Source of the DNA: Halapricum salinum | GTDB taxonomy: Archaea > Halobacteriota > Halobacteria > Halobacteriales > Haloarculaceae | Length of the DNA: 64,000 nt | Assembly (NCBI RefSeq): GCF_004799665.1 | Contig: NZ_CP031310.1 | Coordinates: 1,604,887 to 1,668,886, forward strand | Direction of reading: 5' to 3' | In this document: positions 1 to 64,000 of the stretch, in pieces | Layout: each line of letters starts with the position of its first letter | Numbering within the stretch: position 1 is the stretch's first letter | Translations under genes and position numbers: made by a program | The notes under the pieces: generated by a model | The model's input: the letters and a program-made list of their open reading frames with translations, nothing else | Databases searched by the model: none | What the model was told of the DNA's origin: nothing

Positions 1-3000
1 CGGCAATGGAACAGCCGACGGTCGCCGGAGTCGGTGGTTCGATCCCCGATCCGCTCGCGTCTTGGGCGGGGGACAACGGCAGCCAAAGGAGCTGGTGACG
101 GCTTCGACTCCGGTACTGAATCCCTCCATCGATTCAGAGCGGACGCCGATCGGTCCCCGAGACCGACCACGGTCGACCGAGGGGGTTCGGCTGCCCAGGA
201 GCGATACCGAGAGCTGCCCGGGGCAGCGCGGCCACCACCGCACACGACCGATCTGTCGCATCCATTCGCTCGCCCGACGACGACCGGGGCGACGCCGAGA
301 CGAGCAGGGTCCCTCCCGTCGGAGACGCACGGACGTGTCGGTCCGGGGACGAACGCACGTGCGAGCGCGCCCCCGACGAGAGGTGGGACGCGGGCCGATC
401 TGTCGGCAGTCGGGGGCTCCATGGCGAGCGACCGTGCTGGACGACGCCAGCCTGACGACAGCGGCCTGTCCGTCCCCCGCTGGGACGGTGCTGCTCGGCT
501 AGGGGTCGTCTCTCGTCGCCAGCAGCGCTCCCAGCAGCCCGTGTCGAGAGTGCCGGTGAGTGGTCGCCCATCGGCGCATTCGATCGACGTGTCCGACTCG
601 GGAAGTCGCGCTGACGTGACGCACGCGCTCGAAGCTGTCGGCCAGCGTCCGATCGGAGCGATTCCCGCTTTCGGAGCGGTCCGCGACGCACCGCCGCGGT
701 TCGAAGAGCGCCCAGTCTCACGGCAGCGATCGGGCGTCGAGACGACCAGGGCGGCCGTCGACCGTCCGATGCCAGCCGTTTCAGGGACGAGTTCCGGGCC
801 GGGATCGCCGCGGGTGCGCTCGACACGGTCTGAAGTCTCCGCTGGAGCGTCACGGGGACTCTTGCGGGAGCAGTCCGGCTCGGTGTGGTCGTCACGGCCA
901 GTCCACACCGCCCCGGCACGGGCAGACGTCTACAGGGGTACGTCGACGTCGCGACGAGAGTCACGCCCGTTCGATACGGTCGGACCGCCGACGTCGGACC
1001 GGTCCGAACAGAGGTCGTCAGAATCCGACGCTGGGCATCCCTTCACGGACCACAGCGTCGAGACGATCGCTCAGGACCCTCGAGCGAGGCGCCTCGTCCG
1101 GCAGACGGCGTATTCCGGAATGAAAGCGCCACTGTCGCCGAATACTGTCCACGCCGGTCCCGAGATATCGAAGTCGGGTCGCGCTGGAGTGGGATCCTTC
1201 AGTCCCGCTCGCCCCGTGGTCGCTCGACGTCTCGGTTCGAACGCGATCTCGCGTCGGTCGGTCCTCGGAGCGTCGACGCCGGACCGTTACTCGAGGGGGG
1301 CTGCCGGTCGCCGACGGCCGACACTGCAGCCACTCGCCCGTCCGGCGTCTGACGATGTCCCTGCACATACGCAGTCACTTTCAGCGCCCGCGTCGTTCGA
1401 ATTCGATCACACGGGTATAGTCCCTGTCGCACACGCTACCTCGCCCACCGGGATCGGTCTATCCGCCGCAGACGGGCCGACTGCTGGCGACCAGATCTCG
1501 ACGCCGCTGGCGAGGTCGCCACTGACGTCGTCTTCTCGTTCGGCCTCTCGCTCTCGCGTGGTGTCGTCTCGCTCGCCTGATCAGGGGGCGGCCGATGTGT
1601 CACCGAGTGTTCCCCAGACGGCGTCGGACCGGCCGTCGCCTCAGTCGCCTCGATTCTCGGGGGTCACGACGGAGCGCGCTGTCCAGACACGTGCCTCCGC
1701 CACTCGGACGGTGGTCGACTGGTCGTCCGATCCGGCCGATCGCGTCGGGAAGTCTCCTGCACCCGGGTCGCCCAACCTGTCCGTGAGTCACCGTCCTGTC
1801 TCGCCTGGCGCGTCGCCGCTGGTTCCCGAGCGGTCCGATCGGGTCTCGCACCGGAGCTTCTGTCGCTCTTCGGGGGCCCCCGCGGTCGATTCGCTGACAG
1901 GCGATCCCGCAGCCGGGAGTGGGTCTCTGCTGGCTGGTTCAGTCTCTCCCTCGGCACCCTTCGACGCTCGAGCCGCTGGTGAGGCACCGTCCACTACCGG
2001 TCGCTCTCGGGTCGTCCGGGGTCGTCCACTCACGGGGCCGTCGGGAGTGTCGAACGCCACCTCCCCCGAGACGGTTGGCCCGTCCCAGTCGTGGGGGGGA
2101 GCTGACGGGTCTGCCAGACCCGATCCCGCTGTGGGGAGCGTGGCGATCACTGCTCGTTCACAGGCCAGTGGCCGGGTGCGGACCACAGGCGGTCGCACGC
2201 GTTCGATTTCACGGACAGCACTCGACCAGCGGACTGCAGGCGCGGACTCGACTCCCGTCGTTCCGTCGCATCGGGTTTCGGGTCCGGAATCGTCGGGGCG
2301 GCTGGCTACACCGCCCGATCCGAGGTCGCCAGCGCGCGGTGGCGTTCGGTCCCCTGTACGGGCACACGATCGGCGCCGGACCCTCGTCGATGTCACGGAC
2401 ACAGTCGCTCAGTCTCGATCGTCCGCCGTCCCGAATCGATCGATGGAGCGTCGGCTTCCTCGGCGCGTGGAGTCGGGCACGCAGCGCACGTCCGCGTCGG
2501 CTCGCTCGACCACTCGGCGTCGGTGGCGGCTCCCGTCGCCGTCTACGCGAGGCGAGTCTGTGATGGGTCGTCGATCTGTGCCGCAACTGGGTCACGGAAT
2601 GGCCGCCTCGCGGTCCGGGGCGACGATCGAACCTTCGCTCGCTCCGAGGAACTCGACGTCGCTGACCCATCGACGGCGCACCGACACGACGGGGTCGGCG
2701 ACGGAATGCTCCGGGCCCGCTGGGTCGTTCAGACCGTCGTGGACAGACGTCGACGGGGCCGCGTCCCTGGAGCGGTCACACAGGCGTCGGTCGCTCTTCG
2801 GGCCCGCAGGAGCCGTAGTTCCTCGAACCCAGCGTAGCACGCGCCCGCTCGGTGTTTCCCACTACTCGGGTACTGGCGACTCTCGTCAGGCCACCGGAAC
2901 GGCCGCGTCGTGGTTGTCTCGTTCGGAGACGGAGCCCTCGATAGGCGCCGAACAACGATCGATCGGCACGACGGCGGCGCAAGTGGTGTCGGAAGATGGT

Positions 3001-4488
3001 CGACCCTCGACGCCGCGACTCGACCGCGTCCGGTCGCCAGCGGTCGACTCCGAGAACCCCAGCTGGGGGCCAGCCGGCGATTCGGGAACCGCAGCCGTTC
3101 ACGCAGGGGACTCGAGGTCGGCGTGGGATTCCAGAGCCGACGCGCGACGGGTTGGCAGCGCGACCACTGACGCAGGGCCGGGGGTTGGCCGACGGTCGCA
3201 GACTGCGGTGTTCACCAGACGGCCGGGCGAAGGAGCAGTCGAACGGACCACTCGGCGCTCGCCGTTTGAATCCGTCGGGACGCCCACTCGCCATCCCGCC
3301 TCGGCCAAGACGTCCGTTCGGGACGTTGCTACTCGACCGATTTCGGGCGGTTCGGCTCGTCGTCAGCCCGTCGAGTCCTCGGATGAGACGATGGCGGTCG
3401 ACGAACCCCGCCCCGTCGCTGCTGGAAGTCGTGCAGCGGACCGCAGACGGTCGACGCTGTCTCTCTCGTCTGACTTCGGGACGGTCGCGTCTTCCCTGTC
3501 GGTGGCGCGTCTCTCGAAGACAGTATCGTCGGGCCCGACCACCAGAAAGGGGTCGACCACTGACCCTACCGATAGCGTCGAATCTCGAACTGCCTCGGAT
3601 CTGTTGTCGAACGATTCCAGACCGACGTTGTCGGTCGCGTCTGCCCGCACGCTCGGTCGCTCGGATGGGATACCGAACGGTCGCCCCGGGACACAGGGGA
3701 GCGATTCCGATCAGGCCATCTCGCCTCTGTCGAGCGCCAGTGTTGGGGTCGGCGAGATGCCCGGTCGCCCCCTCGCAGCCGCCGAATCGACCACACAGCC
3801 AGTCCAGTCGACGTTCACCGCTCGTCGTGCCCGTGACGTTCGGGCGATGGCCGCTGCCGACCGCCGAACCGACGCAGTTTCCAATACTATAAATAGAAAA
3901 ACCAATAATAGTAGTTTGAGAGTAGAAAAACGAGAGACGATGGATGCGAACGTGGCGACGCCGTCGCTGACCTATCATCGGGACGTGACGACGGGGGTGG
4001 AGCCGGCTGATTCGGCTGCCGGGTCGGTGGGTCAGGCTGGGAGCCAGCGATCGTCGTCGCGCCACCGGTCGGGCGGAACCGGCGCTGCGGGTTCGCGCAC
4101 TGGCCGTTCGTCTGCCAGTTCTCGTGCCGGGCGGAATGGCGGTCGGCACGCAGGCGGCGCCGATCAGGATCCTGGGTCTGCTGGACCGGCGTCTTCGGAC
4201 GGTCGGCGAGATAGTTCGCGCCCGTCACCGACGCCGTTCGACGAGTCGCGTGCGCTGGAGTCGACGAAGCCGATCGATCCGGCCGAGTCGTCGTCTGTCG
4301 ATCGGCGGACCGACGACCGGCATGGTCGCCAGGAGCATCGGCGAGACCACGATGTCGGTGGGGCAGTCTCGCTGCCGAACGAGCCGGGGGCGCTGTCGAT
4401 GGACGCGGACGTCGATCGGGTAGTAGACGTACTGTATCGGCGACTCGAACGCAAGTTTCGGATCGAACGACAACGGAAGGGGTTGTAA
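1..4488 (+). CDS. Giant Arg/Ser-rich low-complexity protein at head of CIS locus (5' partial)
   Basis: The frame is open from base 1, so the gene probably begins left of the window; the first possible start inside it is GTG at 34, giving 1484 residues. The protein is built almost entirely of Arg, Ser, Thr, Pro, Gly, Ala, Asp and Val. Its first 100 residues have 15 Arg and 1 Lys against 10 Asp/Glu, which is unusual in an acidic haloarchaeal proteome. No fold, signal peptide, membrane segment or HExxH motif is visible. Only the last 26 residues look ordered: a charged helix beginning DVDRVVDVLYRRLERKFRIE. The stop touches the ATG of the LysM hub gene. A 1480-codon stop-free frame at this GC content argues for real coding. 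Tape-measure, cargo or lumen-filling roles are guesses. A shorter 182-residue protein could also start at ATG 3940 behind a promoter-like island. Confidence 0.7.
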   Translation, partial: RQWNSRRSPESVVRSPIRSRLGRGTTAAKGAGDGFDSGTESLHRFRADADRSPRPTTVDRGGSAAQERYRELPGAARPPPHTTDLSHPFARPTTTGATPRRAGSLPSETHGRVGPGTNARASAPPTRGGTRADLSAVGGSMASDRAGRRQPDDSGLSVPRWDGAARLGVVSRRQQRSQQPVSRVPVSGRPSAHSIDVSDSGSRADVTHALEAVGQRPIGAIPAFGAVRDAPPRFEERPVSRQRSGVETTRAAVDRPMPAVSGTSSGPGSPRVRSTRSEVSAGASRGLLREQSGSVWSSRPVHTAPARADVYRGTSTSRRESRPFDTVGPPTSDRSEQRSSESDAGHPFTDHSVETIAQDPRARRLVRQTAYSGMKAPLSPNTVHAGPEISKSGRAGVGSFSPARPVVARRLGSNAISRRSVLGASTPDRYSRGAAGRRRPTLQPLARPASDDVPAHTQSLSAPASFEFDHTGIVPVAHATSPTGIGLSAADGPTAGDQISTPLARSPLTSSSRSASRSRVVSSRSPDQGAADVSPSVPQTASDRPSPQSPRFSGVTTERAVQTRASATRTVVDWSSDPADRVGKSPAPGSPNLSVSHRPVSPGASPLVPERSDRVSHRSFCRSSGAPAVDSLTGDPAAGSGSLLAGSVSPSAPFDARAAGEAPSTTGRSRVVRGRPLTGPSGVSNATSPETVGPSQSWGGADGSARPDPAVGSVAITARSQASGRVRTTGGRTRSISRTALDQRTAGADSTPVVPSHRVSGPESSGRLATPPDPRSPARGGVRSPVRAHDRRRTLVDVTDTVAQSRSSAVPNRSMERRLPRRVESGTQRTSASARSTTRRRWRLPSPSTRGESVMGRRSVPQLGHGMAASRSGATIEPSLAPRNSTSLTHRRRTDTTGSATECSGPAGSFRPSWTDVDGAASLERSHRRRSLFGPAGAVVPRTQRSTRPLGVSHYSGTGDSRQATGTAASWLSRSETEPSIGAEQRSIGTTAAQVVSEDGRPSTPRLDRVRSPAVDSENPSWGPAGDSGTAAVHAGDSRSAWDSRADARRVGSATTDAGPGVGRRSQTAVFTRRPGEGAVERTTRRSPFESVGTPTRHPASAKTSVRDVATRPISGGSARRQPVESSDETMAVDEPRPVAAGSRAADRRRSTLSLSSDFGTVASSLSVARLSKTVSSGPTTRKGSTTDPTDSVESRTASDLLSNDSRPTLSVASARTLGRSDGIPNGRPGTQGSDSDQAISPLSSASVGVGEMPGRPLAAAESTTQPVQSTFTARRARDVRAMAAADRRTDAVSNTINRKTNNSSLRVEKRETMDANVATPSLTYHRDVTTGVEPADSAAGSVGQAGSQRSSSRHRSGGTGAAGSRTGRSSASSRAGRNGGRHAGGADQDPGSAGPASSDGRRDSSRPSPTPFDESRALESTKPIDPAESSSVDRRTDDRHGRQEHRRDHDVGGAVSLPNEPGALSMDADVDRVVDVLYRRLERKFRIERQRKGL
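3887..3895 (+). promoter_or_regulatory. TATA-like element inside the giant ORF
   Basis: CTATAAATA lies in an AT-rich island (about 3881-3930) that interrupts otherwise GC-rich coding sequence. A start near 3918 would leave a short leader ending in GAGAG just before an in-frame ATG at 3940. It could drive a short form of the C-terminal 182 residues plus the hub genes. It is predicted from base composition and spacing only. Confidence 0.4.
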
Positions 4489-5154
4489 ATGGGTACGAGT
4501 GGCAAACTGGAGAAAGCACAGATCACGATCCTCAACGGCAAGCAAAGCGGCGAGAGCATCGACTGCAAGTTCAATCCCTCGGAGTACACGATGGAGAAGA
4601 GCGTCAACTACGGCGAGCTCAAAGCGACCGGATCGGGGGCGTCGATCATGCAGTTCGTCGACGGCAACGCCGAGACGCTCACGATGGAGCTGTTTTTCGA
4701 TACTTCGGATGCAACTGGGCCCAACGGCTCGGGCGAGGTCGACGTCCGCAAGCGCTACGTGAACACGATCGACACCCTGCTGAAGGTCGACGGGGAGTTG
4801 CACGCGCCGCCAGTCTGTCGGTTCGTCTGGGGCGACGGGATCGACTTCACGGCGCTGGTCGAGCGTGCGAGCAAGCGCTTCACGAAGTTCCTCCCCAGCG
4901 GCGTCCCGATCCGGGCGCGCGTGAACGTGACGTTCAAGGAGTACAAGACGGCCGACTACCACAAGTCGGAGGTCTCGCCCGAATCGACCGACAAGACGAA
5001 GGTCTGGACGGTCACCGAGGGGGACACGCTGTGGTTGATCGCCGACGAGGAGTACGGCGACCCCAGTTACTGGCGGACGATCGCGAACACGAACGACATC
5101 GCCGATCCTCGTGGGGTGGAGGCCGGCGAGAAACTCGAACTCCCACCGCTATAG
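4489..5154 (+). CDS. LysM-domain CIS baseplate hub/tube-connector protein (Afp7/Pvc7-like)
   Basis: This 221-aa protein has an N-terminal beta domain typical of CIS tube-to-hub adaptors (motifs CKFNPSEYTMEKSVNYGE and TLTMELFFDTSD). It ends in a LysM module at about residues 165-220 (VTEGDTLWLIADEEYGD, then GEKLELPPL). In Afp/PVC particles and T4 (gp53) such proteins link tube, hub and baseplate wedges; here LysM is a protein-binding module. It starts at the base after the preceding stop, and its own stop abuts the next ATG, so translation is probably coupled. Its place just before the hub and spike genes matches eCIS gene order. Confidence 0.9.
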   Translation: MGTSGKLEKAQITILNGKQSGESIDCKFNPSEYTMEKSVNYGELKATGSGASIMQFVDGNAETLTMELFFDTSDATGPNGSGEVDVRKRYVNTIDTLLKVDGELHAPPVCRFVWGDGIDFTALVERASKRFTKFLPSGVPIRARVNVTFKEYKTADYHKSEVSPESTDKTKVWTVTEGDTLWLIADEEYGDPSYWRTIANTNDIADPRGVEAGEKLELPPL

Positions 5155-6174
5155 ATGTCGAGCTACCAGCCCCGCTACTCCCCGCGATTCAAGGTCGTCG
5201 TCGGCGGCACGAAGTTCCAGGAGCCCGGCGGCCGGATCGCCGATCTGGTCGTCGAGACGACCCTGGATGGAGCCGATCGCTTTTCGTTCACGTTGAACTA
5301 TCCCTTCGACGAGGAACTGGGAACGTTCAGCGGACTCTCGTGGGGCGACTTCGAGATCGGGACCGATATCGAGATCTCGATGGGATACGGCGGCGACGGG
5401 ACGCTCACAGATCTCCTGGTCGGGAAGATCGACGCCATCGAAGCGGGCTTTACGACCGATCAGGGGCCGACCGTCACGGTGAGCGGATTCGGGTTGTTGC
5501 GGGAGTTGATGCAGGGGACCAGTTCCGATTCCTGGGAGGAGAAGAAGCTAAGCAAAGTCGTCGAGGACGTCCTCGGATCCTATTCGTTCTCGACGGTGGA
5601 CGTCGGGCGGGCGCGACTCAAGCGCGCGAAGTTGATCCAGGACAACCAGAGCGACTACCGGTTTCTGGAGGAGCTCGCTCGCACGTACGGCTTCGAGTTC
5701 TACGCCGAGCGAGATACTGTCCACTTTCTCCCGCGGGACGACCGTGGCGGGGACAGCGAACCAGTCGCCGAACTATGGTACGGCGAGGCCTTGCACGACT
5801 TTCACGCCGAGATCCGCCAGGCCAAACCGACCCACAAAGTCGAGGTCCGCTCGTGGAACGTCCAGAAAAAGAAAGAGATCGTCGCCACGGCGGGCTCGTC
5901 GAACGCCGATTACAAGGAGGTATTTAGAGTGCCAGTCATGTCACGAAACGAGGCGAAACGAATCGCACAGCAGAAGCTGAACCAGTTTTCCGACGGTGTC
6001 GTCACCGGCCACGGTGAAGCCGACGGGACGCCCGAGATCAGGGCAGGAAAGACCATCACACTCGAAGAGATGGGCGAGAAGTTCTCGAAAAAATACTACG
6101 TCACACAGGCGACCCACCGAATGGGTGCGGCGGGCTATCGGACCACCTTCGAGGCGACGGAGGTGTCCCCGTGA
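5155..6174 (+). CDS. CIS hub protein, phage late control D / gp27-like (N-terminal half of VgrG)
   Basis: This 339-aa protein belongs to the gpD/gp27 family: an early beta-barrel region (FKVVVGGTKFQEPGGRIADL), a second barrel with GYGGDGTLTDLLVGKIDAIE, and a C-terminal part with the typical NEAKRIAQQKLNQ segment. In contractile tails a trimer of this protein closes the tube base and holds the spike. In VgrG or Pvc8 it is fused to the spike, but here the spike is a separate gene overlapping its end by 4 bases, so the spike is of the split, phage-like type. It starts directly after the LysM stop. Confidence 0.9.
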   Translation: MSSYQPRYSPRFKVVVGGTKFQEPGGRIADLVVETTLDGADRFSFTLNYPFDEELGTFSGLSWGDFEIGTDIEISMGYGGDGTLTDLLVGKIDAIEAGFTTDQGPTVTVSGFGLLRELMQGTSSDSWEEKKLSKVVEDVLGSYSFSTVDVGRARLKRAKLIQDNQSDYRFLEELARTYGFEFYAERDTVHFLPRDDRGGDSEPVAELWYGEALHDFHAEIRQAKPTHKVEVRSWNVQKKKEIVATAGSSNADYKEVFRVPVMSRNEAKRIAQQKLNQFSDGVVTGHGEADGTPEIRAGKTITLEEMGEKFSKKYYVTQATHRMGAAGYRTTFEATEVSP

Positions 6175-6905
6175 GTCACCCTGGCTTTTTCGATCAGGAT
6201 GGCGGGGATCGACTCTCGGGGGTCCGGGTCGGGGTCGTCACGAACAACGAGGACCCCAAGGACCTCGGTCGGGTGAAATTACGGTTCCCCTGGCGTGACG
6301 CCGACGACGAGAGCCACTGGGCGCGACTCGCGACGCCGATGGCCGGCAGCGAGTACGGCGCGTACTTCCTCCCGGAGGTCGACGACGAGGTGCTGGTGGC
6401 GTTCGAGGACGGAGACATCCACAAGCCGTTCGTGCTCGGGGCGCTGTGGAACGGGTCCCAGAAACCGCCCCAGAAGAACACGGAGGGCAACAACGACATC
6501 CGACAGATCGAGTCCCGCAGCGGTCACACGATCACGTTCGACGACTCCGAGGATACGCCCAACGTCGAGATCGAGACCAGCGCCGGTCACACAATCCGGC
6601 TCGACGACGAGAGCGGTGACGAGCAGATCAGCGTCGAGGGCAAGTCGGGCAAGAACACGATCACGCTCGACTCCTCGAAGGGGGAGATTTCGGTCGTCGC
6701 CGACAAGACACTCGATCTCTCGGCGAAGAACGTGAAGATCGACGGGAGCAGTGAGGTGTCGATTTCGACCAAATCCCTCGACGTGTCGGCCACCTCTAAC
6801 GCGAAGATCTCCGGTGGGAGGAATCTCAAGCTCAAGGGGCAGGCGGCGAAGTTACAGGGAAGTGGATCAGTAATTATAAAAGGAATGCCTATAAAGCTCA
6901 ATTAA
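6171..6905 (+). CDS. CIS central spike protein, gpV/gp5 type (C-terminal half of VgrG)
   Basis: The GTG start overlaps the hub stop (GTGA). The 244-aa product begins with the gp5/gpV OB-fold (GVVTNNEDPKDLGRVKLRFP, then FLPEVDDEVLVAFEDGD and FVLGALWNG, residues 15-100). A repetitive beta-helix needle follows, rich in short Ser/Lys/Val/Ile turns. A trimer of this protein would form the puncturing needle below the hub, tipped by the PAAR protein encoded next. The last 40 bases switch to AT-rich codons where promoter-like sequences occur. Confidence 0.9.
   Translation: MSHPGFFDQDGGDRLSGVRVGVVTNNEDPKDLGRVKLRFPWRDADDESHWARLATPMAGSEYGAYFLPEVDDEVLVAFEDGDIHKPFVLGALWNGSQKPPQKNTEGNNDIRQIESRSGHTITFDDSEDTPNVEIETSAGHTIRLDDESGDEQISVEGKSGKNTITLDSSKGEISVVADKTLDLSAKNVKIDGSSEVSISTKSLDVSATSNAKISGGRNLKLKGQAAKLQGSGSVIIKGMPIKLN
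6890..6895 (+). promoter_or_regulatory. TATA box overlapping the end of the spike gene
   Basis: TATAAA at 6890-6895 lies 28-33 bases before the PAAR ATG at 6923, the spacing expected for a leaderless haloarchaeal transcript. A second AT-rich run, TAATTATAAAA, lies at 6871-6881. Both are in the last codons of the spike gene, where AT-rich codons replace the usual GC-rich ones. Prediction only. Confidence 0.5.
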
Positions 6906-6922
6906 CTGAGTGGAGAAAAGAG

Positions 6923-7216
6923 ATGCCTCCAGCAGCACGTCTTGGCGACAATACGTCACACGGAACGCCGTTAGCAGGGAGTCCAGGGAGTCCGAACGTC
7001 CTCATCGGTGGGCAGCCGGCCTGGCGAGCGATGATCGACATGCATACGTGTCCACTGTCGTCGGGGCCAGTACCACACGTCGGTGGTACAGTTCTGAAAG
7101 GAAGCACGTCGGTATTGATCAACAACATGCCCGCGGCCAGGATGGGCGACAAGGTGATTGAGAGCGGGCCACCGAACACGATCGTCAAGGGGTGTCCCAC
7201 GGTTCAGATCGGGTGA
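6923..7216 (+). CDS. PAAR-domain spike tip protein
   Basis: This 97-aa protein is a complete single PAAR domain: PPAARLGDNTSHG at the start, GSPNVLIGGQPAWRA, MHTCPLSSGPVPHVGG in the middle, and GSTSVLINNMPAARMGDKV before the end. PAAR proteins sit as a cone on the spike trimer, usually with a bound metal ion; His13, His47, Cys49 and His57 are candidate ligands. No toxin extension is fused to it, so an effector would have to be loaded elsewhere. It follows the spike gene by 17 bases and may also have its own leaderless promoter. Confidence 0.92.
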   Translation: MPPAARLGDNTSHGTPLAGSPGSPNVLIGGQPAWRAMIDMHTCPLSSGPVPHVGGTVLKGSTSVLINNMPAARMGDKVIESGPPNTIVKGCPTVQIG

Positions 7217-7219
7217 ACG

Positions 7220-7615
7220 ATGGCACGTGATTTCCTGGGCGAGGGGTGGGCGTTTCCGGTGGATACCGACAGCCGTGGCGACATCGAGGTGTCGGCGGCC
7301 GAGGACGATATCCGCGAGTCGATCCGGATCATCCTCGGGACGGCGAAAGGCGAGCGCCTGATGCGCCCCGAATTCGGCTGTGACATCCACGACCACGTCT
7401 TCTCGGCGGTGACACCCGCGACGCTGAATCTCATCGAGAGCAGCGTTCGGGAGGCGCTGGTCCGCTGGGAGCCTCGGATCGACGTCGAATCGATCGACGC
7501 GGATACTGCCGAGAATCCCAACGAGGTACTGATCGAGATCGAGTATCGCGTTCGGACGACGAACAGCCTCTCGAACATGGTCTATCCGTTCTACATCACC
7601 GAAGGTGACGGATGA
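7220..7615 (+). CDS. gp25-like baseplate wedge protein (Afp9/Pvc9/GPW family)
   Basis: This 131-aa protein is of the gp25/GPW family: DDIRESIRIILGTAKGERLM, then RPEFGCDIHDHVFSAV and the hallmark WEPRIDV (the EPR motif). gp25 proteins join sheath and wedge and prime sheath assembly from the baseplate. The gene follows PAAR after 3 bases and overlaps the next gene by 4 bases (ATGA), so translation is coupled. The length is normal for the family. Confidence 0.92.
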   Translation: MARDFLGEGWAFPVDTDSRGDIEVSAAEDDIRESIRIILGTAKGERLMRPEFGCDIHDHVFSAVTPATLNLIESSVREALVRWEPRIDVESIDADTAENPNEVLIEIEYRVRTTNSLSNMVYPFYITEGDG

Positions 7616-10600
7616 ACGACGGGCCAGTCGTCGACGGTCGTGATCAGCAGGCGTTGCTCGCGGATCTGCGGGAGCTAGCCGAGCAGTACACCGATCAGTG
7701 GGATCCCGACTCGCCCGACAACGGGACGGTACTGTTACAGATCGCTTCACGGTTCGGAAGCGACGTCGTCCAGCGGTTAGAGAGCGTTCCGGAGAAGCAT
7801 CGACTCGCGTTTCTGGACGAGCTGGGGTTCGACCGGGAGCCGCCACAGGCTGCGCGCCTGCCGCTTTCGGTGACGGTGTCGAGCGACCTGGGTCGGAACG
7901 TGGCGATCCCTGGTGGCACGCAGGCTGTCGCCGACACTGATGGGGGCGAGCAGATCTTTGAGATCCCCCAGGACGGGGGGTTCGAGGCGACGCCGGCGTC
8001 GCTGTCGTCGGTCTACAGCGTCGATCCGGACGCTGATCGAGTCGTCGATCACACCGACTCGATCCTGGGTGAGGGGTCGACGGAGTTGTTTACCGGCGCG
8101 GACTGTCAGGAACACGTTCTCTATCTCGGCCACGGAGATCTGTTGACCTTGGACGCGGGATCGACGCTGTCGGTGTCGATCGAGACGGACGCCGACCAAC
8201 AGCTGTTCGAGGAGGGGCTCAGCTGGGAGTATTACGGCGAGGACGCCGACGGTGTCGAGGCGTGGCACGAACTCGATCCCGGAGCCGACCGCGAAGCCGA
8301 CGATGACGAACTGTCCTCGTTGCAGGCCCGTTTGGAATCGCTCTCTGCAGCTCAGGAGGACGACAGCGACGCGGTGACGGTAGCCTTCACGCTGCCGGGA
8401 TCGACGAGCCAGACCGAGATCGAGGGCGTCGAAAGTCGCTGGCTCCGGTGCCGTGCTCCCTCGGGCGAGACGGCAGCGTTCACTGCGGCGGTTTCGTCGC
8501 TCTCGTTGCGCGTCACCAGAGACGCCAGTAGCGGCGGGATTCGGCCGAGTGATGCCTTTTCGGACGACGTGCCGCTGGCGGTCGACGGCGAGGACGACAT
8601 CACGCCACTAGGAGAGCATCCCCAGCCGCCGTCGACGTTCTATCTGGCCTCCGAAGAGGCATTCACGAAGTCGGGTGCGGTCGTCGACGTGTCGTTCGAA
8701 CCACCCGAGTCGGGGGCGCTCCCTTCCGATGTCGAGGACGGTTCGGGGCCGAACGCGGGCGTGCTCGGAGGGCCGCCGACGATTTCCTGGGAGTACTGGA
8801 ACGGGAGTGGCTGGACGCGGCTGGACGTCGCTCGCGACGAGACCGAGTCACTGTGTGCGGACGGACACGTCCAGTTCACCGTTCCGGAAGATCTCGAACC
8901 GACGTCGGTGTCGGGCCACGAGGGCGTCTGGATCCGGGCGCGGCTGGTCAGCGGCAACTACGGGCAGCCGGCGTTCGAGATGACGGCCGACGGCGAGCGC
9001 GGCGAACTCACCGACGAACCGACGCCGCCGCGATTCGGGGGCGTGACATTGCACTACGACCGGGGTGGCGAGGCGTTCGAACACGTCCTGACAGTCAACA
9101 ACGCGACAGTCGACGACGATCTGGAGAGGCCGTTCCGGCCATTTGTGCCCGTCCCGGACGACGGGCAGACGATGTATCTCGGGTTCGACGACACCCTCGA
9201 AAACGGCCCGCTGACAGTGTTTTTCCCGATCGCAGACGCGACGTATCCGCGGACGTTCGATCCGGGGGTCCGCTGGGAGTACTGCGTCGATCCGGCAGCC
9301 GACCAGTGGGCGAAACTCGATGTCCGCGACGAGACGGCGGGGTTGACAGAACGAGGGATCGTCAGCGTCACCCTCCCGCAGCCGACGACGGCCGTCGAGC
9401 GGTTCGGCGAGACTGCTCACTGGGTTCGATTGCGTATCACTGAGGATCGTTTCGAGAAACCCTCGGCGACATCGATCCAGAGCGACACGGTCCCCGCGCC
9501 GCCCGTCGTCGACGGGGTGTACCTGAACACGCAGTGGGCCGCAAACACCCGGACGATCGAGGACGAGATTCTGGGGTCGAGCGACGGTGCACACGATCAG
9601 GTCTTCGCGTGTGCGAACGTGCCGATCATCGACATCGGGGTGTGGGTCGACGAGCAGGGATCGCTGTCGGCCAGCCAACAGCGGACGCTGCTCGAAGACC
9701 GACCCGACGCCGTCGAGCGTGTGACCGAGCCCGACGGGTCCGTCTCGGCGTTCTGGGTGCGGTGGACGGCGGTCGAGGACTTCCTGGATTCGGAATCGAA
9801 GGATCGCCACTACGCAGTCGATCGAACCAGTGGGACGGTCACGTTCGGCGATGGCCAGCACGGGGCGGTCCCGCCGAACGGTACCGACAACGTGCGAGCG
9901 ACCTACACCACTGGTGGCGGCAGCGAAGGCAACGTCGACGCCGGTGTGGTGACGGATCTGCGGTCGTCGATTTCGCTGGTCGAGTCGGTGACGAACCACG
10001 CGCCGGCCGACGGCGGCGCGGCTGCCGAATCGCCCTCGGCACTGGCCTCGCGGGCGCCGGAACAACTGAAGACCCGTGAGAAGGCGGTGTCGGCGTCGGA
10101 CTTCGAGGCGGTCGCGATGGCCGAGACGCGTGAGCTGGCGAAGGTCAGGTGCGAACCGGAGATGAACCCGGACGGCGAGCGCGAACCCGGCTGGGTGACG
10201 CTGTTGATCGTCCCCGAGGCGCGGCGAGAGCAGCCAGTCCCCTCTCTGGAGCTACAGGAGCGGATCCAGCGGGCCGTCAGCGAACGCGCGCCGGCGACCC
10301 TGGTGGCGCGGGAAGGCTCGCGAATCGTCGTTCGGGGGCCCAGCTACGCCGCCGTCTCGATCGACACGCGGGTCCGCACGGACGGGATCAAGAGCATCTC
10401 GACGCTCAAGACGGCGGTCGAGTCGACGCTCGAAGACTATCTTCATCCGCTGACTGGCCGGAACGGCGAGGGATGGCCGTTCGGGACGCTACCCGACGAG
10501 ACGACTCTCGCCGAGCGAGTTCGCGGTATCGAGGGAGTCGGTGCCGTCCTCGATATCGACGTGACCGTCGAGACCGGGGGCGATATCCAGTCTGTGGCGG

Positions 10601-10686
10601 CCAGCCGCGAGGCTGGCGTCCCGCGGGATACACTGGTCTGTAGCGGCGAGCACGACATCGCGGTGACGATGGGGGAGACACAGTGA
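7612..10686 (+). CDS. Large baseplate J-like wedge protein (Afp11/Pvc11-like)
   Basis: This 1024-aa protein is a baseplate wedge component of the gpJ/gp6 family as found enlarged in eCIS loci. The N-terminus has the lineage motif WDPDSPDNGTVLLQIASRF. The middle (residues about 100-650) is a run of beta-rich repeats with WEYWNGSGW-like segments. The C-terminal J domain begins near RHYAVDRTSGTVTFGDGQHG and continues through TREKAVSASDFEAVAM. It starts inside the gp25 stop codon. Together with the following J-type gene it would form the heterodimeric wedge ring around the hub. Confidence 0.88.
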   Translation: MNDGPVVDGRDQQALLADLRELAEQYTDQWDPDSPDNGTVLLQIASRFGSDVVQRLESVPEKHRLAFLDELGFDREPPQAARLPLSVTVSSDLGRNVAIPGGTQAVADTDGGEQIFEIPQDGGFEATPASLSSVYSVDPDADRVVDHTDSILGEGSTELFTGADCQEHVLYLGHGDLLTLDAGSTLSVSIETDADQQLFEEGLSWEYYGEDADGVEAWHELDPGADREADDDELSSLQARLESLSAAQEDDSDAVTVAFTLPGSTSQTEIEGVESRWLRCRAPSGETAAFTAAVSSLSLRVTRDASSGGIRPSDAFSDDVPLAVDGEDDITPLGEHPQPPSTFYLASEEAFTKSGAVVDVSFEPPESGALPSDVEDGSGPNAGVLGGPPTISWEYWNGSGWTRLDVARDETESLCADGHVQFTVPEDLEPTSVSGHEGVWIRARLVSGNYGQPAFEMTADGERGELTDEPTPPRFGGVTLHYDRGGEAFEHVLTVNNATVDDDLERPFRPFVPVPDDGQTMYLGFDDTLENGPLTVFFPIADATYPRTFDPGVRWEYCVDPAADQWAKLDVRDETAGLTERGIVSVTLPQPTTAVERFGETAHWVRLRITEDRFEKPSATSIQSDTVPAPPVVDGVYLNTQWAANTRTIEDEILGSSDGAHDQVFACANVPIIDIGVWVDEQGSLSASQQRTLLEDRPDAVERVTEPDGSVSAFWVRWTAVEDFLDSESKDRHYAVDRTSGTVTFGDGQHGAVPPNGTDNVRATYTTGGGSEGNVDAGVVTDLRSSISLVESVTNHAPADGGAAAESPSALASRAPEQLKTREKAVSASDFEAVAMAETRELAKVRCEPEMNPDGEREPGWVTLLIVPEARREQPVPSLELQERIQRAVSERAPATLVAREGSRIVVRGPSYAAVSIDTRVRTDGIKSISTLKTAVESTLEDYLHPLTGRNGEGWPFGTLPDETTLAERVRGIEGVGAVLDIDVTVETGGDIQSVAASREAGVPRDTLVCSGEHDIAVTMGETQ

Positions 10687-10710
10687 CGACGAACGGTGGG
10701 GGGTCGAACG

Positions 10711-12687
10711 GTGGGCGTTGACGTTCCCGAACTCGACGACCGGGAGTACGAGGAGTTGCTCGACGCGGCCAAGAAGGTGATCCCGGCGACGGCCGAGTCG
10801 TGGACGGACATGAACCCACACGATCCGGGGGTGACGATCGTCGAGCTGCTGGCGTGGCTGACCGAGTCCTACGTCTACCAGCTAGATCAGGTGACCGACG
10901 ACCATCGCGAGAAGTATCTGCGGTTGGTCGGTGCCAGTCGCCGACGGCCCCAGTCTGCGTCGGTCGCACTGTCGCTGTCGCCGCCGGGACAGTGTGTCAC
11001 GATCCCGGCGGGAACGCGCCTGGAAGCTACCGACGGAGAGGGGACAACCAGACGCTTCGAGACCGACCACGACGTGGTCTGTGCCGATGCCGAGCTGGCG
11101 GCGGTCGTGACCGTCGACGAGACGGGCGTGACCGACAACACCACGGCCAACGAGACTGAGGGGATGTTCTTCCGGGCGTTCGGAGATAGTGCGCACGCGG
11201 GCGCGACGCTGTGTCTCGGCTTCGAGGGCGATCCATTCGCCGCGGTCGATCGGTGCTCGCTGTCGGTTGCCTATCACGACGCCAACCTTCCCGAGCCGGA
11301 CGGCGAGGCCGACGACCCGGAGACGTTCGTCCCCTCCGTCGAAGTCGTCTGGGAGTACTGTACCGACGAATCTCGGTGGGCCGACGACGACGCCTGGAAG
11401 CGGCTCCTGCTTCTGGGTGACGGGACCGACCGGTTCTACGAGGGGGGTGCAATCGCCCTGGGCCGGCCGCCCGGTTACGAGCCGACGACGCCGGGCGAAC
11501 GCGGCGTCGGACCACACGACCCGGGACTGGTGTGGCTGCGCTGTCGGATCCGTACGCTGGGTCACGAGATCCCGCCGCAGTTCGAGGCGATCAGGACGAA
11601 CGTCGTCACCGCGAGCCACCGAATCACCGACACCGACGTCACGCTGGAGCGGATCGAGGACGGGAGCGTGCCGGCGCTGGACGGCCAGCGCTTCGCGTTT
11701 CCGGATACGCCTGTGCAGGCGGCGACGATCGCCGTCGATGGCGAGACCTGGGCCGAGGTGCCGGACTTCGACGCGTCGGGACCGGACGAACGCCACTACG
11801 TGCTCGATCCCGAGGCCGGCGAGATTCGCTTCGGCGACGGTGAGCGCGGGGCAGTGCCACCGGCCGAGGCGACCGTCGTGGCGACGTCGGTCGTATACGG
11901 GGGCGGCGATGCGGGTAACGTCCCGGAGTCGGCGGCCTGGAACGTCGCCGAACCCGACCGGGAACTCGGCGACGGTCTGCGGTGTGAAGACGTCTCGCTG
12001 TCGTCGCTCGGGCCGGCGACCGGCGGGCGTGACATGGAGTCGATCGAGGCGGCGTTCCGTCGCGTCAAGCGCGACCGTCGCGTCCCGTATCGGGGCGTGA
12101 CGGCCGAGGACTACGCCGCGATCGCCCGACGGACACCCGGCCTCCGAATCGCGCGGACGACCGTCGCCATCGACACTGACGACGGCCGGCCCGAAGTCGA
12201 AGTCGTAGTCGTCCCGTACGCGCCGGCCGACTGCTCGAAACCGGAGCCAAGCGACGGGTTTCTCGCAGCGGTGCAGCGCCAACTCGACGCGCGCCGGCTG
12301 TTGACCGATAGGGTGACCGCAGCCGCGCCCACGTACGTCGGATTGACGATCGACGCCGAGGCCCGGACCCGCCGGACCTACGCGGGCGTCGGCCAGGAGA
12401 CGGCGGTGCGGACGGCCATCGAGGAGTACCTCGATCCGCTCCGGGGCGGCCAGGAGGGCGAGGGCTGGCCGTTCGGCCACGGTGTCTCGGAGGTTGAACT
12501 CGCCGATGTCCTCGACTCCCTGGAGATGGTCGATCGGGTACAGGACGTGACCGTGACGGCACACGGCGACGCGACGGTGGCCGGAGACGGAACGATTACC
12601 ATCCCCGAGACGGCGCTGTTCTACGTCGAGTCGATCACGACTGACCTCCGGGTCCGAGAACAGGAGACAGGAGGTGCCCGTGGATGA
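10711..12687 (+). CDS. Second baseplate J-like wedge protein (Afp12/Pvc12-like)
   Basis: This baseplate J family protein is 658 aa from GTG 10711. I chose that start because the family begins near VPELDDREYEELLDAA and a GGTGGGGGG run lies 6-15 bases upstream; GTG 10696 would add five residues. The N-terminal MNPHDPGVTIVELLAWLTES is the classic eCIS J signature, and GEIRFGDGERGAVPP with RVPYRGVTAEDYAAIA marks the J domain. It overlaps the next gene by 4 bases (ATGA) and pairs with the larger J protein upstream. Confidence 0.9.
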   Translation: MGVDVPELDDREYEELLDAAKKVIPATAESWTDMNPHDPGVTIVELLAWLTESYVYQLDQVTDDHREKYLRLVGASRRRPQSASVALSLSPPGQCVTIPAGTRLEATDGEGTTRRFETDHDVVCADAELAAVVTVDETGVTDNTTANETEGMFFRAFGDSAHAGATLCLGFEGDPFAAVDRCSLSVAYHDANLPEPDGEADDPETFVPSVEVVWEYCTDESRWADDDAWKRLLLLGDGTDRFYEGGAIALGRPPGYEPTTPGERGVGPHDPGLVWLRCRIRTLGHEIPPQFEAIRTNVVTASHRITDTDVTLERIEDGSVPALDGQRFAFPDTPVQAATIAVDGETWAEVPDFDASGPDERHYVLDPEAGEIRFGDGERGAVPPAEATVVATSVVYGGGDAGNVPESAAWNVAEPDRELGDGLRCEDVSLSSLGPATGGRDMESIEAAFRRVKRDRRVPYRGVTAEDYAAIARRTPGLRIARTTVAIDTDDGRPEVEVVVVPYAPADCSKPEPSDGFLAAVQRQLDARRLLTDRVTAAAPTYVGLTIDAEARTRRTYAGVGQETAVRTAIEEYLDPLRGGQEGEGWPFGHGVSEVELADVLDSLEMVDRVQDVTVTAHGDATVAGDGTITIPETALFYVESITTDLRVREQETGGARG

Positions 12688-14837
12688 CGTTCTCGACAGC
12701 GCGGACGGTGACAGCGGCCGACTGGCGGTCGTGGGGGCGGTGTAACGTCGCCGTCACTGGTGGCGGCGTCGTCCTGCGATCCTCGCCTGCTATCGAGGAG
12801 ACGGTACGTTCGATCGACGCCGTGGATCTGGCGGTTTCTGCCGACGGCGCGCTGTACGCGCTCGGACCGGCGGGGACGCTGACCAGACACGACCGCGAGC
12901 AGGGGATCGAACAGCAGCTGTGGCAGCCGGGTCCGGGTGCGTTCGAGCCGGCGGCGGTCTGTGTCGACGGTGATCGGGCGTACGTGGCGGACCGCTCGGC
13001 GGGGCGGCTCGTCGCCATCTCGACGCGGCTGCAGCGCCAGATCGGGACGGTCGAGACGGATCTTGAGACGCCGGTCGAGCTGGCGACGGCAGGCGGGTCG
13101 GTGCTCGCACTGGACGCCGGCCGCGAGGACTCGGCGGGGCGGCTCGTCCGGGTCGGGCCGGCCGGCCAGACCGAGTCGATCCTCGACGGTGTCGAGTCGC
13201 CACGCGACCTGCTCGTGACTGGGCGTGGGGAGGGGTGGGTGCTCGATGCACCCTCCGAAAGACCGCGCCTCCGAACGATCGATGGCGAGCGTACGCTGTC
13301 GCTGTCGTCGCTTCGGCTGGGTTCGTCGGGCGAGTCGCTGACGCCGACGTGTCTCGGCCGTTCCGAGGCGGGGCCGGTCGTTCTCGGCTGTCGGACCGAC
13401 GACGGCGAGTTCGTCCTCTGTACGTACGAGCTAGGGGCGTCTGTAGCAACCGAACGTCACCGCCAGGGGCGCTCGTGGCGGACGCTGGTCGGCGTCGAGG
13501 AAGGACCGCTGTACGCGGCCGTCGGCGACGGGTCGTGTCTCGAACTCGCGGCGACCGAACGGTACACGGTCGAACCCGGCACGTCGCGGTATCGCGGCAC
13601 GGTTCTGGGTCGGTTCGACGCCGGCACCGACGAGATCGAGTGGCATCGACTCCGACTCGATCTGGGTCGGCAGAGTTCGGGGACGCAGGTCCGGGTTCGC
13701 TACTTCGCGACGGACGGACAATCTGTCGACACCGGTGGGCTCTCGGCCCTCGAGTGCCTGTCTGCGGACGACGCCGCGACGCTGGCGTCGGCCGGCGTCA
13801 CGTCGGTCTGGGGCCTCGCGAGCAGCGATCCGGCGGTACTGTCGGCGGAGCTGCCGGCGGTGTCCGAACGCGAGGTTACAGCCTGGCGGCGGGCAGCCGA
13901 GCAGGCGATCGACTGGCGGGAGGTCGGGACGCCGGATCCGACGGACGTCCTGTTGGAGGGGGCGGCTGGCCGGTATCTCCACGTCGCGATCGAGTTGCGT
14001 GGCAGCCGGACGACCTCGCCCCGGATCGACGCCGTCGAGGCGTTCTGTCCACGCCAGTCGTACCTGCGATACCTGCCGGACATCTACCGGGAGGACGGCA
14101 CCTCGGCGGCGTTTCTCGAACGGTTTCTCTCGATCTTCGAGAGCATGTTCGTCGACGTCGAGCGCGAGATCGAGACAATCACGCGCTACTTCGATCCCGG
14201 TGGGGTGCCGAGTGATTCTCTGGAGTGGCTGGCATCGTGGTTGGCGGTCGACGTCGACGAATCGTGGCCGGAGTCGGCCCGGCGCGAACTACTCGTCCGT
14301 GCCCCGGAGCTGTACAGACAGCGCGGCACTCGCGCTGGATTGCGGGCGATGCTCGAGTTGTACCTGCGCCACGTCGAGCCGCCGGCTCCGGTTCCGGATC
14401 GTGGGTCGTCGGCGCTCAGGCGGGCGACTGAGACGGCCACGAACGCAGCTCGGGTGGCCAACGCCGACGGCGGGACCGACCGGGCCGGTGGACTACCACA
14501 CGAGCTGTTCGTGCTGGAACATGCCGACCTCGACGGGATCGAGTCGGACGCGGCGCGCGAACCGTTCGAGCGGGCGCTCGCCGGCCCGCAGTCGTTCGTG
14601 GTCTATGCGGGGCCGTTCGCACGCGAGGAGCACCACGACGCAGTCGAGCGGATCGTCGACCGGGAAGCACCGGCGCACACCCGCGGGGCGGTGGTCGGGA
14701 TCGAACAGTCGTTCGAACTGGCCGGCAACACGTTCCTCGGGGTCAACAGCACGCTGACCGACCGGGAACTGGAACTCGGACAGACGGCCCTCGGCGGCAA
14801 CGCCGTGCTACGAGGTGAGACAGATGCAACACGATAA
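12684..14837 (+). CDS. Phage tail protein (gpI-type domain) with large beta-rich N-terminal extension
   Basis: Residues about 455-565 of this 717-aa protein carry the P2 gpI-type tail domain (YLRYLPDIYREDGTSAAFLE, FDPGGVPSDSLEWLASWL, LYRQRGTRAGLRAMLELYLR), which connects fibres to the baseplate. The first 450 residues are unusual for gpI. They contain repeated short strands such as VDLAVSADGALYALGPAGTL and DRAYVADRSAGRLVAI that suggest a six- or seven-bladed propeller. The last 130 residues are beta-rich and may hold the accessory protein encoded next. It overlaps both neighbouring genes. The exact role (fibre adaptor or receptor-binding platform) is inferred. Confidence 0.82.
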   Translation: MTFSTARTVTAADWRSWGRCNVAVTGGGVVLRSSPAIEETVRSIDAVDLAVSADGALYALGPAGTLTRHDREQGIEQQLWQPGPGAFEPAAVCVDGDRAYVADRSAGRLVAISTRLQRQIGTVETDLETPVELATAGGSVLALDAGREDSAGRLVRVGPAGQTESILDGVESPRDLLVTGRGEGWVLDAPSERPRLRTIDGERTLSLSSLRLGSSGESLTPTCLGRSEAGPVVLGCRTDDGEFVLCTYELGASVATERHRQGRSWRTLVGVEEGPLYAAVGDGSCLELAATERYTVEPGTSRYRGTVLGRFDAGTDEIEWHRLRLDLGRQSSGTQVRVRYFATDGQSVDTGGLSALECLSADDAATLASAGVTSVWGLASSDPAVLSAELPAVSEREVTAWRRAAEQAIDWREVGTPDPTDVLLEGAAGRYLHVAIELRGSRTTSPRIDAVEAFCPRQSYLRYLPDIYREDGTSAAFLERFLSIFESMFVDVEREIETITRYFDPGGVPSDSLEWLASWLAVDVDESWPESARRELLVRAPELYRQRGTRAGLRAMLELYLRHVEPPAPVPDRGSSALRRATETATNAARVANADGGTDRAGGLPHELFVLEHADLDGIESDAAREPFERALAGPQSFVVYAGPFAREEHHDAVERIVDREAPAHTRGAVVGIEQSFELAGNTFLGVNSTLTDRELELGQTALGGNAVLRGETDATR

Positions 14838-16074
14838 CGATATGACAACGAAAATGCGAGAACGCGCGCTGGAACAGTTCGAGAAGAATCGGTTCTTCCA
14901 GGGCAAGCTGATGACGCCCCGGGACATGCAGGTCGAACAGGAGTACCACGCCGAGCGGTTGCACACGCTGGCGCGGTATACGATGGGGACGGGAATCGTC
15001 CGTGGGCTGGAGGTCCGGGACGTCCAGGAGACTCAGGAGGAACTGACAGTGACTGTCGCGCCCGGATTGGCCATCGACGGCTACGGGCGGCCGATCGTCG
15101 TCGAGACCGAGACCAGCAAGTCCGTCCCGGTGCCGACCAACGACGAGATCTATCTCTTCGCACGGCACGCCGAAGTGTCGACGGAGTCGGTGCCGGTCCC
15201 CGACGCTGACGGCGTCGCCGGCGACGAGCAGACGCCAAACCGTGCGATCGAAGTGTTCGAGCTGACGTATCAGGAGACTGAACCCGAGCCCGGCGAGCCG
15301 ACGCCCGAGCTCGAACTCGAACTCGACGAGGATTCTCGGGACCCGTTCCACGAGATTGCGGCGGCGTATCACGAGCAGTATCGAGAAGAGCCACGGAGCG
15401 AGAGCGACCCGGCGGTCTTCGTCGGTGCGTTCGAGCGGGGATCGGACGGGGGGTGGCAGCCCACGGAGACGGCGGTGAAGCGGCCGCTGGTGTACGATAC
15501 CGAGATGCTGTTCCGTGCGTTCGCGAGCCATCTCGCCGATACCGACAACCCTCACGGAGTGACAGTCGATCCCGAACCGAGAGACGTACCAGTGGATCTG
15601 GACGACATCGAGGGCTTCGAGCGAAAACTCCAGTTCCTCCAGGCGGAGTTGCACGAACTCAAAGAGGATCGGGACACGCTCAACCGATACCTGATGCGCA
15701 AGTCGCTGAAGGACAAGGAACGCTTCTTCCGTGACGTCGCCGACCGATTCGAGGAACACAGCGACGAGGTCAGCCGGGTCGCACAGGAGATCGTGACTGC
15801 GGCAACCGAGGGAATCGCCGCGAACGCCTACGACCAGCCAGAGATCTACCGTGAGCACGTCCGCGAGCTACTGGACGCCGAGATTCGTCTGGGTGAAACC
15901 CTCGAAGGCACGGCTACCGAAGACACACTTGACGGGTACGTCAGGGCAGTCTCACAACTCCAGAATCGCCTGGAGGACGAGGCCTCGATTCTGGACGTCG
16001 CAGTCGCACAGGACAACGTCTGTGAGGCTGCCGACTCTCTAGAGGAACTCTACGATATTGTCCCCGACACGTAA
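14824..16074 (+). CDS. Conserved CIS accessory/fibre-like protein with FFQGKLMTPRDM motif
   Basis: I favour ATG 14824 (416 aa) because GAGGTGA lies about six bases upstream; GTG 14815 and ATG 14842 are alternatives. The region RFFQGKLMTPRDMQVEQEYH, then GTGIVRGLEV and APGLAIDGYGRPIVV, matches from memory a conserved protein found in many actinobacterial and archaeal CIS loci, often taken to be a fibre or baseplate-attached protein. An Asp/Glu/Pro-rich linker follows near residues 160-180. The C-terminal half is helical and coiled-coil-like. The gene overlaps the gpI-type gene, and after it the tail-fibre end of the cluster stops at an AT-rich spacer. Confidence 0.7.
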   Translation: MQHDNDMTTKMRERALEQFEKNRFFQGKLMTPRDMQVEQEYHAERLHTLARYTMGTGIVRGLEVRDVQETQEELTVTVAPGLAIDGYGRPIVVETETSKSVPVPTNDEIYLFARHAEVSTESVPVPDADGVAGDEQTPNRAIEVFELTYQETEPEPGEPTPELELELDEDSRDPFHEIAAAYHEQYREEPRSESDPAVFVGAFERGSDGGWQPTETAVKRPLVYDTEMLFRAFASHLADTDNPHGVTVDPEPRDVPVDLDDIEGFERKLQFLQAELHELKEDRDTLNRYLMRKSLKDKERFFRDVADRFEEHSDEVSRVAQEIVTAATEGIAANAYDQPEIYREHVRELLDAEIRLGETLEGTATEDTLDGYVRAVSQLQNRLEDEASILDVAVAQDNVCEAADSLEELYDIVPDT

Positions 16075-16105
16075 CTAAAATCAATTCAATAACAACACAG
16101 AAAGA

Positions 16106-16112
16106 TTTATAA
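16106..16112 (+). promoter_or_regulatory. TATA box for the sheath-tube operon
   Basis: The 96-base spacer 16075-16170 is AT-rich and contains AGAAAG followed by TTTATAA, a good BRE/TATA pair. Transcription should begin near 16134, leaving a leader of about 35 bases before the sheath ATG at 16171. This is the only clear intergenic promoter inside the CIS locus and fits the need for many more sheath and tube copies than baseplate copies. Confidence 0.65.
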
Positions 16113-16170
16113 CCTATTCTTGTAAATTGAAGATTGTATCGGAACCGAAATTGGTGGGATATCTACAGCA

Positions 16171-17910
16171 ATGCCAGAATATCAGTCACCAGGCGTATAC
16201 GTAGAAGAGGTAGACAATGGAACAAAGGCTGTCGAGGGGGTGAGCACGAGTACGGCCGGATTCCTCGGCGAGACCGAGCGCGGGCCCGTCGAGCCCCGGC
16301 TGGTCACGAGCTTCTCTGAGTTCAAGCGTCTCTACGGATCGAGTCCGGAGACGTCCGATCTGGACGTCGCCGTCGACGGATTCTTCAAGAACGGTGGGGG
16401 CCGTTGTTACGTGGGTCGTGTCACTGCTGCCGAGCCCGAAGACCGGGCGGGGGCGACGCTGACCGACGAGAACGGCGATCCAGTGGTCGAGGTGACCGCG
16501 AACGGGCCCGGCGAGTGGGCTGAGTCGGTCGCGATCGTCGTCGACGACGGGCCGATGTACGAAGAGGGTCACAACGAGTACTTCCGGGTTCGGGTCCGCT
16601 ACTGGGCCTGCGACATCGAGAACGTCGACGAACCGGCGAGCGAGCAGCCCGATCCAGTGCCGGCCGTCGAAGAGGAGTACGAGGACATGACGCCCGACCG
16701 GGAGTCCAGTCAGTACTACGAGAAACAGACGCCGACCTCGGTCCTGATCGATCTCGAACGCGCGGGCGACGGTCGCCCGGCGGAGGGGCTGACGTGGCTC
16801 AGCACGGACACGTCGAGTTCGGCCGCCTCGGACGGTGGGCTCATCGACGCCGAGAATCAGGTCGTCATCCCAGAAGAGCTGGACGAGCAGAGTTACAACG
16901 ACCTGCAGGATATGGCCGAGCCGTTCGAGATCGACCGGAGCCAGGCCAAAGACGAGCTGGTCGAGGATCTCGAAGCGATCCGCGACGGCGAGGTCGAGGT
17001 CGACGTCGAGGTCGTCGATCCGACCCAGAAAGAGCGCGCGGACGTCGACGACGGCGAGGTATCCCTCAGTGACTTCCGTGGGATCGCCAAGCCCGGCATG
17101 CGCACGGGCCTGGAGGCGTTCAAGGAACTGGACGAGATCTCGATCGTCTGTGTGCCCGACGAGAACGACATCCGCGGGCTGACCGACGCGGTCGTCACCC
17201 ACTGTGAGAACATGGGCGAGCGTTTCGCCATCCTCCAGACGCCCCAGACGCCGGGGCCGGTCTCGGAGATGGAGACGCCGGTCGATTCGTCGTATGCTGC
17301 GTACTACGGACCGTGGCTCCGAATCAAGGACCCGTACACGAACAACGAGAAGCTCGTCCCGCCGGGCGGCCACGTCGCGGGGATCTTCGCACGCAGCGAC
17401 GTCGAACACGGCGTTCACAAGGCGCCCGCGAACGAGACGGTTCGTGGCGTCCTCGAACTGCAGTACGACTACACCAAGGGCGAGCAGGACGTCCTCAACC
17501 CCAAAGGAATCAACCTGATTCGGAGCTTCCAGGGTCGCGGGATCCGTGTGTGGGGTGCACGCACCTGCAGTAGCGATCCGTCCTGGAAGTACGTCAACGT
17601 CCGGCGGTTGTTCCTGTACATCGAGCAGTCGATCGACGAGGGGACCCAGTGGGTCGTCTTCGAGCCCAACGACGTCGACACGTGGGCGCGCGTCCGCCAG
17701 ACGGTCGAGAACTTCTTGACGACGGTCTGGCGCGAGGGCGGTCTCCAGGGTACCTCGGCCGACGAGGCGTTCTACGTCAAGTGCGGCGAGGAGACGATGA
17801 CCCAGGACGACATCGACAACGGGCGATTGATCGTCGAGATCGGAATCGCGCCGGTCAAGCCCGCCGAGTTCGTCGTCTTCCGGATCGGCCAGTGGACGGG
17901 CGACTCGTAG
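16171..17910 (+). CDS. CIS contractile sheath protein
   Basis: This 579-aa protein is of the gp18/Afp2-4 sheath family. It begins with the canonical SPGVYVEEVDNGTKAVEGVS and GFLGETERGPVEP, has FFKNGGGRCYVGRV near residue 75, and ends with the conserved C-terminal domain (FVVFRIGQWTG). Residues about 135-300 are an acidic insertion relative to minimal sheaths and probably face outward. Only one sheath gene is present, whereas Afp/PVC carry three. Sheath contraction drives the inner tube through the target envelope. The gene heads its own promoter-led unit with both tube genes. Confidence 0.95.
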   Translation: MPEYQSPGVYVEEVDNGTKAVEGVSTSTAGFLGETERGPVEPRLVTSFSEFKRLYGSSPETSDLDVAVDGFFKNGGGRCYVGRVTAAEPEDRAGATLTDENGDPVVEVTANGPGEWAESVAIVVDDGPMYEEGHNEYFRVRVRYWACDIENVDEPASEQPDPVPAVEEEYEDMTPDRESSQYYEKQTPTSVLIDLERAGDGRPAEGLTWLSTDTSSSAASDGGLIDAENQVVIPEELDEQSYNDLQDMAEPFEIDRSQAKDELVEDLEAIRDGEVEVDVEVVDPTQKERADVDDGEVSLSDFRGIAKPGMRTGLEAFKELDEISIVCVPDENDIRGLTDAVVTHCENMGERFAILQTPQTPGPVSEMETPVDSSYAAYYGPWLRIKDPYTNNEKLVPPGGHVAGIFARSDVEHGVHKAPANETVRGVLELQYDYTKGEQDVLNPKGINLIRSFQGRGIRVWGARTCSSDPSWKYVNVRRLFLYIEQSIDEGTQWVVFEPNDVDTWARVRQTVENFLTTVWREGGLQGTSADEAFYVKCGEETMTQDDIDNGRLIVEIGIAPVKPAEFVVFRIGQWTGDS

Positions 17911-17963
17911 ACACATTCGAGCACACGCAGCACGCGACATAACCATCAGAGACGAACACACGT

Positions 17964-18419
17964 ATGCCAGACAGACACGGACCACTACGACCGAACCGTT
18001 TCAAGGTGGAACTCGACGGGATCACCATCGGTGGGTTCCAGCGCGTCGAGATTCCCTCGAAGCGGACCGAACAGATCGAGTACCGAGAGGGGAACGACCC
18101 GGCCCATCACAAGCGTCTGTGGGGAAAAAACTCCTACGACGACCTGATCATGGAGCGCGGGGCGAAAAAGGAGAACGGCGACCTCTACAAGTGGCGCAAG
18201 GAGGTCGACGAGGGGAAACTCGACAAGGCACGCAAGAGCGTCGCCGTCATCCTGCAGGACGAGACCGGCGAGTCCCACCTCCGCTGGGAGTTCACCAACG
18301 CCTGGCCAAAGGAGTACCAGCCGCCGACGCTGCAGTCGAACACCGGCGCCGGGCAGGGCAACATCGCGACGGAGACGTACATCGTCACCTTCGACGAGAT
18401 GACGCGAAAGGACGTATGA
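17964..18419 (+). CDS. CIS inner tube protein 1 (gp19-like)
   Basis: This 151-aa tail tube protein of the T4 gp19/Afp1-5 family begins with LRPNRFKVELDGITIGGFQR and ends with TETYIVTFDEMTRKDV. Between them, WEFTNAWPKEYQPPTLQ is the conserved tube segment. Hexameric rings of this protein stack inside the sheath. A second, divergent tube protein is encoded at 19340; one may form the first ring(s) on the hub and the other the bulk tube, as with Pvc5 and Pvc1. The stop overlaps the ATG of a 46-aa gene. Confidence 0.93.
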   Translation: MPDRHGPLRPNRFKVELDGITIGGFQRVEIPSKRTEQIEYREGNDPAHHKRLWGKNSYDDLIMERGAKKENGDLYKWRKEVDEGKLDKARKSVAVILQDETGESHLRWEFTNAWPKEYQPPTLQSNTGAGQGNIATETYIVTFDEMTRKDV

Positions 18420-18556
18420 GGCCGGCAAACGAGCGATTCACGATTCCCGAACACGAGCAGGGTGAGGCGGCCGCCCTCGACGACGAGGGCGTCCTGCACA
18501 CCGGAAACAGCTGTCTGACCGAACGAGTCGCGATCACTGTCGGTGAGCAGCCATGA
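18416..18556 (+). CDS. 46-aa small CIS protein, translationally coupled on both sides
   Basis: The ATG overlaps the tube stop (ATGA), and the stop overlaps the next gene's ATG in the same way. This arrangement strongly supports a real small gene. The protein begins MRPANERFTIPEHEQ and ends in SCLTERVAITVGEQP. It is acidic with no domain I recognise. Afp6/Pvc6 is also a very small protein placed between tube and hub genes, so this may be its functional counterpart; that link rests on position and size only. Confidence 0.7.
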   Translation: MRPANERFTIPEHEQGEAAALDDEGVLHTGNSCLTERVAITVGEQP

Positions 18557-19089
18557 CCGGCGAGACCTTGCAGACGGAGTTCGAGTTCACGCTCCCGCGG
18601 GGATACGTCGACGACGAGGGCACGCTCCACAAGGAGGGGCGGATGCGCCTGGCGACGGCGGCCGACGAGATCAAGCCGCTGCAGGATCAGCGCGTCCAGG
18701 CCAACCAGTCGTATCTGACGATCGTCCTGCTGTCGCGAGTCGTGACCGAACTCGGCGACCTCGAAAACGTGAGTCCACACGAAATCGAGGAACTGTTCGT
18801 CGCCGACCTGGAGTATCTCCAGGCGATGTACGAACGGGTCAACAACCGCGGTGCGAACGTCGTCGAGACGGCCTGTCCGGACTGCGGCGACCCCTTCGAG
18901 GTCTCGGCGGAGACGGGCGCGCACGTCGACACGAGCCAGTCCCAGGCCGGTCTCGGAGGCGGGATGGACACGCCCGGGATCGGTGCGGCGGAGATGAGCG
19001 GCGTCGAGGGCGTCGGTGCACCGGACGGCGGTGAGATCGACGACGCGGCCGACGCGGAGGACGTGAGTGCGGGAAATCAGCCGGAGTGA
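18553..19089 (+). CDS. CIS tail assembly protein, gp26/chaperone-like, with CxxC
   Basis: This 178-aa protein has an N-terminal domain (residues 1-115) with the eCIS signature FTLPRGYVDDEGTLHKEG, MRLATAADEIKPLQDQRVQA and IEELFVADLEYLQ. This resembles T4-type small baseplate or tail-assembly proteins found beside tube genes. A CPDCGDPFEV segment gives one Cys pair, half of a normal zinc ribbon. The tail is Gly/Asp/Ala-rich and probably disordered. It overlaps both neighbours by 4 bases. Confidence 0.8.
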   Translation: MTGETLQTEFEFTLPRGYVDDEGTLHKEGRMRLATAADEIKPLQDQRVQANQSYLTIVLLSRVVTELGDLENVSPHEIEELFVADLEYLQAMYERVNNRGANVVETACPDCGDPFEVSAETGAHVDTSQSQAGLGGGMDTPGIGAAEMSGVEGVGAPDGGEIDDAADAEDVSAGNQPE

Positions 19090-19310
19090 CCCGGCTGTAC
19101 GATCCCGACCGTCTCTACGAGGAGGTGGCGTTCGTCGCCTACCACTTCGGCTGGGATCACGAGACGGTGTTGACGATGCCACACTGGGAACGCCAGCAGT
19201 GGTGTGAACGGATCAGCAGCATCAACGAGAAACGAAACAGCGAGACCGGCAGTGGTGGCATGAATCGCGGTCCCGGTGGCGGGATCGAACTGCGGAATCC
19301 ACAGCCGTAA
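19086..19310 (+). CDS. Small conserved CIS protein (DUF6760-like)
   Basis: GTG overlaps the preceding stop (GTGA). The 74-aa protein has a helical core, LYEEVAFVAYHFGWDHETVL, followed by MPHWERQQWCERISSINEK and a Gly/Asn-rich tail. This pattern, with the EVAFVAYHF and WERQQW blocks, matches my memory of a small family (DUF6760) that sits beside gp26-like genes in bacterial CIS loci. In phage terms it is where a second tail-assembly chaperone polypeptide is often found. Its exact role is unknown. Confidence 0.72.
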   Translation: MTRLYDPDRLYEEVAFVAYHFGWDHETVLTMPHWERQQWCERISSINEKRNSETGSGGMNRGPGGGIELRNPQP

Positions 19311-19339
19311 TCTCGTCTGTCGGCAGTCACTAACAGAGT

Positions 19340-19810
19340 ATGTCACCGAATCCAGGCGATCCGTACGCCAGCCAGGAGAGTCCGTACGCCGATTACAACT
19401 TCCTGGTGGAGTTGAACGGCTCGACAGTCGCGGGCTTTCGCGACGTCTCGGGTGTGAACATGGAGTTGCAGACCGTCGAGTACCAGGAGGGTGGCGTCAA
19501 CGATCACGTCCACCAGCTTCCGGGACAGTTCGCCCACGCGAACGTCGCCTTGCAGCGCGGCCTGAGCAAGGACACGACGTTCTGGGAGTGGGTCCAGACG
19601 GTGATGAGCGGCACGCTGGAAAAGCGAACCGTCGTGGTCAAGATGAAATCCGACTTTCAGGGCGACAGCCTCTGGGGGTGGGAGTTCGCCAACGCCTATC
19701 CGGTGAAGTGGAGCGGCCCGGATCTGACGACCGGTCAGAACGGCATGGCGATCGAGACGGTCGAGTTGGCCTACGAGCGCTTTCGGAAGATATCCGGCAT
19801 GCCCGAGTAG
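19340..19810 (+). CDS. CIS inner tube protein 2 (gp19-like)
   Basis: This 156-aa tube protein begins SPYADYNFLVELNGSTVAGF, continues with the VEYQEGGVNDHVHQLPGQF loop region and ends WEFANAYPVKWSGPDLTT then IETVELAYERFRKI. It is closer to the bulk tube family (HCP/gp19 with the EYQEGG motif) than the first tube gene. The gap of 29 bases to the preceding gene suggests the same transcript. It closes the recognisable CIS cluster; the next gene is a TatD-type hydrolase. Confidence 0.93.
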   Translation: MSPNPGDPYASQESPYADYNFLVELNGSTVAGFRDVSGVNMELQTVEYQEGGVNDHVHQLPGQFAHANVALQRGLSKDTTFWEWVQTVMSGTLEKRTVVVKMKSDFQGDSLWGWEFANAYPVKWSGPDLTTGQNGMAIETVELAYERFRKISGMPE

Positions 19811-19851
19811 CGAAACCAACCCTTTTGCTCGCGCCGCTCGGACACCCGTCT

Positions 19852-20700
19852 ATGAACATCGAGGAGACGCCGGTGCTGGACAATCATCTGCATCTCGATC
19901 CGGTCAACGGGCGCAACACCGAAGCGGCCGAGGCGTTCGCGTCGATGGGCGGGACGCACTTGTTGGTGCTGAACAAGCCGTCCTGGAATCTCGTGGAGGT
20001 CGCGACTGACCAGGAGATATTCAGAGAGGGGTTCGATCTGACAGTCGACGCAGTCGACGACGCGAGCGAGGTGCTTGACGGTCGGGCGTGGCCGGTGCTT
20101 GGCGTCCATCCCGCTCTGATCTCGAAGTTGGTCGAGGGGGGGTATACACCTGCGGAGGCACGCGACATCATGCAAGCGGGGTTAGACGTGGCGGCCGAGT
20201 ACGTCGCGTCGGGGCCGGCGCTGGCGATCAAGTCGGGGCGGCCCCACTATGACGTCGAGGAGGCGGTGTGGGAGGCCTCGAACGAGGTCATGCGCTACGC
20301 GTTCGACCTGGCCGGAGAGGTCGGGTGTGCCGTCCAGTTGCACACCGAGGGCGGCGAGGACTTCGAGGAAGTCGCCGAGTGGGCCGAGAGCGAAGGACTG
20401 CCGTGCGAGCAGGTAGTCAAGCACTACTCCGGGGGCCGTCTTCGAGGCCCGATCAAGAGCGTGCTCGCGGACAAGGACGAACTGGAGATTGCCGTCGCGG
20501 AGGACGAGCCGTTCCTGATGGAGACCGACTTCATCGACGATCTCGATCGGCCCGGTGCGGTGCTGGGTCCGAAGACCGTCCCCAAGCGCGTGCGTTGGAT
20601 GCTCGAACAGGGCTGGGACGAGGCGGTTCGGACCGCGCACGTCGAGACGCCTGCGCGGGTGTATGGAATCGACACCGAGGCGACACTGGCTCGCAATTGA
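19852..20700 (+). CDS. TatD-related metal-dependent hydrolase
   Basis: From ATG 19852 the product has 282 aa. The metal-binding HxH motif is visible as VLDNHLHLDPVNGRN at residues 8-22, a second His region as VQLHTEGGED, and the terminal Asp motif as LMETDFIDD. This is the amidohydrolase TIM-barrel layout of archaeal TatD-like nucleases. It follows the last CIS gene by only 41 bases on the same strand. However, the family is widespread in haloarchaea, so I regard it as a chromosomal flank rather than a CIS part. Confidence 0.82.
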   Translation: MNIEETPVLDNHLHLDPVNGRNTEAAEAFASMGGTHLLVLNKPSWNLVEVATDQEIFREGFDLTVDAVDDASEVLDGRAWPVLGVHPALISKLVEGGYTPAEARDIMQAGLDVAAEYVASGPALAIKSGRPHYDVEEAVWEASNEVMRYAFDLAGEVGCAVQLHTEGGEDFEEVAEWAESEGLPCEQVVKHYSGGRLRGPIKSVLADKDELEIAVAEDEPFLMETDFIDDLDRPGAVLGPKTVPKRVRWMLEQGWDEAVRTAHVETPARVYGIDTEATLARN

Positions 20701-20738
20701 CGACGCTGTCGGGATCACCGACTCGGAACTGTCTTCGT

Positions 20739-21300
20739 CTTGCTGGCTAGGAACTGGAGACTGCAACGCTACCAACCAGAGAAAGCCCTCGCCTCGCTGG
20801 CGGTCGCTGAGCAGGATATCTTCGCTCACTCCGTTCGCTTTGATAGGGCCTGCTCAGCGACTCCACTGCGTCGCCAGACGAGTCTCGCCCTTTCGATCCG
20901 CCAGGCTCCATACTACAATCGCAGGCCTGCCCTTCCCCGGGTCGGGCCATAGAAGGCCCTCTCGGCCACCGCGGGGCGTTCAGGAAGCGTGTCGCGCGGC
21001 GTCCGCCGCGCGACCGGGGAGGTGCGGGAGACGTGACCGAAGGGAACGTCTCCGAATGAACGAGCGGGGAGAGCGAGGCGCGAACGAAGTGAGGGCCTCG
21101 AATGCGAACGGCGCAGCCGTGAGCGAAGCGACCCGCGAGTGTGGGGCTACAATAATGCGGTGTGCCTTGGAGGGCTTTCGAGGAGGTATCGTGCGCAGTG
21201 ATTGCTAGCGTGGTGAGGACTTTCGAAGAAGTAGCAGTGGTATCCTCTCAGTTTCCTAGCCAGCGTGGTGCGGACTCTCAAAGGAGTAGCGACGGAATCG
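20739..21300. repeat. Noncoding element A: structured core with inverted flanking repeat units
   Basis: This fills most of the 668-base gap after the TatD gene and has no plausible gene. GAAAGCCCTC at 20781-20790 is complementary to GAGGGCTTTC at 21170-21179. Inside are a GCTGAGCAGG/CCTGCTCAGC stem (20807-20816 and 20849-20858), a hairpin around 20944-20959 (GGGCC-ATAGAA-GGCCC), and an 11-bp hairpin at 20991-21014. Element B (28455-29095) has the same order of conserved blocks (GACTCGCCCTTTC-like, CCTGCCCTTCCCC, CAGGAAGCGTGT, ACCGGGGAGGTG) but different stem sequences that still pair. Flanking units ending in CCTAGCCAG occur once on the left (inverted) and about three times on the right. It could be an RNA or a non-autonomous transposable element. 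Confidence 0.65.
21027..21053. repeat. 8-bp hairpin with conserved 11-base loop
   Basis: GGAGACGT and ACGTCTCC enclose the loop GACCGAAGGGA. The loop length and pattern recur in hairpins at 28910, 28938, 35409, 35474 and 47611 with different stems. Confidence 0.7.
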
Positions 21301-21368
21301 TTGCCAATTCCTGGCCAGGACATCGGAGCAACGAAAACCATATCCCCCGAGGCACGAACAGCAATGAC

Positions 21369-21950
21369 ATGAGCACACCGCCGGGGGAATACTACACCGA
21401 GGAACGCTGGCAGAACTGGATCGACCGGATCGAGGAAGAAGACATCGATCCCGAAGACGAGGATTCGGCGCGCCTGCTGTTGAATCTGCAGGACGACACC
21501 GCCATCGCCGTCGCGAAGATCATCACCGATTACGACGACAGCGAACTCGAGGAGGAGACCGCGCTCGACGAGCTGGCGGACATCCGCGAGACGGTCCTTT
21601 CGGAGATCGACATCGACGACGAGGAGAAACTGATGTTGATCGACGGCGTCCAGACGTCGCTGGTCTGTGTCTTCTATGCGGCCGAGGAGTACATCGTCGG
21701 CGGAGTCGCCGAAGAGGGAACGGTCAGCGAATATATCGAGGCCGCGAGCGAGGCCGAAGCCGAGGAGGATCTGGACGCGGCGCTTGGTTACTGTGCCCAG
21801 GCCGGGACGCGGATTATCGACGGCGAGGAACTCGACCGCGACGCCGCCGAGGATCTGGAGTTCGGGCTGGTCGCCGAGTGGGTCAACGGACTCGACAGCT
21901 TGCAGACGGCTCTGAGCGATCCGGAAGTCGTCGAAGAGGACGACGAGTAG
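21369..21950 (+). CDS. DUF2150 family archaeal protein
   Basis: ATG 21369 gives an acidic 193-aa protein beginning MSTPPGEYYTEERWQNWIDR. It matches my memory of the archaeal DUF2150 family, especially the EDIDPEDEDSARLLLNLQDD and LIDGVQTSLVCVFYAAEEYI blocks. It is predicted to be all-alpha and cytoplasmic, with unknown function. The open frame extends upstream into element A, but that part lacks the acidic composition and is noncoding. It reads in the same direction as the surface-protein operon that follows. Confidence 0.85.
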   Translation: MSTPPGEYYTEERWQNWIDRIEEEDIDPEDEDSARLLLNLQDDTAIAVAKIITDYDDSELEEETALDELADIRETVLSEIDIDDEEKLMLIDGVQTSLVCVFYAAEEYIVGGVAEEGTVSEYIEAASEAEAEEDLDAALGYCAQAGTRIIDGEELDRDAAEDLEFGLVAEWVNGLDSLQTALSDPEVVEEDDE

Positions 21951-22014
21951 TCGAGTTCGAGTTCTGAGAACCGGGCGGTCACCTTTTTGCGTGTCGGGCG
22001 GAGATATAGGCTCG

Positions 22015-25000
22015 ATGCAGCTACGGGACGACCGTCGCGGGCAGGCGATCCAGATCGGAGCCGTGCTGTTGCTCGGCGCGGTAGTGCTGACGTTTTCGGT
22101 CTACCAGGCGACGGTCGTCCCCCAACAGAACAGCGAGATCGAGTTCAAACACAGTCAGACCGTCCAGGACCAGCTGTCCGACGTGCGCAACGCGATCGTC
22201 TCGACCGGTCAGATCGGTGACGGGCGGTCGGTGTCGGTGACGCTGGGGACCAACTACCCCTCACGGACCATCGCGCTGAATCCGCCGCCGCCAGTGGGAT
22301 CGCTGGGGACGGTCGGCTCGACGAACGAGTCGGTCAACGTGACGGTCGCCAACGCGGAGGCGAGCGGCGAGACAGGCGATTTCTGGACTGGCGCGAATCG
22401 ATCCTACAACACGGGTGCGCTCGTCTACCGCCCGGGGTACAATGAGTATCAGGGCGCGCCAGTAACGTGGTACGAGAACTCGGTATTGTTCAATCAGTTC
22501 CGGAGTGCGAACCTGACGGTGTCCGACCAGCGGTTGCTCGACGGGGATCGGATCTCGCTGGTGACGCTGAACGGGAGTTACTACGCGAGTCAATCCGAGA
22601 GCGTGTCACTGGACCTTCGCGGGGTCAGCACGTCGAGTCGGACGGTGTCGGTCACGAACGCGACGGCGGATTCGAACGTGACGATCACGCTGCCGACGCG
22701 GCTGACCCGGAGTGACTGGCTCGAATTACTCGACGGCGAGGACCACGTCGCGAACGTGACGACGACGGCGATTCCCGACGCGGAGTACGACCTGGTCCAC
22801 GTCGTGCTCGAACGGGACGTGACCTACGAACTGCAGGTGACGCGCGTCGGGATCGGGACGGAGGTCGTCCGACCCGAACCACGATATCTGACGAGCCGTT
22901 CGGGGTCGACACCGACTGTTCCCGAGGGCGGGCAAGTCGACTTCACGGTCGAAGTCCGGGACGCGCTGGACAATCCGAACTCGGACGTTCGGGTGATCGC
23001 CGGGACGCGCTGGGACAACTCCTCGGTGTCGCCGACCAACACTACCAGCGACGGCGACGGGACGGTGACGCTGACGTATCAGTCTCCGCCGAATATCTCG
23101 AACGCCCCACAGCGAACCGACTACGTGCAGGTGAGCCTCAACACCTCTCTTTCGAGTGCCGTCAACAGTTCGACGTTCAACGGCTCGACGGCGGTCAACG
23201 TCACCCTGCCGGTGCGCGTCGACAACAGCGACGGGAGCGGGCTGGCCGGCGATAGCGAGGCCTTCGACGTCTACTGGACGGATCCGACACAGTCGGGTGT
23301 GACCTGCCAGCAAGCCAACGATCCCGACAGCGTCTGTACCGTCAACGCCAGCGAGACGACGAGCGTCACCCTGACCAGCGACACGGGGCCGACTGCCGAC
23401 AGAGCGCAGATCGAGTACGCAGTCAACAACCGGACCGTGGGATCGGTGACGCCGAGTTCCGACACGACCGACGGGAACGGGCAGGCGTCGACGGTCTTCA
23501 CGCCGAAAGCAAACGGGACCGTGACCGTCTACGCCAGCGGTGGCGGTAGCGGCGACCGGTTGGAGTTGGTGGTCGAGAACGTCACGACTGGCGGTGGCGG
23601 CTTCGAGTTCGTCCGTGCGACGTCGATGCCGGCCTACGGCGTCAGCCAGGAGCAGAACGTCACGCTCGTCCCGAGTTCGGACATCCCCGCGAGCGAGTCG
23701 GTGTACGTCAACCTCAGCGACCCACAGCAGACCGGGCCGACGCAGGTCGACTACAACGGACCGAACGCCGTCCTCGTTCGTGACGGCGGCGGCGCGGCGA
23801 CGATCGGGAACACCAATACCTGGAACAACGAGGACAACGCGATAGTTCGCGTCGATTTCAGTGCGAACCTGACCGCCGGCACACCGATCGAACTCAGGCT
23901 CACGGGGATCGGTGTCGGCAAGCCGGGCGTCCAGACTGATCCCTACGATGTCGTGATCAACCGGACCGACGCGGCCTCGACGAACGCTTCGTTCGTCGTC
24001 GCGCCGGACGCCGGAACCTCGCGGCTGTCGAGCGTCTCCGCGACGAACCTGACGGCCGACAGTAGCGGCCAGGCCCAGACGGTCTCGTTCACGCCACAGA
24101 CGCGCTTGCCGGCCGGCGAGGTCGTCGTCGTCGAATTGTCCGATCCTCAATCGGCAGTCGATTACTCGAACGCCGGCAGGTCGTTCGCGTCCGGGAGCGA
24201 CGTGACCACGGGATCGCTGTCGTTCGAACAGCAGACGGTGACGAACACGACGCTGGTCTACACGGCTCCGTCGGGTGGTGTCAGTGCCGGCGACACCGTG
24301 GCGATCGATCTCACGAGCGTCTCGACGGCCAGCGGTTCGACGGGGAGCTACACCGTCGCGTTCAGTCGTGGCGACGCGGACGTGCGCGGGGCGACGTACG
24401 ACGTAGTTACGCCACCCGGATTCGCGGTGACGATCGATAGCACCAACAGTCCCGTCACTGAGGGAGAGACTGTCCAGGTGGACGCGACGATCGACAACAC
24501 TGGTAACGCCGGAGACACCCAGACCATCGAGTTGTACTACGACGACACCGGTGACGGGACTGCGAACACGCTGGCTGACAGCCAGCAGGTGACGCTCGCC
24601 CCCGGGGCTTCTCAGTCGACAACACTCCAATGGACGACGGCGACTGGCGACGCGGGTGACGTCGCCGTTCGTGTCGCGAGCGCCGACAACGCCGACACGT
24701 CGACGGTCACGGTCCAGCAGACCCTCCAGCCCGACGCCGTCCAGCGAAGCAACACCGTCCTCGAGTTCACGTTCGACAACACCGGCTCCCAGCAGGTGAC
24801 GATCGAGCAGTTCGCCGTCGACGCGACGGCGATCACTCCCGGAAATACCATCAACAACGGCAACTCCCTGGAAGTCGAGATCCGCGGCGGGCAACAGGAC
24901 GGCGAGGCCGGCCGGAACTCCAACCCCAAGGACTTCCTGGCCGACGGGACGCGATACGATCTCCAGACCGACAGCAACGGAAATACCGCGGGGCAGTACG

Positions 25001-25176
25001 CCGTTCTCAATTCGGGCGATCGACCGACGGTGGACATGCGTGCCTTCGCCCAGCGCCTTGACAACGGTGGCACCAATCCATTGCAGTTCACGAACTCGGC
25101 GGCTGACGCCGACGTCGTCGTGACGTTCGTGCTGAGTGACGGGACCGAGCAGGTGTTTTACCTCGAACAGCAATGA
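22015..25176 (+). CDS. Large secreted surface glycoprotein with pilin-like N-terminal anchor
   Basis: I chose ATG 22015 (1053 aa), because MQLRDDRRGQAIQIG leads directly into the hydrophobic segment AVLLLGAVVLTFSVYQ, a layout common to haloarchaeal secreted proteins with a type IV pilin-like or uncleaved N-terminal anchor. The rest is extracellular: beta-sandwich repeats, a CARDB-like domain near residues 800-900 (GETVQVDATIDNTGNAGDTQ), and many NxS/T sequons suggesting N-glycosylation. Two Cys residues in the middle (CQQANDPDSVC) could form a disulfide. No C-terminal sorting signal is seen. The 4-base overlap with the next gene implies an operon. Confidence 0.8.
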   Translation: MQLRDDRRGQAIQIGAVLLLGAVVLTFSVYQATVVPQQNSEIEFKHSQTVQDQLSDVRNAIVSTGQIGDGRSVSVTLGTNYPSRTIALNPPPPVGSLGTVGSTNESVNVTVANAEASGETGDFWTGANRSYNTGALVYRPGYNEYQGAPVTWYENSVLFNQFRSANLTVSDQRLLDGDRISLVTLNGSYYASQSESVSLDLRGVSTSSRTVSVTNATADSNVTITLPTRLTRSDWLELLDGEDHVANVTTTAIPDAEYDLVHVVLERDVTYELQVTRVGIGTEVVRPEPRYLTSRSGSTPTVPEGGQVDFTVEVRDALDNPNSDVRVIAGTRWDNSSVSPTNTTSDGDGTVTLTYQSPPNISNAPQRTDYVQVSLNTSLSSAVNSSTFNGSTAVNVTLPVRVDNSDGSGLAGDSEAFDVYWTDPTQSGVTCQQANDPDSVCTVNASETTSVTLTSDTGPTADRAQIEYAVNNRTVGSVTPSSDTTDGNGQASTVFTPKANGTVTVYASGGGSGDRLELVVENVTTGGGGFEFVRATSMPAYGVSQEQNVTLVPSSDIPASESVYVNLSDPQQTGPTQVDYNGPNAVLVRDGGGAATIGNTNTWNNEDNAIVRVDFSANLTAGTPIELRLTGIGVGKPGVQTDPYDVVINRTDAASTNASFVVAPDAGTSRLSSVSATNLTADSSGQAQTVSFTPQTRLPAGEVVVVELSDPQSAVDYSNAGRSFASGSDVTTGSLSFEQQTVTNTTLVYTAPSGGVSAGDTVAIDLTSVSTASGSTGSYTVAFSRGDADVRGATYDVVTPPGFAVTIDSTNSPVTEGETVQVDATIDNTGNAGDTQTIELYYDDTGDGTANTLADSQQVTLAPGASQSTTLQWTTATGDAGDVAVRVASADNADTSTVTVQQTLQPDAVQRSNTVLEFTFDNTGSQQVTIEQFAVDATAITPGNTINNGNSLEVEIRGGQQDGEAGRNSNPKDFLADGTRYDLQTDSNGNTAGQYAVLNSGDRPTVDMRAFAQRLDNGGTNPLQFTNSAADADVVVTFVLSDGTEQVFYLEQQ

Positions 25177-26744
25177 CTTGCCACTCTCTGGAACCGGGAC
25201 CGTCCGACCGCGCCCAGTCCGAAGTGGTGGGTGTCACCTTGCTCGTGGGCGTGTTCGCCCTGTTTGCGATCATCGTCGGCGTCGTCGTCATCGGGAGCGT
25301 CAGCGACCAGGCCGACGACGGGCCGTTAGTCGAGATCAACGTCTCGGCGACCTACACCGATCTCGTGCTGGTCCACGAAGGCGGCGACAATCTCGACGCG
25401 AGCGCGGTGACGGTGATCGTCCGCCAGGACGGCGAGGAGTGGCGCTACGGTCTCGACTCGTTCGCCGAGATCAGCGGGACCGATCCGTCACAGTTCGCCG
25501 GTGGGGAACGCTGGAACCGGAGTCACGACCTCGCGGTCGATCAGGCACGACTCTCGATCACCCACGGGCCCTCGAACACCGTCCTCTACGACGAACGGCT
25601 GGCGGTCCCGCCCGAGACGAACGAGCGACCGACGGCCCGCTTCGACTATGCGCCCTCGAAACCGGGAACGGGCGAGCAGGTCACCTTCGACGCGAGCGCG
25701 TCGAGCGATCCCGATGGTACGGTCGCGAACTACACCTGGACGTTCGGTGACGGGACCACGACCGAAACGGCCGATCCCGTGGTGAATCACACCTACCTCT
25801 CGCCCGGGGAGTACGAGGCGCGGGTGCGCGTGACCGACGACGACGGCGCGACCCGGACGAAAACGAAGACGCTGCTGGTCAACAGTCCGCCGAGCGCAGC
25901 CGTGACGGTCGACTGTACCGAGCAGGACTGTACGTTCAACGCGGGCGGGTCGACCGACGACGGGGCGATCGCCAACTACACCTGGGACTTCGGTGACGGG
26001 ACGACGACCGAGACGACCGATCCCGTGGTCGAGCACACCTATCCCGACGGTGGGAGCTACGACCTCACGCTGACGGTCACCGACGAGTTCGGGGCGACGG
26101 ATACGGCCACTTCGACTATCGAGATCAACGACCCGCCGACGGCGGCGTTCACGTACACGCCCGACCAGCCACAGGCGGGCGAACAGATCATCTTCGACGC
26201 CAGCGCGTCGAGCGACCCCAACGGCGCGATCGCCAGTTATGAGTGGGACTTCGACGGCGACGGCGCGACCGACGCAACCGGCGAGACCGTCACCCACATC
26301 TACAGCGACGGCGGGCAGTACACGGCCACGCTGACCGTGACCGACGACGACGGCGTGACGACTGCGACGAGCGAGACGCTGACCGTCTACGCGCCGCCGG
26401 TGGCGACGTTCACGACGACTCGCGACGGGAACGAGGTGATCGTCAACGCCAGTGACTCGTTCGATCCCGACGGTGGAAACCTGACTTATCGCTGGTACAC
26501 CGACGGTCTGTTCGGCCCGGTCTTCCTCGAGGAGACGACCGATCCGGTAACGAGATTCGACATCGTCGGTGAGAACGGCCAGTCGACGATCGAACTCGAA
26601 GTCGAAGACGACGACGGACAGACCGAGACGACCACGCAGACGGTCGACTATCAGGTCGAGGTGTCGAGTCCCGGCTTCGGAGCGGCGGTCGTGGTCGTGG
26701 CCGTCCTGGTCGGCGGCTGGCTCAGGCGTCGTCGAGGCGAGTGA
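25173..26744 (+). CDS. PKD-repeat surface protein with pilin-like N-terminus and PGF-CTERM signal
   Basis: The N-terminus of this 523-aa protein (RAQSEVVGVTLLVGVFALFA) resembles archaeal type IV pilin or flagellin-like signals. About four PKD/PKD-like domains follow between residues 145 and 490, with repeats of SSDPDGTVANYTWTFGDG and VTDDDGATRT. The C-terminus SSPGFGAAVVVVAVLVGGWL plus RRRRGE is a textbook PGF-CTERM archaeosortase signal. The gene converges on artA and overlaps its 3' end by 23 bases. The product is probably anchored in the envelope by ArtA processing. Having possible processing signals at both ends is unusual. Confidence 0.85.
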   Translation: MTCHSLEPGPSDRAQSEVVGVTLLVGVFALFAIIVGVVVIGSVSDQADDGPLVEINVSATYTDLVLVHEGGDNLDASAVTVIVRQDGEEWRYGLDSFAEISGTDPSQFAGGERWNRSHDLAVDQARLSITHGPSNTVLYDERLAVPPETNERPTARFDYAPSKPGTGEQVTFDASASSDPDGTVANYTWTFGDGTTTETADPVVNHTYLSPGEYEARVRVTDDDGATRTKTKTLLVNSPPSAAVTVDCTEQDCTFNAGGSTDDGAIANYTWDFGDGTTTETTDPVVEHTYPDGGSYDLTLTVTDEFGATDTATSTIEINDPPTAAFTYTPDQPQAGEQIIFDASASSDPNGAIASYEWDFDGDGATDATGETVTHIYSDGGQYTATLTVTDDDGVTTATSETLTVYAPPVATFTTTRDGNEVIVNASDSFDPDGGNLTYRWYTDGLFGPVFLEETTDPVTRFDIVGENGQSTIELEVEDDDGQTETTTQTVDYQVEVSSPGFGAAVVVVAVLVGGWLRRRRGE

Positions 26745-27585
26745 GCAGGGCGTCGGCGTCCGTCCGGGCCGCCGAGAGCAACGCGTCGACGCGCGTCTGG
26801 ATATCTGGGAATCGGCGGACAACCAGCAGGTACACCCCCAGCAGGACGAGGACGACGAGTGTCTGGGCGAAGACGTACTCGGCGAAGTAAAACGAGACTA
26901 GCGCCGGTCGATCGACGCCGAACAGGGGTGTGACCAGCACCTTCGTCCCGGCGAAGACCTCGCTGGGGATCGACCCGCCGACGACGACCGTCCGCAGGAG
27001 GTTCAGCGCGTAGATCAGTGCGCCGACGCCGACCGCGCCCCGTATTCGCGCTCTCAGTGACCGGCCGCCGATAGCGAACAGGCCAGCGAACAGCGCGATC
27101 GCGCCGAAGCCCGTACACGCCGAGACGATGTTGTAGACGATCCAGGGATGACTCTCGAAGATGATCGCAGTCGCTGGGCCCGCCGACCCCGCGACGATCA
27201 CCGGCTCGAACCCGAGCGTCGAGAGCAGGACGGCGGTGTGGGTCGTGACCGTCTGGACGACGAGCATGAAGACGGGGTCGAGAAACTGGTAGGGGACGAA
27301 CAGCAACCCCATGACCGTGAAGACGGTCGTCAGGCTGGCGTGTGGCTCGATTCGGTCGGCCGAGAGTCGGATACCGTAGCCCGAGAGGGCGGCGGTGACG
27401 AGGCTGACCGACCCGAGGACGTAGCGACTGTCCCCGAGGTACGCGGCGGCCGTGACCGCCCAGAAGCTTGCGAAGGCCGACCAGCCGACGACGGCACACG
27501 CCCGCGCGAACTCGGCGTAGTCCAACCGACGGGCCAGCACCGACACCGACAGCGCTGCCACGCTGGCGAGAAAGACGAGATCCAT
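26722..27585 (-). CDS. artA: Archaeosortase A
   Basis: ATG 27585 gives a 287-aa polytopic membrane protein starting MDLVFLASVAALSVSVLARR. The exosortase/archaeosortase signature is clear: NIVSACTGFGAIALFAGLF supplies the catalytic Cys, and NLLRTVVVGGSIPSE contains the conserved Arg region. ArtA cleaves PGF-CTERM tails and couples C-terminal lipid attachment to surface proteins. A substrate with exactly that signal is encoded convergently and overlaps it; a second is at 44465. It starts 105 bases from the divergent ThuA-like gene. Confidence 0.9.
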   Translation of the reverse strand: MDLVFLASVAALSVSVLARRLDYAEFARACAVVGWSAFASFWAVTAAAYLGDSRYVLGSVSLVTAALSGYGIRLSADRIEPHASLTTVFTVMGLLFVPYQFLDPVFMLVVQTVTTHTAVLLSTLGFEPVIVAGSAGPATAIIFESHPWIVYNIVSACTGFGAIALFAGLFAIGGRSLRARIRGAVGVGALIYALNLLRTVVVGGSIPSEVFAGTKVLVTPLFGVDRPALVSFYFAEYVFAQTLVVLVLLGVYLLVVRRFPDIQTRVDALLSAARTDADALLTRLDDA

Positions 27586-27690
27586 CGCCGAAACCGGGCG
27601 TATCAGTGTCACATTCCGTGGTGCGCGAGGGCCACACATCAATGTTGCTCGATCGGGTGATTTAGCCGTCCCCGACTCGAACGCCGACCC

Positions 27691-28428
27691 ATGTCCACTG
27701 TTACTGTCTGGAACGAGTACGTCCACGAGAAAGAAGACGAGCAGGTCGCCGAGTTGTACCCCGACGGTATTCACGAACACGTCGCCAGCGTGCTGGCCGA
27801 GGCGGGCCACGACACTCACACGGCGACCCTACAGGAACCGGAACACGGTCTGACCGAGGACGTCCTTGAAGAGACGGATGTCCTGTTCTGGTGGGGCCAC
27901 ATCGCCCACGACGAGGTCCAGGACGAGATCGCCGAGCGCGTCGCTCGGCACGTCCGCGAGGGAATGGGTCTCGTGGTGCTGCACTCGGGTCATCACTCGA
28001 AACCGTTCCGAAAGCTCCTGGGCATGCCCGCCGACCTCACCTATCGGGAGGCCGAAGAGCGCGAACGCGTGCACGTGATCGATCCCGGCCACCCCATCAC
28101 GAACGGCCTGCCCGAGACCTTCGTCGTGCCCGAAGCCGAGATGTACGGTGAGCCCTTCACCGTGCCCGAGCCCGATCGACTCGTGTTCGTCTCCTGGTTC
28201 GAGGGCGGCGAGGTGTTCCGCTCGGGGTGTTGTTACCGCCGTGGGAACGGGAAGATCTTCTACTTCCGGCCTGGACACGAAACGTACCCAGTCTACCATC
28301 AGGACGAGATTCAGACCGTGCTGCGGAACGCTGCCGAGTGGGCCGCGCCTGTGGAGGGGAGTCCGTATCCGACAGAGTGTCGGAACGTGGGTGAGCCCGC
28401 CGAGGAGATCGACGGCTACGATCCCTAG
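27691..28428 (+). CDS. ThuA-like domain protein
   Basis: This 245-aa cytoplasmic protein is of the ThuA (trehalose utilisation, class I amidotransferase-like) family. It begins [20 protein letters not shown]. The motifs [35 protein letters not shown] and [20 protein letters not shown], followed by [18 protein letters not shown], are typical. Bacterial homologues serve in disaccharide metabolism; the haloarchaeal substrate is unknown. No sugar transporter or oxidoreductase partner is adjacent. It is divergent from artA, with the promoters in the shared 105-base gap. Confidence 0.85.
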
Positions 28429-28591
28429 GAATCGATTTTCGCCGTTTTCCTCTCAGCTCGCTGGCTAGGATTCGGAGACTATGACACCAACGAGCAGGGA
28501 AAACCCTCGCCTCGCTGGCTAGGAACTGTCTCGGGAACCGGAGATGACAAGCAGGGAAAGCCCTCGCCTCGCTCGGGGCCGCTGAGATGGA

Positions 28592-28612
28592 TATTCTCGC
28601 TTCGCTCGAATA
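28592..28612. repeat. Hairpin with the conserved loop in reverse orientation
   Basis: TATTC and GAATA enclose TCGCTTCGCTC, the reverse complement of the loop GAGCGAAGCGA seen in related hairpins. It sits at the tip of one arm of element B. Confidence 0.55.
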
Positions 28613-28909
28613 GGGCCACCTCAGCGACTCCCCTACGGCCCCAGCGAGACTCGCCCTTTCATCCGCCAGGCATCTACCGCAACGGCACCCGCACAGCAAG
28701 CCTGCCCTTCCCCGAGTCGACCGATGAAACGGTCTCCCGGCCACAGTGGGGCGGTCAGGAAGCGTGTGACGGCGCAAATCGCGCCGTCACCGGGGAGGTG
28801 TGGGGTCGCAATATGGCGGTTGCATTCCCTGGTGGATGAAAGGGCGAGACTTGGCTCGGCGGTTCCCGGACGAAGTAAGCACCGGAGCGAAGCGAGGAGC
28901 GCAGCGAGT

Positions 28910-28964
28910 GTCACGCGAGCGATAGCGAGCGTGACCTCGAAAGACGAGCGTAGCGAGTCTTTCG
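28910..28964. repeat. Two adjacent hairpins with conserved loops in element B
   Basis: The first (28910-28935) pairs GTCACGC with GCGTGAC around GAGCGATAGCGA. The second (28938-28964) pairs CGAAAGAC with GTCTTTCG around GAGCGTAGCGA. The stems are unrelated in sequence while the loops match hairpins elsewhere in the window. Confidence 0.65.
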
Positions 28965-29098
28965 GTGCCCGGAGCCCCGACGAGTCGAGGGCTTTCCCTG
29001 CTCGTTGTATCCTCCAGGCACACCGTACCCTAGTGAGTATCCCTATACGGAAGCGGCCCCAAAGGCGAGGGCTTTCGAGGAGATGTCGTTTCCAGCAG

Positions 29099-29671
29099 TT
29101 ACAGTTCAGACGGGTTGTCTAGTTCGTCCGGGTCGACAACCTTCTTCCCAGCTTCCTGCGGAACGACCACCTGATCGGCGTCTTCCCACTCCCGATCCAG
29201 TTCCCGACCCTCGAACAGTCGGTCCAGAAACACTGCCAGCGCGGCAATCTCCGAGTGGGGCTGGTTCGTCACACCCACGTTGAAATCCGCGTGCTCGTAC
29301 ACCTCGAAAGGGATCTTCTCGGCACCCACGACCACGAGCAGCGCCCCCTCTCGATGTGCGGCTCGAATCTCGTCTTCGACCTTCTGGACGGGCTCGCCAT
29401 ACATCGTCAGGTGGACGATCGGGCCGTCCCACGAGCGAATCCGGCCCATCACTTCGTCCGTGACTTCGACCTCGAAGGGGCCGCCGAAGCGATCGGTGAT
29501 GTCCGTCACAGTCTCCTTGCGGCCCGACGCGACGTCCTCCAGCACGAGCTTGTCGGCCCCCAGTGCCCGCGCGGTGAGCCCGACGTGGGTCGTCATCCGT
29601 TCGTCCCGGCCCGGCCGGTGGCCAAGCCGGAGGACGACGACCTCGGGTTCCTCTTGCATACTCGATTCCAC
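29099..29671 (-). CDS. tRNA (cytidine(56)-2'-O)-methyltransferase (aTrm56)
   Basis: This 190-aa SPOUT-class methyltransferase has VVLRLGHRPGRDERMTTHVG and LTARALGADKLVLEDV at the N-terminus. The knotted SAM-binding core includes HLTMYGEPVQKVEDEI, LLVVVGAEKIPFEVYEHADF and NVGVTNQPHSEIAALAVFLD. aTrm56 methylates C56 in the T-loop of archaeal tRNAs. ATG 29671 is used here; ATG 29659 (MQEEPEVV) is equally plausible. Its stop lies at the edge of noncoding element B. Confidence 0.92.
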   Translation of the reverse strand: MESSMQEEPEVVVLRLGHRPGRDERMTTHVGLTARALGADKLVLEDVASGRKETVTDITDRFGGPFEVEVTDEVMGRIRSWDGPIVHLTMYGEPVQKVEDEIRAAHREGALLVVVGAEKIPFEVYEHADFNVGVTNQPHSEIAALAVFLDRLFEGRELDREWEDADQVVVPQEAGKKVVDPDELDNPSEL

Positions 29672-29720
29672 ATCCCGTGCGGGTTAGCCGCTTTCGGATC
29701 GCCAACCGTCCAGTCGCTCC

Positions 29721-30374
29721 CTACAGCGCGTCGTCGATGGCCTGGGCGACCGTGTCGTAGCCGTAACCCTGGACCATGGATCCGTCGACGAAGATCGTCG
29801 GCGTCGAGTCGACGTCGAGACTCCGGCCGTACCCCCTGTCTGCCACCACCGTCGCGTCGTACTCCTCTTCGACAGCCGCCGTCCGAACGGTTTCGGGGTC
29901 GGCACCGACCTGCTCGGCCAGCGTCTCGTAGAGGTCGGGACCGAGATCGTTCTGGTTTGCGTACAGCGCCGTGGAGTACTCCCAGTAGGCCTCTACACCC
30001 ACGGTGTCCTGAACGGCACGGGCGGCGTTGGGCGCACGCCAGGACTCGTCGCTCAGCGGGAGGGGGAAGTCGTGGTGTTCGTAGCGGATCGTCCCGGGTT
30101 CGATGTACTCGGTCAGCAGCTCCGGGAACGTCTCGGTGACGTAGCTGGCACAGTGGCCACAGACGTAGTCTTCGAAGGCCATCACGGTCACGTCGGCGTC
30201 GGGGTCGCCGAGTACCGGCGTCGGGAGCGTCTCGACGTCAGGTGGGACCGTCGTCTTGTCGACGTCCGTGCCGCCCAGGTTCCCACAGCCGGCCAGTCCG
30301 ATCGCGCCCGCGACCGCCGTCCCGGCCAGGAACCGCCGTCGTGTCGATCTGCCTGTCGCCTCGTAGTCTCTCAT
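29721..30374 (-). CDS. Secreted DsbA/thioredoxin-like lipoprotein
   Basis: ATG 30374 gives 217 aa. The N-terminus has a twin-arginine signal (STRRRFLAGTAVAGAIG) followed by the lipobox LAGCGN, so the protein should be exported folded by Tat and lipid-anchored. The mature domain is DsbA-like: VMAFEDYVCGHCASYVTETF contains the CxxC redox centre CGHC, and STPTIFVDGSMVQGYG carries the cis-Pro loop. It would act as a disulfide oxidase or isomerase on the outer face. The BsuPI-domain gene lies 44 bases upstream on the same strand. Confidence 0.9.
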   Translation of the reverse strand: MRDYEATGRSTRRRFLAGTAVAGAIGLAGCGNLGGTDVDKTTVPPDVETLPTPVLGDPDADVTVMAFEDYVCGHCASYVTETFPELLTEYIEPGTIRYEHHDFPLPLSDESWRAPNAARAVQDTVGVEAYWEYSTALYANQNDLGPDLYETLAEQVGADPETVRTAAVEEEYDATVVADRGYGRSLDVDSTPTIFVDGSMVQGYGYDTVAQAIDDAL

Positions 30375-30418
30375 ACGTGCCCGTGGGTTTCGGAACTGGA
30401 TAAACGAACCGTTCGTTC

Positions 30419-30751
30419 TCAGGGGCTGACCGCCGCTGTCGCCCCGCAGTCGACCCCGTTCGCACACAGCCACGCCCGAACGTCGTACCCGCCTGCCGGC
30501 GGTTGACTCCAGGTGACCGACTCGACCAGCCGCTCGTCGGGAGCCAGCCTCTCCGTCCGCAACGCCTGGGTGAACATCCGCCCCTCGCTGTAGCGCCAGA
30601 TCTCCTGGCTGCCGTGTTCGGCAACGGCTTCGATCGTCTGTCCGTCCGAGAACGTCAGCTCGACCGGCTCCGAACCTGTGTTCGTCGCCGTGAGCGTGAT
30701 CGAGAGCTCCCCGTCGGCCTGCTCGACCGAGAGCGTACAGTCCAGCGTCAT
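30419..30751 (-). CDS. BsuPI-domain protein
   Basis: ATG 30751 gives 110 aa starting MTLDCTLSVEQADGELSIT. The immunoglobulin-like BsuPI pattern is clear: LTATNTGSEPVELTFSDGQT, IWRYSEGRMFTQAL, LAPDERLVESVTW and AGGYDVRAWLC. BsuPI is an intracellular proteinase inhibitor fold in Bacillus; in archaea the domain is mostly of unknown function. No signal peptide is visible from this start. It probably shares a transcript with the Tat-exported thioredoxin downstream. Confidence 0.8.
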   Translation of the reverse strand: MTLDCTLSVEQADGELSITLTATNTGSEPVELTFSDGQTIEAVAEHGSQEIWRYSEGRMFTQALRTERLAPDERLVESVTWSQPPAGGYDVRAWLCANGVDCGATAAVSP

Positions 30752-30825
30752 ATCCCGACTTCGGCGGGTCGCCACCTCAGGGTTGGGATGGTAAGGACCA
30801 AATCCGCCAGCCCAGTAGGAAGGGT

Positions 30826-31620
30826 GTGCAGATCGTCGGCTACGACACGGGCGTCCCCGACGGCGGACCCGCACTCGTCCTGGCCAGCGACGGCACTCTC
30901 CAGCGGGAACCCCTGACGCCGGGGACCGACCTCGCGCTCACGTTGGGCGAGCGCCACTGTGCCGGGACGATCGACTACTCGGGAGCGAGCGAACGGACGG
31001 CGGCCCCCGACGGCGCCCGCCATCTCGCCTGCGATCGCTCCACGGCACCGTACTGTGACCAGCACACCGACCGCTGGCCCTGTGCGCGGTGTACCGGAAA
31101 TTGCGATCTCCCACTCGAAAGCTGTCGGGAGGACCACGCGATCTACCTGGCAGCGTTCGCGCCGGCGACGTTCAAGGTCGGCGTCACCCGGTCGTGGCGA
31201 CTCGACACCCGACTGCGCGAGCAGGGGGCCGACCGGGCAGCCCACCTCCGAACCGTCGCCGACGGCCGTGTCGCCCGCCAGATCGAGGCCGAGATCGCGA
31301 CCGATATCGGCGACCGCGTCCGCGTCCCGACGAAGATCGACGGCATCCACGAGCCCGTCGACGAGAGCGCCTGGAGCGACCTCCTCGCCGATTTCGACCC
31401 GATCGACACGTTCGAATTCGAGTACGGCTTCGACCTCGCCGAACGCCCGGTCGCCGAGACGCTGGCGACCGGCTCCGTCCGCGGTACGCAGGGCCGAGTG
31501 CTCGTGCTCGAGCGCAACGGGAGCACCTACGCCGTGAACATGCGCGATCTGGTGGGCTACGAGGTGTCCCGGGAAGCCTCGTCCCGACAGTTGCAGTCGA
31601 GTCTCGGTGCATTCCAGTGA
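30826..31620 (+). CDS. DUF2797 family protein
   Basis: GTG 30826 gives 264 aa (MQIVGYDTGVPDG). The family features are GERHCAGTIDYS, a Cys/His-rich segment with PYCDQHTDRWPCARCTGNC that likely binds zinc, and a GIY-YIG-like core: DHAIYLAAFAPATFKVGVTR followed by RLDTRLREQGADRAAHLRTV. That core suggests a nuclease-like fold, but function is not established. It is divergent from the BsuPI gene, with 74 bases between starts. Confidence 0.85.
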   Translation: MQIVGYDTGVPDGGPALVLASDGTLQREPLTPGTDLALTLGERHCAGTIDYSGASERTAAPDGARHLACDRSTAPYCDQHTDRWPCARCTGNCDLPLESCREDHAIYLAAFAPATFKVGVTRSWRLDTRLREQGADRAAHLRTVADGRVARQIEAEIATDIGDRVRVPTKIDGIHEPVDESAWSDLLADFDPIDTFEFEYGFDLAERPVAETLATGSVRGTQGRVLVLERNGSTYAVNMRDLVGYEVSREASSRQLQSSLGAFQ

Positions 31621-31665
31621 TGCCCTAAGACAATCCTTTTCCGGCCGCCACGCGAATCCCGAGCC

Positions 31666-32148
31666 ATGGCAGACGACTCCGAGGAGCAGCCCGAACAGTC
31701 CAGTGCCGAGGAAGAAGACGACGTCCCCTCGCCACGGAACACGCCACGCGCATCCGACCCCACCGACGAGGAAGCGGGCGACGATAGCGAGGGCAAGTCC
31801 TTCCGCGAGCGCGTCGAGGAGATCCGCCAGGAACGCGCCGAGCAGCGCGAGGAAGGCGAAGAGGGCGAGATGAGCCGCGAAGAGCGCATGAAAGAGATGA
31901 TGGGCGGCGGTGGCGGCGGCCCCGGCGGCATGGGCGGGGGCAACCCCTTCGCACAGATGATGGGCGGCATGATGGGCGGCGGCGGTCCCGGCGGCATGGG
32001 CGGCGGCCCTGGCGGCCCCGGCGGTCGCGGTCGTGAGGAAGAGGAAAGCGGCAACGAAGAGATGGTCCGAGAGATGCGCAAGCTCCGCGACGAGGTCCAC
32101 GACCTCCGGCGCTCGGTCGACCGGATCGCCGACGCGCTCGAAGACTGA
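31666..32148 (+). CDS. Acidic protein with Gly-Met-rich repeat and C-terminal coiled coil
   Basis: This 160-aa protein has three parts. An acidic disordered head runs to about residue 45. A charged helix (FRERVEEIRQERAEQREEGE) is followed by a Gly/Met tract from about 80 to 120 (GGMGGGNPFAQMMGGMMGGG). A coiled-coil tail ends the protein (MVREMRKLRDEVHDLRRSVD). The GGM repeats recall group II chaperonin tails and poly-Gly assembly linkers, but no chaperonin domain is present. It may be an oligomerising or chaperone-associated protein; function is unknown. It lies 45 bases after the DUF2797 gene. Confidence 0.7.
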   Translation: MADDSEEQPEQSSAEEEDDVPSPRNTPRASDPTDEEAGDDSEGKSFRERVEEIRQERAEQREEGEEGEMSREERMKEMMGGGGGGPGGMGGGNPFAQMMGGMMGGGGPGGMGGGPGGPGGRGREEEESGNEEMVREMRKLRDEVHDLRRSVDRIADALED

Positions 32149-32160
32149 CGGCGATCGATC

Positions 32161-32976
32161 CTAGACGCGTTCTCGATTCTCCTCGAACCACTCCACCGCG
32201 AAGTCCACCAGCGACGGCTGATCGAGCACCGTCGCCTCGGCCTCGCCGACGGTCCCTCGCTGCACTCCGACCTCCTCTGTGAAGTCCGCGCCGAGCTCCT
32301 CGAAGTCCTCGGTGCTCGTCTCGATATCCGTGTAGGTGAGCATCGTCCGCTCGCCGTCCTGCAGGATCGGGACCGTGTTCTCGGTCCGTTCGGTCGCGAT
32401 GTCCGCACGATATTCCGCGAGATGTGCCGAGGTGTTCACTTCGTGGCCGACGCCGAGTAACAGGACCGATCCGCCGCGATCGTAGACCTCACGTAGTGGT
32501 GAGTTCTCGCCCAGTCCGTCGTCGAAGCTGTGGCCCGAAACGATCGCGTCGGCGTCGGTGCCCCACGCCGCAAACGAGAACACGGGGTGGCGACTCCGGA
32601 CGGCCTCGGGATACGTGCGGAGACACTCCGGAATCGCGCCGACGCCGTAGCTCGGGGTCACGTCGGGTCGGTAGGCCGGTCGCTCTCTTCTGACAGTCTC
32701 GTACCAGTCCTCGGGCACGGGCGGGTTCGACCAGCCGCCGGGATCGGTGTACTGCGCGGTGTGAGTCGGGACGACGACCGACCCCGACTCGGTGACTGTC
32801 TGCTGAAGTCCCTCGACGACGGCCTGCGCGCCGCCGACGGTCCAGCCGACCGCAGTCAGCGACGAGTGGACGAGGAGCGTGTCACCGGCTTCGACACCGA
32901 GGTCTCGGAGGTCTGCGACGATCTGCTCGGTCGTCACCGGCTCGGCAGTGCGTTCGACGAGTTCTCGGTCGCCCAT
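32161..32976 (-). CDS. Aminoglycoside N(3)-acetyltransferase family protein
   Basis: This 271-aa protein is of the AAC(3) family: LLVHSSLTAVGWTVGGAQAV, SVVVPTHTAQYTDPGGWSNP, RSRHPVFSFAAWGTDAD and GSVLLLGVGHEVNTSAHLAE are the characteristic blocks, including the conserved His residues of the acetyl-CoA and antibiotic site. Length and layout are complete. Haloarchaea are naturally insensitive to most aminoglycosides, so the native substrate is likely another amine. It stands next to pcm on the same strand, 23 bases apart, suggesting an operon. Confidence 0.88.
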   Translation of the reverse strand: MGDRELVERTAEPVTTEQIVADLRDLGVEAGDTLLVHSSLTAVGWTVGGAQAVVEGLQQTVTESGSVVVPTHTAQYTDPGGWSNPPVPEDWYETVRRERPAYRPDVTPSYGVGAIPECLRTYPEAVRSRHPVFSFAAWGTDADAIVSGHSFDDGLGENSPLREVYDRGGSVLLLGVGHEVNTSAHLAEYRADIATERTENTVPILQDGERTMLTYTDIETSTEDFEELGADFTEEVGVQRGTVGEAEATVLDQPSLVDFAVEWFEENRERV

Positions 32977-32999
32977 ATTTGTCCCTCACGACCCAGCGA

Positions 33000-33737
33000 C
33001 TAAATGCCATCCCAGTCGATCCATTCCTGCTCCCAGCCGGCCCGGGATTCGGCGTGCTTGCGGGCGAACTCCTGATCCTCGCGGTGCATCCGGTTGCGCT
33101 CGATCGAGCTCGGCGACTCGCCGTCGACCAGCAGCGGCTGGAAGGCGACCGTTCCGTGGCGCTCGATCGAGCGGTCTTTCGCGACGACCGAGAGGGTCTG
33201 CTCGCCGCCACCGAGTGGCAGGACGAGCCGGCCGTCTTCGGCCAGTTGATCGAGCAGTGCCCGCGGCGGTTCGATGGCGGCGGCCTCGACGAGAATGCAG
33301 TCGTAGGGGGCGTAGGCGGGGAGGCCGTCGGCCCCGTCACCGCGGTCGACGAGCACCTCCTCGTAGCCCGCCTTCGAGAGGTTCGAGCGCGCCTCGTAGA
33401 CGAGCCGGCGATCGATGTCGATGGCGTGTGTCTCGGCGGCACCGACGACCTCGGCGACGACAGCCGTAGTGTAGCCCACACCGGAGCCGACGACCAGCGC
33501 GCGTTCGTCTGGCTCGGGCGCGAGCGCGTCCAGCAGGCGCGCGGCGGTCGAGGGCGCGAGGACGCGAGTCCCGTGGCTCTCGAACGCTCGGTCGGCGTAG
33601 GCACCCTGCTCCGCGTCGACGAACTCGTGACGTGGGACCTCCCGCATCGCCAGCGAGACGCGCTCGTCGGTGAGACAGCCCTTGCTCTCGTGTTCGAGGC
33701 TGTCGACCATGTCGCCGCGCAGCACCGCCAGATCCAT
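33000..33737 (-). CDS. pcm: Protein-L-isoaspartate O-methyltransferase-like
   Basis: This 245-aa protein has PCMT features: VSLAMREVPRHEFVDAEQGA and YADRAFESHGTRVLAPSTAA at the N-terminus, SAM motif I in LVVGSGVGYTTAVVAEVVGA, and LVEAAAIEPPRALLDQLAED with RLVLPLGGGEQTLSVV at the C-terminus. It would methylate isoaspartyl residues to start repair of aged proteins. The C-terminal 40 residues are a family-atypical charged extension. The AAC(3)-like gene follows on the same strand. Confidence 0.88.
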   Translation of the reverse strand: MDLAVLRGDMVDSLEHESKGCLTDERVSLAMREVPRHEFVDAEQGAYADRAFESHGTRVLAPSTAARLLDALAPEPDERALVVGSGVGYTTAVVAEVVGAAETHAIDIDRRLVYEARSNLSKAGYEEVLVDRGDGADGLPAYAPYDCILVEAAAIEPPRALLDQLAEDGRLVLPLGGGEQTLSVVAKDRSIERHGTVAFQPLLVDGESPSSIERNRMHREDQEFARKHAESRAGWEQEWIDWDGI

Positions 33738-33776
33738 ACCACGATTTTCGGCCCGACGGTAATGAATTGCGCGCCA

Positions 33777-34283
33777 CTACACGCCGGCGAGGAGATAGAC
33801 CGTTCCGGCGATGGAGACCACGCCGACGCCGAACAGCGCCTTGTTGGCGATCGAGTCGGCCGTCCACAGCGACAGCGAGAACGACCGGTCCGAAAGCGGT
33901 TGGAACGGCCTGATTCCCATCGGCGTCAGGAGGTCCCCGACCAGGTGGCCCAGGATCGAGAACGAGAGGCAGCCGCCGACGTACGCCGCCAACGTCAGCG
34001 GCGAGTAGGCACCCAGATCCGGGGCCGCCGAGACGATCGGTTCCCGGAAGTAGTAGACGGGGCCGACGACCGCGAGGCCGACCGCCGCCGCGGCCCAGAC
34101 GGTGTGCGTGATTCCGCGGTGGGCGACGACGGGGAGTTTGATATCGATATCGGGCATCGACGCGGTCAGAAAGACGATCCCGACGCCGACGGCGCCGAGG
34201 ACGACGCGGCCGCTGGCGGCGAGCGCCGCGAACACGGGCGCAAAGAGGACGAGGTTGACGCCCTGATGGCCGGTTCGGTACAC
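33777..34283 (-). CDS. DUF457/YdjM-type membrane-bound metal-dependent hydrolase
   Basis: I prefer GTG 34283 (YRTGHQGVNLVLFAPVF, 168 aa), preceded by GAGAG, over ATG 34325, which lies 33 bases from the divergent reductase start. The family pattern is a His-containing N-terminus, the LTASMPDIDIKLPVVAHRGI segment with the Asp and His residues, and FSILGHLVGDLLTPMGIRPF. Four or five transmembrane segments are visible. Such proteins are predicted inner-membrane metallohydrolases of unknown substrate. It is divergent from the flavin reductase gene. Confidence 0.82.
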   Translation of the reverse strand: MYRTGHQGVNLVLFAPVFAALAASGRVVLGAVGVGIVFLTASMPDIDIKLPVVAHRGITHTVWAAAAVGLAVVGPVYYFREPIVSAAPDLGAYSPLTLAAYVGGCLSFSILGHLVGDLLTPMGIRPFQPLSDRSFSLSLWTADSIANKALFGVGVVSIAGTVYLLAGV

Positions 34284-34357
34284 ACCTCTCGTTCGGACGC
34301 CGGCCGTAAATCCCTGTCTCCACAAGCCTCACGTAGACCCACCGTGAATCCGAGTTC

Positions 34358-35407
34358 ATGGACGTGCCGCGGCACCTGAGCCAGCACGAGCAGGCCACAC
34401 GCCTGCCACTGGTGACCGACGAGGGGACGGTCACGCTGGTCGAACCGATGGACGAGAGCCGTAACGACGCGGTGCTTTCGGCGATCCGCGAGCGTCTCGA
34501 TCGCGCGGTTGGAACTCCGAGACTGCTCGACGACGTCGAAAACGGGGCCGACTACCGCTGGGGGAAGCTCTACAGCGAGTTGCGCGAAGCGGGTGTCTCC
34601 CGCCGACGGATCGCCGAGATCGAGACGCTGGCCGAGCGCTTCGAACGGCCCTACCCCTCGCTGTTGCGCATGCGCGTCGACGTCGACTCCCGCCTCGATT
34701 TCGCGCCCGGGCAGTACGTCACGCTGCGGGCCCACGACACGCCGCGGGCGTACTCGCTGGCCAATTCACCCAGCGAAGACGAACTGGAATTTTGCATTCG
34801 CCGGGTGCCCAGCGGCCGACTGACGAGTGATCTGTTCGTCCACAGCGAGGTCGGCGACCGCGTCGTCGTCCGCGGCCCGAACGGCGAGATGGTACTCGAC
34901 GAACCTTCCGGCGAGGACATGGTGTTCATGGCCACCGGGACCGGTGTCGCCCCATTTAAAAGTATGATCGACTACGTCTTCGAGCAGGGCTGGGACACAC
35001 ATGCGGGCGAGCCGCGCGATATCTGGCTATTCTTGGGGTGTGGCTGGGAGGACGACCTCCCTCACCGCGAGCAGTTTCGGGCCTACGACCGCGAACACGA
35101 ACACTTCCACTTCGTCCCGACGCTCACCCGCGAACCCCTGCTCACCGACTGGGACGGCGAGACCGACTACGTTCAGCAAGTTCTGCTGGCGTATCTCGAC
35201 GACGACGCGCTGGCGGCGGCCGACCTGCCGCCGGGGCTGGCCGCCTACCGCGACCTCCAGCCAGCACGTGACATCGACGCCCGGATCGATCCCGGGAACG
35301 TCGAACTGTACGCCTGCGGGATCACCGCGATGGTCGGGGTGCTGGTCGACGCGGCTCGCGCGGTTGGGATTCCCGAGGATGCGATGCAGTACGAGGGGTT
35401 CGGGTAG
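34358..35407 (+). CDS. Ferredoxin-NADP reductase-like flavoprotein
   Basis: This 349-aa protein has an N-terminal extension of about 100 residues, then the FNR fold. LDFAPGQYVTLRAHDTPRAY with SLAN gives the FAD RxYS motif, GDRVVVRGPNGEM follows, and MATGTGVAPFKSMIDYVFEQ is the pyridine-nucleotide glycine motif. LYACGITAMVGVLVDAARAV is the C-terminal signature. It likely transfers electrons between NAD(P)H and ferredoxin or another carrier. The N-terminal extension is not recognised. A hairpin pair with terminator-like character follows directly after the stop. Confidence 0.85.
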   Translation: MDVPRHLSQHEQATRLPLVTDEGTVTLVEPMDESRNDAVLSAIRERLDRAVGTPRLLDDVENGADYRWGKLYSELREAGVSRRRIAEIETLAERFERPYPSLLRMRVDVDSRLDFAPGQYVTLRAHDTPRAYSLANSPSEDELEFCIRRVPSGRLTSDLFVHSEVGDRVVVRGPNGEMVLDEPSGEDMVFMATGTGVAPFKSMIDYVFEQGWDTHAGEPRDIWLFLGCGWEDDLPHREQFRAYDREHEHFHFVPTLTREPLLTDWDGETDYVQQVLLAYLDDDALAAADLPPGLAAYRDLQPARDIDARIDPGNVELYACGITAMVGVLVDAARAVGIPEDAMQYEGFG

Positions 35408-35408
35408 C

Positions 35409-35435
35409 GAGACGCCGAGGGGAGCGAGGCGTCTC
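35409..35435. terminator. Hairpin after the flavin reductase gene
   Basis: GAGACGCC and GGCGTCTC enclose GAGGGGAGCGA right after the stop codon. The same 8-bp stem appears after the aminopeptidase gene at 47611-47639. No T-run follows, so it may be an mRNA 3'-end stabiliser rather than a terminator. Confidence 0.5.
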
Positions 35436-35473
35436 GAACACCGAGACGGGAGGAACGACCCGCGGAAGAGTAG

Positions 35474-35498
35474 CGAGGACGACCGTAGGGAGTCCTCG
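35474..35498. repeat. Second hairpin with 11-base loop
   Basis: CGAGGAC and GTCCTCG enclose GACCGTAGGGA. The loop fits the window-wide hairpin family, while the stem is unrelated to its neighbour at 35409. Confidence 0.55.
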
Positions 35499-35553
35499 TA
35501 CCGCAACGCCACCGCCGGGACGGCTCGTTCCCAGCGCGTCGGAAACAGTGACC

Positions 35554-35588
35554 CTTATTTATGTAACTCTGTGGTACTAGGAAGTACC
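35554..35588 (+). promoter_or_regulatory. Promoter with palindromic operator for the 56-aa zinc ribbon
   Basis: CTTATTTATG (35554-35563) is a TATA box placing the start site near 35586, just before ATG 35590. GGTACT-AGGA-AGTACC (35573-35588) is a perfect inverted repeat over the predicted start site, well placed for a repressor. Confidence 0.55.
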
Positions 35589-35589
35589 A

Positions 35590-35760
35590 ATGAGTGGCAG
35601 TGACACAAAAACGGCGTTCACGTTCGTCTGCCCGGAGTGTGCGGAATCACTCGAAGTGAACGCTTCGATGCGGGACGTGCTCGTCGAGAAGGGGTGTGTC
35701 GTCTGTTCGGCGGCGGTGACTGCCGACGCGTTCTCCCAAGCGCCAGCGCCGTCGAGCTAG
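35590..35760 (+). CDS. 56-aa haloarchaeal zinc-ribbon protein (DUF7560-like)
   Basis: ATG 35590 to TAG 35760 encodes a small zinc-ribbon: FTFVCPECAESLEVNASMRD supplies the first CxxC, and LVEKGCVVCSAAVTADAF the second. The layout matches, from memory, a family of tiny haloarchaeal zinc-ribbon proteins (DUF7560). A good TATA box and a palindrome over the start site support expression and regulation. Function is unknown; possible roles are a protein- or nucleic-acid-binding regulator. Confidence 0.8.
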   Translation: MSGSDTKTAFTFVCPECAESLEVNASMRDVLVEKGCVVCSAAVTADAFSQAPAPSS

Positions 35761-35856
35761 TCCCAGTCGAGCACCGAAACGCGCGCGAAGTCGGTCTCGC
35801 GGGGGCGCTTGAAGGACAGGTATTAATGGGCCGCACATGTTCATACGGGCAGATAG

Positions 35857-36318
35857 ATGGGTTTGGATCAGCAGACAGAACTCTCTCGCGACGAGATCGA
35901 CGCCCTGCTCGGCCGCCACGAGACCGGCGTCCTCTCGCTCGCCCGTGGGGACGAGCCCTACGCCGTCCCGATCTCCTACGGCTACGACGCTGACGACCGG
36001 CAGTTGTATCTGCGACTCGTTTCGACGCCCGAGAGCGAGAAACGCCAGTTCGTCCGCTCGGACGCACCGGCACGCCTCGTCGTCTACGAGGAGGGCGACG
36101 GGATCTACGAGAGCGTCGTCGCTATCGGGACGCTCGAAGAGATTCCACGAGAGGAACTGACCGTCGAGCACGTCGAACAGTACGGCGACGCCAAACGCCC
36201 GCTGTTCGAGATCTGGGGCCAGGCCAAATCGGATCTCGACGTCGAGCTCTATCGCCTCGACCCCGAGACCCTGAGCGGTCACCGTATCTTTCTCGATCGT
36301 GACTCCGTCTCACAGTAA
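35857..36318 (+). CDS. Pyridoxamine 5'-phosphate oxidase family flavin-binding protein
   Basis: This 153-aa split-barrel protein of the PPOX class begins LSRDEIDALLGRHETGVLSL, typical of the haloarchaeal nitroimidazole-resistance-like subgroup. GDEPYAVPISYGYDADDRQL provides the FMN or F420 phosphate-binding strands, and SEKRQFVRSDAPARLVVYEE continues the barrel. It probably reduces or shields small molecules using a flavin-type cofactor; the substrate is not predictable. It stands alone on the plus strand, with a TATTAAT promoter-like element about 35 bases upstream. Confidence 0.85.
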   Translation: MGLDQQTELSRDEIDALLGRHETGVLSLARGDEPYAVPISYGYDADDRQLYLRLVSTPESEKRQFVRSDAPARLVVYEEGDGIYESVVAIGTLEEIPREELTVEHVEQYGDAKRPLFEIWGQAKSDLDVELYRLDPETLSGHRIFLDRDSVSQ

Positions 36319-36366
36319 TCGTCAGCGGTCACACTCAAGTACGCTCGCGGCCAAGTCGCCGACAGC

Positions 36367-37008
36367 ATGGCGTCCGGGATCCGTGCCACGGTCGCGTTTC
36401 CGGCCTCGGTCTGTCCGATCGCCGCGTGCGTCCAGGCGGCCGGAACGGCCGTCACGAACGTCGTGACCAGCGTCGCCGGCGAGGCAGGGTGCGTGACGGA
36501 GTTCGCGACGGCACAGCCACTCGACGTTGACGACAGCGATGTCGTCTCGGTGTTCTCCCGGGGCTCGACCCACTGGTATCGCTGCCGCCACGGCCACGGC
36601 GAGTCGTGTCCGTGCGCACGGCTGGGCCACTTCGAATGCGCCGTCGCCCGCTACGCCGTCCGCGAGGAGACGCTGACGCTCGTCTTCTACGCCAGCGACT
36701 ACGAACAGCTCCAGACCGTCGTCGGCGACCTCCGCGAACACTTCCCCGATATCGACATCAAGCGCCTCGTCCGCTCGCCGACCGACACCGAAGAGACAGA
36801 CAGCGTCTACGTCGACCGCGGCAGACTCACCGATCGTCAGCTCGAAACTCTCGAACGAGCCTACGAGATGGGGTACTTCGAGCGACCGCGACGGGCCAAC
36901 GCGACCGAGATCGCCGCCGCCCTGGAGATCGACCGGTCGACGTTCAGCCAGCACCTGGCGGCCGCGGAGACGAAACTCATCGAAGACGTCCTCGAACGCG
37001 GTCCCTAG
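36367..37008 (+). CDS. Bat-like HTH regulator with Cys/His-rich segment
   Basis: The C-terminus of this 213-aa protein (about residues 150-210) is the bacterio-opsin-activator HTH_10 domain: LTDRQLETLERAYEMGYF, then AAALEIDRSTFSQHLAAAET. The N-terminal part is a putative sensor. CRHGHGESCPCARLGHFEC at residues 73-91 groups four Cys and three His, a likely metal- or redox-responsive site not usual in Bat-type regulators. It is cytoplasmic with no membrane segment. The target is unknown; neighbours are a PPOX protein and another HTH gene on the same strand. Confidence 0.82.
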   Translation: MASGIRATVAFPASVCPIAACVQAAGTAVTNVVTSVAGEAGCVTEFATAQPLDVDDSDVVSVFSRGSTHWYRCRHGHGESCPCARLGHFECAVARYAVREETLTLVFYASDYEQLQTVVGDLREHFPDIDIKRLVRSPTDTEETDSVYVDRGRLTDRQLETLERAYEMGYFERPRRANATEIAAALEIDRSTFSQHLAAAETKLIEDVLERGP

Positions 37009-37026
37009 TCCCTCGTTCGAGGGCGG

Positions 37027-37055
37027 TATTTAAACCTACCCGCGTATCCGGGTAG
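37027..37055 (+). promoter_or_regulatory. TATA box with adjacent inverted-repeat operator
   Basis: TATTTAAA (37027-37034) is followed by CTACCCG-CGTATC-CGGGTAG (37036-37042 and 37049-37055). The palindrome lies between the TATA box and the expected start site, where a bound regulator would block transcription. The winged-helix gene at 37094 may be self-regulated through it. Confidence 0.6.
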
Positions 37056-37093
37056 TGGGCAGATTGGCCATCCGGGTGTAGGAACGGGTACTG

Positions 37094-37489
37094 ATGCCCT
37101 ACGCCCCCCAGTCGCTGACGGCGAGTCGTGATTCGACGACCATCGAGGCCGAGCAATCGATCCAGGACGTCCTCGACGCGCTGGACGACCCGGACTGCCG
37201 CGCGATTCTCGACGCGACCGGCGACGAGGCGCTGACTGCCGGCGAACTCTCCGAGCAGTGCGAGCTCGCACTCTCGACGGCCTACCGGAAGGTCGACGAC
37301 CTCACTGACGCCGGCCTCCTCGAAGAACGGACGCGCATTTCGCGGTCGGGATCGCACACCAGCGAGTACGCCCGCCTTGTCGAGGACGTCCACCTCACGC
37401 TGGACGACTGTGGACTGTCGCTCTCGCTGTCGAAACGGCGGTCCCAGACGCCCGCGCCGCGCGGGATGATGCCCGCGAATTCCGATTGA
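37094..37489 (+). CDS. ArsR-like winged-helix transcriptional regulator
   Basis: The core of this 131-aa protein is a winged helix: SIQDVLDALDDPDCRAILDA, LTAGELSEQCELALSTAYRK and VDDLTDAGLLEERTRISRSG form helix 1, the HTH and the wing. This is the haloarchaeal ArsR-like family. The tail KRRSQTPAPRGMMPANSD is disordered. A TATA box with a palindrome directly upstream suggests autoregulation. The target genes are not evident; a NRDE-family gene follows after 73 bases. Confidence 0.85.
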   Translation: MPYAPQSLTASRDSTTIEAEQSIQDVLDALDDPDCRAILDATGDEALTAGELSEQCELALSTAYRKVDDLTDAGLLEERTRISRSGSHTSEYARLVEDVHLTLDDCGLSLSLSKRRSQTPAPRGMMPANSD

Positions 37490-37562
37490 GGCTCTCGACA
37501 CCAGTTTCAACCCCCCGTCCGTCGCCGCGAGTTTTAGGGTCAAGCCACCCCTATGGAGAGAC

Positions 37563-38312
37563 GTGTGTACGCTCGTCTTCGCCTGGCAGGTCTTCGCCGA
37601 CGCGTCGCTGGTCGCCGCGGCCAACCGTGACGAGGCGTTCGACCGACCGTCGAGACCGCCCGAGACGTTCGGCGACGGGCCGCGGATCCTCGCTCCTCGC
37701 GACGAGGACGCGGGTGGGACGTGGATCGGCGTCAACGACCAGGGAGTGTTCGTCGCGATCACGAACCGCTGGACCGGCCAGCAGCGCGTCGGTGATCGCT
37801 CTCGCGGCCTGCTGGTCAGAGAGTGTCTCGAACAGGGCAGTGCAGAAGAGGCGGTCAGATACGTCGAGCGCGATCTCGACGAGCGCGTCTACGAGGGGTT
37901 CAACCTCGCCGTCGCGGACGCGAACTCGGCGCTCTTTCTGGAGTACGACGAACGGGTCCAGATCCGCAATTTCGATCCCGGTGTCCACGTCGTCGGCAAC
38001 ACTGGTGCGGACGGCCACTACGAGATCCCCGAGGAACCGCCGCGACTCCGAGACGCCGCAGAGCGGCAGGCCGAGAACGTCGACCGCCTGCAGACGGTGC
38101 TTCAGCCCGAACCCGGCGAAGACGCGGCGGCCTGGCTCGACCGCGCGGCGGGAACCATCCGCGACCACGAATTCGGCGTCTGTATCCACGGCGACGGCTT
38201 CGGGACGCGCTCGTCCTCGCTCGTTTCGATCAGTGCGGACGGGATCGAGTATCGCTACGCCGACGGGCCGCCGTGTGAGACCGACTACAGTCGTGTCGAG
38301 AGCGATCTGTGA
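37563..38312 (+). CDS. NRDE/TANGO2 family protein
   Basis: GTG 37563 gives 249 aa starting MCTLVFAWQVFADASLVAAA; the Cys at position 2 and the following NRDE motif (ANRDEAFDRPSRPPETFGDG) define the family. GGTWIGVNDQGVFVAITNRW and FNLAVADANSALFLEY are also typical. The fold belongs to N-terminal nucleophile hydrolases, with Cys2 as candidate nucleophile after Met removal. TANGO2 proteins in eukaryotes are linked to acyl or haem handling, but the archaeal activity is unknown. Confidence 0.88.
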   Translation: MCTLVFAWQVFADASLVAAANRDEAFDRPSRPPETFGDGPRILAPRDEDAGGTWIGVNDQGVFVAITNRWTGQQRVGDRSRGLLVRECLEQGSAEEAVRYVERDLDERVYEGFNLAVADANSALFLEYDERVQIRNFDPGVHVVGNTGADGHYEIPEEPPRLRDAAERQAENVDRLQTVLQPEPGEDAAAWLDRAAGTIRDHEFGVCIHGDGFGTRSSSLVSISADGIEYRYADGPPCETDYSRVESDL

Positions 38313-38381
38313 CGGTCGACCGGGACGCCGCCGACCCGGTCGAAAGTCAGGTTTAAGCGAGTTCGGACGCCATGCATTGAT

Positions 38382-38732
38382 ATGAGTACGTCAGTCACCG
38401 AGGAGGATCTCTCGGAGGAGGAGCTTGCGGGGTTGGAACTCGTCCGGGAGACAGGGGGGATCCACCAGAGCGATTTCTGGAAGGAGCTGGACGTCAGTTC
38501 CCGCAAGGGGAGTCGGATCGTCGAGTCGCTCGTCGAGAAGGAGATGATCGACCGCGAAGAGACCGTCTACAACGGTCACAACACCTACCATCTCTCGCCG
38601 ACCGCACGGGACCTCGAATTCTCGCTGCTGATGGCCGGCGACATGCTCTCGCCGTTTATCGGTGACGAGGAGATCAACCCACAGAGCGACGCGTTCACCC
38701 AGTGGGTAATGAACCTCGCCTACCAGGAGTAA
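38382..38732 (+). CDS. MarR/RosR-like winged-helix regulator
   Basis: In this 116-aa protein, LSEEELAGLELVRETGGIHQ, SDFWKELDVSSRKGSRIVES and LVEKEMIDREETVYNGHNTY form a winged helix with the wing tyrosines typical of haloarchaeal MarR/PadR-like regulators related to RosR and OxsR. No Cys is present, so a thiol-based redox mechanism as described for OxsR is not available here. GTTTAAG about 20 bases upstream may be a TATA box. It precedes the crcB pair after 66 bases, but no operator is seen. Confidence 0.75.
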   Translation: MSTSVTEEDLSEEELAGLELVRETGGIHQSDFWKELDVSSRKGSRIVESLVEKEMIDREETVYNGHNTYHLSPTARDLEFSLLMAGDMLSPFIGDEEINPQSDAFTQWVMNLAYQE

Positions 38733-38798
38733 CGCGCTCGAACCCCAGATTCTACCGCAGTTCGAAACCGTCGAATAGCCCCTCGACCAATCGCAGGC

Positions 38799-39188
38799 AT
38801 GACGACCAGCCGGTCGCACGCCCTCTCCCGTGCCGAACCACTCCTGCTGATCGCCGTGGGCGGGTTCGTCGGCGCAGCTCTGCGATACGCCGTCTCGAAT
38901 GCGCTCCCTGGTGGCTTTCCCTGGGGGACGCTGGCGGTGAACGTCCTCGGGAGTTTCGCGCTCGCGATCGTCCTCTACGAGGCCCATCTCGCCGATCTGC
39001 TGAGCGCCGAGACGCGACTCATCCTCGGAACTGGCCTGCTGTCCTCGTTCACGACTTACAGCACCTTCGCCGTCGAGACCGCCGCGCTCGACCCCACGCT
39101 GGCGGTCGCGAACGTCCTCGCGAACTACGTCCTCGCCTTTCTGGCCGTGATCGCCGGCCGGGCCGTCACGAGGGGGGCGCTCGCATGA
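38799..39188 (+). CDS. crcB: Fluoride channel CrcB subunit 1
   Basis: This 129-aa membrane protein with four helices is of the Fluc/CrcB family: AVGGFVGAALRYAVSNAL, WGTLAVNVLGSFALAIVLYE (the pore Asn) and SSFTTYSTFAVETAAL (the TTYSTF Phe-box segment). Fluc channels export fluoride as dual-topology dimers; two adjacent genes, as here, imply a heterodimer of opposite orientations. It overlaps the second crcB by 4 bases. No fluoride riboswitch is visible in the 66-base leader region. Confidence 0.92.
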   Translation: MTTSRSHALSRAEPLLLIAVGGFVGAALRYAVSNALPGGFPWGTLAVNVLGSFALAIVLYEAHLADLLSAETRLILGTGLLSSFTTYSTFAVETAALDPTLAVANVLANYVLAFLAVIAGRAVTRGALA

Positions 39189-39544
39189 CCGGTCCCGCGA
39201 TTCTGGTCGGCCTCGGCGGTGTGTTCGGGGCGCTGGCCCGCCATCTCGTCGGCTCGCGGATCGAGACCGAGAACGGAGATACCTTCGCTGTCAACGTGCT
39301 CGGGAGTTTCGCACTCGGCGTGCTCACGACCGCACAGCTGTCGCCGTCGCTCGGATTCGTCTTCGCGACCGGCTTCTGCGGGGCGTTCACGACGTTTTCG
39401 TCCTTCGCGTTCGAGACCGTACGACTCTACGAGCGCGGGAAGCGACGCCGTGCGCTCGGCAACGCCGGGCTGACGCTCGTGGCCGCGCTCGTTGGTGTGA
39501 CACTCGGGGCCGCGATTGGTTCTCTCGTGGCGAACGTGGCGTAG
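39185..39544 (+). CDS. crcB: Fluoride channel CrcB subunit 2
   Basis: ATG 39185 overlaps the first subunit's stop and gives 119 aa. GLGGVFGALARHLVGSRIET, FAVNVLGSFALGVLTTAQ and FCGAFTTFSSFAFETVRLYE repeat the CrcB motifs, including the pore Asn and Phe residues. Positive residues in the loop ERGKRRRALG suggest the opposite membrane orientation to subunit 1. The last codons and the stop lie inside the first copy of a 39-base tandem repeat. Confidence 0.92.
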   Translation: MTGPAILVGLGGVFGALARHLVGSRIETENGDTFAVNVLGSFALGVLTTAQLSPSLGFVFATGFCGAFTTFSSFAFETVRLYERGKRRRALGNAGLTLVAALVGVTLGAAIGSLVANVA

Positions 39545-39622
39545 TCAGCGACGGTCGGCTTTTTCCAGCCGAACGTGGCGTAGTCAGCGACGGTCGGCTA
39601 CCCACAGCCGAGCGTGGCATAG
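39531..39622. repeat. 39-base tandem repeat over the crcB2 stop codon
   Basis: A 30-base unit (39531-39560) is repeated exactly at 39570-39599, with a third 14-base partial copy at 39609-39622. The 9-base spacers both end in CAGC. TCGGCT-TTTTCC-AGCCGA within it forms a short hairpin with a T-rich loop, possibly a transcription end point. Confidence 0.75.
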
Positions 39623-39648
39623 AAAGGCCCGCGACGCCAAGTCCGCGT

Positions 39649-40770
39649 ATGGATCCCGAGCAGCTACGCGCAGACATCCCGGCGCTCGACTCGGCTGTGT
39701 ATCTCAACACGGGCGCGTCGAGTCCCAGTCCTCGCCGCGTCGTCGATCGCGTCACCGACTTCGCACAGTTCTTCGAGTACGAGGCTCCCGTCGGCCAGGG
39801 CGTCTACCAGGTCGCCTGGGAGATCTACGAGGAGAGTCGCGAGACCATCGCCGACTTCCTGGGCGCACAACCCCACGAGATCGCGCTCACCCAGAGCACC
39901 GCCGACGGGATGAATCTGATAGCGAGCGCACTCGATCTCGCGGACGAGGATACCGTCGTCGCCCGGACCGACCTCGAACACCCCGCGGGAATCCTTCCGT
40001 GGAATCGTCTCTCGGATCTGGACGACGTCGAGGTCCGAGTCATGGAGACGAATGCGGGGCGACTGGATCGCGAGACGGTCGAAGCCGTCGCCGCAGAGAC
40101 CGACCTGTTCGTGTTCAGCTCGCTCACCTGGACCCACGGGACGCGCATGCCGGTCGCAGAGATCAGCGAGATCGCCCACGACGCCGACGCGCGCGTGCTC
40201 GTCGACGCCGTCCAGTCTCCCGGGCAGTACCCCGTCGACCTCCACGAGTGGGGTGCGGACTTCGTCGTCGGCGCGGGCCACAAGTGGCTGCTCGGCCCCT
40301 GGGGCAGCGGCTTCCTCTACGTCGCCGAGGAGGCGATGGACGCGCTGATCCCGCGGCGGATCGGCTATCGCTCGGTCGAGGAGCCGGCCGATCCCGAGTA
40401 CGAGTTCAAGCGCGGCGCACCTCGCTTCGAGGTCGGCACGACGTCGCCGCTCCCGCACGTCGGACTCGCCGAGGCGATCGACCTCCTCGAGGAGATCGGG
40501 ATCGAGCGGATCGAGTCGCGGATCGAGCGCCTGACCGACCGGCTCAAGGACGGGCTGGACGACGAACAGCTGCTGAGTCCGCGCGAGTACGAGTCCGGGC
40601 TGGTGACGTTCCGGGTCGACGACCCAGACGCGACGGTCGAACGGCTGCGCGAGCAGGGCGTGATCGTCCGGGCGCTGCCCTATCCGCGAGCGGTCCGGGC
40701 GTCCGTCCACGCGTTCAACGACGCGTCGGACGTCGACGCACTGCTCGCGGCGCTCGACGAGACAGCCTAG
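39649..40770 (+). CDS. Class V aminotransferase / cysteine desulfurase-like
   Basis: This 373-aa PLP enzyme begins PALDSAVYLNTGASSPSPRR. LTQSTADGMNLIASAL and VARTDLEHPAGILPWNRL are substrate and cofactor regions, VLVDAVQSPGQYPVDL has the Asp contacting the pyridine nitrogen, and FVVGAGHKWLLGPWGSGFLY contains the Schiff-base Lys. It may be an isopenicillin-epimerase-like or desulfurase-like enzyme; the Cys loop of a true SufS is not evident. Its 3' end overlaps the convergent solute-binding protein gene by 4 bases. Confidence 0.85.
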   Translation: MDPEQLRADIPALDSAVYLNTGASSPSPRRVVDRVTDFAQFFEYEAPVGQGVYQVAWEIYEESRETIADFLGAQPHEIALTQSTADGMNLIASALDLADEDTVVARTDLEHPAGILPWNRLSDLDDVEVRVMETNAGRLDRETVEAVAAETDLFVFSSLTWTHGTRMPVAEISEIAHDADARVLVDAVQSPGQYPVDLHEWGADFVVGAGHKWLLGPWGSGFLYVAEEAMDALIPRRIGYRSVEEPADPEYEFKRGAPRFEVGTTSPLPHVGLAEAIDLLEEIGIERIESRIERLTDRLKDGLDDEQLLSPREYESGLVTFRVDDPDATVERLREQGVIVRALPYPRAVRASVHAFNDASDVDALLAALDETA

Positions 40771-42053
40771 AGAACGCGCGCCGTCCGCAAGGCGGTGACC
40801 AGATCCTCGACGCCGCGGTCGACGTTGCGGTGCTGGCGAAACGACGACAGCGCGGTTTCGAGTCGACGGCGAACCGGCGGCCGGACGGCGATTCCGTGGG
40901 CCATCGACGGCAGGTGCATGCTCGCCTCGCGGTAGTCTTCGGCCTGTTCAGCCAGCATCGGATGGGCGTCGACGGTGACGTCGGTTCGGGCCGGGAGCGC
41001 GCGAGCAGTTGCACAGAACGCTCGCTGGCGTGCGGGTGTCGTCGCGAACTCGACCACTTCGCGTGGCGCGGCCGTCCTGGTCGGTGCGCTCGGCACGGCG
41101 AATCCCCGGGCGACGAACGTCACCGTCCACGGAGCGGCAAAGAGGGGCGCGACCGCCCAGTCGGTACCGTAGGTCGCGTCGCGCCGGTCGATGAGATGCG
41201 TGCCCGTCCACGTGGGTTGGCGGACGAACCCGACAGTGCCGTCGACGACATCGTCGAGCAGCGCTTCCGGCGTCGCCTCGTGGGCGTCGTCGGACACCAT
41301 CGACAGCGCCGCGTCGAAATCGCGGAGCGAGCGCCTGATCGGGAGTGGATTGTCGCTGATGTCGCCGACGACGTACTGGACGTACTGGCGCTCGCGATAC
41401 AGTCGGCTGGCGAGCAGCGACTCCCAGAGTGCCAGCAGCTCGGTCGCGGTGCGGAGCGGCTGGGCGAACAGCGTCTCGACTGCGTCGTCGAGCGGCCCCG
41501 GCGAGTCAGCGAGATCGCTGACAGTCGGATAGTCCTCGAGTGCGACGCCAGCCTCCGAGAGCACCCCGGGATTGTAGTAGAGGCAGTTGACTCGGTGGAG
41601 CGCCTGTGGGATGGTCACGAACGAACGCGCGATGAAGCTCGATACCGTCACGCCGTAGGGGTAGGCGTCGCGCTCACCCTCCCAGAGTCCCGAGAGGTCC
41701 TGGAATCGAGCGCCGCGTCTTGCCAGGTTCGCCCCGATCCGATCGTAGACGACTGCGGGGCTGTCCGCAGAGTCAGCACCACCCAGCGGAACCCCGACGA
41801 GGTCGCTGCCCTCGTGTGCGCCCTCGAAGGCCGCGATCAGCTGGTCGATGGCGGCCCCGGTCAGATCGGTACTGGTGGCGTGACGCAACTCGACGGTCCC
41901 GCCGCCGACGGCTCCCTCGGGAACGGGCGCGGGCGTCACGGTATCGGTGCTCTCGCCAGTGCCGGACGTCTGGCAGCCGGCGAGGCCGGTCACGGCCGCC
42001 GCTGCAGCAAGCACCTGCCGCCGACTCTTCTGGGTGTTCGGCGCCCCGTCCAT
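40767..42053 (-). CDS. Orphan extracellular solute-binding lipoprotein
   Basis: The N-terminus of this 428-aa protein (KSRRQVLAAAAAVTGLAGCQ) combines a Tat-type RR signal with a lipobox LAGC, so the protein is lipid-anchored outside. The mature part is a family 1-type solute-binding protein: VELRHATSTDLTGAAIDQLI, RVNCLYYNPGVLSEAGVALE and VDGTVGFVRQPTWTGTHLI. It should capture a sugar or oligosaccharide for an ABC importer. No permease or ATPase gene is beside it, which is unusual. It probably heads no operon. Confidence 0.85.
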   Translation of the reverse strand: MDGAPNTQKSRRQVLAAAAAVTGLAGCQTSGTGESTDTVTPAPVPEGAVGGGTVELRHATSTDLTGAAIDQLIAAFEGAHEGSDLVGVPLGGADSADSPAVVYDRIGANLARRGARFQDLSGLWEGERDAYPYGVTVSSFIARSFVTIPQALHRVNCLYYNPGVLSEAGVALEDYPTVSDLADSPGPLDDAVETLFAQPLRTATELLALWESLLASRLYRERQYVQYVVGDISDNPLPIRRSLRDFDAALSMVSDDAHEATPEALLDDVVDGTVGFVRQPTWTGTHLIDRRDATYGTDWAVAPLFAAPWTVTFVARGFAVPSAPTRTAAPREVVEFATTPARQRAFCATARALPARTDVTVDAHPMLAEQAEDYREASMHLPSMAHGIAVRPPVRRRLETALSSFRQHRNVDRGVEDLVTALRTARVL

Positions 42054-42114
42054 ACCACCAGTAACGACTGGAACGGTATGTGCGTGCCGTCGGGGGCGAG
42101 CTGACAGGAAGAGC

Positions 42115-49884: not shown

Positions 49885-51021
49885 TCAGAGTCGTTCTAAC
49901 ACTGCGTCGGCGTCGTAGTTCAGTGTCAAATCGCGCGAGCGACCGCGGCCGTCGACGCTGACGTACTCGGCGTCGACGATGTCAAGCTGGTCCAGCTTGT
50001 TGATGATCTCCGAGTAGCGGGTGTACCCCAGGTCGGTGTGCTCGGCGAAGACCTCGTAGATGTCGCCTGCGCGACCGCCGCCCTCCTCGGCGAGTACTTC
50101 GACGAGTGCCTGCTCTGAGTCCGAGAGCCCGCGAAGGTGCCGCGAGAGGTGGACGTACTTCGACTTGTCGTAGGCCTCCTCGACGTCCTGGGCTTCGACG
50201 GTTCGGGAGGCGCGCATCTCCGCGTTCATCCCTGCCCGGCGCAGCAGGTCGATCCCGACACGGAGGTCGCCGCCCTGTTCGGCGGTCAACTCGGAGACGC
50301 GATCGAGCACCATCGTATCGACCGCGCCCTCGTGGAAGCCGCGTTCGACCCGCTCTGCGAGGATGTCGGCGATCTCGCTCTCGCCGTACTTGTTGAAGTA
50401 GACTTCCTCGGGCCGGAAGACGCTCTGGACTCTCGTGTCCAGTTCCTCGATCACGTCCAGGTCCATGTCCGAGGAGATGCAGATGACACCGATCTTCGCG
50501 CCGCTGTGGGCCTCGTGCGCCCGAAGGAGCGAGTACAACGTCTCGCTGGCCTCGCTCTCGTAGAAGAGGTAGTTCACGTCGTCCAGCGCGACGGCCAGCA
50601 CTTCGTCTTCCTCGACGAGGCGGTCGGTGATCTGGCCGAACAGCTTCTTGAAAGAGATCCCGCTTGCGGGCGGTTCGTACTCGAAGACGTGCTCGAACAG
50701 TCGCGAGAAGACAGAGTAACGCGTCGAGTCGACCTGGCAGTTTACCCGGGCGACGTTGACGTCGGTCTGGGCCCGAAGTTCGGAAAAGAGCTTCTGGACA
50801 GCGGTCGTCTTGCCCGTTCCCGGCGGGCCGCGCGCGATGACGTTCAGCGGCCGCGATCCCCTGACCGCGGGCCGGAGGGCGTACTTCAGCGTCTCCATCT
50901 GGCTTTCGCGGTGGTGAAACGTCTCCGGGACGTAGTCAATCTCGAAGACGTGTTCGTCCCGGAACACCGACTCGTCCCAGGACAGAATCCCCTCCTCGGG
51001 GTCGTCGCTCATCACTTTCAC
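49885..51021 (-). CDS. Orc1/Cdc6 family replication initiator
   Basis: This 378-aa protein (or 375 from ATG 51012) starts before DDPEEGILSWDESVFRDEHV. The AAA+ core is complete: VIARGPPGTGKTTAVQKLFS (Walker A), VLAVALDDVNYLFYESEASE (Walker B region) and sensor segments in VICISSDMDLDVIEELDTRV. The winged helix at the C-terminus runs through GDIYEVFAEHTDLGYTRYSE. It may bind origins, but no ORB-type repeats are seen in the 77-base gap upstream, so this may be a non-origin paralogue. Confidence 0.92.
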   Translation of the reverse strand: MKVMSDDPEEGILSWDESVFRDEHVFEIDYVPETFHHRESQMETLKYALRPAVRGSRPLNVIARGPPGTGKTTAVQKLFSELRAQTDVNVARVNCQVDSTRYSVFSRLFEHVFEYEPPASGISFKKLFGQITDRLVEEDEVLAVALDDVNYLFYESEASETLYSLLRAHEAHSGAKIGVICISSDMDLDVIEELDTRVQSVFRPEEVYFNKYGESEIADILAERVERGFHEGAVDTMVLDRVSELTAEQGGDLRVGIDLLRRAGMNAEMRASRTVEAQDVEEAYDKSKYVHLSRHLRGLSDSEQALVEVLAEEGGGRAGDIYEVFAEHTDLGYTRYSEIINKLDQLDIVDAEYVSVDGRGRSRDLTLNYDADAVLERL

Positions 51022-51098
51022 CGAGCTTCCCGGAGCACTTAACTCTTGGCCAGGTGCGGACAGAGAGCGTCTGACAGGCGTCTCACGGCCGATTTCGA

Positions 51099-52652
51099 TC
51101 AGTTCTCTTTTGAGGGAGGCGAGTCGGCCAGGCGGTCGCGGATCCGGTCGACGATCGAGTCGAACTCACCCTCTTTTTCGGCGAGCTGTGCCCAGTCGGC
51201 CAGCCCGCGCTCCTCGCGAGTGCCGGGAATCGTGTTGTCCAGCACGAACGCGACGAAGCCGCCGACGGCCATCTGGACGCCGCCGACGATGTAGAGCGTC
51301 TGGGCGACGATCTCGGTACCGAGAAGCTGTCCGGCCAGCGGGACGTTCGCCAGGCCAGTCTGGAGCACTGCGCCGCTTTCGACACCACCCATATACTGGG
51401 GAACGGCCATCCCGGAGAAGATCGCGATCCCGACGATGAAGAGGTTTCGCTGGGAGTCCAGATCGACGTACTTCAGATTCGCGAGCCCGACGGCGACGAT
51501 CTGGCCGAACATGGCGATGTAGAGGCCGCCGACGATCGGGTCGGGGATGGTCGCGACGAGCCGGCCGAACAGCGGGATGACACCGACGATCAGCATCACG
51601 ACCGCGCCGACCTGGACGACGAACCGGGAGGCGACCCCTGTGAGGCCGATCGCGCCGATATTTTCGGAGTAGGAGGTCGACCCGCCGGTCCCCATCAGCC
51701 CCGAGAAGACGTTCGCGAGTCCTTCCATGCCGATCCCGTGGTTGATCCGCTTTTTCGAGGGCGCGCCCTCCCCGGCGATCCGCGCGACGGCGTGGTAGTC
51801 GGCGAAGGATTCGACGATCGAGGCCAGCACGCCGGCGAACATCCCGATCGCAAAGGAGGCCTGGAATTCGGGCATCCCCCACTGGAGGGGGTAGGGGACG
51901 TAGACGGCCGACTCGACGGCGGTCACCTGCTCGAAGTCGATGTACCCCGGATCGGCAGCCGGGAGGACGCCCGTGACGGAAGCGACGGCCGCGACGACCC
52001 ACGCGCCGACGATCCCCAGCAGGACGGGGAAGAGTGCAAACAGGGCCGACCGACGGTTGAGGTACTGCGAGAAGACGACGATCAACGCGAGCGTCAACAG
52101 CAGGAGATACCAGTTCTGCTGGGCGCCCGGAGCCGCCTGATTGACATCGGTGATCTGTGCGGCGGAGAACAGCGACAGCCCGATCAGCGTGACGACGGGC
52201 GCGACGACGACCGGCGAGAGGTACTCTCGAATCTTGCCGACCAGTCCGAGATAGCCGATGGCGACCTCGACCAGTGCTGCGGAGATGATCGCTCCCTGCA
52301 AGAAGAGCAATTTGGCGTTCCAGTCGGCCACGCCCGGGAGCGCGACCTCGGTCGTGACGATGGCGATCGCGGGCGCGAGCATCGAGAACGGCGCGCCCTG
52401 GACGATCGGATAGCGGTTGCCGAACGTCGTCTGGGCCAGCGTTGCGAGGCCGCTGACGACGAAGAACGTGCCGACGAACTTCGCGGTCACGTCGGGCGGC
52501 ATCCCCATGAAATCTGCGAGGATCAGGGGGACGGCGATGTTGGCCCCGATCATCGTCAGGTAGTGCTGGGCGCCGAGCAGTATCGACCGCCTCAGTGGTG
52601 GTCGGTCTTCGATGCCGTACTGGACCAGTGAATCCGCCTCGCTGTCTCCCAT
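51099..52652 (-). CDS. NCS2 family purine/pyrimidine permease
   Basis: This 517-aa membrane protein with about 14 helices has SILLGAQHYLTMIGANIAVP as the NCS2 start. QGAPFSMLAPAIAIV, ASIVESFADYHAVARIAGEG (with the conserved Glu) and MGTGGSTSYSENIGAIGLTG are the substrate-site and family signatures. It is a proton symporter for uracil, xanthine or related bases; the exact base cannot be told. The gene stands alone between orc1/cdc6 and a short intergenic region. Confidence 0.9.
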   Translation of the reverse strand: MGDSEADSLVQYGIEDRPPLRRSILLGAQHYLTMIGANIAVPLILADFMGMPPDVTAKFVGTFFVVSGLATLAQTTFGNRYPIVQGAPFSMLAPAIAIVTTEVALPGVADWNAKLLFLQGAIISAALVEVAIGYLGLVGKIREYLSPVVVAPVVTLIGLSLFSAAQITDVNQAAPGAQQNWYLLLLTLALIVVFSQYLNRRSALFALFPVLLGIVGAWVVAAVASVTGVLPAADPGYIDFEQVTAVESAVYVPYPLQWGMPEFQASFAIGMFAGVLASIVESFADYHAVARIAGEGAPSKKRINHGIGMEGLANVFSGLMGTGGSTSYSENIGAIGLTGVASRFVVQVGAVVMLIVGVIPLFGRLVATIPDPIVGGLYIAMFGQIVAVGLANLKYVDLDSQRNLFIVGIAIFSGMAVPQYMGGVESGAVLQTGLANVPLAGQLLGTEIVAQTLYIVGGVQMAVGGFVAFVLDNTIPGTREERGLADWAQLAEKEGEFDSIVDRIRDRLADSPPSKEN

Positions 52653-52748
52653 CGCTGTCTCTGCTCTGGACCGACCGGCAAGAAAAAGCGTCGAAGCGAC
52701 CTGGTATTAGAAACGATTATAATCGATGGCTTAGATGTATCCACTACT

Positions 52749-52847
52749 ATGCGCCGACGCCAGCGCTCTCATCTGGACGAGTGGGCGTCGTTACTCGACG
52801 AGCGCGTCCCCGAAGAAAGTTCGATCGAGCGCCGCGAGGACGCCTAG
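52749..52847 (+). CDS. Possible 32-aa peptide gene
   Basis: ATG 52749 to TAG 52847 encodes [20 protein letters not shown] and [17 protein letters not shown]-like ATTATAAT at about 52709-52716 lies upstream. Its last 4 bases overlap the end of the convergent mdh gene. The composition looks haloarchaeal (charged, no low-complexity), but no family is known and chance is not excluded. Confidence 0.4.
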
Positions 52848-53764
52848 GCGACCTTCTCGTACTGGTCGGCGAGCTTCTCGGCGGCCTCGTCGAGTTGCCC
52901 GCGTTCGAAGTCGCTGAGTTCCCACTCGGGAACGGCCTCGACACCGTCGCGTCCGAGCTTGAGCGGCACGCCGAGTCCCGTCCCCTCGTAGCCGTATTCG
53001 CCGTCGAGGACGATCGAACCGGGAACGACCTCGCCGGTGTTGTTGAGGACAGCCTCGACCATATGGCCCAGTCCCGTCGCCGGACCCCACTCGGTCGCAC
53101 CCTTCTTCTCGATGACGTCCATGGCGCTCGCGCGGACGTTTTCGAGGATCTCCTCGACCTCGTCGTCGGTGAACGATCGCTCGACGCCGTTGACCCGGAC
53201 CCGGGAGAACAGCGGGACCTGCGCGTCGCCGTGCTCGCCGACGACCTCCGCGTCGACGTTGCCGATCGGTTCGTCGAACCACTGGCTGAGGACGTACCGG
53301 AAGCGGGCGCTGTCGAGGCGACTCCCGAACCCGATCACTTTCTCGCGGTCGCGCTCACCGCTCTCGTAGAGGTGGCGGTTCAGCAGGTCGACCGGGTTCG
53401 AGGTCGTGATCGAGACGAAGTCGTCGGTGTGACTCGCCAGCTGGGACTCGATGTCGGCCATGATCGGGAGGTTGTCACCGGCCAGATCCAGCCGCGTCTG
53501 TCCTGGCTGGCGCGGAATCCCCGCTGTGATCACGGCGACGTCGGTCCCTGCGGTGTCCTCGTAGCTCCCCTGGTAGACCTCGGTCGGCGAGTCGTAGGCG
53601 ATCCCGTGGTTGACGTCCTCGGCCTGGCCGATCGTCTCGGCTTCCTTCTCGGGGATGTCGACCAGCACGATCTCGTCGGCCACGTTCCGGAGTGCGATGT
53701 TGTACGCCGCCGCAGCGCCGACGGTCCCCGCACCGCCGACGACGCTGACCTTCGTATCCCTCAT
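52844..53764 (-). CDS. mdh: Malate dehydrogenase
   Basis: ATG 53764 gives 306 aa, the usual haloarchaeal length. [20 protein letters not shown] is the Rossmann glycine motif. [20 protein letters not shown] is the substrate loop with an Arg; [17 protein letters not shown] and [18 protein letters not shown] carry the catalytic His and Asn. It is of the LDH-like malate dehydrogenase type, tetrameric, acting in the citric acid cycle. A minus-strand TATA-like CCTTTAACG near 53790-53798 gives leaderless spacing. Confidence 0.95.
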
Positions 53765-53851
53765 AACAAATAACAAAGGTCTCGGATAGACGTTAAAGGT
53801 TCGCCCCCAATGCCCGCGGCTTTTTTCGGCGTCGGCCGCGAACGCACAGGT

Positions 53852-54553
53852 ATGAGCGATTTCGACGAGGAAGCCGAACGCGAGCGACTTCGCGAAAAGT
53901 ACGAACAGGAGGAGGACGACCGTGAGACGACCGAGCGCATGAGCGAACTGCTCCTGAAGGGTGCGACGATGACCAACGCTCACTGTGGGACCTGCGGCGA
54001 CCCGATCTTTCGCTACGACGGCCAGGAGTTCTGCCCGACCTGCCAGGAGGTCGTCACAGGCGAGGACGCAGCCGAAGGTGAGGCGGCCGAAGACGACCCC
54101 GCCGAGACCGACGAGTCGGCCACGGACGCGAGCGCCGACCCCGAACCGGCCGAGAACGGAACCACGCCTGAAGACGCCGCCCAGCCGCCGGCCGAACGGA
54201 GCGCGAACGGCGAGCAGACGGCGGACACCGAGACAACGAGTCCGGAGGGCACCTCGGATCTCCCCGAACGGCGCGAGCGAGCACAGGTCCCCGATCGTGA
54301 CCGCCAGCCTGCCGAACCGCCGCGACGACCCGACCCGCCGGCACGCCGCGAGGACGTCGAGGAGCGCCAATCTGGCCAGCAGCGGCCACCGATGAGTGGT
54401 GATCTCTCGGAGGCGCGCGAGTCGCTGCGGCGGAGTCTCGTCCGGTTCGCTCGTGAGGCCGAGCGCGCGGAGGATCCCCGCCGCGCGAGTGAACACCTCG
54501 AAGCCGCCCGCGAGGCCGCCGAGGCCCTGGCGGCGCTGTCAGAGGTCCGATAG
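53852..54553 (+). CDS. Autoantigen p27-like zinc-ribbon protein with disordered linker
   Basis: ATG 53852 gives 233 aa. [20 protein letters not shown] then [20 protein letters not shown] and [10 protein letters not shown] match the Sjogren's/scleroderma autoantigen 1 domain, with two CxxC pairs binding zinc. A long Pro/Glu/Ala-rich disordered middle (about 80-180) is followed by a coiled-coil-like C-terminus ([20 protein letters not shown]). Function in archaea is unknown; partners in RNA or DNA processing have been proposed. It is divergent from mdh. Confidence 0.85.
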
Positions 54554-54621
54554 ACACGGCCGCCGATTCCAGCGATCAAAACGGTTTACTGGCGGCCCTG
54601 CGTCCTGCTCAGACAGAACGT

Positions 54622-55110
54622 ATGCCAGACACTTCGGAGGGGGAAGTCGAGATTCGGCCGATGCGTGACGCCGACATCGAGCCAGCGATGGACCTGCTGG
54701 AGACGTGGAACATGGCTCCACAGACCGGGAATACGGACGCAGAACGGTCGACTATCCGGGTCGACAACTCGTTCGTGGCCGAGGATTCGGGGGCGGTCGT
54801 CGGCGTCGCGAGCTACATCGTCCACTCAGAGACGCTCGGGGAGACGGCGAGTCTGGCCGTCGATCCCGACTACCGGGGGCAGGGAATCGGCTATCGACTG
54901 CAGGTCAGACGCCTGGAAGCGATGGCCTCACTGGGGATCGAGACGGTGCGGACCGAGACCGACAGGCCGGAGACCATCGAGTGGTACGTCGAGCACTTCG
55001 GCTACGAGCGGGTCGGGACGACGCCGAAGAAACACGAGTTCAGCCTCTCGGACGTCGAGGAGTGGACGATACTCGAACTCGACCTCGCGGCGTGGGAACC
55101 CAGCGACTGA
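54622..55110 (+). CDS. GNAT family N-acetyltransferase
   Basis: This 162-aa protein begins EVEIRPMRDADIEPAMDLLE. TASLAVDPDYRGQGIGYRLQ supplies the acetyl-CoA P-loop RGQGIG, and ETDRPETIEWYVEHFGYERV is the C-terminal GNAT signature. The substrate is unknown. It lies 10 bases before the glycosyltransferase gene on the same strand, so an envelope-sugar or small-molecule acetylation role is possible. Confidence 0.88.
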   Translation: MPDTSEGEVEIRPMRDADIEPAMDLLETWNMAPQTGNTDAERSTIRVDNSFVAEDSGAVVGVASYIVHSETLGETASLAVDPDYRGQGIGYRLQVRRLEAMASLGIETVRTETDRPETIEWYVEHFGYERVGTTPKKHEFSLSDVEEWTILELDLAAWEPSD

Positions 55111-55120
55111 GGCGACGTTC

Positions 55121-56056
55121 ATGACCGAGACACACAACGTCGTGTACGCGGTCGACGAGGACTACTGGATGCCGCTGTACGTCTCGATCCACTCGCTGGT
55201 CTCGAACAATCCCGACTCCTCACTGGAGATCTTCGTCCTCTACACGGAGCGCGAGGAGTCGTTTTTCGGCCACGTCGCGGATCTGACCGCCGAGTACGAC
55301 GACGTGACCGTCACCGGGATCGAGGTCGACGAACGAGCAGTCGGCGACGTCCCCACGCCACACTGGTTCACCGAAGCCAACCTCTATCGGTTCCTGATGG
55401 GCCGGGTGCTCCCGCTGGAGGACGAGCACGTGCTCTATCTCGACTGTGATACCATCGTCGACGGCTCGCTCGCCGACCTGTTCGCCACGGACCTCGACGG
55501 CGCGGTGGCCGCGGCGGTTCCGGAGTACAAGCTTCGGTCGTTCGAACTGGGCTTTCAGATCGACTCGCTGTTTTACAACGCGGGCGTCATGTACGTCGAT
55601 CTGGGCGCCTGGAAGGCCCACGACGTCGAAGCCGAGGCGATGGAGCGTCTCGCCGGGAGAGACGACGTCACCTATCCCGTTCAGGAAGTCCTGAACCCGA
55701 TCTTGAATCGACAGGATCTGTGGCAGCCGTTGCACCCGAAGTACAACGCGATGACGAACTGGGCGGGAGTCCTCGCGACCGAGACGGACGATCAGCCGGT
55801 GATCGTCCACTACACCGGCCCCGAGAAGCCCTGGCACTACCGGTGCGAGCGACGGCACACGGATCTGTGGTGGCGCTACCTCGAACAGACGCCCTACAGC
55901 GGGTATCGGCCGCCGGACAAGACGGTCGGCAACCGACTGCTGATGGCTCGAAAGCGGGCCGGCAGACGCTCGAAGCAGTTCGTCTGGAACCGCCTCGACA
56001 GCTATCCGCGACTCCGCCGCTCGGTCGTGGCCGTCTACGAATTCGTCGTCGGGTAG
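55121..56056 (+). CDS. Glycosyltransferase family 8 protein
   Basis: ATG 55121 gives 311 aa. HNVVYAVDEDYWMPLYVSIH is the GT8 start, ANLYRFLMGRVLPL the conserved middle, and HVLYLDCDTIVDGSLADLFA contains the metal-binding DxD (DCD). YNAGVMYVDLGAWK and VIVHYTGPEKPWHY are the C-terminal GT8 blocks. It should transfer a hexose retaining its anomeric form. No membrane segment is present. It belongs with the ATP-grasp and asparagine-synthase-like genes downstream. Confidence 0.92.
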   Translation: MTETHNVVYAVDEDYWMPLYVSIHSLVSNNPDSSLEIFVLYTEREESFFGHVADLTAEYDDVTVTGIEVDERAVGDVPTPHWFTEANLYRFLMGRVLPLEDEHVLYLDCDTIVDGSLADLFATDLDGAVAAAVPEYKLRSFELGFQIDSLFYNAGVMYVDLGAWKAHDVEAEAMERLAGRDDVTYPVQEVLNPILNRQDLWQPLHPKYNAMTNWAGVLATETDDQPVIVHYTGPEKPWHYRCERRHTDLWWRYLEQTPYSGYRPPDKTVGNRLLMARKRAGRRSKQFVWNRLDSYPRLRRSVVAVYEFVVG

Positions 56057-56067
56057 TTTTTTTTATC
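56054..56067 (+). promoter_or_regulatory. T-rich TATA element of the ATP-grasp gene
   Basis: A T8 run ending TTTTTATC overlaps the preceding gene's stop and lies about 25 bases before GTG 56089, leaderless spacing. It may double as a terminator for the GT8 gene. Confidence 0.5.
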
Positions 56068-56088
56068 GCCCACCCCCAGCAGGAACCT

Positions 56089-57183
56089 GTGTCGTTCAAA
56101 GCGGCCGTCACCCGTGCGATCGAATATCGAGCCGAGAACGGGACGATTCCGACGATCGGTGCGATCGCCGAGTACACCGGGACCGAGTTCAACAGGCGGT
56201 GTCAGTTTCTCGGCGACGCGATTCGAACGGACCGCAAGCACGGGTATCCGCGTTCGATCCGCCTCCGGGCCATGCTGGACGGGTTCAGCGCACACACGTA
56301 TCTGTGGCTCGGCCTCGACGAGGCCGACAGCGACGCGTATCTCAGTTCGAACGAGGCGATCCGAGCGCTGAACAGCGACTACATCACGCCGATTCACCAC
56401 AAGTACGCCTTCCAGCGGGCGACCGAACCGACAATCGACGCCGTGCCCACCATCTACGGGACGATCGATCGCGGGCGGTTCGAACCGACTGCAGCCGTCG
56501 AGTCCGACTTGTCGCCGCTCCTCTCGGCGGAAGGCACACTGGTCCTGAAGCCCGTGAGTGAGGGGCGCGGCGACGGCGTGTACGTGTTGGAAGACGGTGA
56601 GCAGGCGCGTCTGAAGATGGGTTCGGGGACGATCGAATCGACCGTTGCTGACCTGGCGGCCGATCTGGACGGGTATCTCGTGACCGAGTTTCTCGAACAG
56701 CACGACTACGCGGCCAGTATCTTCCCCGGCGCGACGAACACGATCCGCATCCACACGCTGGTCGACCCGGAGACGGGCGAGATCAGCCTCCACCGGCCGT
56801 CCCATCGGTTCGGGTCTCGGGAGTCCGCGCCGATAGACAACTGGTCGAAAGGCGGCTACACCGCGCCGATCGACACCGACACCGGCGAGATCGGTCGTCT
56901 GATCGCTCTCGATGGGGCGTCCCGGTCGCGTTTGCGGACCCATCCCGAGACGGACGCTCGCGTCGCAGGCGTGACAGTCCCGTACTGGGCGGAGCTTCGC
57001 AATCTCGTCCGTGAGGCGGCTGCGATACACCGCGACGCGCCGCTGGTCGGCTGGGACGTCGTCGTCACCGAGGATGGTCCAGTCCTTCTCGAAGGCAACG
57101 CCCGCCCAAGCATCGTCGGCCTCCAGCTGACCGAGGGCCTCCTGACGGACGAACGACTGCGGCGCGCGTTGGAGCAGGCGTAG
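56089..57183 (+). CDS. Sugar-transfer-associated ATP-grasp protein
   Basis: GTG 56089 gives 364 aa (FKAAVTRAIEYRAENGTIPT). HHKYAFQRATEPTIDAVPTI and LVLKPVSEGRGDGVYVLE with LVTEFLEQHDYAASIFP form the ATP-grasp nucleotide and metal site, and WDVVVTEDGPVLLEGNARP is the C-terminal Glu/Asn pair. It matches the sugar-transfer-associated ATP-grasp family, enzymes that ligate a carboxylate to an amine in glycan modification. It lies between GT8 and an asparagine-synthase-like gene. Confidence 0.88.
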   Translation: MSFKAAVTRAIEYRAENGTIPTIGAIAEYTGTEFNRRCQFLGDAIRTDRKHGYPRSIRLRAMLDGFSAHTYLWLGLDEADSDAYLSSNEAIRALNSDYITPIHHKYAFQRATEPTIDAVPTIYGTIDRGRFEPTAAVESDLSPLLSAEGTLVLKPVSEGRGDGVYVLEDGEQARLKMGSGTIESTVADLAADLDGYLVTEFLEQHDYAASIFPGATNTIRIHTLVDPETGEISLHRPSHRFGSRESAPIDNWSKGGYTAPIDTDTGEIGRLIALDGASRSRLRTHPETDARVAGVTVPYWAELRNLVREAAAIHRDAPLVGWDVVVTEDGPVLLEGNARPSIVGLQLTEGLLTDERLRRALEQA

Positions 57184-57254
57184 TAGTGTCCGCGGACAAG
57201 CGCTCGGTTGTCGAGAGAGCCAGAGTTATGCCGGCTCCAGTGGAGCCTGCGTGT

Positions 57255-59108
57255 ATGGCGGGTCTCTGTGGGGTCGTCGGGGTCGCGGACGGTATCGAGG
57301 ATGTCGCTGCCGGACTCGAGTGGACCGGCGAGGAGTCGACGACGCTGTTTCGGGATGAGCGGCTCGCAATCGCCGGGTCTTTCGCCGTCTCCGAGGCGGC
57401 CGACCAACCCGTCCAGGTCGGCGAGGACACGCTCCTGTGGATCTGGGGATCGGTGTTCGGATTCGACGGCGATGACGGGTATCAATCCCGGGATGTCACG
57501 GCCGAGTCAGTCTTCGAGTACTGTGCGGATCTGTACGAGCGACACGGCCCATCGTTCGTCTCGGGGTTGAACGGCGATTTCGTCGGCGTCATCTACGACC
57601 GGCGGGCGGAGACGGTCTCGATAGTCACCGACCGACTCGCGCTCCGTGACACCTACTACGTCCAGCCCGAGGACGGGCCGCTCGTCTTCTCGACGGCGAT
57701 CCAGTCGCTGTCGCGACACCCCGCGGTTACGCCGCGGTTCGACGACCGACTCGTCGCGGCGTATCTCGGCTGTGACTTCCGAACGTTCGGCTGTACGACG
57801 CCGCTGGAAGGAACGTTTCTCTTCCCTCCGGGATCGATCACGTCGGTCGATCTGCCATCGGGTTCGATGACTGCTCGGCAGTACTGGACGCCGACGTATC
57901 GACCACGTGAGCGCTCTTTTTCGTCGTTTCTCGACGAGTTCGCCGAGCTGTTCGAGACGGTGATCGCCGAGCGACTGCAACCGGGCCGCGAGTACGGGCT
58001 GTTGCTGAGTGGCGGGGCCGATTCCAGGCTCGTACTCGCGGCTGCCGATCGCCAAGCACGGGCGAACCTGACTGCCTATCACTGCACGGGGTGGATGAAC
58101 CGCGAGGCCCGGGCGGCCGAGCAGGCAGCGCTGACCGCCGGGGTCGACTTCGAGTGGATCCAGCGCGGCCCGGACTATCACGAGCGAGCGCTCGAACGGA
58201 ATCCCGGGCTGTCGAACTTCGTCGGCACGTTCGAGCAGGCCCACGCGGAGGGGTTCGTCGGGGAGATTCGCGACGACGTCGACGCGATGGTGACCGCGTC
58301 GTTCGCCGACTCGAACTTCAAAGCGCACAGCTTTCCACAGCGCAGTCTCGACCTCGGCCCGCTCGGGACGGTGCACCTGCCGAGACTCGAACCGATGGAT
58401 CGGATCGAACACTTCGTCGAGTACTGGGCGGACGATCCTCCACGGTATCTCGACGCCTCGGTCGATCCCAAAGCGATCCTTCGCTCGAATATTCGCGAGA
58501 CTGACGCGGGAATCGACCATCACGGACTCACCTACGGCTCTCCCGAGGAGCTGTTCGTCTGCGGGACGCTCACGCCGCGGACGAACGGGAGCGTCCTGTT
58601 CTTGCTCCAGAGCCTCCGCCAGCACCTGCCGGCGTGGAGTCCGTTCGTCGATAACCGTCTCGTCGACCTCTATCTCTCGACGCCGACACGCCATTTCGTG
58701 CGACACAACGTGGTCGCCCGGGCGGTCGAGCGCCTCGATCCCGATCTGGCCGCCGTCACCTACGCCAACACCGGGCTCCCGCTTTCGTCCCCCTTCTGGG
58801 CCCACTGGATCGGCGAGCACTGCCTCGGGTTCGCCGACGAACATCTCTCGATCACCGATCCACCGGATCCGCACCTGTCGAACGGGCCCTGGCCACACAA
58901 TCCGCGGCTGATCCGCGAGCAGTCGTTCGTGCGCGAGGCCATCGAAGCCAACGAGGACCTGATTCGGGAGTTGCCGTTTCTCGATGTCGAGGGCGTCTGG
59001 GAGTGTTACCGCGCGCACATGGACGGAGAGCGAAACGACGCCGAACTGTACGGGCTGGTGACGCTGCTGGCGATGCCCGTCACCCGGCGGATCGTCGACG
59101 GTGGGTGA
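57255..59108 (+). CDS. Asparagine synthase-like glutamine amidotransferase
   Basis: ATG 57255 gives 617 aa starting MAGLCGVVGVADGIEDVAAG. The N-terminal Ntn domain has SGLNGDFVGVIYDRRAETVS and DRLALRDTYYVQPEDGPLVF. The C-terminal ATP pyrophosphatase has the PP-loop GLLLSGGADSRLVLAAADRQ. In true asparagine synthases the nucleophile is Cys2; here Cys is at position 5, so the glutaminase half may need trimming or be inactive. Given its glycan-cluster neighbours, it probably amidates an envelope sugar acid or peptide rather than making asparagine. Confidence 0.88.
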   Translation: MAGLCGVVGVADGIEDVAAGLEWTGEESTTLFRDERLAIAGSFAVSEAADQPVQVGEDTLLWIWGSVFGFDGDDGYQSRDVTAESVFEYCADLYERHGPSFVSGLNGDFVGVIYDRRAETVSIVTDRLALRDTYYVQPEDGPLVFSTAIQSLSRHPAVTPRFDDRLVAAYLGCDFRTFGCTTPLEGTFLFPPGSITSVDLPSGSMTARQYWTPTYRPRERSFSSFLDEFAELFETVIAERLQPGREYGLLLSGGADSRLVLAAADRQARANLTAYHCTGWMNREARAAEQAALTAGVDFEWIQRGPDYHERALERNPGLSNFVGTFEQAHAEGFVGEIRDDVDAMVTASFADSNFKAHSFPQRSLDLGPLGTVHLPRLEPMDRIEHFVEYWADDPPRYLDASVDPKAILRSNIRETDAGIDHHGLTYGSPEELFVCGTLTPRTNGSVLFLLQSLRQHLPAWSPFVDNRLVDLYLSTPTRHFVRHNVVARAVERLDPDLAAVTYANTGLPLSSPFWAHWIGEHCLGFADEHLSITDPPDPHLSNGPWPHNPRLIREQSFVREAIEANEDLIRELPFLDVEGVWECYRAHMDGERNDAELYGLVTLLAMPVTRRIVDGG

Positions 59109-59120
59109 CGGTCGAGCCGA

Positions 59121-59996
59121 TCACTCGGGGGAGTCCTCTCGGCCGTACTGACCGAACCCGGGTTCGAGATCGAGTCGATCACGTAGCTGTCCCGGCTCCA
59201 TGACGTCGTGCCCGTTCAGATCGATCAGTTCGTGGACGCGGCGTACCAGGTCTTCGTTGGTCGCGAGCCGCTCTCGGTCGGCACCGATATAGATGGCGTC
59301 TTCGAGACCGACGCGGACGCCACCGCCGAGTGCGACTGCGAGGGTGTTCGTCGACACCTGAGCGTTACCGATCCCGGCCAGTGCCCACACGCTGTCGGCG
59401 GGGAGATCCCGGAGCATCGTCCCTACGTGGACGGGGTCGGCCTGTGCCGACGCGACGTTTCCGAGCAAGAGATTACAGTAGTGGGGCGGCTCCAGCACAC
59501 CGCGCTCGATGAGGTAGTTCGCGTAGTTCACCATCCCGAGATCGAACAGTTCGAGTTCCGGCAGGACGCCCCGCTCGTCCATCCGCTCGGCCAGTCGACG
59601 GACCGTCTCGGGGCTGTTGAGACTCGCACTCCCGCTGAAGTTCATCGACGAGAGCGTCAGACTGCCCATATCGGGTTTCCGGTCGCCGGTCAACTCCAGC
59701 GGGGCCGTTCGCTTGTCGACGTCACCCCACTCTCGTCCGCTCAACGAGACACAGACGACGAGCTCAGGTGCGAACTCCCTGATGCCGTCGATAATCTCGG
59801 CGAACACGTCGCGCTTCCACGTCGGCTCGCCGGTTTCGGGATCTCTCGCGTGGAGGTGGACAGACGTGATGCCGATCTCGGAGGCCGTACGCACGTCCTC
59901 GACGATCTCCGTCGGTGTCACCGGCACGTGCGGGGTCATCTCTTTGGTGGGGACCATCCCCGTCGGCGCGAAATTGATCGGTATCGGCTGCGCCAT
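59121..59996 (-). CDS. BKACE (beta-keto acid cleavage enzyme, DUF849)
   Basis: ATG 59996 gives 291 aa starting MAQPIPINFAPTGMVPTKEM. EIGITSVHLHARDPETGEPT contains the metal HxH motif. Other family blocks are ELVVCVSLSGREWGDVDKRT, SLTLSSMNFSGSASLNSPET, LELFDLGMVNYANYLIERGV and GGGVRVGLEDAIYIG with the conserved Glu. BKACE proteins condense a beta-keto acid with acetyl-CoA to give a CoA ester and acetoacetate. The substrate here is not predictable. It is convergent with the asparagine-synthase-like gene. Confidence 0.9.
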   Translation of the reverse strand: MAQPIPINFAPTGMVPTKEMTPHVPVTPTEIVEDVRTASEIGITSVHLHARDPETGEPTWKRDVFAEIIDGIREFAPELVVCVSLSGREWGDVDKRTAPLELTGDRKPDMGSLTLSSMNFSGSASLNSPETVRRLAERMDERGVLPELELFDLGMVNYANYLIERGVLEPPHYCNLLLGNVASAQADPVHVGTMLRDLPADSVWALAGIGNAQVSTNTLAVALGGGVRVGLEDAIYIGADRERLATNEDLVRRVHELIDLNGHDVMEPGQLRDRLDLEPGFGQYGREDSPE

Positions 59997-60061
59997 CACC
60001 ACCAACTGTCTGGCAGAGAACAAAAAGGGTTCGATGGGGGGTTGTCCGGACGACGACTCCT

Positions 60062-60706
60062 TCAGAGCAGAGTGGTCGTCTCGGCCAACAGGAGGAGACC
60101 GACGGCGACGCTGAGGAGGCCGGCGACGATTCGGAGGGCGTCGGTATAGCCGACGAGCCGTCCCCAGCCGGCGGTCACGACGGCCATCGCCCCCACGGAG
60201 GCGAGGGCGAATCCACCGAGGAACGCGAGCCCGCCGGTCGCGGTCGGCGCGGCCGCGGTCATCCCGATCACGACGCCGCCGCTGCCGGCCAGTCCGTGGA
60301 CGATCCCGACCGCGAACGACTCCTCGTCGGCGTGGGAGTGACCGAGTCCGATCGCTCCGCGGCCGAGTCTGAGATGGCGGTGCTCGGACTCGCCGTGGGT
60401 GTGTGAGAGGAGCCGTCGGCCGAGTGACTGCCGGCCGGCGATCGCCCGAACGCCGAGCGCGACGAGCACGAGCGCGACGACCACCTCGAATCCGGTCATG
60501 ACAGCCCCAGGTAATTCGAGTCCGAGCGCCAGGAACGCCGCGCCCAGCAGGACGATCGGGATCGAGTGACCGACCCCCCAGGCCGCGCCCGTGGTGGCGG
60601 GCCTGTCGGTCTCCTCGACGAGCGTCGCGACGGCGGCCACGTGGTCGGCTTCGAGCGCGTGTTTCGCCCCGAAGACCCCGCCAGCGGCCAGTGCAGCCCC
60701 AAACAT
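60062..60706 (-). CDS. NiCoT/UreH-like metal transporter
   Basis: This 214-aa membrane protein has six or seven helices. GVFGAKHALEADHVAAVATL contains the HxxxxDH metal-selectivity motif, and AAWGVGHSIPIVLLGAAF the second His region. A His-rich cytoplasmic loop (LSHTHGESEHRHLRLGRGAI, then GHSHADEESF) probably binds nickel or cobalt. It should import or export a divalent metal. No urease or hydrogenase gene is adjacent. It lies 65 bases upstream of the BKACE gene on the same strand. Confidence 0.85.
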   Translation of the reverse strand: MFGAALAAGGVFGAKHALEADHVAAVATLVEETDRPATTGAAWGVGHSIPIVLLGAAFLALGLELPGAVMTGFEVVVALVLVALGVRAIAGRQSLGRRLLSHTHGESEHRHLRLGRGAIGLGHSHADEESFAVGIVHGLAGSGGVVIGMTAAAPTATGGLAFLGGFALASVGAMAVVTAGWGRLVGYTDALRIVAGLLSVAVGLLLLAETTTLL

Positions 60707-60840
60707 CGTCCGTGTTTATCTGCGGGGGGTCAAAGGGATAGCGACTCGTCCGGGCGACGCTGGCGTGTCTACGAGGGCCGTGAAAAACACGCTGGGGAGC
60801 GATAGACGCGGTTCGCGACGAGGATGGGGGTCCCGGCGGT

Positions 60841-61017
60841 CTACTCGGCGTGGTCTTCGATCGGTTCGATGTCTTCGCCGTCACATTCCGGGCAGGTGTA
60901 CCAGCGGGATTCGGCGTCGGCCTGTGTCTGGAAGTGGTGGCCGCAGCTTCGACACTCGTACGGCTGGCCGTCCTCCGCGATACCGATCGTCTCTTTGATG
61001 CTCTGGATGACGCTCAT
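60841..61017 (-). CDS. 58-aa zinc-ribbon protein
   Basis: ATG 61017 gives 58 aa. MSVIQSIKETIGIAEDGQPY is followed by ECRSCGHHFQTQADAESRWY and TCPECDGEDIEPIEDHAE, forming one zinc ribbon with two CxxC pairs. GATTTATTAC on the minus strand near 61045-61054 gives a TATA box with leaderless spacing. It resembles small rubrerythrin- or FmdB-like ribbons of haloarchaea, with no known function. Confidence 0.82.
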   Translation of the reverse strand: MSVIQSIKETIGIAEDGQPYECRSCGHHFQTQADAESRWYTCPECDGEDIEPIEDHAE

Positions 61018-61184
61018 ACGCACCTGTGGGTAGTGTCTGAAGGACGTAATAAATCCGTGTGCGGCTGCACGGTACGAATTCGTTCTCGGACGAGCGACGA
61101 CCACCTGCCCGAAATTTTCGACCGTTCAGCGACCGCTTCGAGAGCGTCTCTCGGACGGTCGCGAGACTTCACGCTCTGAAGCCG

Positions 61185-61604
61185 TTATTTCTCGTCGAGG
61201 CGGTCCTCGGCGACTGCCTCGCCGTCGCTCTCGACGACAGTCCCGGGATCGGTCGTGTCATCGCTTGGCTCGGGCGGTTGTTCGCTGAATCGGTCGACGA
61301 GATCCCGCCGGAGTTCGACCTCGACGGTGAAGCCGCCGTCTTCGACGGCGAAGCAGACCTCTTCGAGGGTCGTCCGGTAGGTCTTGTAGTGGTTGCCCTC
61401 GTCGTCGAGTTGGCGCTGCTCGGCGAGCATGTCGTACTCCTGGAGGACGTTGACTCGCCGGTAGACGGTCGGCTGGGAGGCGTCTGTGTGATCGGCCAGC
61501 TCCTCGGCCGAGACTGGCTTGACGCTGGCCAGCGCCAGGATCTGCCGGACGTGTTCGTTCCCGAGGACGTCGAAGACGGTCTCGGGCTCCCACTCGCTAC
61601 TCAC
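61185..61604 (-). CDS. ArsR-like winged-helix regulator
   Basis: GTG 61604 gives 139 aa. SSEWEPETVFDVLGNEHVRQ, ILALASVKPVSAEELADHTD and ASQPTVYRRVNVLQEYDMLA form the winged helix, with YKTYRTTLEEVCFAVEDGG following. Longer in-frame upstream codons run into the divergent lipoprotein's promoter and signal region and are excluded. The C-terminal third is acidic and disordered. It is divergent from the lipoprotein gene, with about 80 bases shared between starts; it may regulate that gene. Confidence 0.85.
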   Translation of the reverse strand: MSSEWEPETVFDVLGNEHVRQILALASVKPVSAEELADHTDASQPTVYRRVNVLQEYDMLAEQRQLDDEGNHYKTYRTTLEEVCFAVEDGGFTVEVELRRDLVDRFSEQPPEPSDDTTDPGTVVESDGEAVAEDRLDEK

Positions 61605-61685
61605 GATCCGACAATCTATCTCCCGGCAGAAAAACGTCCCTGAATCGGTAAAACGGCTCTTTGTGTCTCGCAAACTCCCTTGAAG

Positions 61686-62357
61686 ATGAATCGTGTAGCT
61701 GCAGGTATGCGACGCAGGACCCTCGCGGCCGTCGCGGTCGCCGCCACACTCGTTCTCGCGGGCTGTGCCGGGGCCGGGCCGACGGACGATACGGCGACCA
61801 GCCCACCGCCCTCCGACACGACGACCGAACCGCCGACTACCACTCCCTCGGCGACCCCTCCAGCAACGACCACGACCCCGCCGGCTGGCTCGCCGGGATA
61901 CGACGTGACGGTGTTCGACAGCGGCTGGACGGGCTATCCGATACTCGAAGATGGGCTCGTCTATCCGGACGATTTCGAAGCCAACGCGAGTTACTACGCG
62001 ACGCTGCTGACTGACGCGAGCGACACCGAGCGGTTCAATCGAAGCCAACTCACGGACGACGCCGAGCAGTTCGTGGACGAAACGGACTTCGAGACGGCCT
62101 CGCTGGTGGTCGTCCAGGCCTATCCCAAGTCCTCGGTTCCCGATTACCGGGTCGAGTCGATGACCCGCGACGGCGACCGACTGGACATTCGGATCAACGA
62201 TTCCAGCGAGATGGGGACCGACGACATCACGCTCGAAACCGTCCTGATCCGGGTCGAGCACGACGGAACACCGCCGAGTGAGGCACGAATCGAGACGCAG
62301 ACAGGCGTCACCTTCGACACCGACGACGGCGCGAAGGTCGTCCCGCGAGACTCGTAG
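61686..62357 (+). CDS. Secreted lipoprotein, uncharacterised
   Basis: ATG 61686 (or 61707) starts a Sec/Tat-type signal (MRRRTLAAVAVAATLVLAG) ending in the lipobox LAGCAG. A Thr/Pro/Ser linker of about 45 residues leads to a 150-residue domain with YDVTVFDSGWTGYPILEDGL, FVDETDFETASLVVVQAYPK and PDYRVESMTRDGDRLDIRIN. I do not recognise the domain. It is anchored outside by lipid. Next to it is a divergent winged-helix gene and a convergent epimerase. Confidence 0.78.
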   Translation: MNRVAAGMRRRTLAAVAVAATLVLAGCAGAGPTDDTATSPPPSDTTTEPPTTTPSATPPATTTTPPAGSPGYDVTVFDSGWTGYPILEDGLVYPDDFEANASYYATLLTDASDTERFNRSQLTDDAEQFVDETDFETASLVVVQAYPKSSVPDYRVESMTRDGDRLDIRINDSSEMGTDDITLETVLIRVEHDGTPPSEARIETQTGVTFDTDDGAKVVPRDS

Positions 62358-63431
62358 TCACGCCTCGAAGACGTCGACGAACTCACTCGTTTGGTCGCGC
62401 CACGCCGCGATCAGCGAGCCGACGAACTGGTCGTCTTCGCTGCTCACGGGTCGTTCCTCCCCGTTCACGTTCCCCGAGGACTCCCTTCGGTCGTCCTCGC
62501 TGGTGATCGCGTCTCGCTCTTCCAGATAGTCGACGACTTCCCGAACGCCCCGCTCCAGTTCGATCGTCTGCTCGAAGTCCAGATCACGCCGCGCCTTCGA
62601 CGTGTCGAAGGTCGTGCTGTAGCGGCCGTGATCCGCCAGAAAGCCGGTTCGATCGGGCGCGACGTCCAGCAGCACGTCGGTCGGGATGTGCACGAGGTCG
62701 GGGTCGGGCGCGTCCAGCGCGCGGGCGAGGACACGATAATACTCGTTCCACGTCGGGACGGCCTCGGCAGTGACGTTGTAGACCTCGCCGTAGGCGGCCC
62801 GGTTGCCGACTGCGCCGACGTACGTACTCGCGACGTCCCGGCGGTGACAGGGGCCCCACAGCCCCGTGCCGTCGCCGTGGACGACGATCGGCTCGCCGTC
62901 GCGAATCCGCCGGAGATAGGTCGTGTCGACCCCGAAAGTGTGACAGAGATTGCCGTCGCCGTGGGGACCGTAGGTGGTCCACGGCCGGAGGATCGTCGCC
63001 GCGAACGCCCCCCGGTCGTGGGCGGCCATGATCGCGTCCTCGGCTGCGGCCTTGTTCGCGCCGTAGTCGCTGGTCGGTGGATGGCGCGGTGCTGTCTCGG
63101 CGACCGGGTTCGAGTCGACTGGCCGCCGGTAGACGTCGATCGTCGAGGTCATCACGTACTGTTCCACCTTTCCTTCGAAGGCGTCGATCGCGAGCTGGGC
63201 ATCGCTTTCGGAAAAGCAGAGCATGTCGATGACGACGTCGGCGTGGACGGGCGCGATCTTCGAGGGGAAGTCGTCGCCGAAGCGGTCGGCACGGACGTGT
63301 TCGACTGAATCCGGGATCTGTGCGTCGCTCTCGCCGCGGTTACAGACGGTCACGTCGTGGCCGGCGGCGACCAGTTGGCGGGTGACGGCCGTCGAGATGA
63401 GGCCCGTGCCGCCGATGAGGAGGACGTGCAT
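62358..63431 (-). CDS. NAD-dependent epimerase/dehydratase family protein
   Basis: ATG 63431 gives 357 aa. MHVLLIGGTGLISTAVTRQL has the Rossmann GxxGxxS-like motif. TSDYGANKAAAEDAIMAAHD supplies the catalytic YxxxK. FAATILRPWTTYGPHGDGNL is a substrate region and HGDGTGLWGPCHRRDVASTY a conserved C-terminal block. It is an extended SDR acting on nucleotide sugars or similar. Its C-terminal 40 residues are polar and not part of the family. Its start is 69 bases from the stop of the right-edge gene. Confidence 0.88.
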   Translation of the reverse strand: MHVLLIGGTGLISTAVTRQLVAAGHDVTVCNRGESDAQIPDSVEHVRADRFGDDFPSKIAPVHADVVIDMLCFSESDAQLAIDAFEGKVEQYVMTSTIDVYRRPVDSNPVAETAPRHPPTSDYGANKAAAEDAIMAAHDRGAFAATILRPWTTYGPHGDGNLCHTFGVDTTYLRRIRDGEPIVVHGDGTGLWGPCHRRDVASTYVGAVGNRAAYGEVYNVTAEAVPTWNEYYRVLARALDAPDPDLVHIPTDVLLDVAPDRTGFLADHGRYSTTFDTSKARRDLDFEQTIELERGVREVVDYLEERDAITSEDDRRESSGNVNGEERPVSSEDDQFVGSLIAAWRDQTSEFVDVFEA

Positions 63432-63499
63432 AGATTGCGGTTCGGCAGCGAGGCACAAACCGCTATCGGCGGCGCTCGTGGGGCCGCACCTGTCAGCTC

Positions 63500-64000
63500 T
63501 CACCCGGGCAGATTCGACCAGACGAAGACGCCGACGCCCGCGAGGACGAGCAGGCCCAGCGGCAGGCGGTAATGTTTCGTCACCAGTCGGGTCGCGACCG
63601 CCGAGCCATCGCCGTGGGCCAGGAAGATGCGGCCGTCAGCGGCCGTGATGGCCAGCTTCGGTACCTCGGCATCGAGAGCGTCCAACCCGTCGATATCGAT
63701 GTCCACAGTCCGGACGATCCGGCCGCCGACGTGGGCCGTCTCCCCCGCGGTGAGGACCTGCCGGTAGACGACCTGGCCGGGTTTCTCGCCGTGTTCTGTC
63801 TCGGTGTCGAGCAGGTAGTTCGCCGCTCGCGGGTCGACGAGGAGACGCTCGCCGCGGTCGCTTTCGAGGACGAACGGGACGGAGTCGATGTCGCTGCCGA
63901 CGCGGGCGACGCCGGTTCCGTGGGGGCCGGACTCGAACTGTTTGTTCGGGTCCAGCGGTTCCCGCAAGCCAGTGTTGTGCTCGATGTTCACCTCGCGGAC
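63500..64000 (-). CDS. Membrane-anchored GIDE-like domain protein (5' partial at right edge)
   Basis: The frame runs open to base 64000, so the gene continues outside; GTG 63991 is only the first possible start in the window. The visible 163 residues contain GTGVARVGSDIDSVPFVLES, RLLVDPRAANYLLDTETEHG and YRQVLTAGETAHVGGRIVR. This pattern is seen in archaeal relatives of the GIDE/E3-ligase-like membrane domain. The C-terminus has one membrane helix (LPLGLLVLAGVGVFVWSNLP). A missing N-terminal membrane helix is likely. Confidence 0.7.
   Translation of the reverse strand, partial: VREVNIEHNTGLREPLDPNKQFESGPHGTGVARVGSDIDSVPFVLESDRGERLLVDPRAANYLLDTETEHGEKPGQVVYRQVLTAGETAHVGGRIVRTVDIDIDGLDALDAEVPKLAITAADGRIFLAHGDGSAVATRLVTKHYRLPLGLLVLAGVGVFVWSNLPG

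Follow-up and report, generated by a model that had tools for sequence, protein, structure and literature searches.

Foldback (FB) transposons of eukaryotes carry long inverted arms made of tandem repeats, and we know of no defined structured core of the sort described below in these elements. REP and REPIN sequences are linked to Y1/RAYT. When a non-coding sequence is held to function as RNA, covariation between paired positions is usually the proof. In Haloquadratum walsbyi, PATEs, which are related to IS605 types, are described as lacking terminal inverted repeats, MITEs as sharing their ends with known transposons, and SMRs as being approximately 80-110 bp long (PMC3119063). REPs are given as 20-40 bp (PMC3733652), and the word start "halo" is absent from the main text of both that paper and a further one on such repeats (PMC3733652, PMC12306157).

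The window analyzed here is a stretch of 64,000 nucleotides from the genome of Halapricum salinum (contig NZ_CP031310.1), which contains two related elements, A and B, approximately 7.7 kb apart and separated by ordinary genes (span 20739-29095). We consider, with a probability of roughly 70%, that each is a copy of an interspersed, non-coding DNA element of the foldback type from the haloarchaeal family that includes Haloarcula. The initial annotation had placed the two elements correctly and had noted unpaired blocks in a common order, which correspond to aligned blocks with identities of 78% (20739-20801/28457-28519), 83% (20773-20826/28548-28601), 78% (20829-20877/28596-28644) and 81% (20921-20992/28696-28767). 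Its observation that the stems change together is also borne out: the three stem pairs it quoted were located in the sequence and differ between A and B yet still pair, namely hp1 (GGGCC-ATAGAA-GGCCC in A versus GACCG-ATGAAA-CGGTC in B), hp2 (20991-21014 versus 28766-28790) and the outer stem (CTGGCG/CGCCAG versus CTCGGGGCC/GGCCCCAG). Both elements extend past the blocks quoted there, into tandem repeats on either side. The plan of a full copy is that of a foldback, with ~54-nt tandem repeats, a hairpin and an arm of 25 nt that recur in inverted form on the other side of a structured core, such that the outer hairpins P and P' are inverted copies of one another and the S/T and R/R' arms form terminal inverted repeats (Table 1). 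The half-unit measures ~110 nt and the complete element ~400-700 nt; A, which has neither the right arm T nor P', and some other copies are partial. Protein coding by the R repeats was considered and rejected: units of 51 nt are open in one frame in some genera, but unit length and frame vary between copies and genera.

Table 1. Parts of elements A and B, in window coordinates
Feature	Position	Strand	Basis
A, left tandem repeats R, ~54-nt unit GAAAGCCCTCgcctCGCTgGCTAGGAA..	20741..20801	+	sequence, repeat comparison
A, hairpin P (GGTCGCTGAGCAGG-ATA..TAGGG-CCTGCTCAGCGAC)	20802..20862	+	sequence, hairpin search
A, arm S (AGTCTCGCCCTTTCGATCCGCCAGG)	20881..20905	+	sequence, comparison of copies
A, central core containing hp1 (20944-20959), hp2 (20991-21014) and an additional inserted hairpin (~21024-21139)	20921..21159	+	core-model match G000:C1:1625810-1625929
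A, right inverted tandem repeats R'	21170..21313	+	repeat comparison; T and P' absent in A
B, left tandem repeats R	28457..28576	+	sequence, repeat comparison
B, hairpin P	28577..28628	+	sequence, hairpin search
B, arm S	28647..28670	+	92% complementary to 28828-28851
B, core with hp1 (28719-28734) and hp2 (28766-28790)	28696..28827	+	core model, fold test
B, arm T, inverted copy of S	28828..28851	+	complementarity to S
B, right hairpin P' (GCACCG..GGAGCGCAGCGAG type) with two small inserted hairpins	28858..28980	+	by reading; limits by eye
B, right inverted repeats R'	28981..29098	+	repeat comparison; limits by eye

The elements had been described as two copies of a structured noncoding element; the structured and noncoding character stands, whereas the number does not, as about 30 copies, A and B among them, are present in the same genome. 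The search for homologues proposed at that stage was productive both there and in other genomes. BLAST with B returned 146 matching pieces in its own genome (E <= 1, a count that includes inverted halves and the site of the query itself), which grouped into 31 elements, and the core model (R1) gave 24 matches at E <= 0.1. The common plan is visible in 30 own-genome stretches (L009-L038), several copies being partial; for gene context, 33 stretches were fetched, four that hold fragments only (L022, L039, L040 and L041) were dropped, and L033 and L038 carry two elements each, giving the total of 31. Beyond this genome, three of the genomes sampled from another genus carry the core, as does Haloarcula pellucida. 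Across the order its distribution is patchy, at 5 of 293 genomes under strict filters with at most 12 candidates scored per genome. Among five congeners, the core model had no match in four and one marginal match (E 0.096) in the fifth. The half-unit is far more widespread than the core (173 of 293 genomes and 60 of 87 genera of the order) and is also found on its own, outside full elements, and junction sequences are conserved across genera. A 16-nt palindrome, CGCGCAGWWCTGCGCG, occurs at four places in the own genome, all within elements, and elsewhere mainly in one other, distant family. Carriage by plasmids or phages was rejected, as the collections searched contain no match to the element; the four viral contigs that contain a short pattern do not match the core model, and neither do 17 non-haloarchaeal contigs.

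All 31 copies examined are intergenic, with element limits set by eye, gene context taken from a codon-usage predictor and overlaps of up to 120 nt tolerated; three of them overlap a predicted gene, by 4-28 nt. The non-coding share of the window, excluding A and B, is 14% by the same predictor. Copies are present in either orientation, between neighbour genes arranged ++ (8), -- (11), +- (8) and -+ (4), and among the 19 tandem-gene gaps six copies run with the genes, 11 against them and two have no assignable direction. No predicted gene lies inside the 31 copies, which are too short for a transposase; like the terminal inverted repeats, this is a trait of MITEs. Empty sites exist in living relatives: the TatD and DUF2150 genes that flank A adjoin without an element in four congeners (G259, G109, G218 and G274), where the sequence just 5' of DUF2150 is kept, and in a fifth (G293) a gap of 15 nt, measured from one blast match to the next, separates the ThuA and Trm56 genes that flank B. 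A target-site duplication, which MITEs often have, was not evident on inspection by eye at either A or B, where the terminal repeats blur the element limits.

No shuffled sequence folded equally well for the core of B (0/200, z -3.1), for B at 28548-29095 (0/100, z -8.6) or for A at 20773-21192 (0/100, z -2.7). The statistical covariation test that had been suggested was positive: across 30 homologous cores taken from five genomes, both sides are altered in 11 of the 33 pairs, 93.4% of the alignment cells pair and none of 500 shuffles reaches the observed level, in an alignment fitted to a model from nine own-genome cores and thus biased towards structure. The + strand of the core contains four near-invariant G.T pairs, and its remaining pairs comprise 19 G.T versus 11 A.C cells (26 versus 11 in a second alignment), an excess that single-stranded RNA or ssDNA of this strand would show. 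The same strand test on the outer stem of the own genome, read on the motif strand, gave 0 G.T and 7 A.C for P and 3 G.T and 1 A.C for P', so that the core favours the + strand whereas P and P' fit no single strand-wise reading.

At 13 sites common to two related genomes, defined as locus pairs with a core on both sides, whole hairpins, including both arms and the loop, have been replaced. The hairpins differ at 12 of 13 sites for hp1 and at 10 of 13 for hp2, although some site differences could be assembly errors because HArc-gm2 is a draft assembly. The remaining likeness does not significantly exceed that of mismatched sites: 4601 of 5000 shuffles reach the single alike hp1 and 657 of 5000 the three alike hp2, and hp2 is slightly, but not significantly, more alike at orthologous than at mismatched sites (0.23 versus 0.11). 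The replacing hairpins come from a common repertoire, and their stem lengths stay within 6-10 bp for hp2 and 4-8 bp for hp1, which could reflect selection on structure. At three of the 13 sites, one of which was followed base by base, the core is inverted relative to the flanking genes, and four hairpins are present in both orientations within one genome. Left out of this set were pairs with a core found on one side only (L205, L213, L215 and L218), loci that duplicate a site already included (L043, L053 and L067) and pairs whose flanks point elsewhere (L060/L111, L201/L064, L201/L105, L211 with L064, L105 or L081, and L212/L075); at L060, L204, L210, L223, L225 and L229 the matching stretch takes in the element itself, and at L210 and L223 one flank only is covered.

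Since the replacement of a whole hairpin swaps both arms in one DNA event, compensation needs no stepwise selection. The claim that co-varying stems are strong evidence for selection on RNA is therefore not supported here, given the hairpin swaps and core inversions at shared sites, although single-stranded DNA, the other option named in the initial annotation, may still apply. The matching stems appear to be better explained by DNA shuffling between copies than by a dedicated RNA gene. That each copy is transcribed as a structured non-coding RNA, or belongs to an RNA family, with stems kept by selection on the fold, would agree with the covariation, the fold scores of A, B and the core of B, the strand-specific G.T pairs and the conserved junctions; we nevertheless regard it as unlikely. 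Core inversion, copies in either orientation relative to genes and inverted outer hairpins are more in keeping with a DNA element than with an RNA gene. P' is of the reverse-complement type of P, so that the same loop does not occur twice on one strand. The core was, moreover, found in few of the genomes searched, and Rfam, as the initial annotation had foreseen for RNase P, SRP RNA and known riboswitches, has no match to the elements at gathering score (the sole window match being a tRNA elsewhere) and none in 13 related loci; at E <= 10 it offers weak, chance-like matches only, such as MAT2A_A (E 4.5), a minus-strand match overlapping B in its left repeats.

About as doubtful is a REP/BIME-like site in the chromosome that is domesticated rather than selfish and serves the host in 3' mRNA ends, supercoiling, the nucleoid or recombination: the intergenic placement of all 31 copies examined, the wide spread of half-units and the persistent pairing of the hairpins would suit it, but tandem, convergent and divergent gaps are all occupied, most congeners have no core match, and relatives live with empty A and B sites. 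A relic of an IS200/IS605-type element (PATE) or a RAYT-driven REPIN, moved as ssDNA by a Y1 transposase, is very improbable, despite strand-specific unpaired motifs in hairpins near both ends and the occurrence of such elements in haloarchaea (PMC3119063). Y1_Tnp (PF01797) is present in 180 of 286 sampled genomes, including three core-bearing relatives (G191 with 4 matches, G262 with 5 and G283 with 1), but has no match in the own genome or in the half-unit-rich G143 and G059; a Y1/RAYT mobiliser was rejected on the own-genome result, and neither this search nor gene prediction within the 31 copies linked a transposase or other enzyme to the element. The arms here are also inverted, whereas PATEs are described without terminal inverted repeats (PMC3119063).

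Under the preferred reading of a foldback-type DNA element, a non-autonomous unit would spread by enzyme-mediated insertion or recombination. Recombination among its copies might follow, with homology supplied by the invariant blocks that separate the hairpins; a hairpin would thereby be exchanged with both its arms together, and recombination between S and T would flip the core. Selection against hits in genes or promoters may confine copies to intergenic gaps. Good hairpins would last because copying treats each one as a unit, and also if the machinery for mobilisation or recombination recognises the hairpin in its extruded form, whether cruciform or single-stranded. A bolder version is a long shot, namely an active haloarchaeal system in which extruded hairpins are recognised by a dedicated recombinase or by an activity that processes cruciforms, which swaps them among dozens of chromosomal sites and inverts the core; exchange, and lateral transfer from family to family, would then proceed hairpin by hairpin. 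If true, such a hairpin-cassette system would generate structural variation at many intergenic loci, with possible gene switching or genome rearrangement. The strong covariation seen here can arise from complete-hairpin swaps between DNA repeats, which is a warning for RNA-discovery pipelines in repeat-rich genomes, and the element could serve as a natural setting for measuring hairpin exchange and small inversions from strain to strain.

A description of the element was not found in the titles and abstract openings retrieved from the open-access literature. Like PATEs, MITEs and SMRs, it belongs with small, transposase-free haloarchaeal repeats, some of which are palindromic or nested in one another; unlike them as described, it reaches ~400-700 nt and combines arms of tandem repeats and hairpins with a conserved core and hairpin exchange (PMC3119063). 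With REP, BIME and REPIN sequences it shares the form of intergenic palindromic repeats, single or in inverted pairs, as the half-unit also occurs alone, but its ~110-nt half-unit, large core and host genome with no Y1 match set it apart from REPs (PMC3733652, PMC12306157). The repetitive hairpin-forming elements of mitochondrial DNA likewise consist of hairpin modules that invade intergenic DNA with a scattered distribution; those are organellar, and their abstract mentions neither an inverted-arm architecture nor such a conserved core (PMC2800124). In its long inverted arms made of tandem repeats, the element resembles FB transposons.

The plan that the initial annotation drew from elements A and B holds: both exist, their common blocks lie in the same order, and the stems quoted for them differ in sequence while pairing is kept. 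Folding is far better than in shuffled sequences for B at 28548-29095 (z -8.6) and moderate for A (z -2.7), with the core of B at z -3.1. The count of two copies was wrong, as a BLAST search with B against its own genome (3.45 Mb, one contig) gave 146 matching pieces at E <= 1 in several dozen places. By anchors, 30 fetched stretches follow one plan, some copies being complete and others partial; A lacks T and P'. By reading, extra hairpins are present in several copies, either beside T or nested within hp1 or hp2, and certain inserted hairpins turn up again at different positions. A further palindromic repeat, of the CCACTTTTT..GGGAACC type, was read nested in one copy (locus L023, about 3190-3390), and a similar repeat stands alone in congeners (L136, L137).

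Features of the window and parts of the element in their order
Feature	Position in window	Strand	Description
Presumed contractile tail-like cluster	14815-19810		ORFs that we take to be such a cluster
Presumed sheath-like protein	16171-17910		Within this cluster
Element A	about 20741-21313		
Element B	about 28457-29098		
tRNA gene	47908-47980	-	Only match to Rfam at gathering score anywhere in the window
R			Tandem repeats, unit about 54 nt, then hairpin P
S			Arm, AGTCTCGCCCTTTCAATCCGCCAGG, between hairpin P and core
Core outer helix			CTGCCCTTCCCCG/CGGGGAGGTGTGG
Core hp1			Hairpin, loop e.g. ATGAAA; then GGTCAGGAAGCG; then hairpin hp2
T			Arm, reverse complement of S; then hairpin P', then R' (inverted repeats)

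Sites without the element are found in congeners. At site A, the TatD and DUF2150 genes adjoin in four of them, with gaps between blast matches of 53, 72, 196 and 355 nt compared to 634 nt in the own genome, and the stretch directly before DUF2150 is kept. At site B, congener G293 has 15 nt between the blast matches to the ThuA and Trm56 genes. With element limits drawn by eye and small overlaps tolerated (3/31 overlap a gene, by 4-28 nt), all copies with gene calls (31/31) lie between predicted genes, which flank them in mixed orientation (++ 8, -- 11, +- 8, -+ 4); once A and B are set aside, the same gene predictor finds 14% of the window to be non-coding.

Nine copies of the core were used to build a covariance model, R1, which gave 24 matches at E <= 0.1 in the own genome. 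Across the order it detected the core in five of the 293 genomes sampled: the own genome, one Haloarcula and three genomes belonging to one other genus. With at most 12 candidates scored per genome, weak copies could have escaped it. Among the five are Haloarcula pellucida and HArc-gm2, a draft genome described as near Halomicrobium and Halosiccatus (PMC9726719). A pattern scan in which each species was represented by a single genome returned 45 stretches, comprising 27 in HArc-gm2, one in H. pellucida and 17 unrelated; R1 matched 26 of the 27 and the single H. pellucida stretch, and 0/17 of the unrelated ones. The R arrays of the H. pellucida locus, read as near-identical tandem units (45-nt right, 62-nt left), have apparently expanded recently.

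The half-unit T-P'-R' is far wider in distribution than the core, occurring in 173/293 genomes and 60/87 genera, with five control matches among those listed. Two of the four congeners sampled carry it (G259 and G274, two each), and the scan found none in G109 and G218. In five of nine loci read from other genera (L157, L158, L164, L167, L171), the core next to the half-unit is of another kind, carrying GGGGAGG and GCGCGCTGGCGCG-like motifs, which suggests several core types within one superfamily. Three half-units within about 7 kb of one genome (G114:C1:1923785, 1928490 and 1930924), identical over the 80 bases displayed, are a recent local multiplication.

A statistical check bore out the covariation: across 30 cores from five genomes, 11/33 pairs change on both sides, seven of them in helix 5 (hp2), and the score of 0.222, from an alignment fitted to R1, compares with 0.081 in shuffles (0/500 as high) and 0.017 to 0.037 in slid-partner controls. 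Whole-pair changes also occur in outer hairpin P, whose first pair is GC in 15 and CG in nine of 24 own hairpins. As strong evidence for simple selection on RNA, however, the covariation does not stand, because whole hairpins differ at orthologous sites. HArc-gm2 and its relative G191 have many sites in common, of which 13 with the core in both were compared (matching stretches 82-96% identical, taking in the element itself at 6/13). Hairpin hp1 is alike at 1/13 sites (4601/5000 random site pairings equal or better) and hp2 at 3/13 (657/5000), the latter leaning towards likeness (0.23 at orthologous sites versus 0.11) without significance. Stem length is kept at the 13 sites (hp2 6-10 bp, hp1 4-8 bp), and the two genomes draw on a small common repertoire, GCGCG-ATGAAA-CGCGC alone occurring in 11/39 cores of one and 12/31 of the other. 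An apparent single G-C to A-T pair change, read at one site pair (L225/L075), indicates that stepwise compensation occurs too. Near-invariant G.T on one strand at four core pairs and junction sequences kept between genera leave room for a structured single strand, which may be RNA or DNA.

Core orientation is reversed relative to the flanks at 3/13 sites, one shown base by base; four hairpins occur in both orientations within one genome, and one orientation predominates overall. The palindrome CGCGCAGWWCTGCGCG is confined in the own genome to four elements, by reading twice in hp1 and twice in hp2. Among the remaining 285 genomes, 14 have it (13/14 in one distant family, with at least one copy at a P' tip); its reversed control was seen at a single place, in one genome. 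One HArc-gm2 element (L064, L088, L081) has flanks that correspond to two separate G191 elements (L201, L211), which lie about 100 kb from each other; this reflects either rearrangement through repeats or draft misassembly.

These observed products are most simply explained by a foldback element, dispersed in copies that recombine with one another, insertion and recombination both being deduced from the products. Invariant blocks between hairpins would supply the homology, one exchange would swap both arms of a hairpin together, and S and T would make core inversion possible. No enzyme for either process was found; an IS200/IS605-type Y1 transposase (Y1_Tnp, PF01797) had no match in the own genome and 4, 5 and 1 matches in the core-bearing relatives G191, G262 and G283. 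Small palindromic interspersed repeats are a kind known in haloarchaea (PMC3119063); a published description of this element was not found in the literature searched, and its architecture and hairpin reassortment appear to be new.
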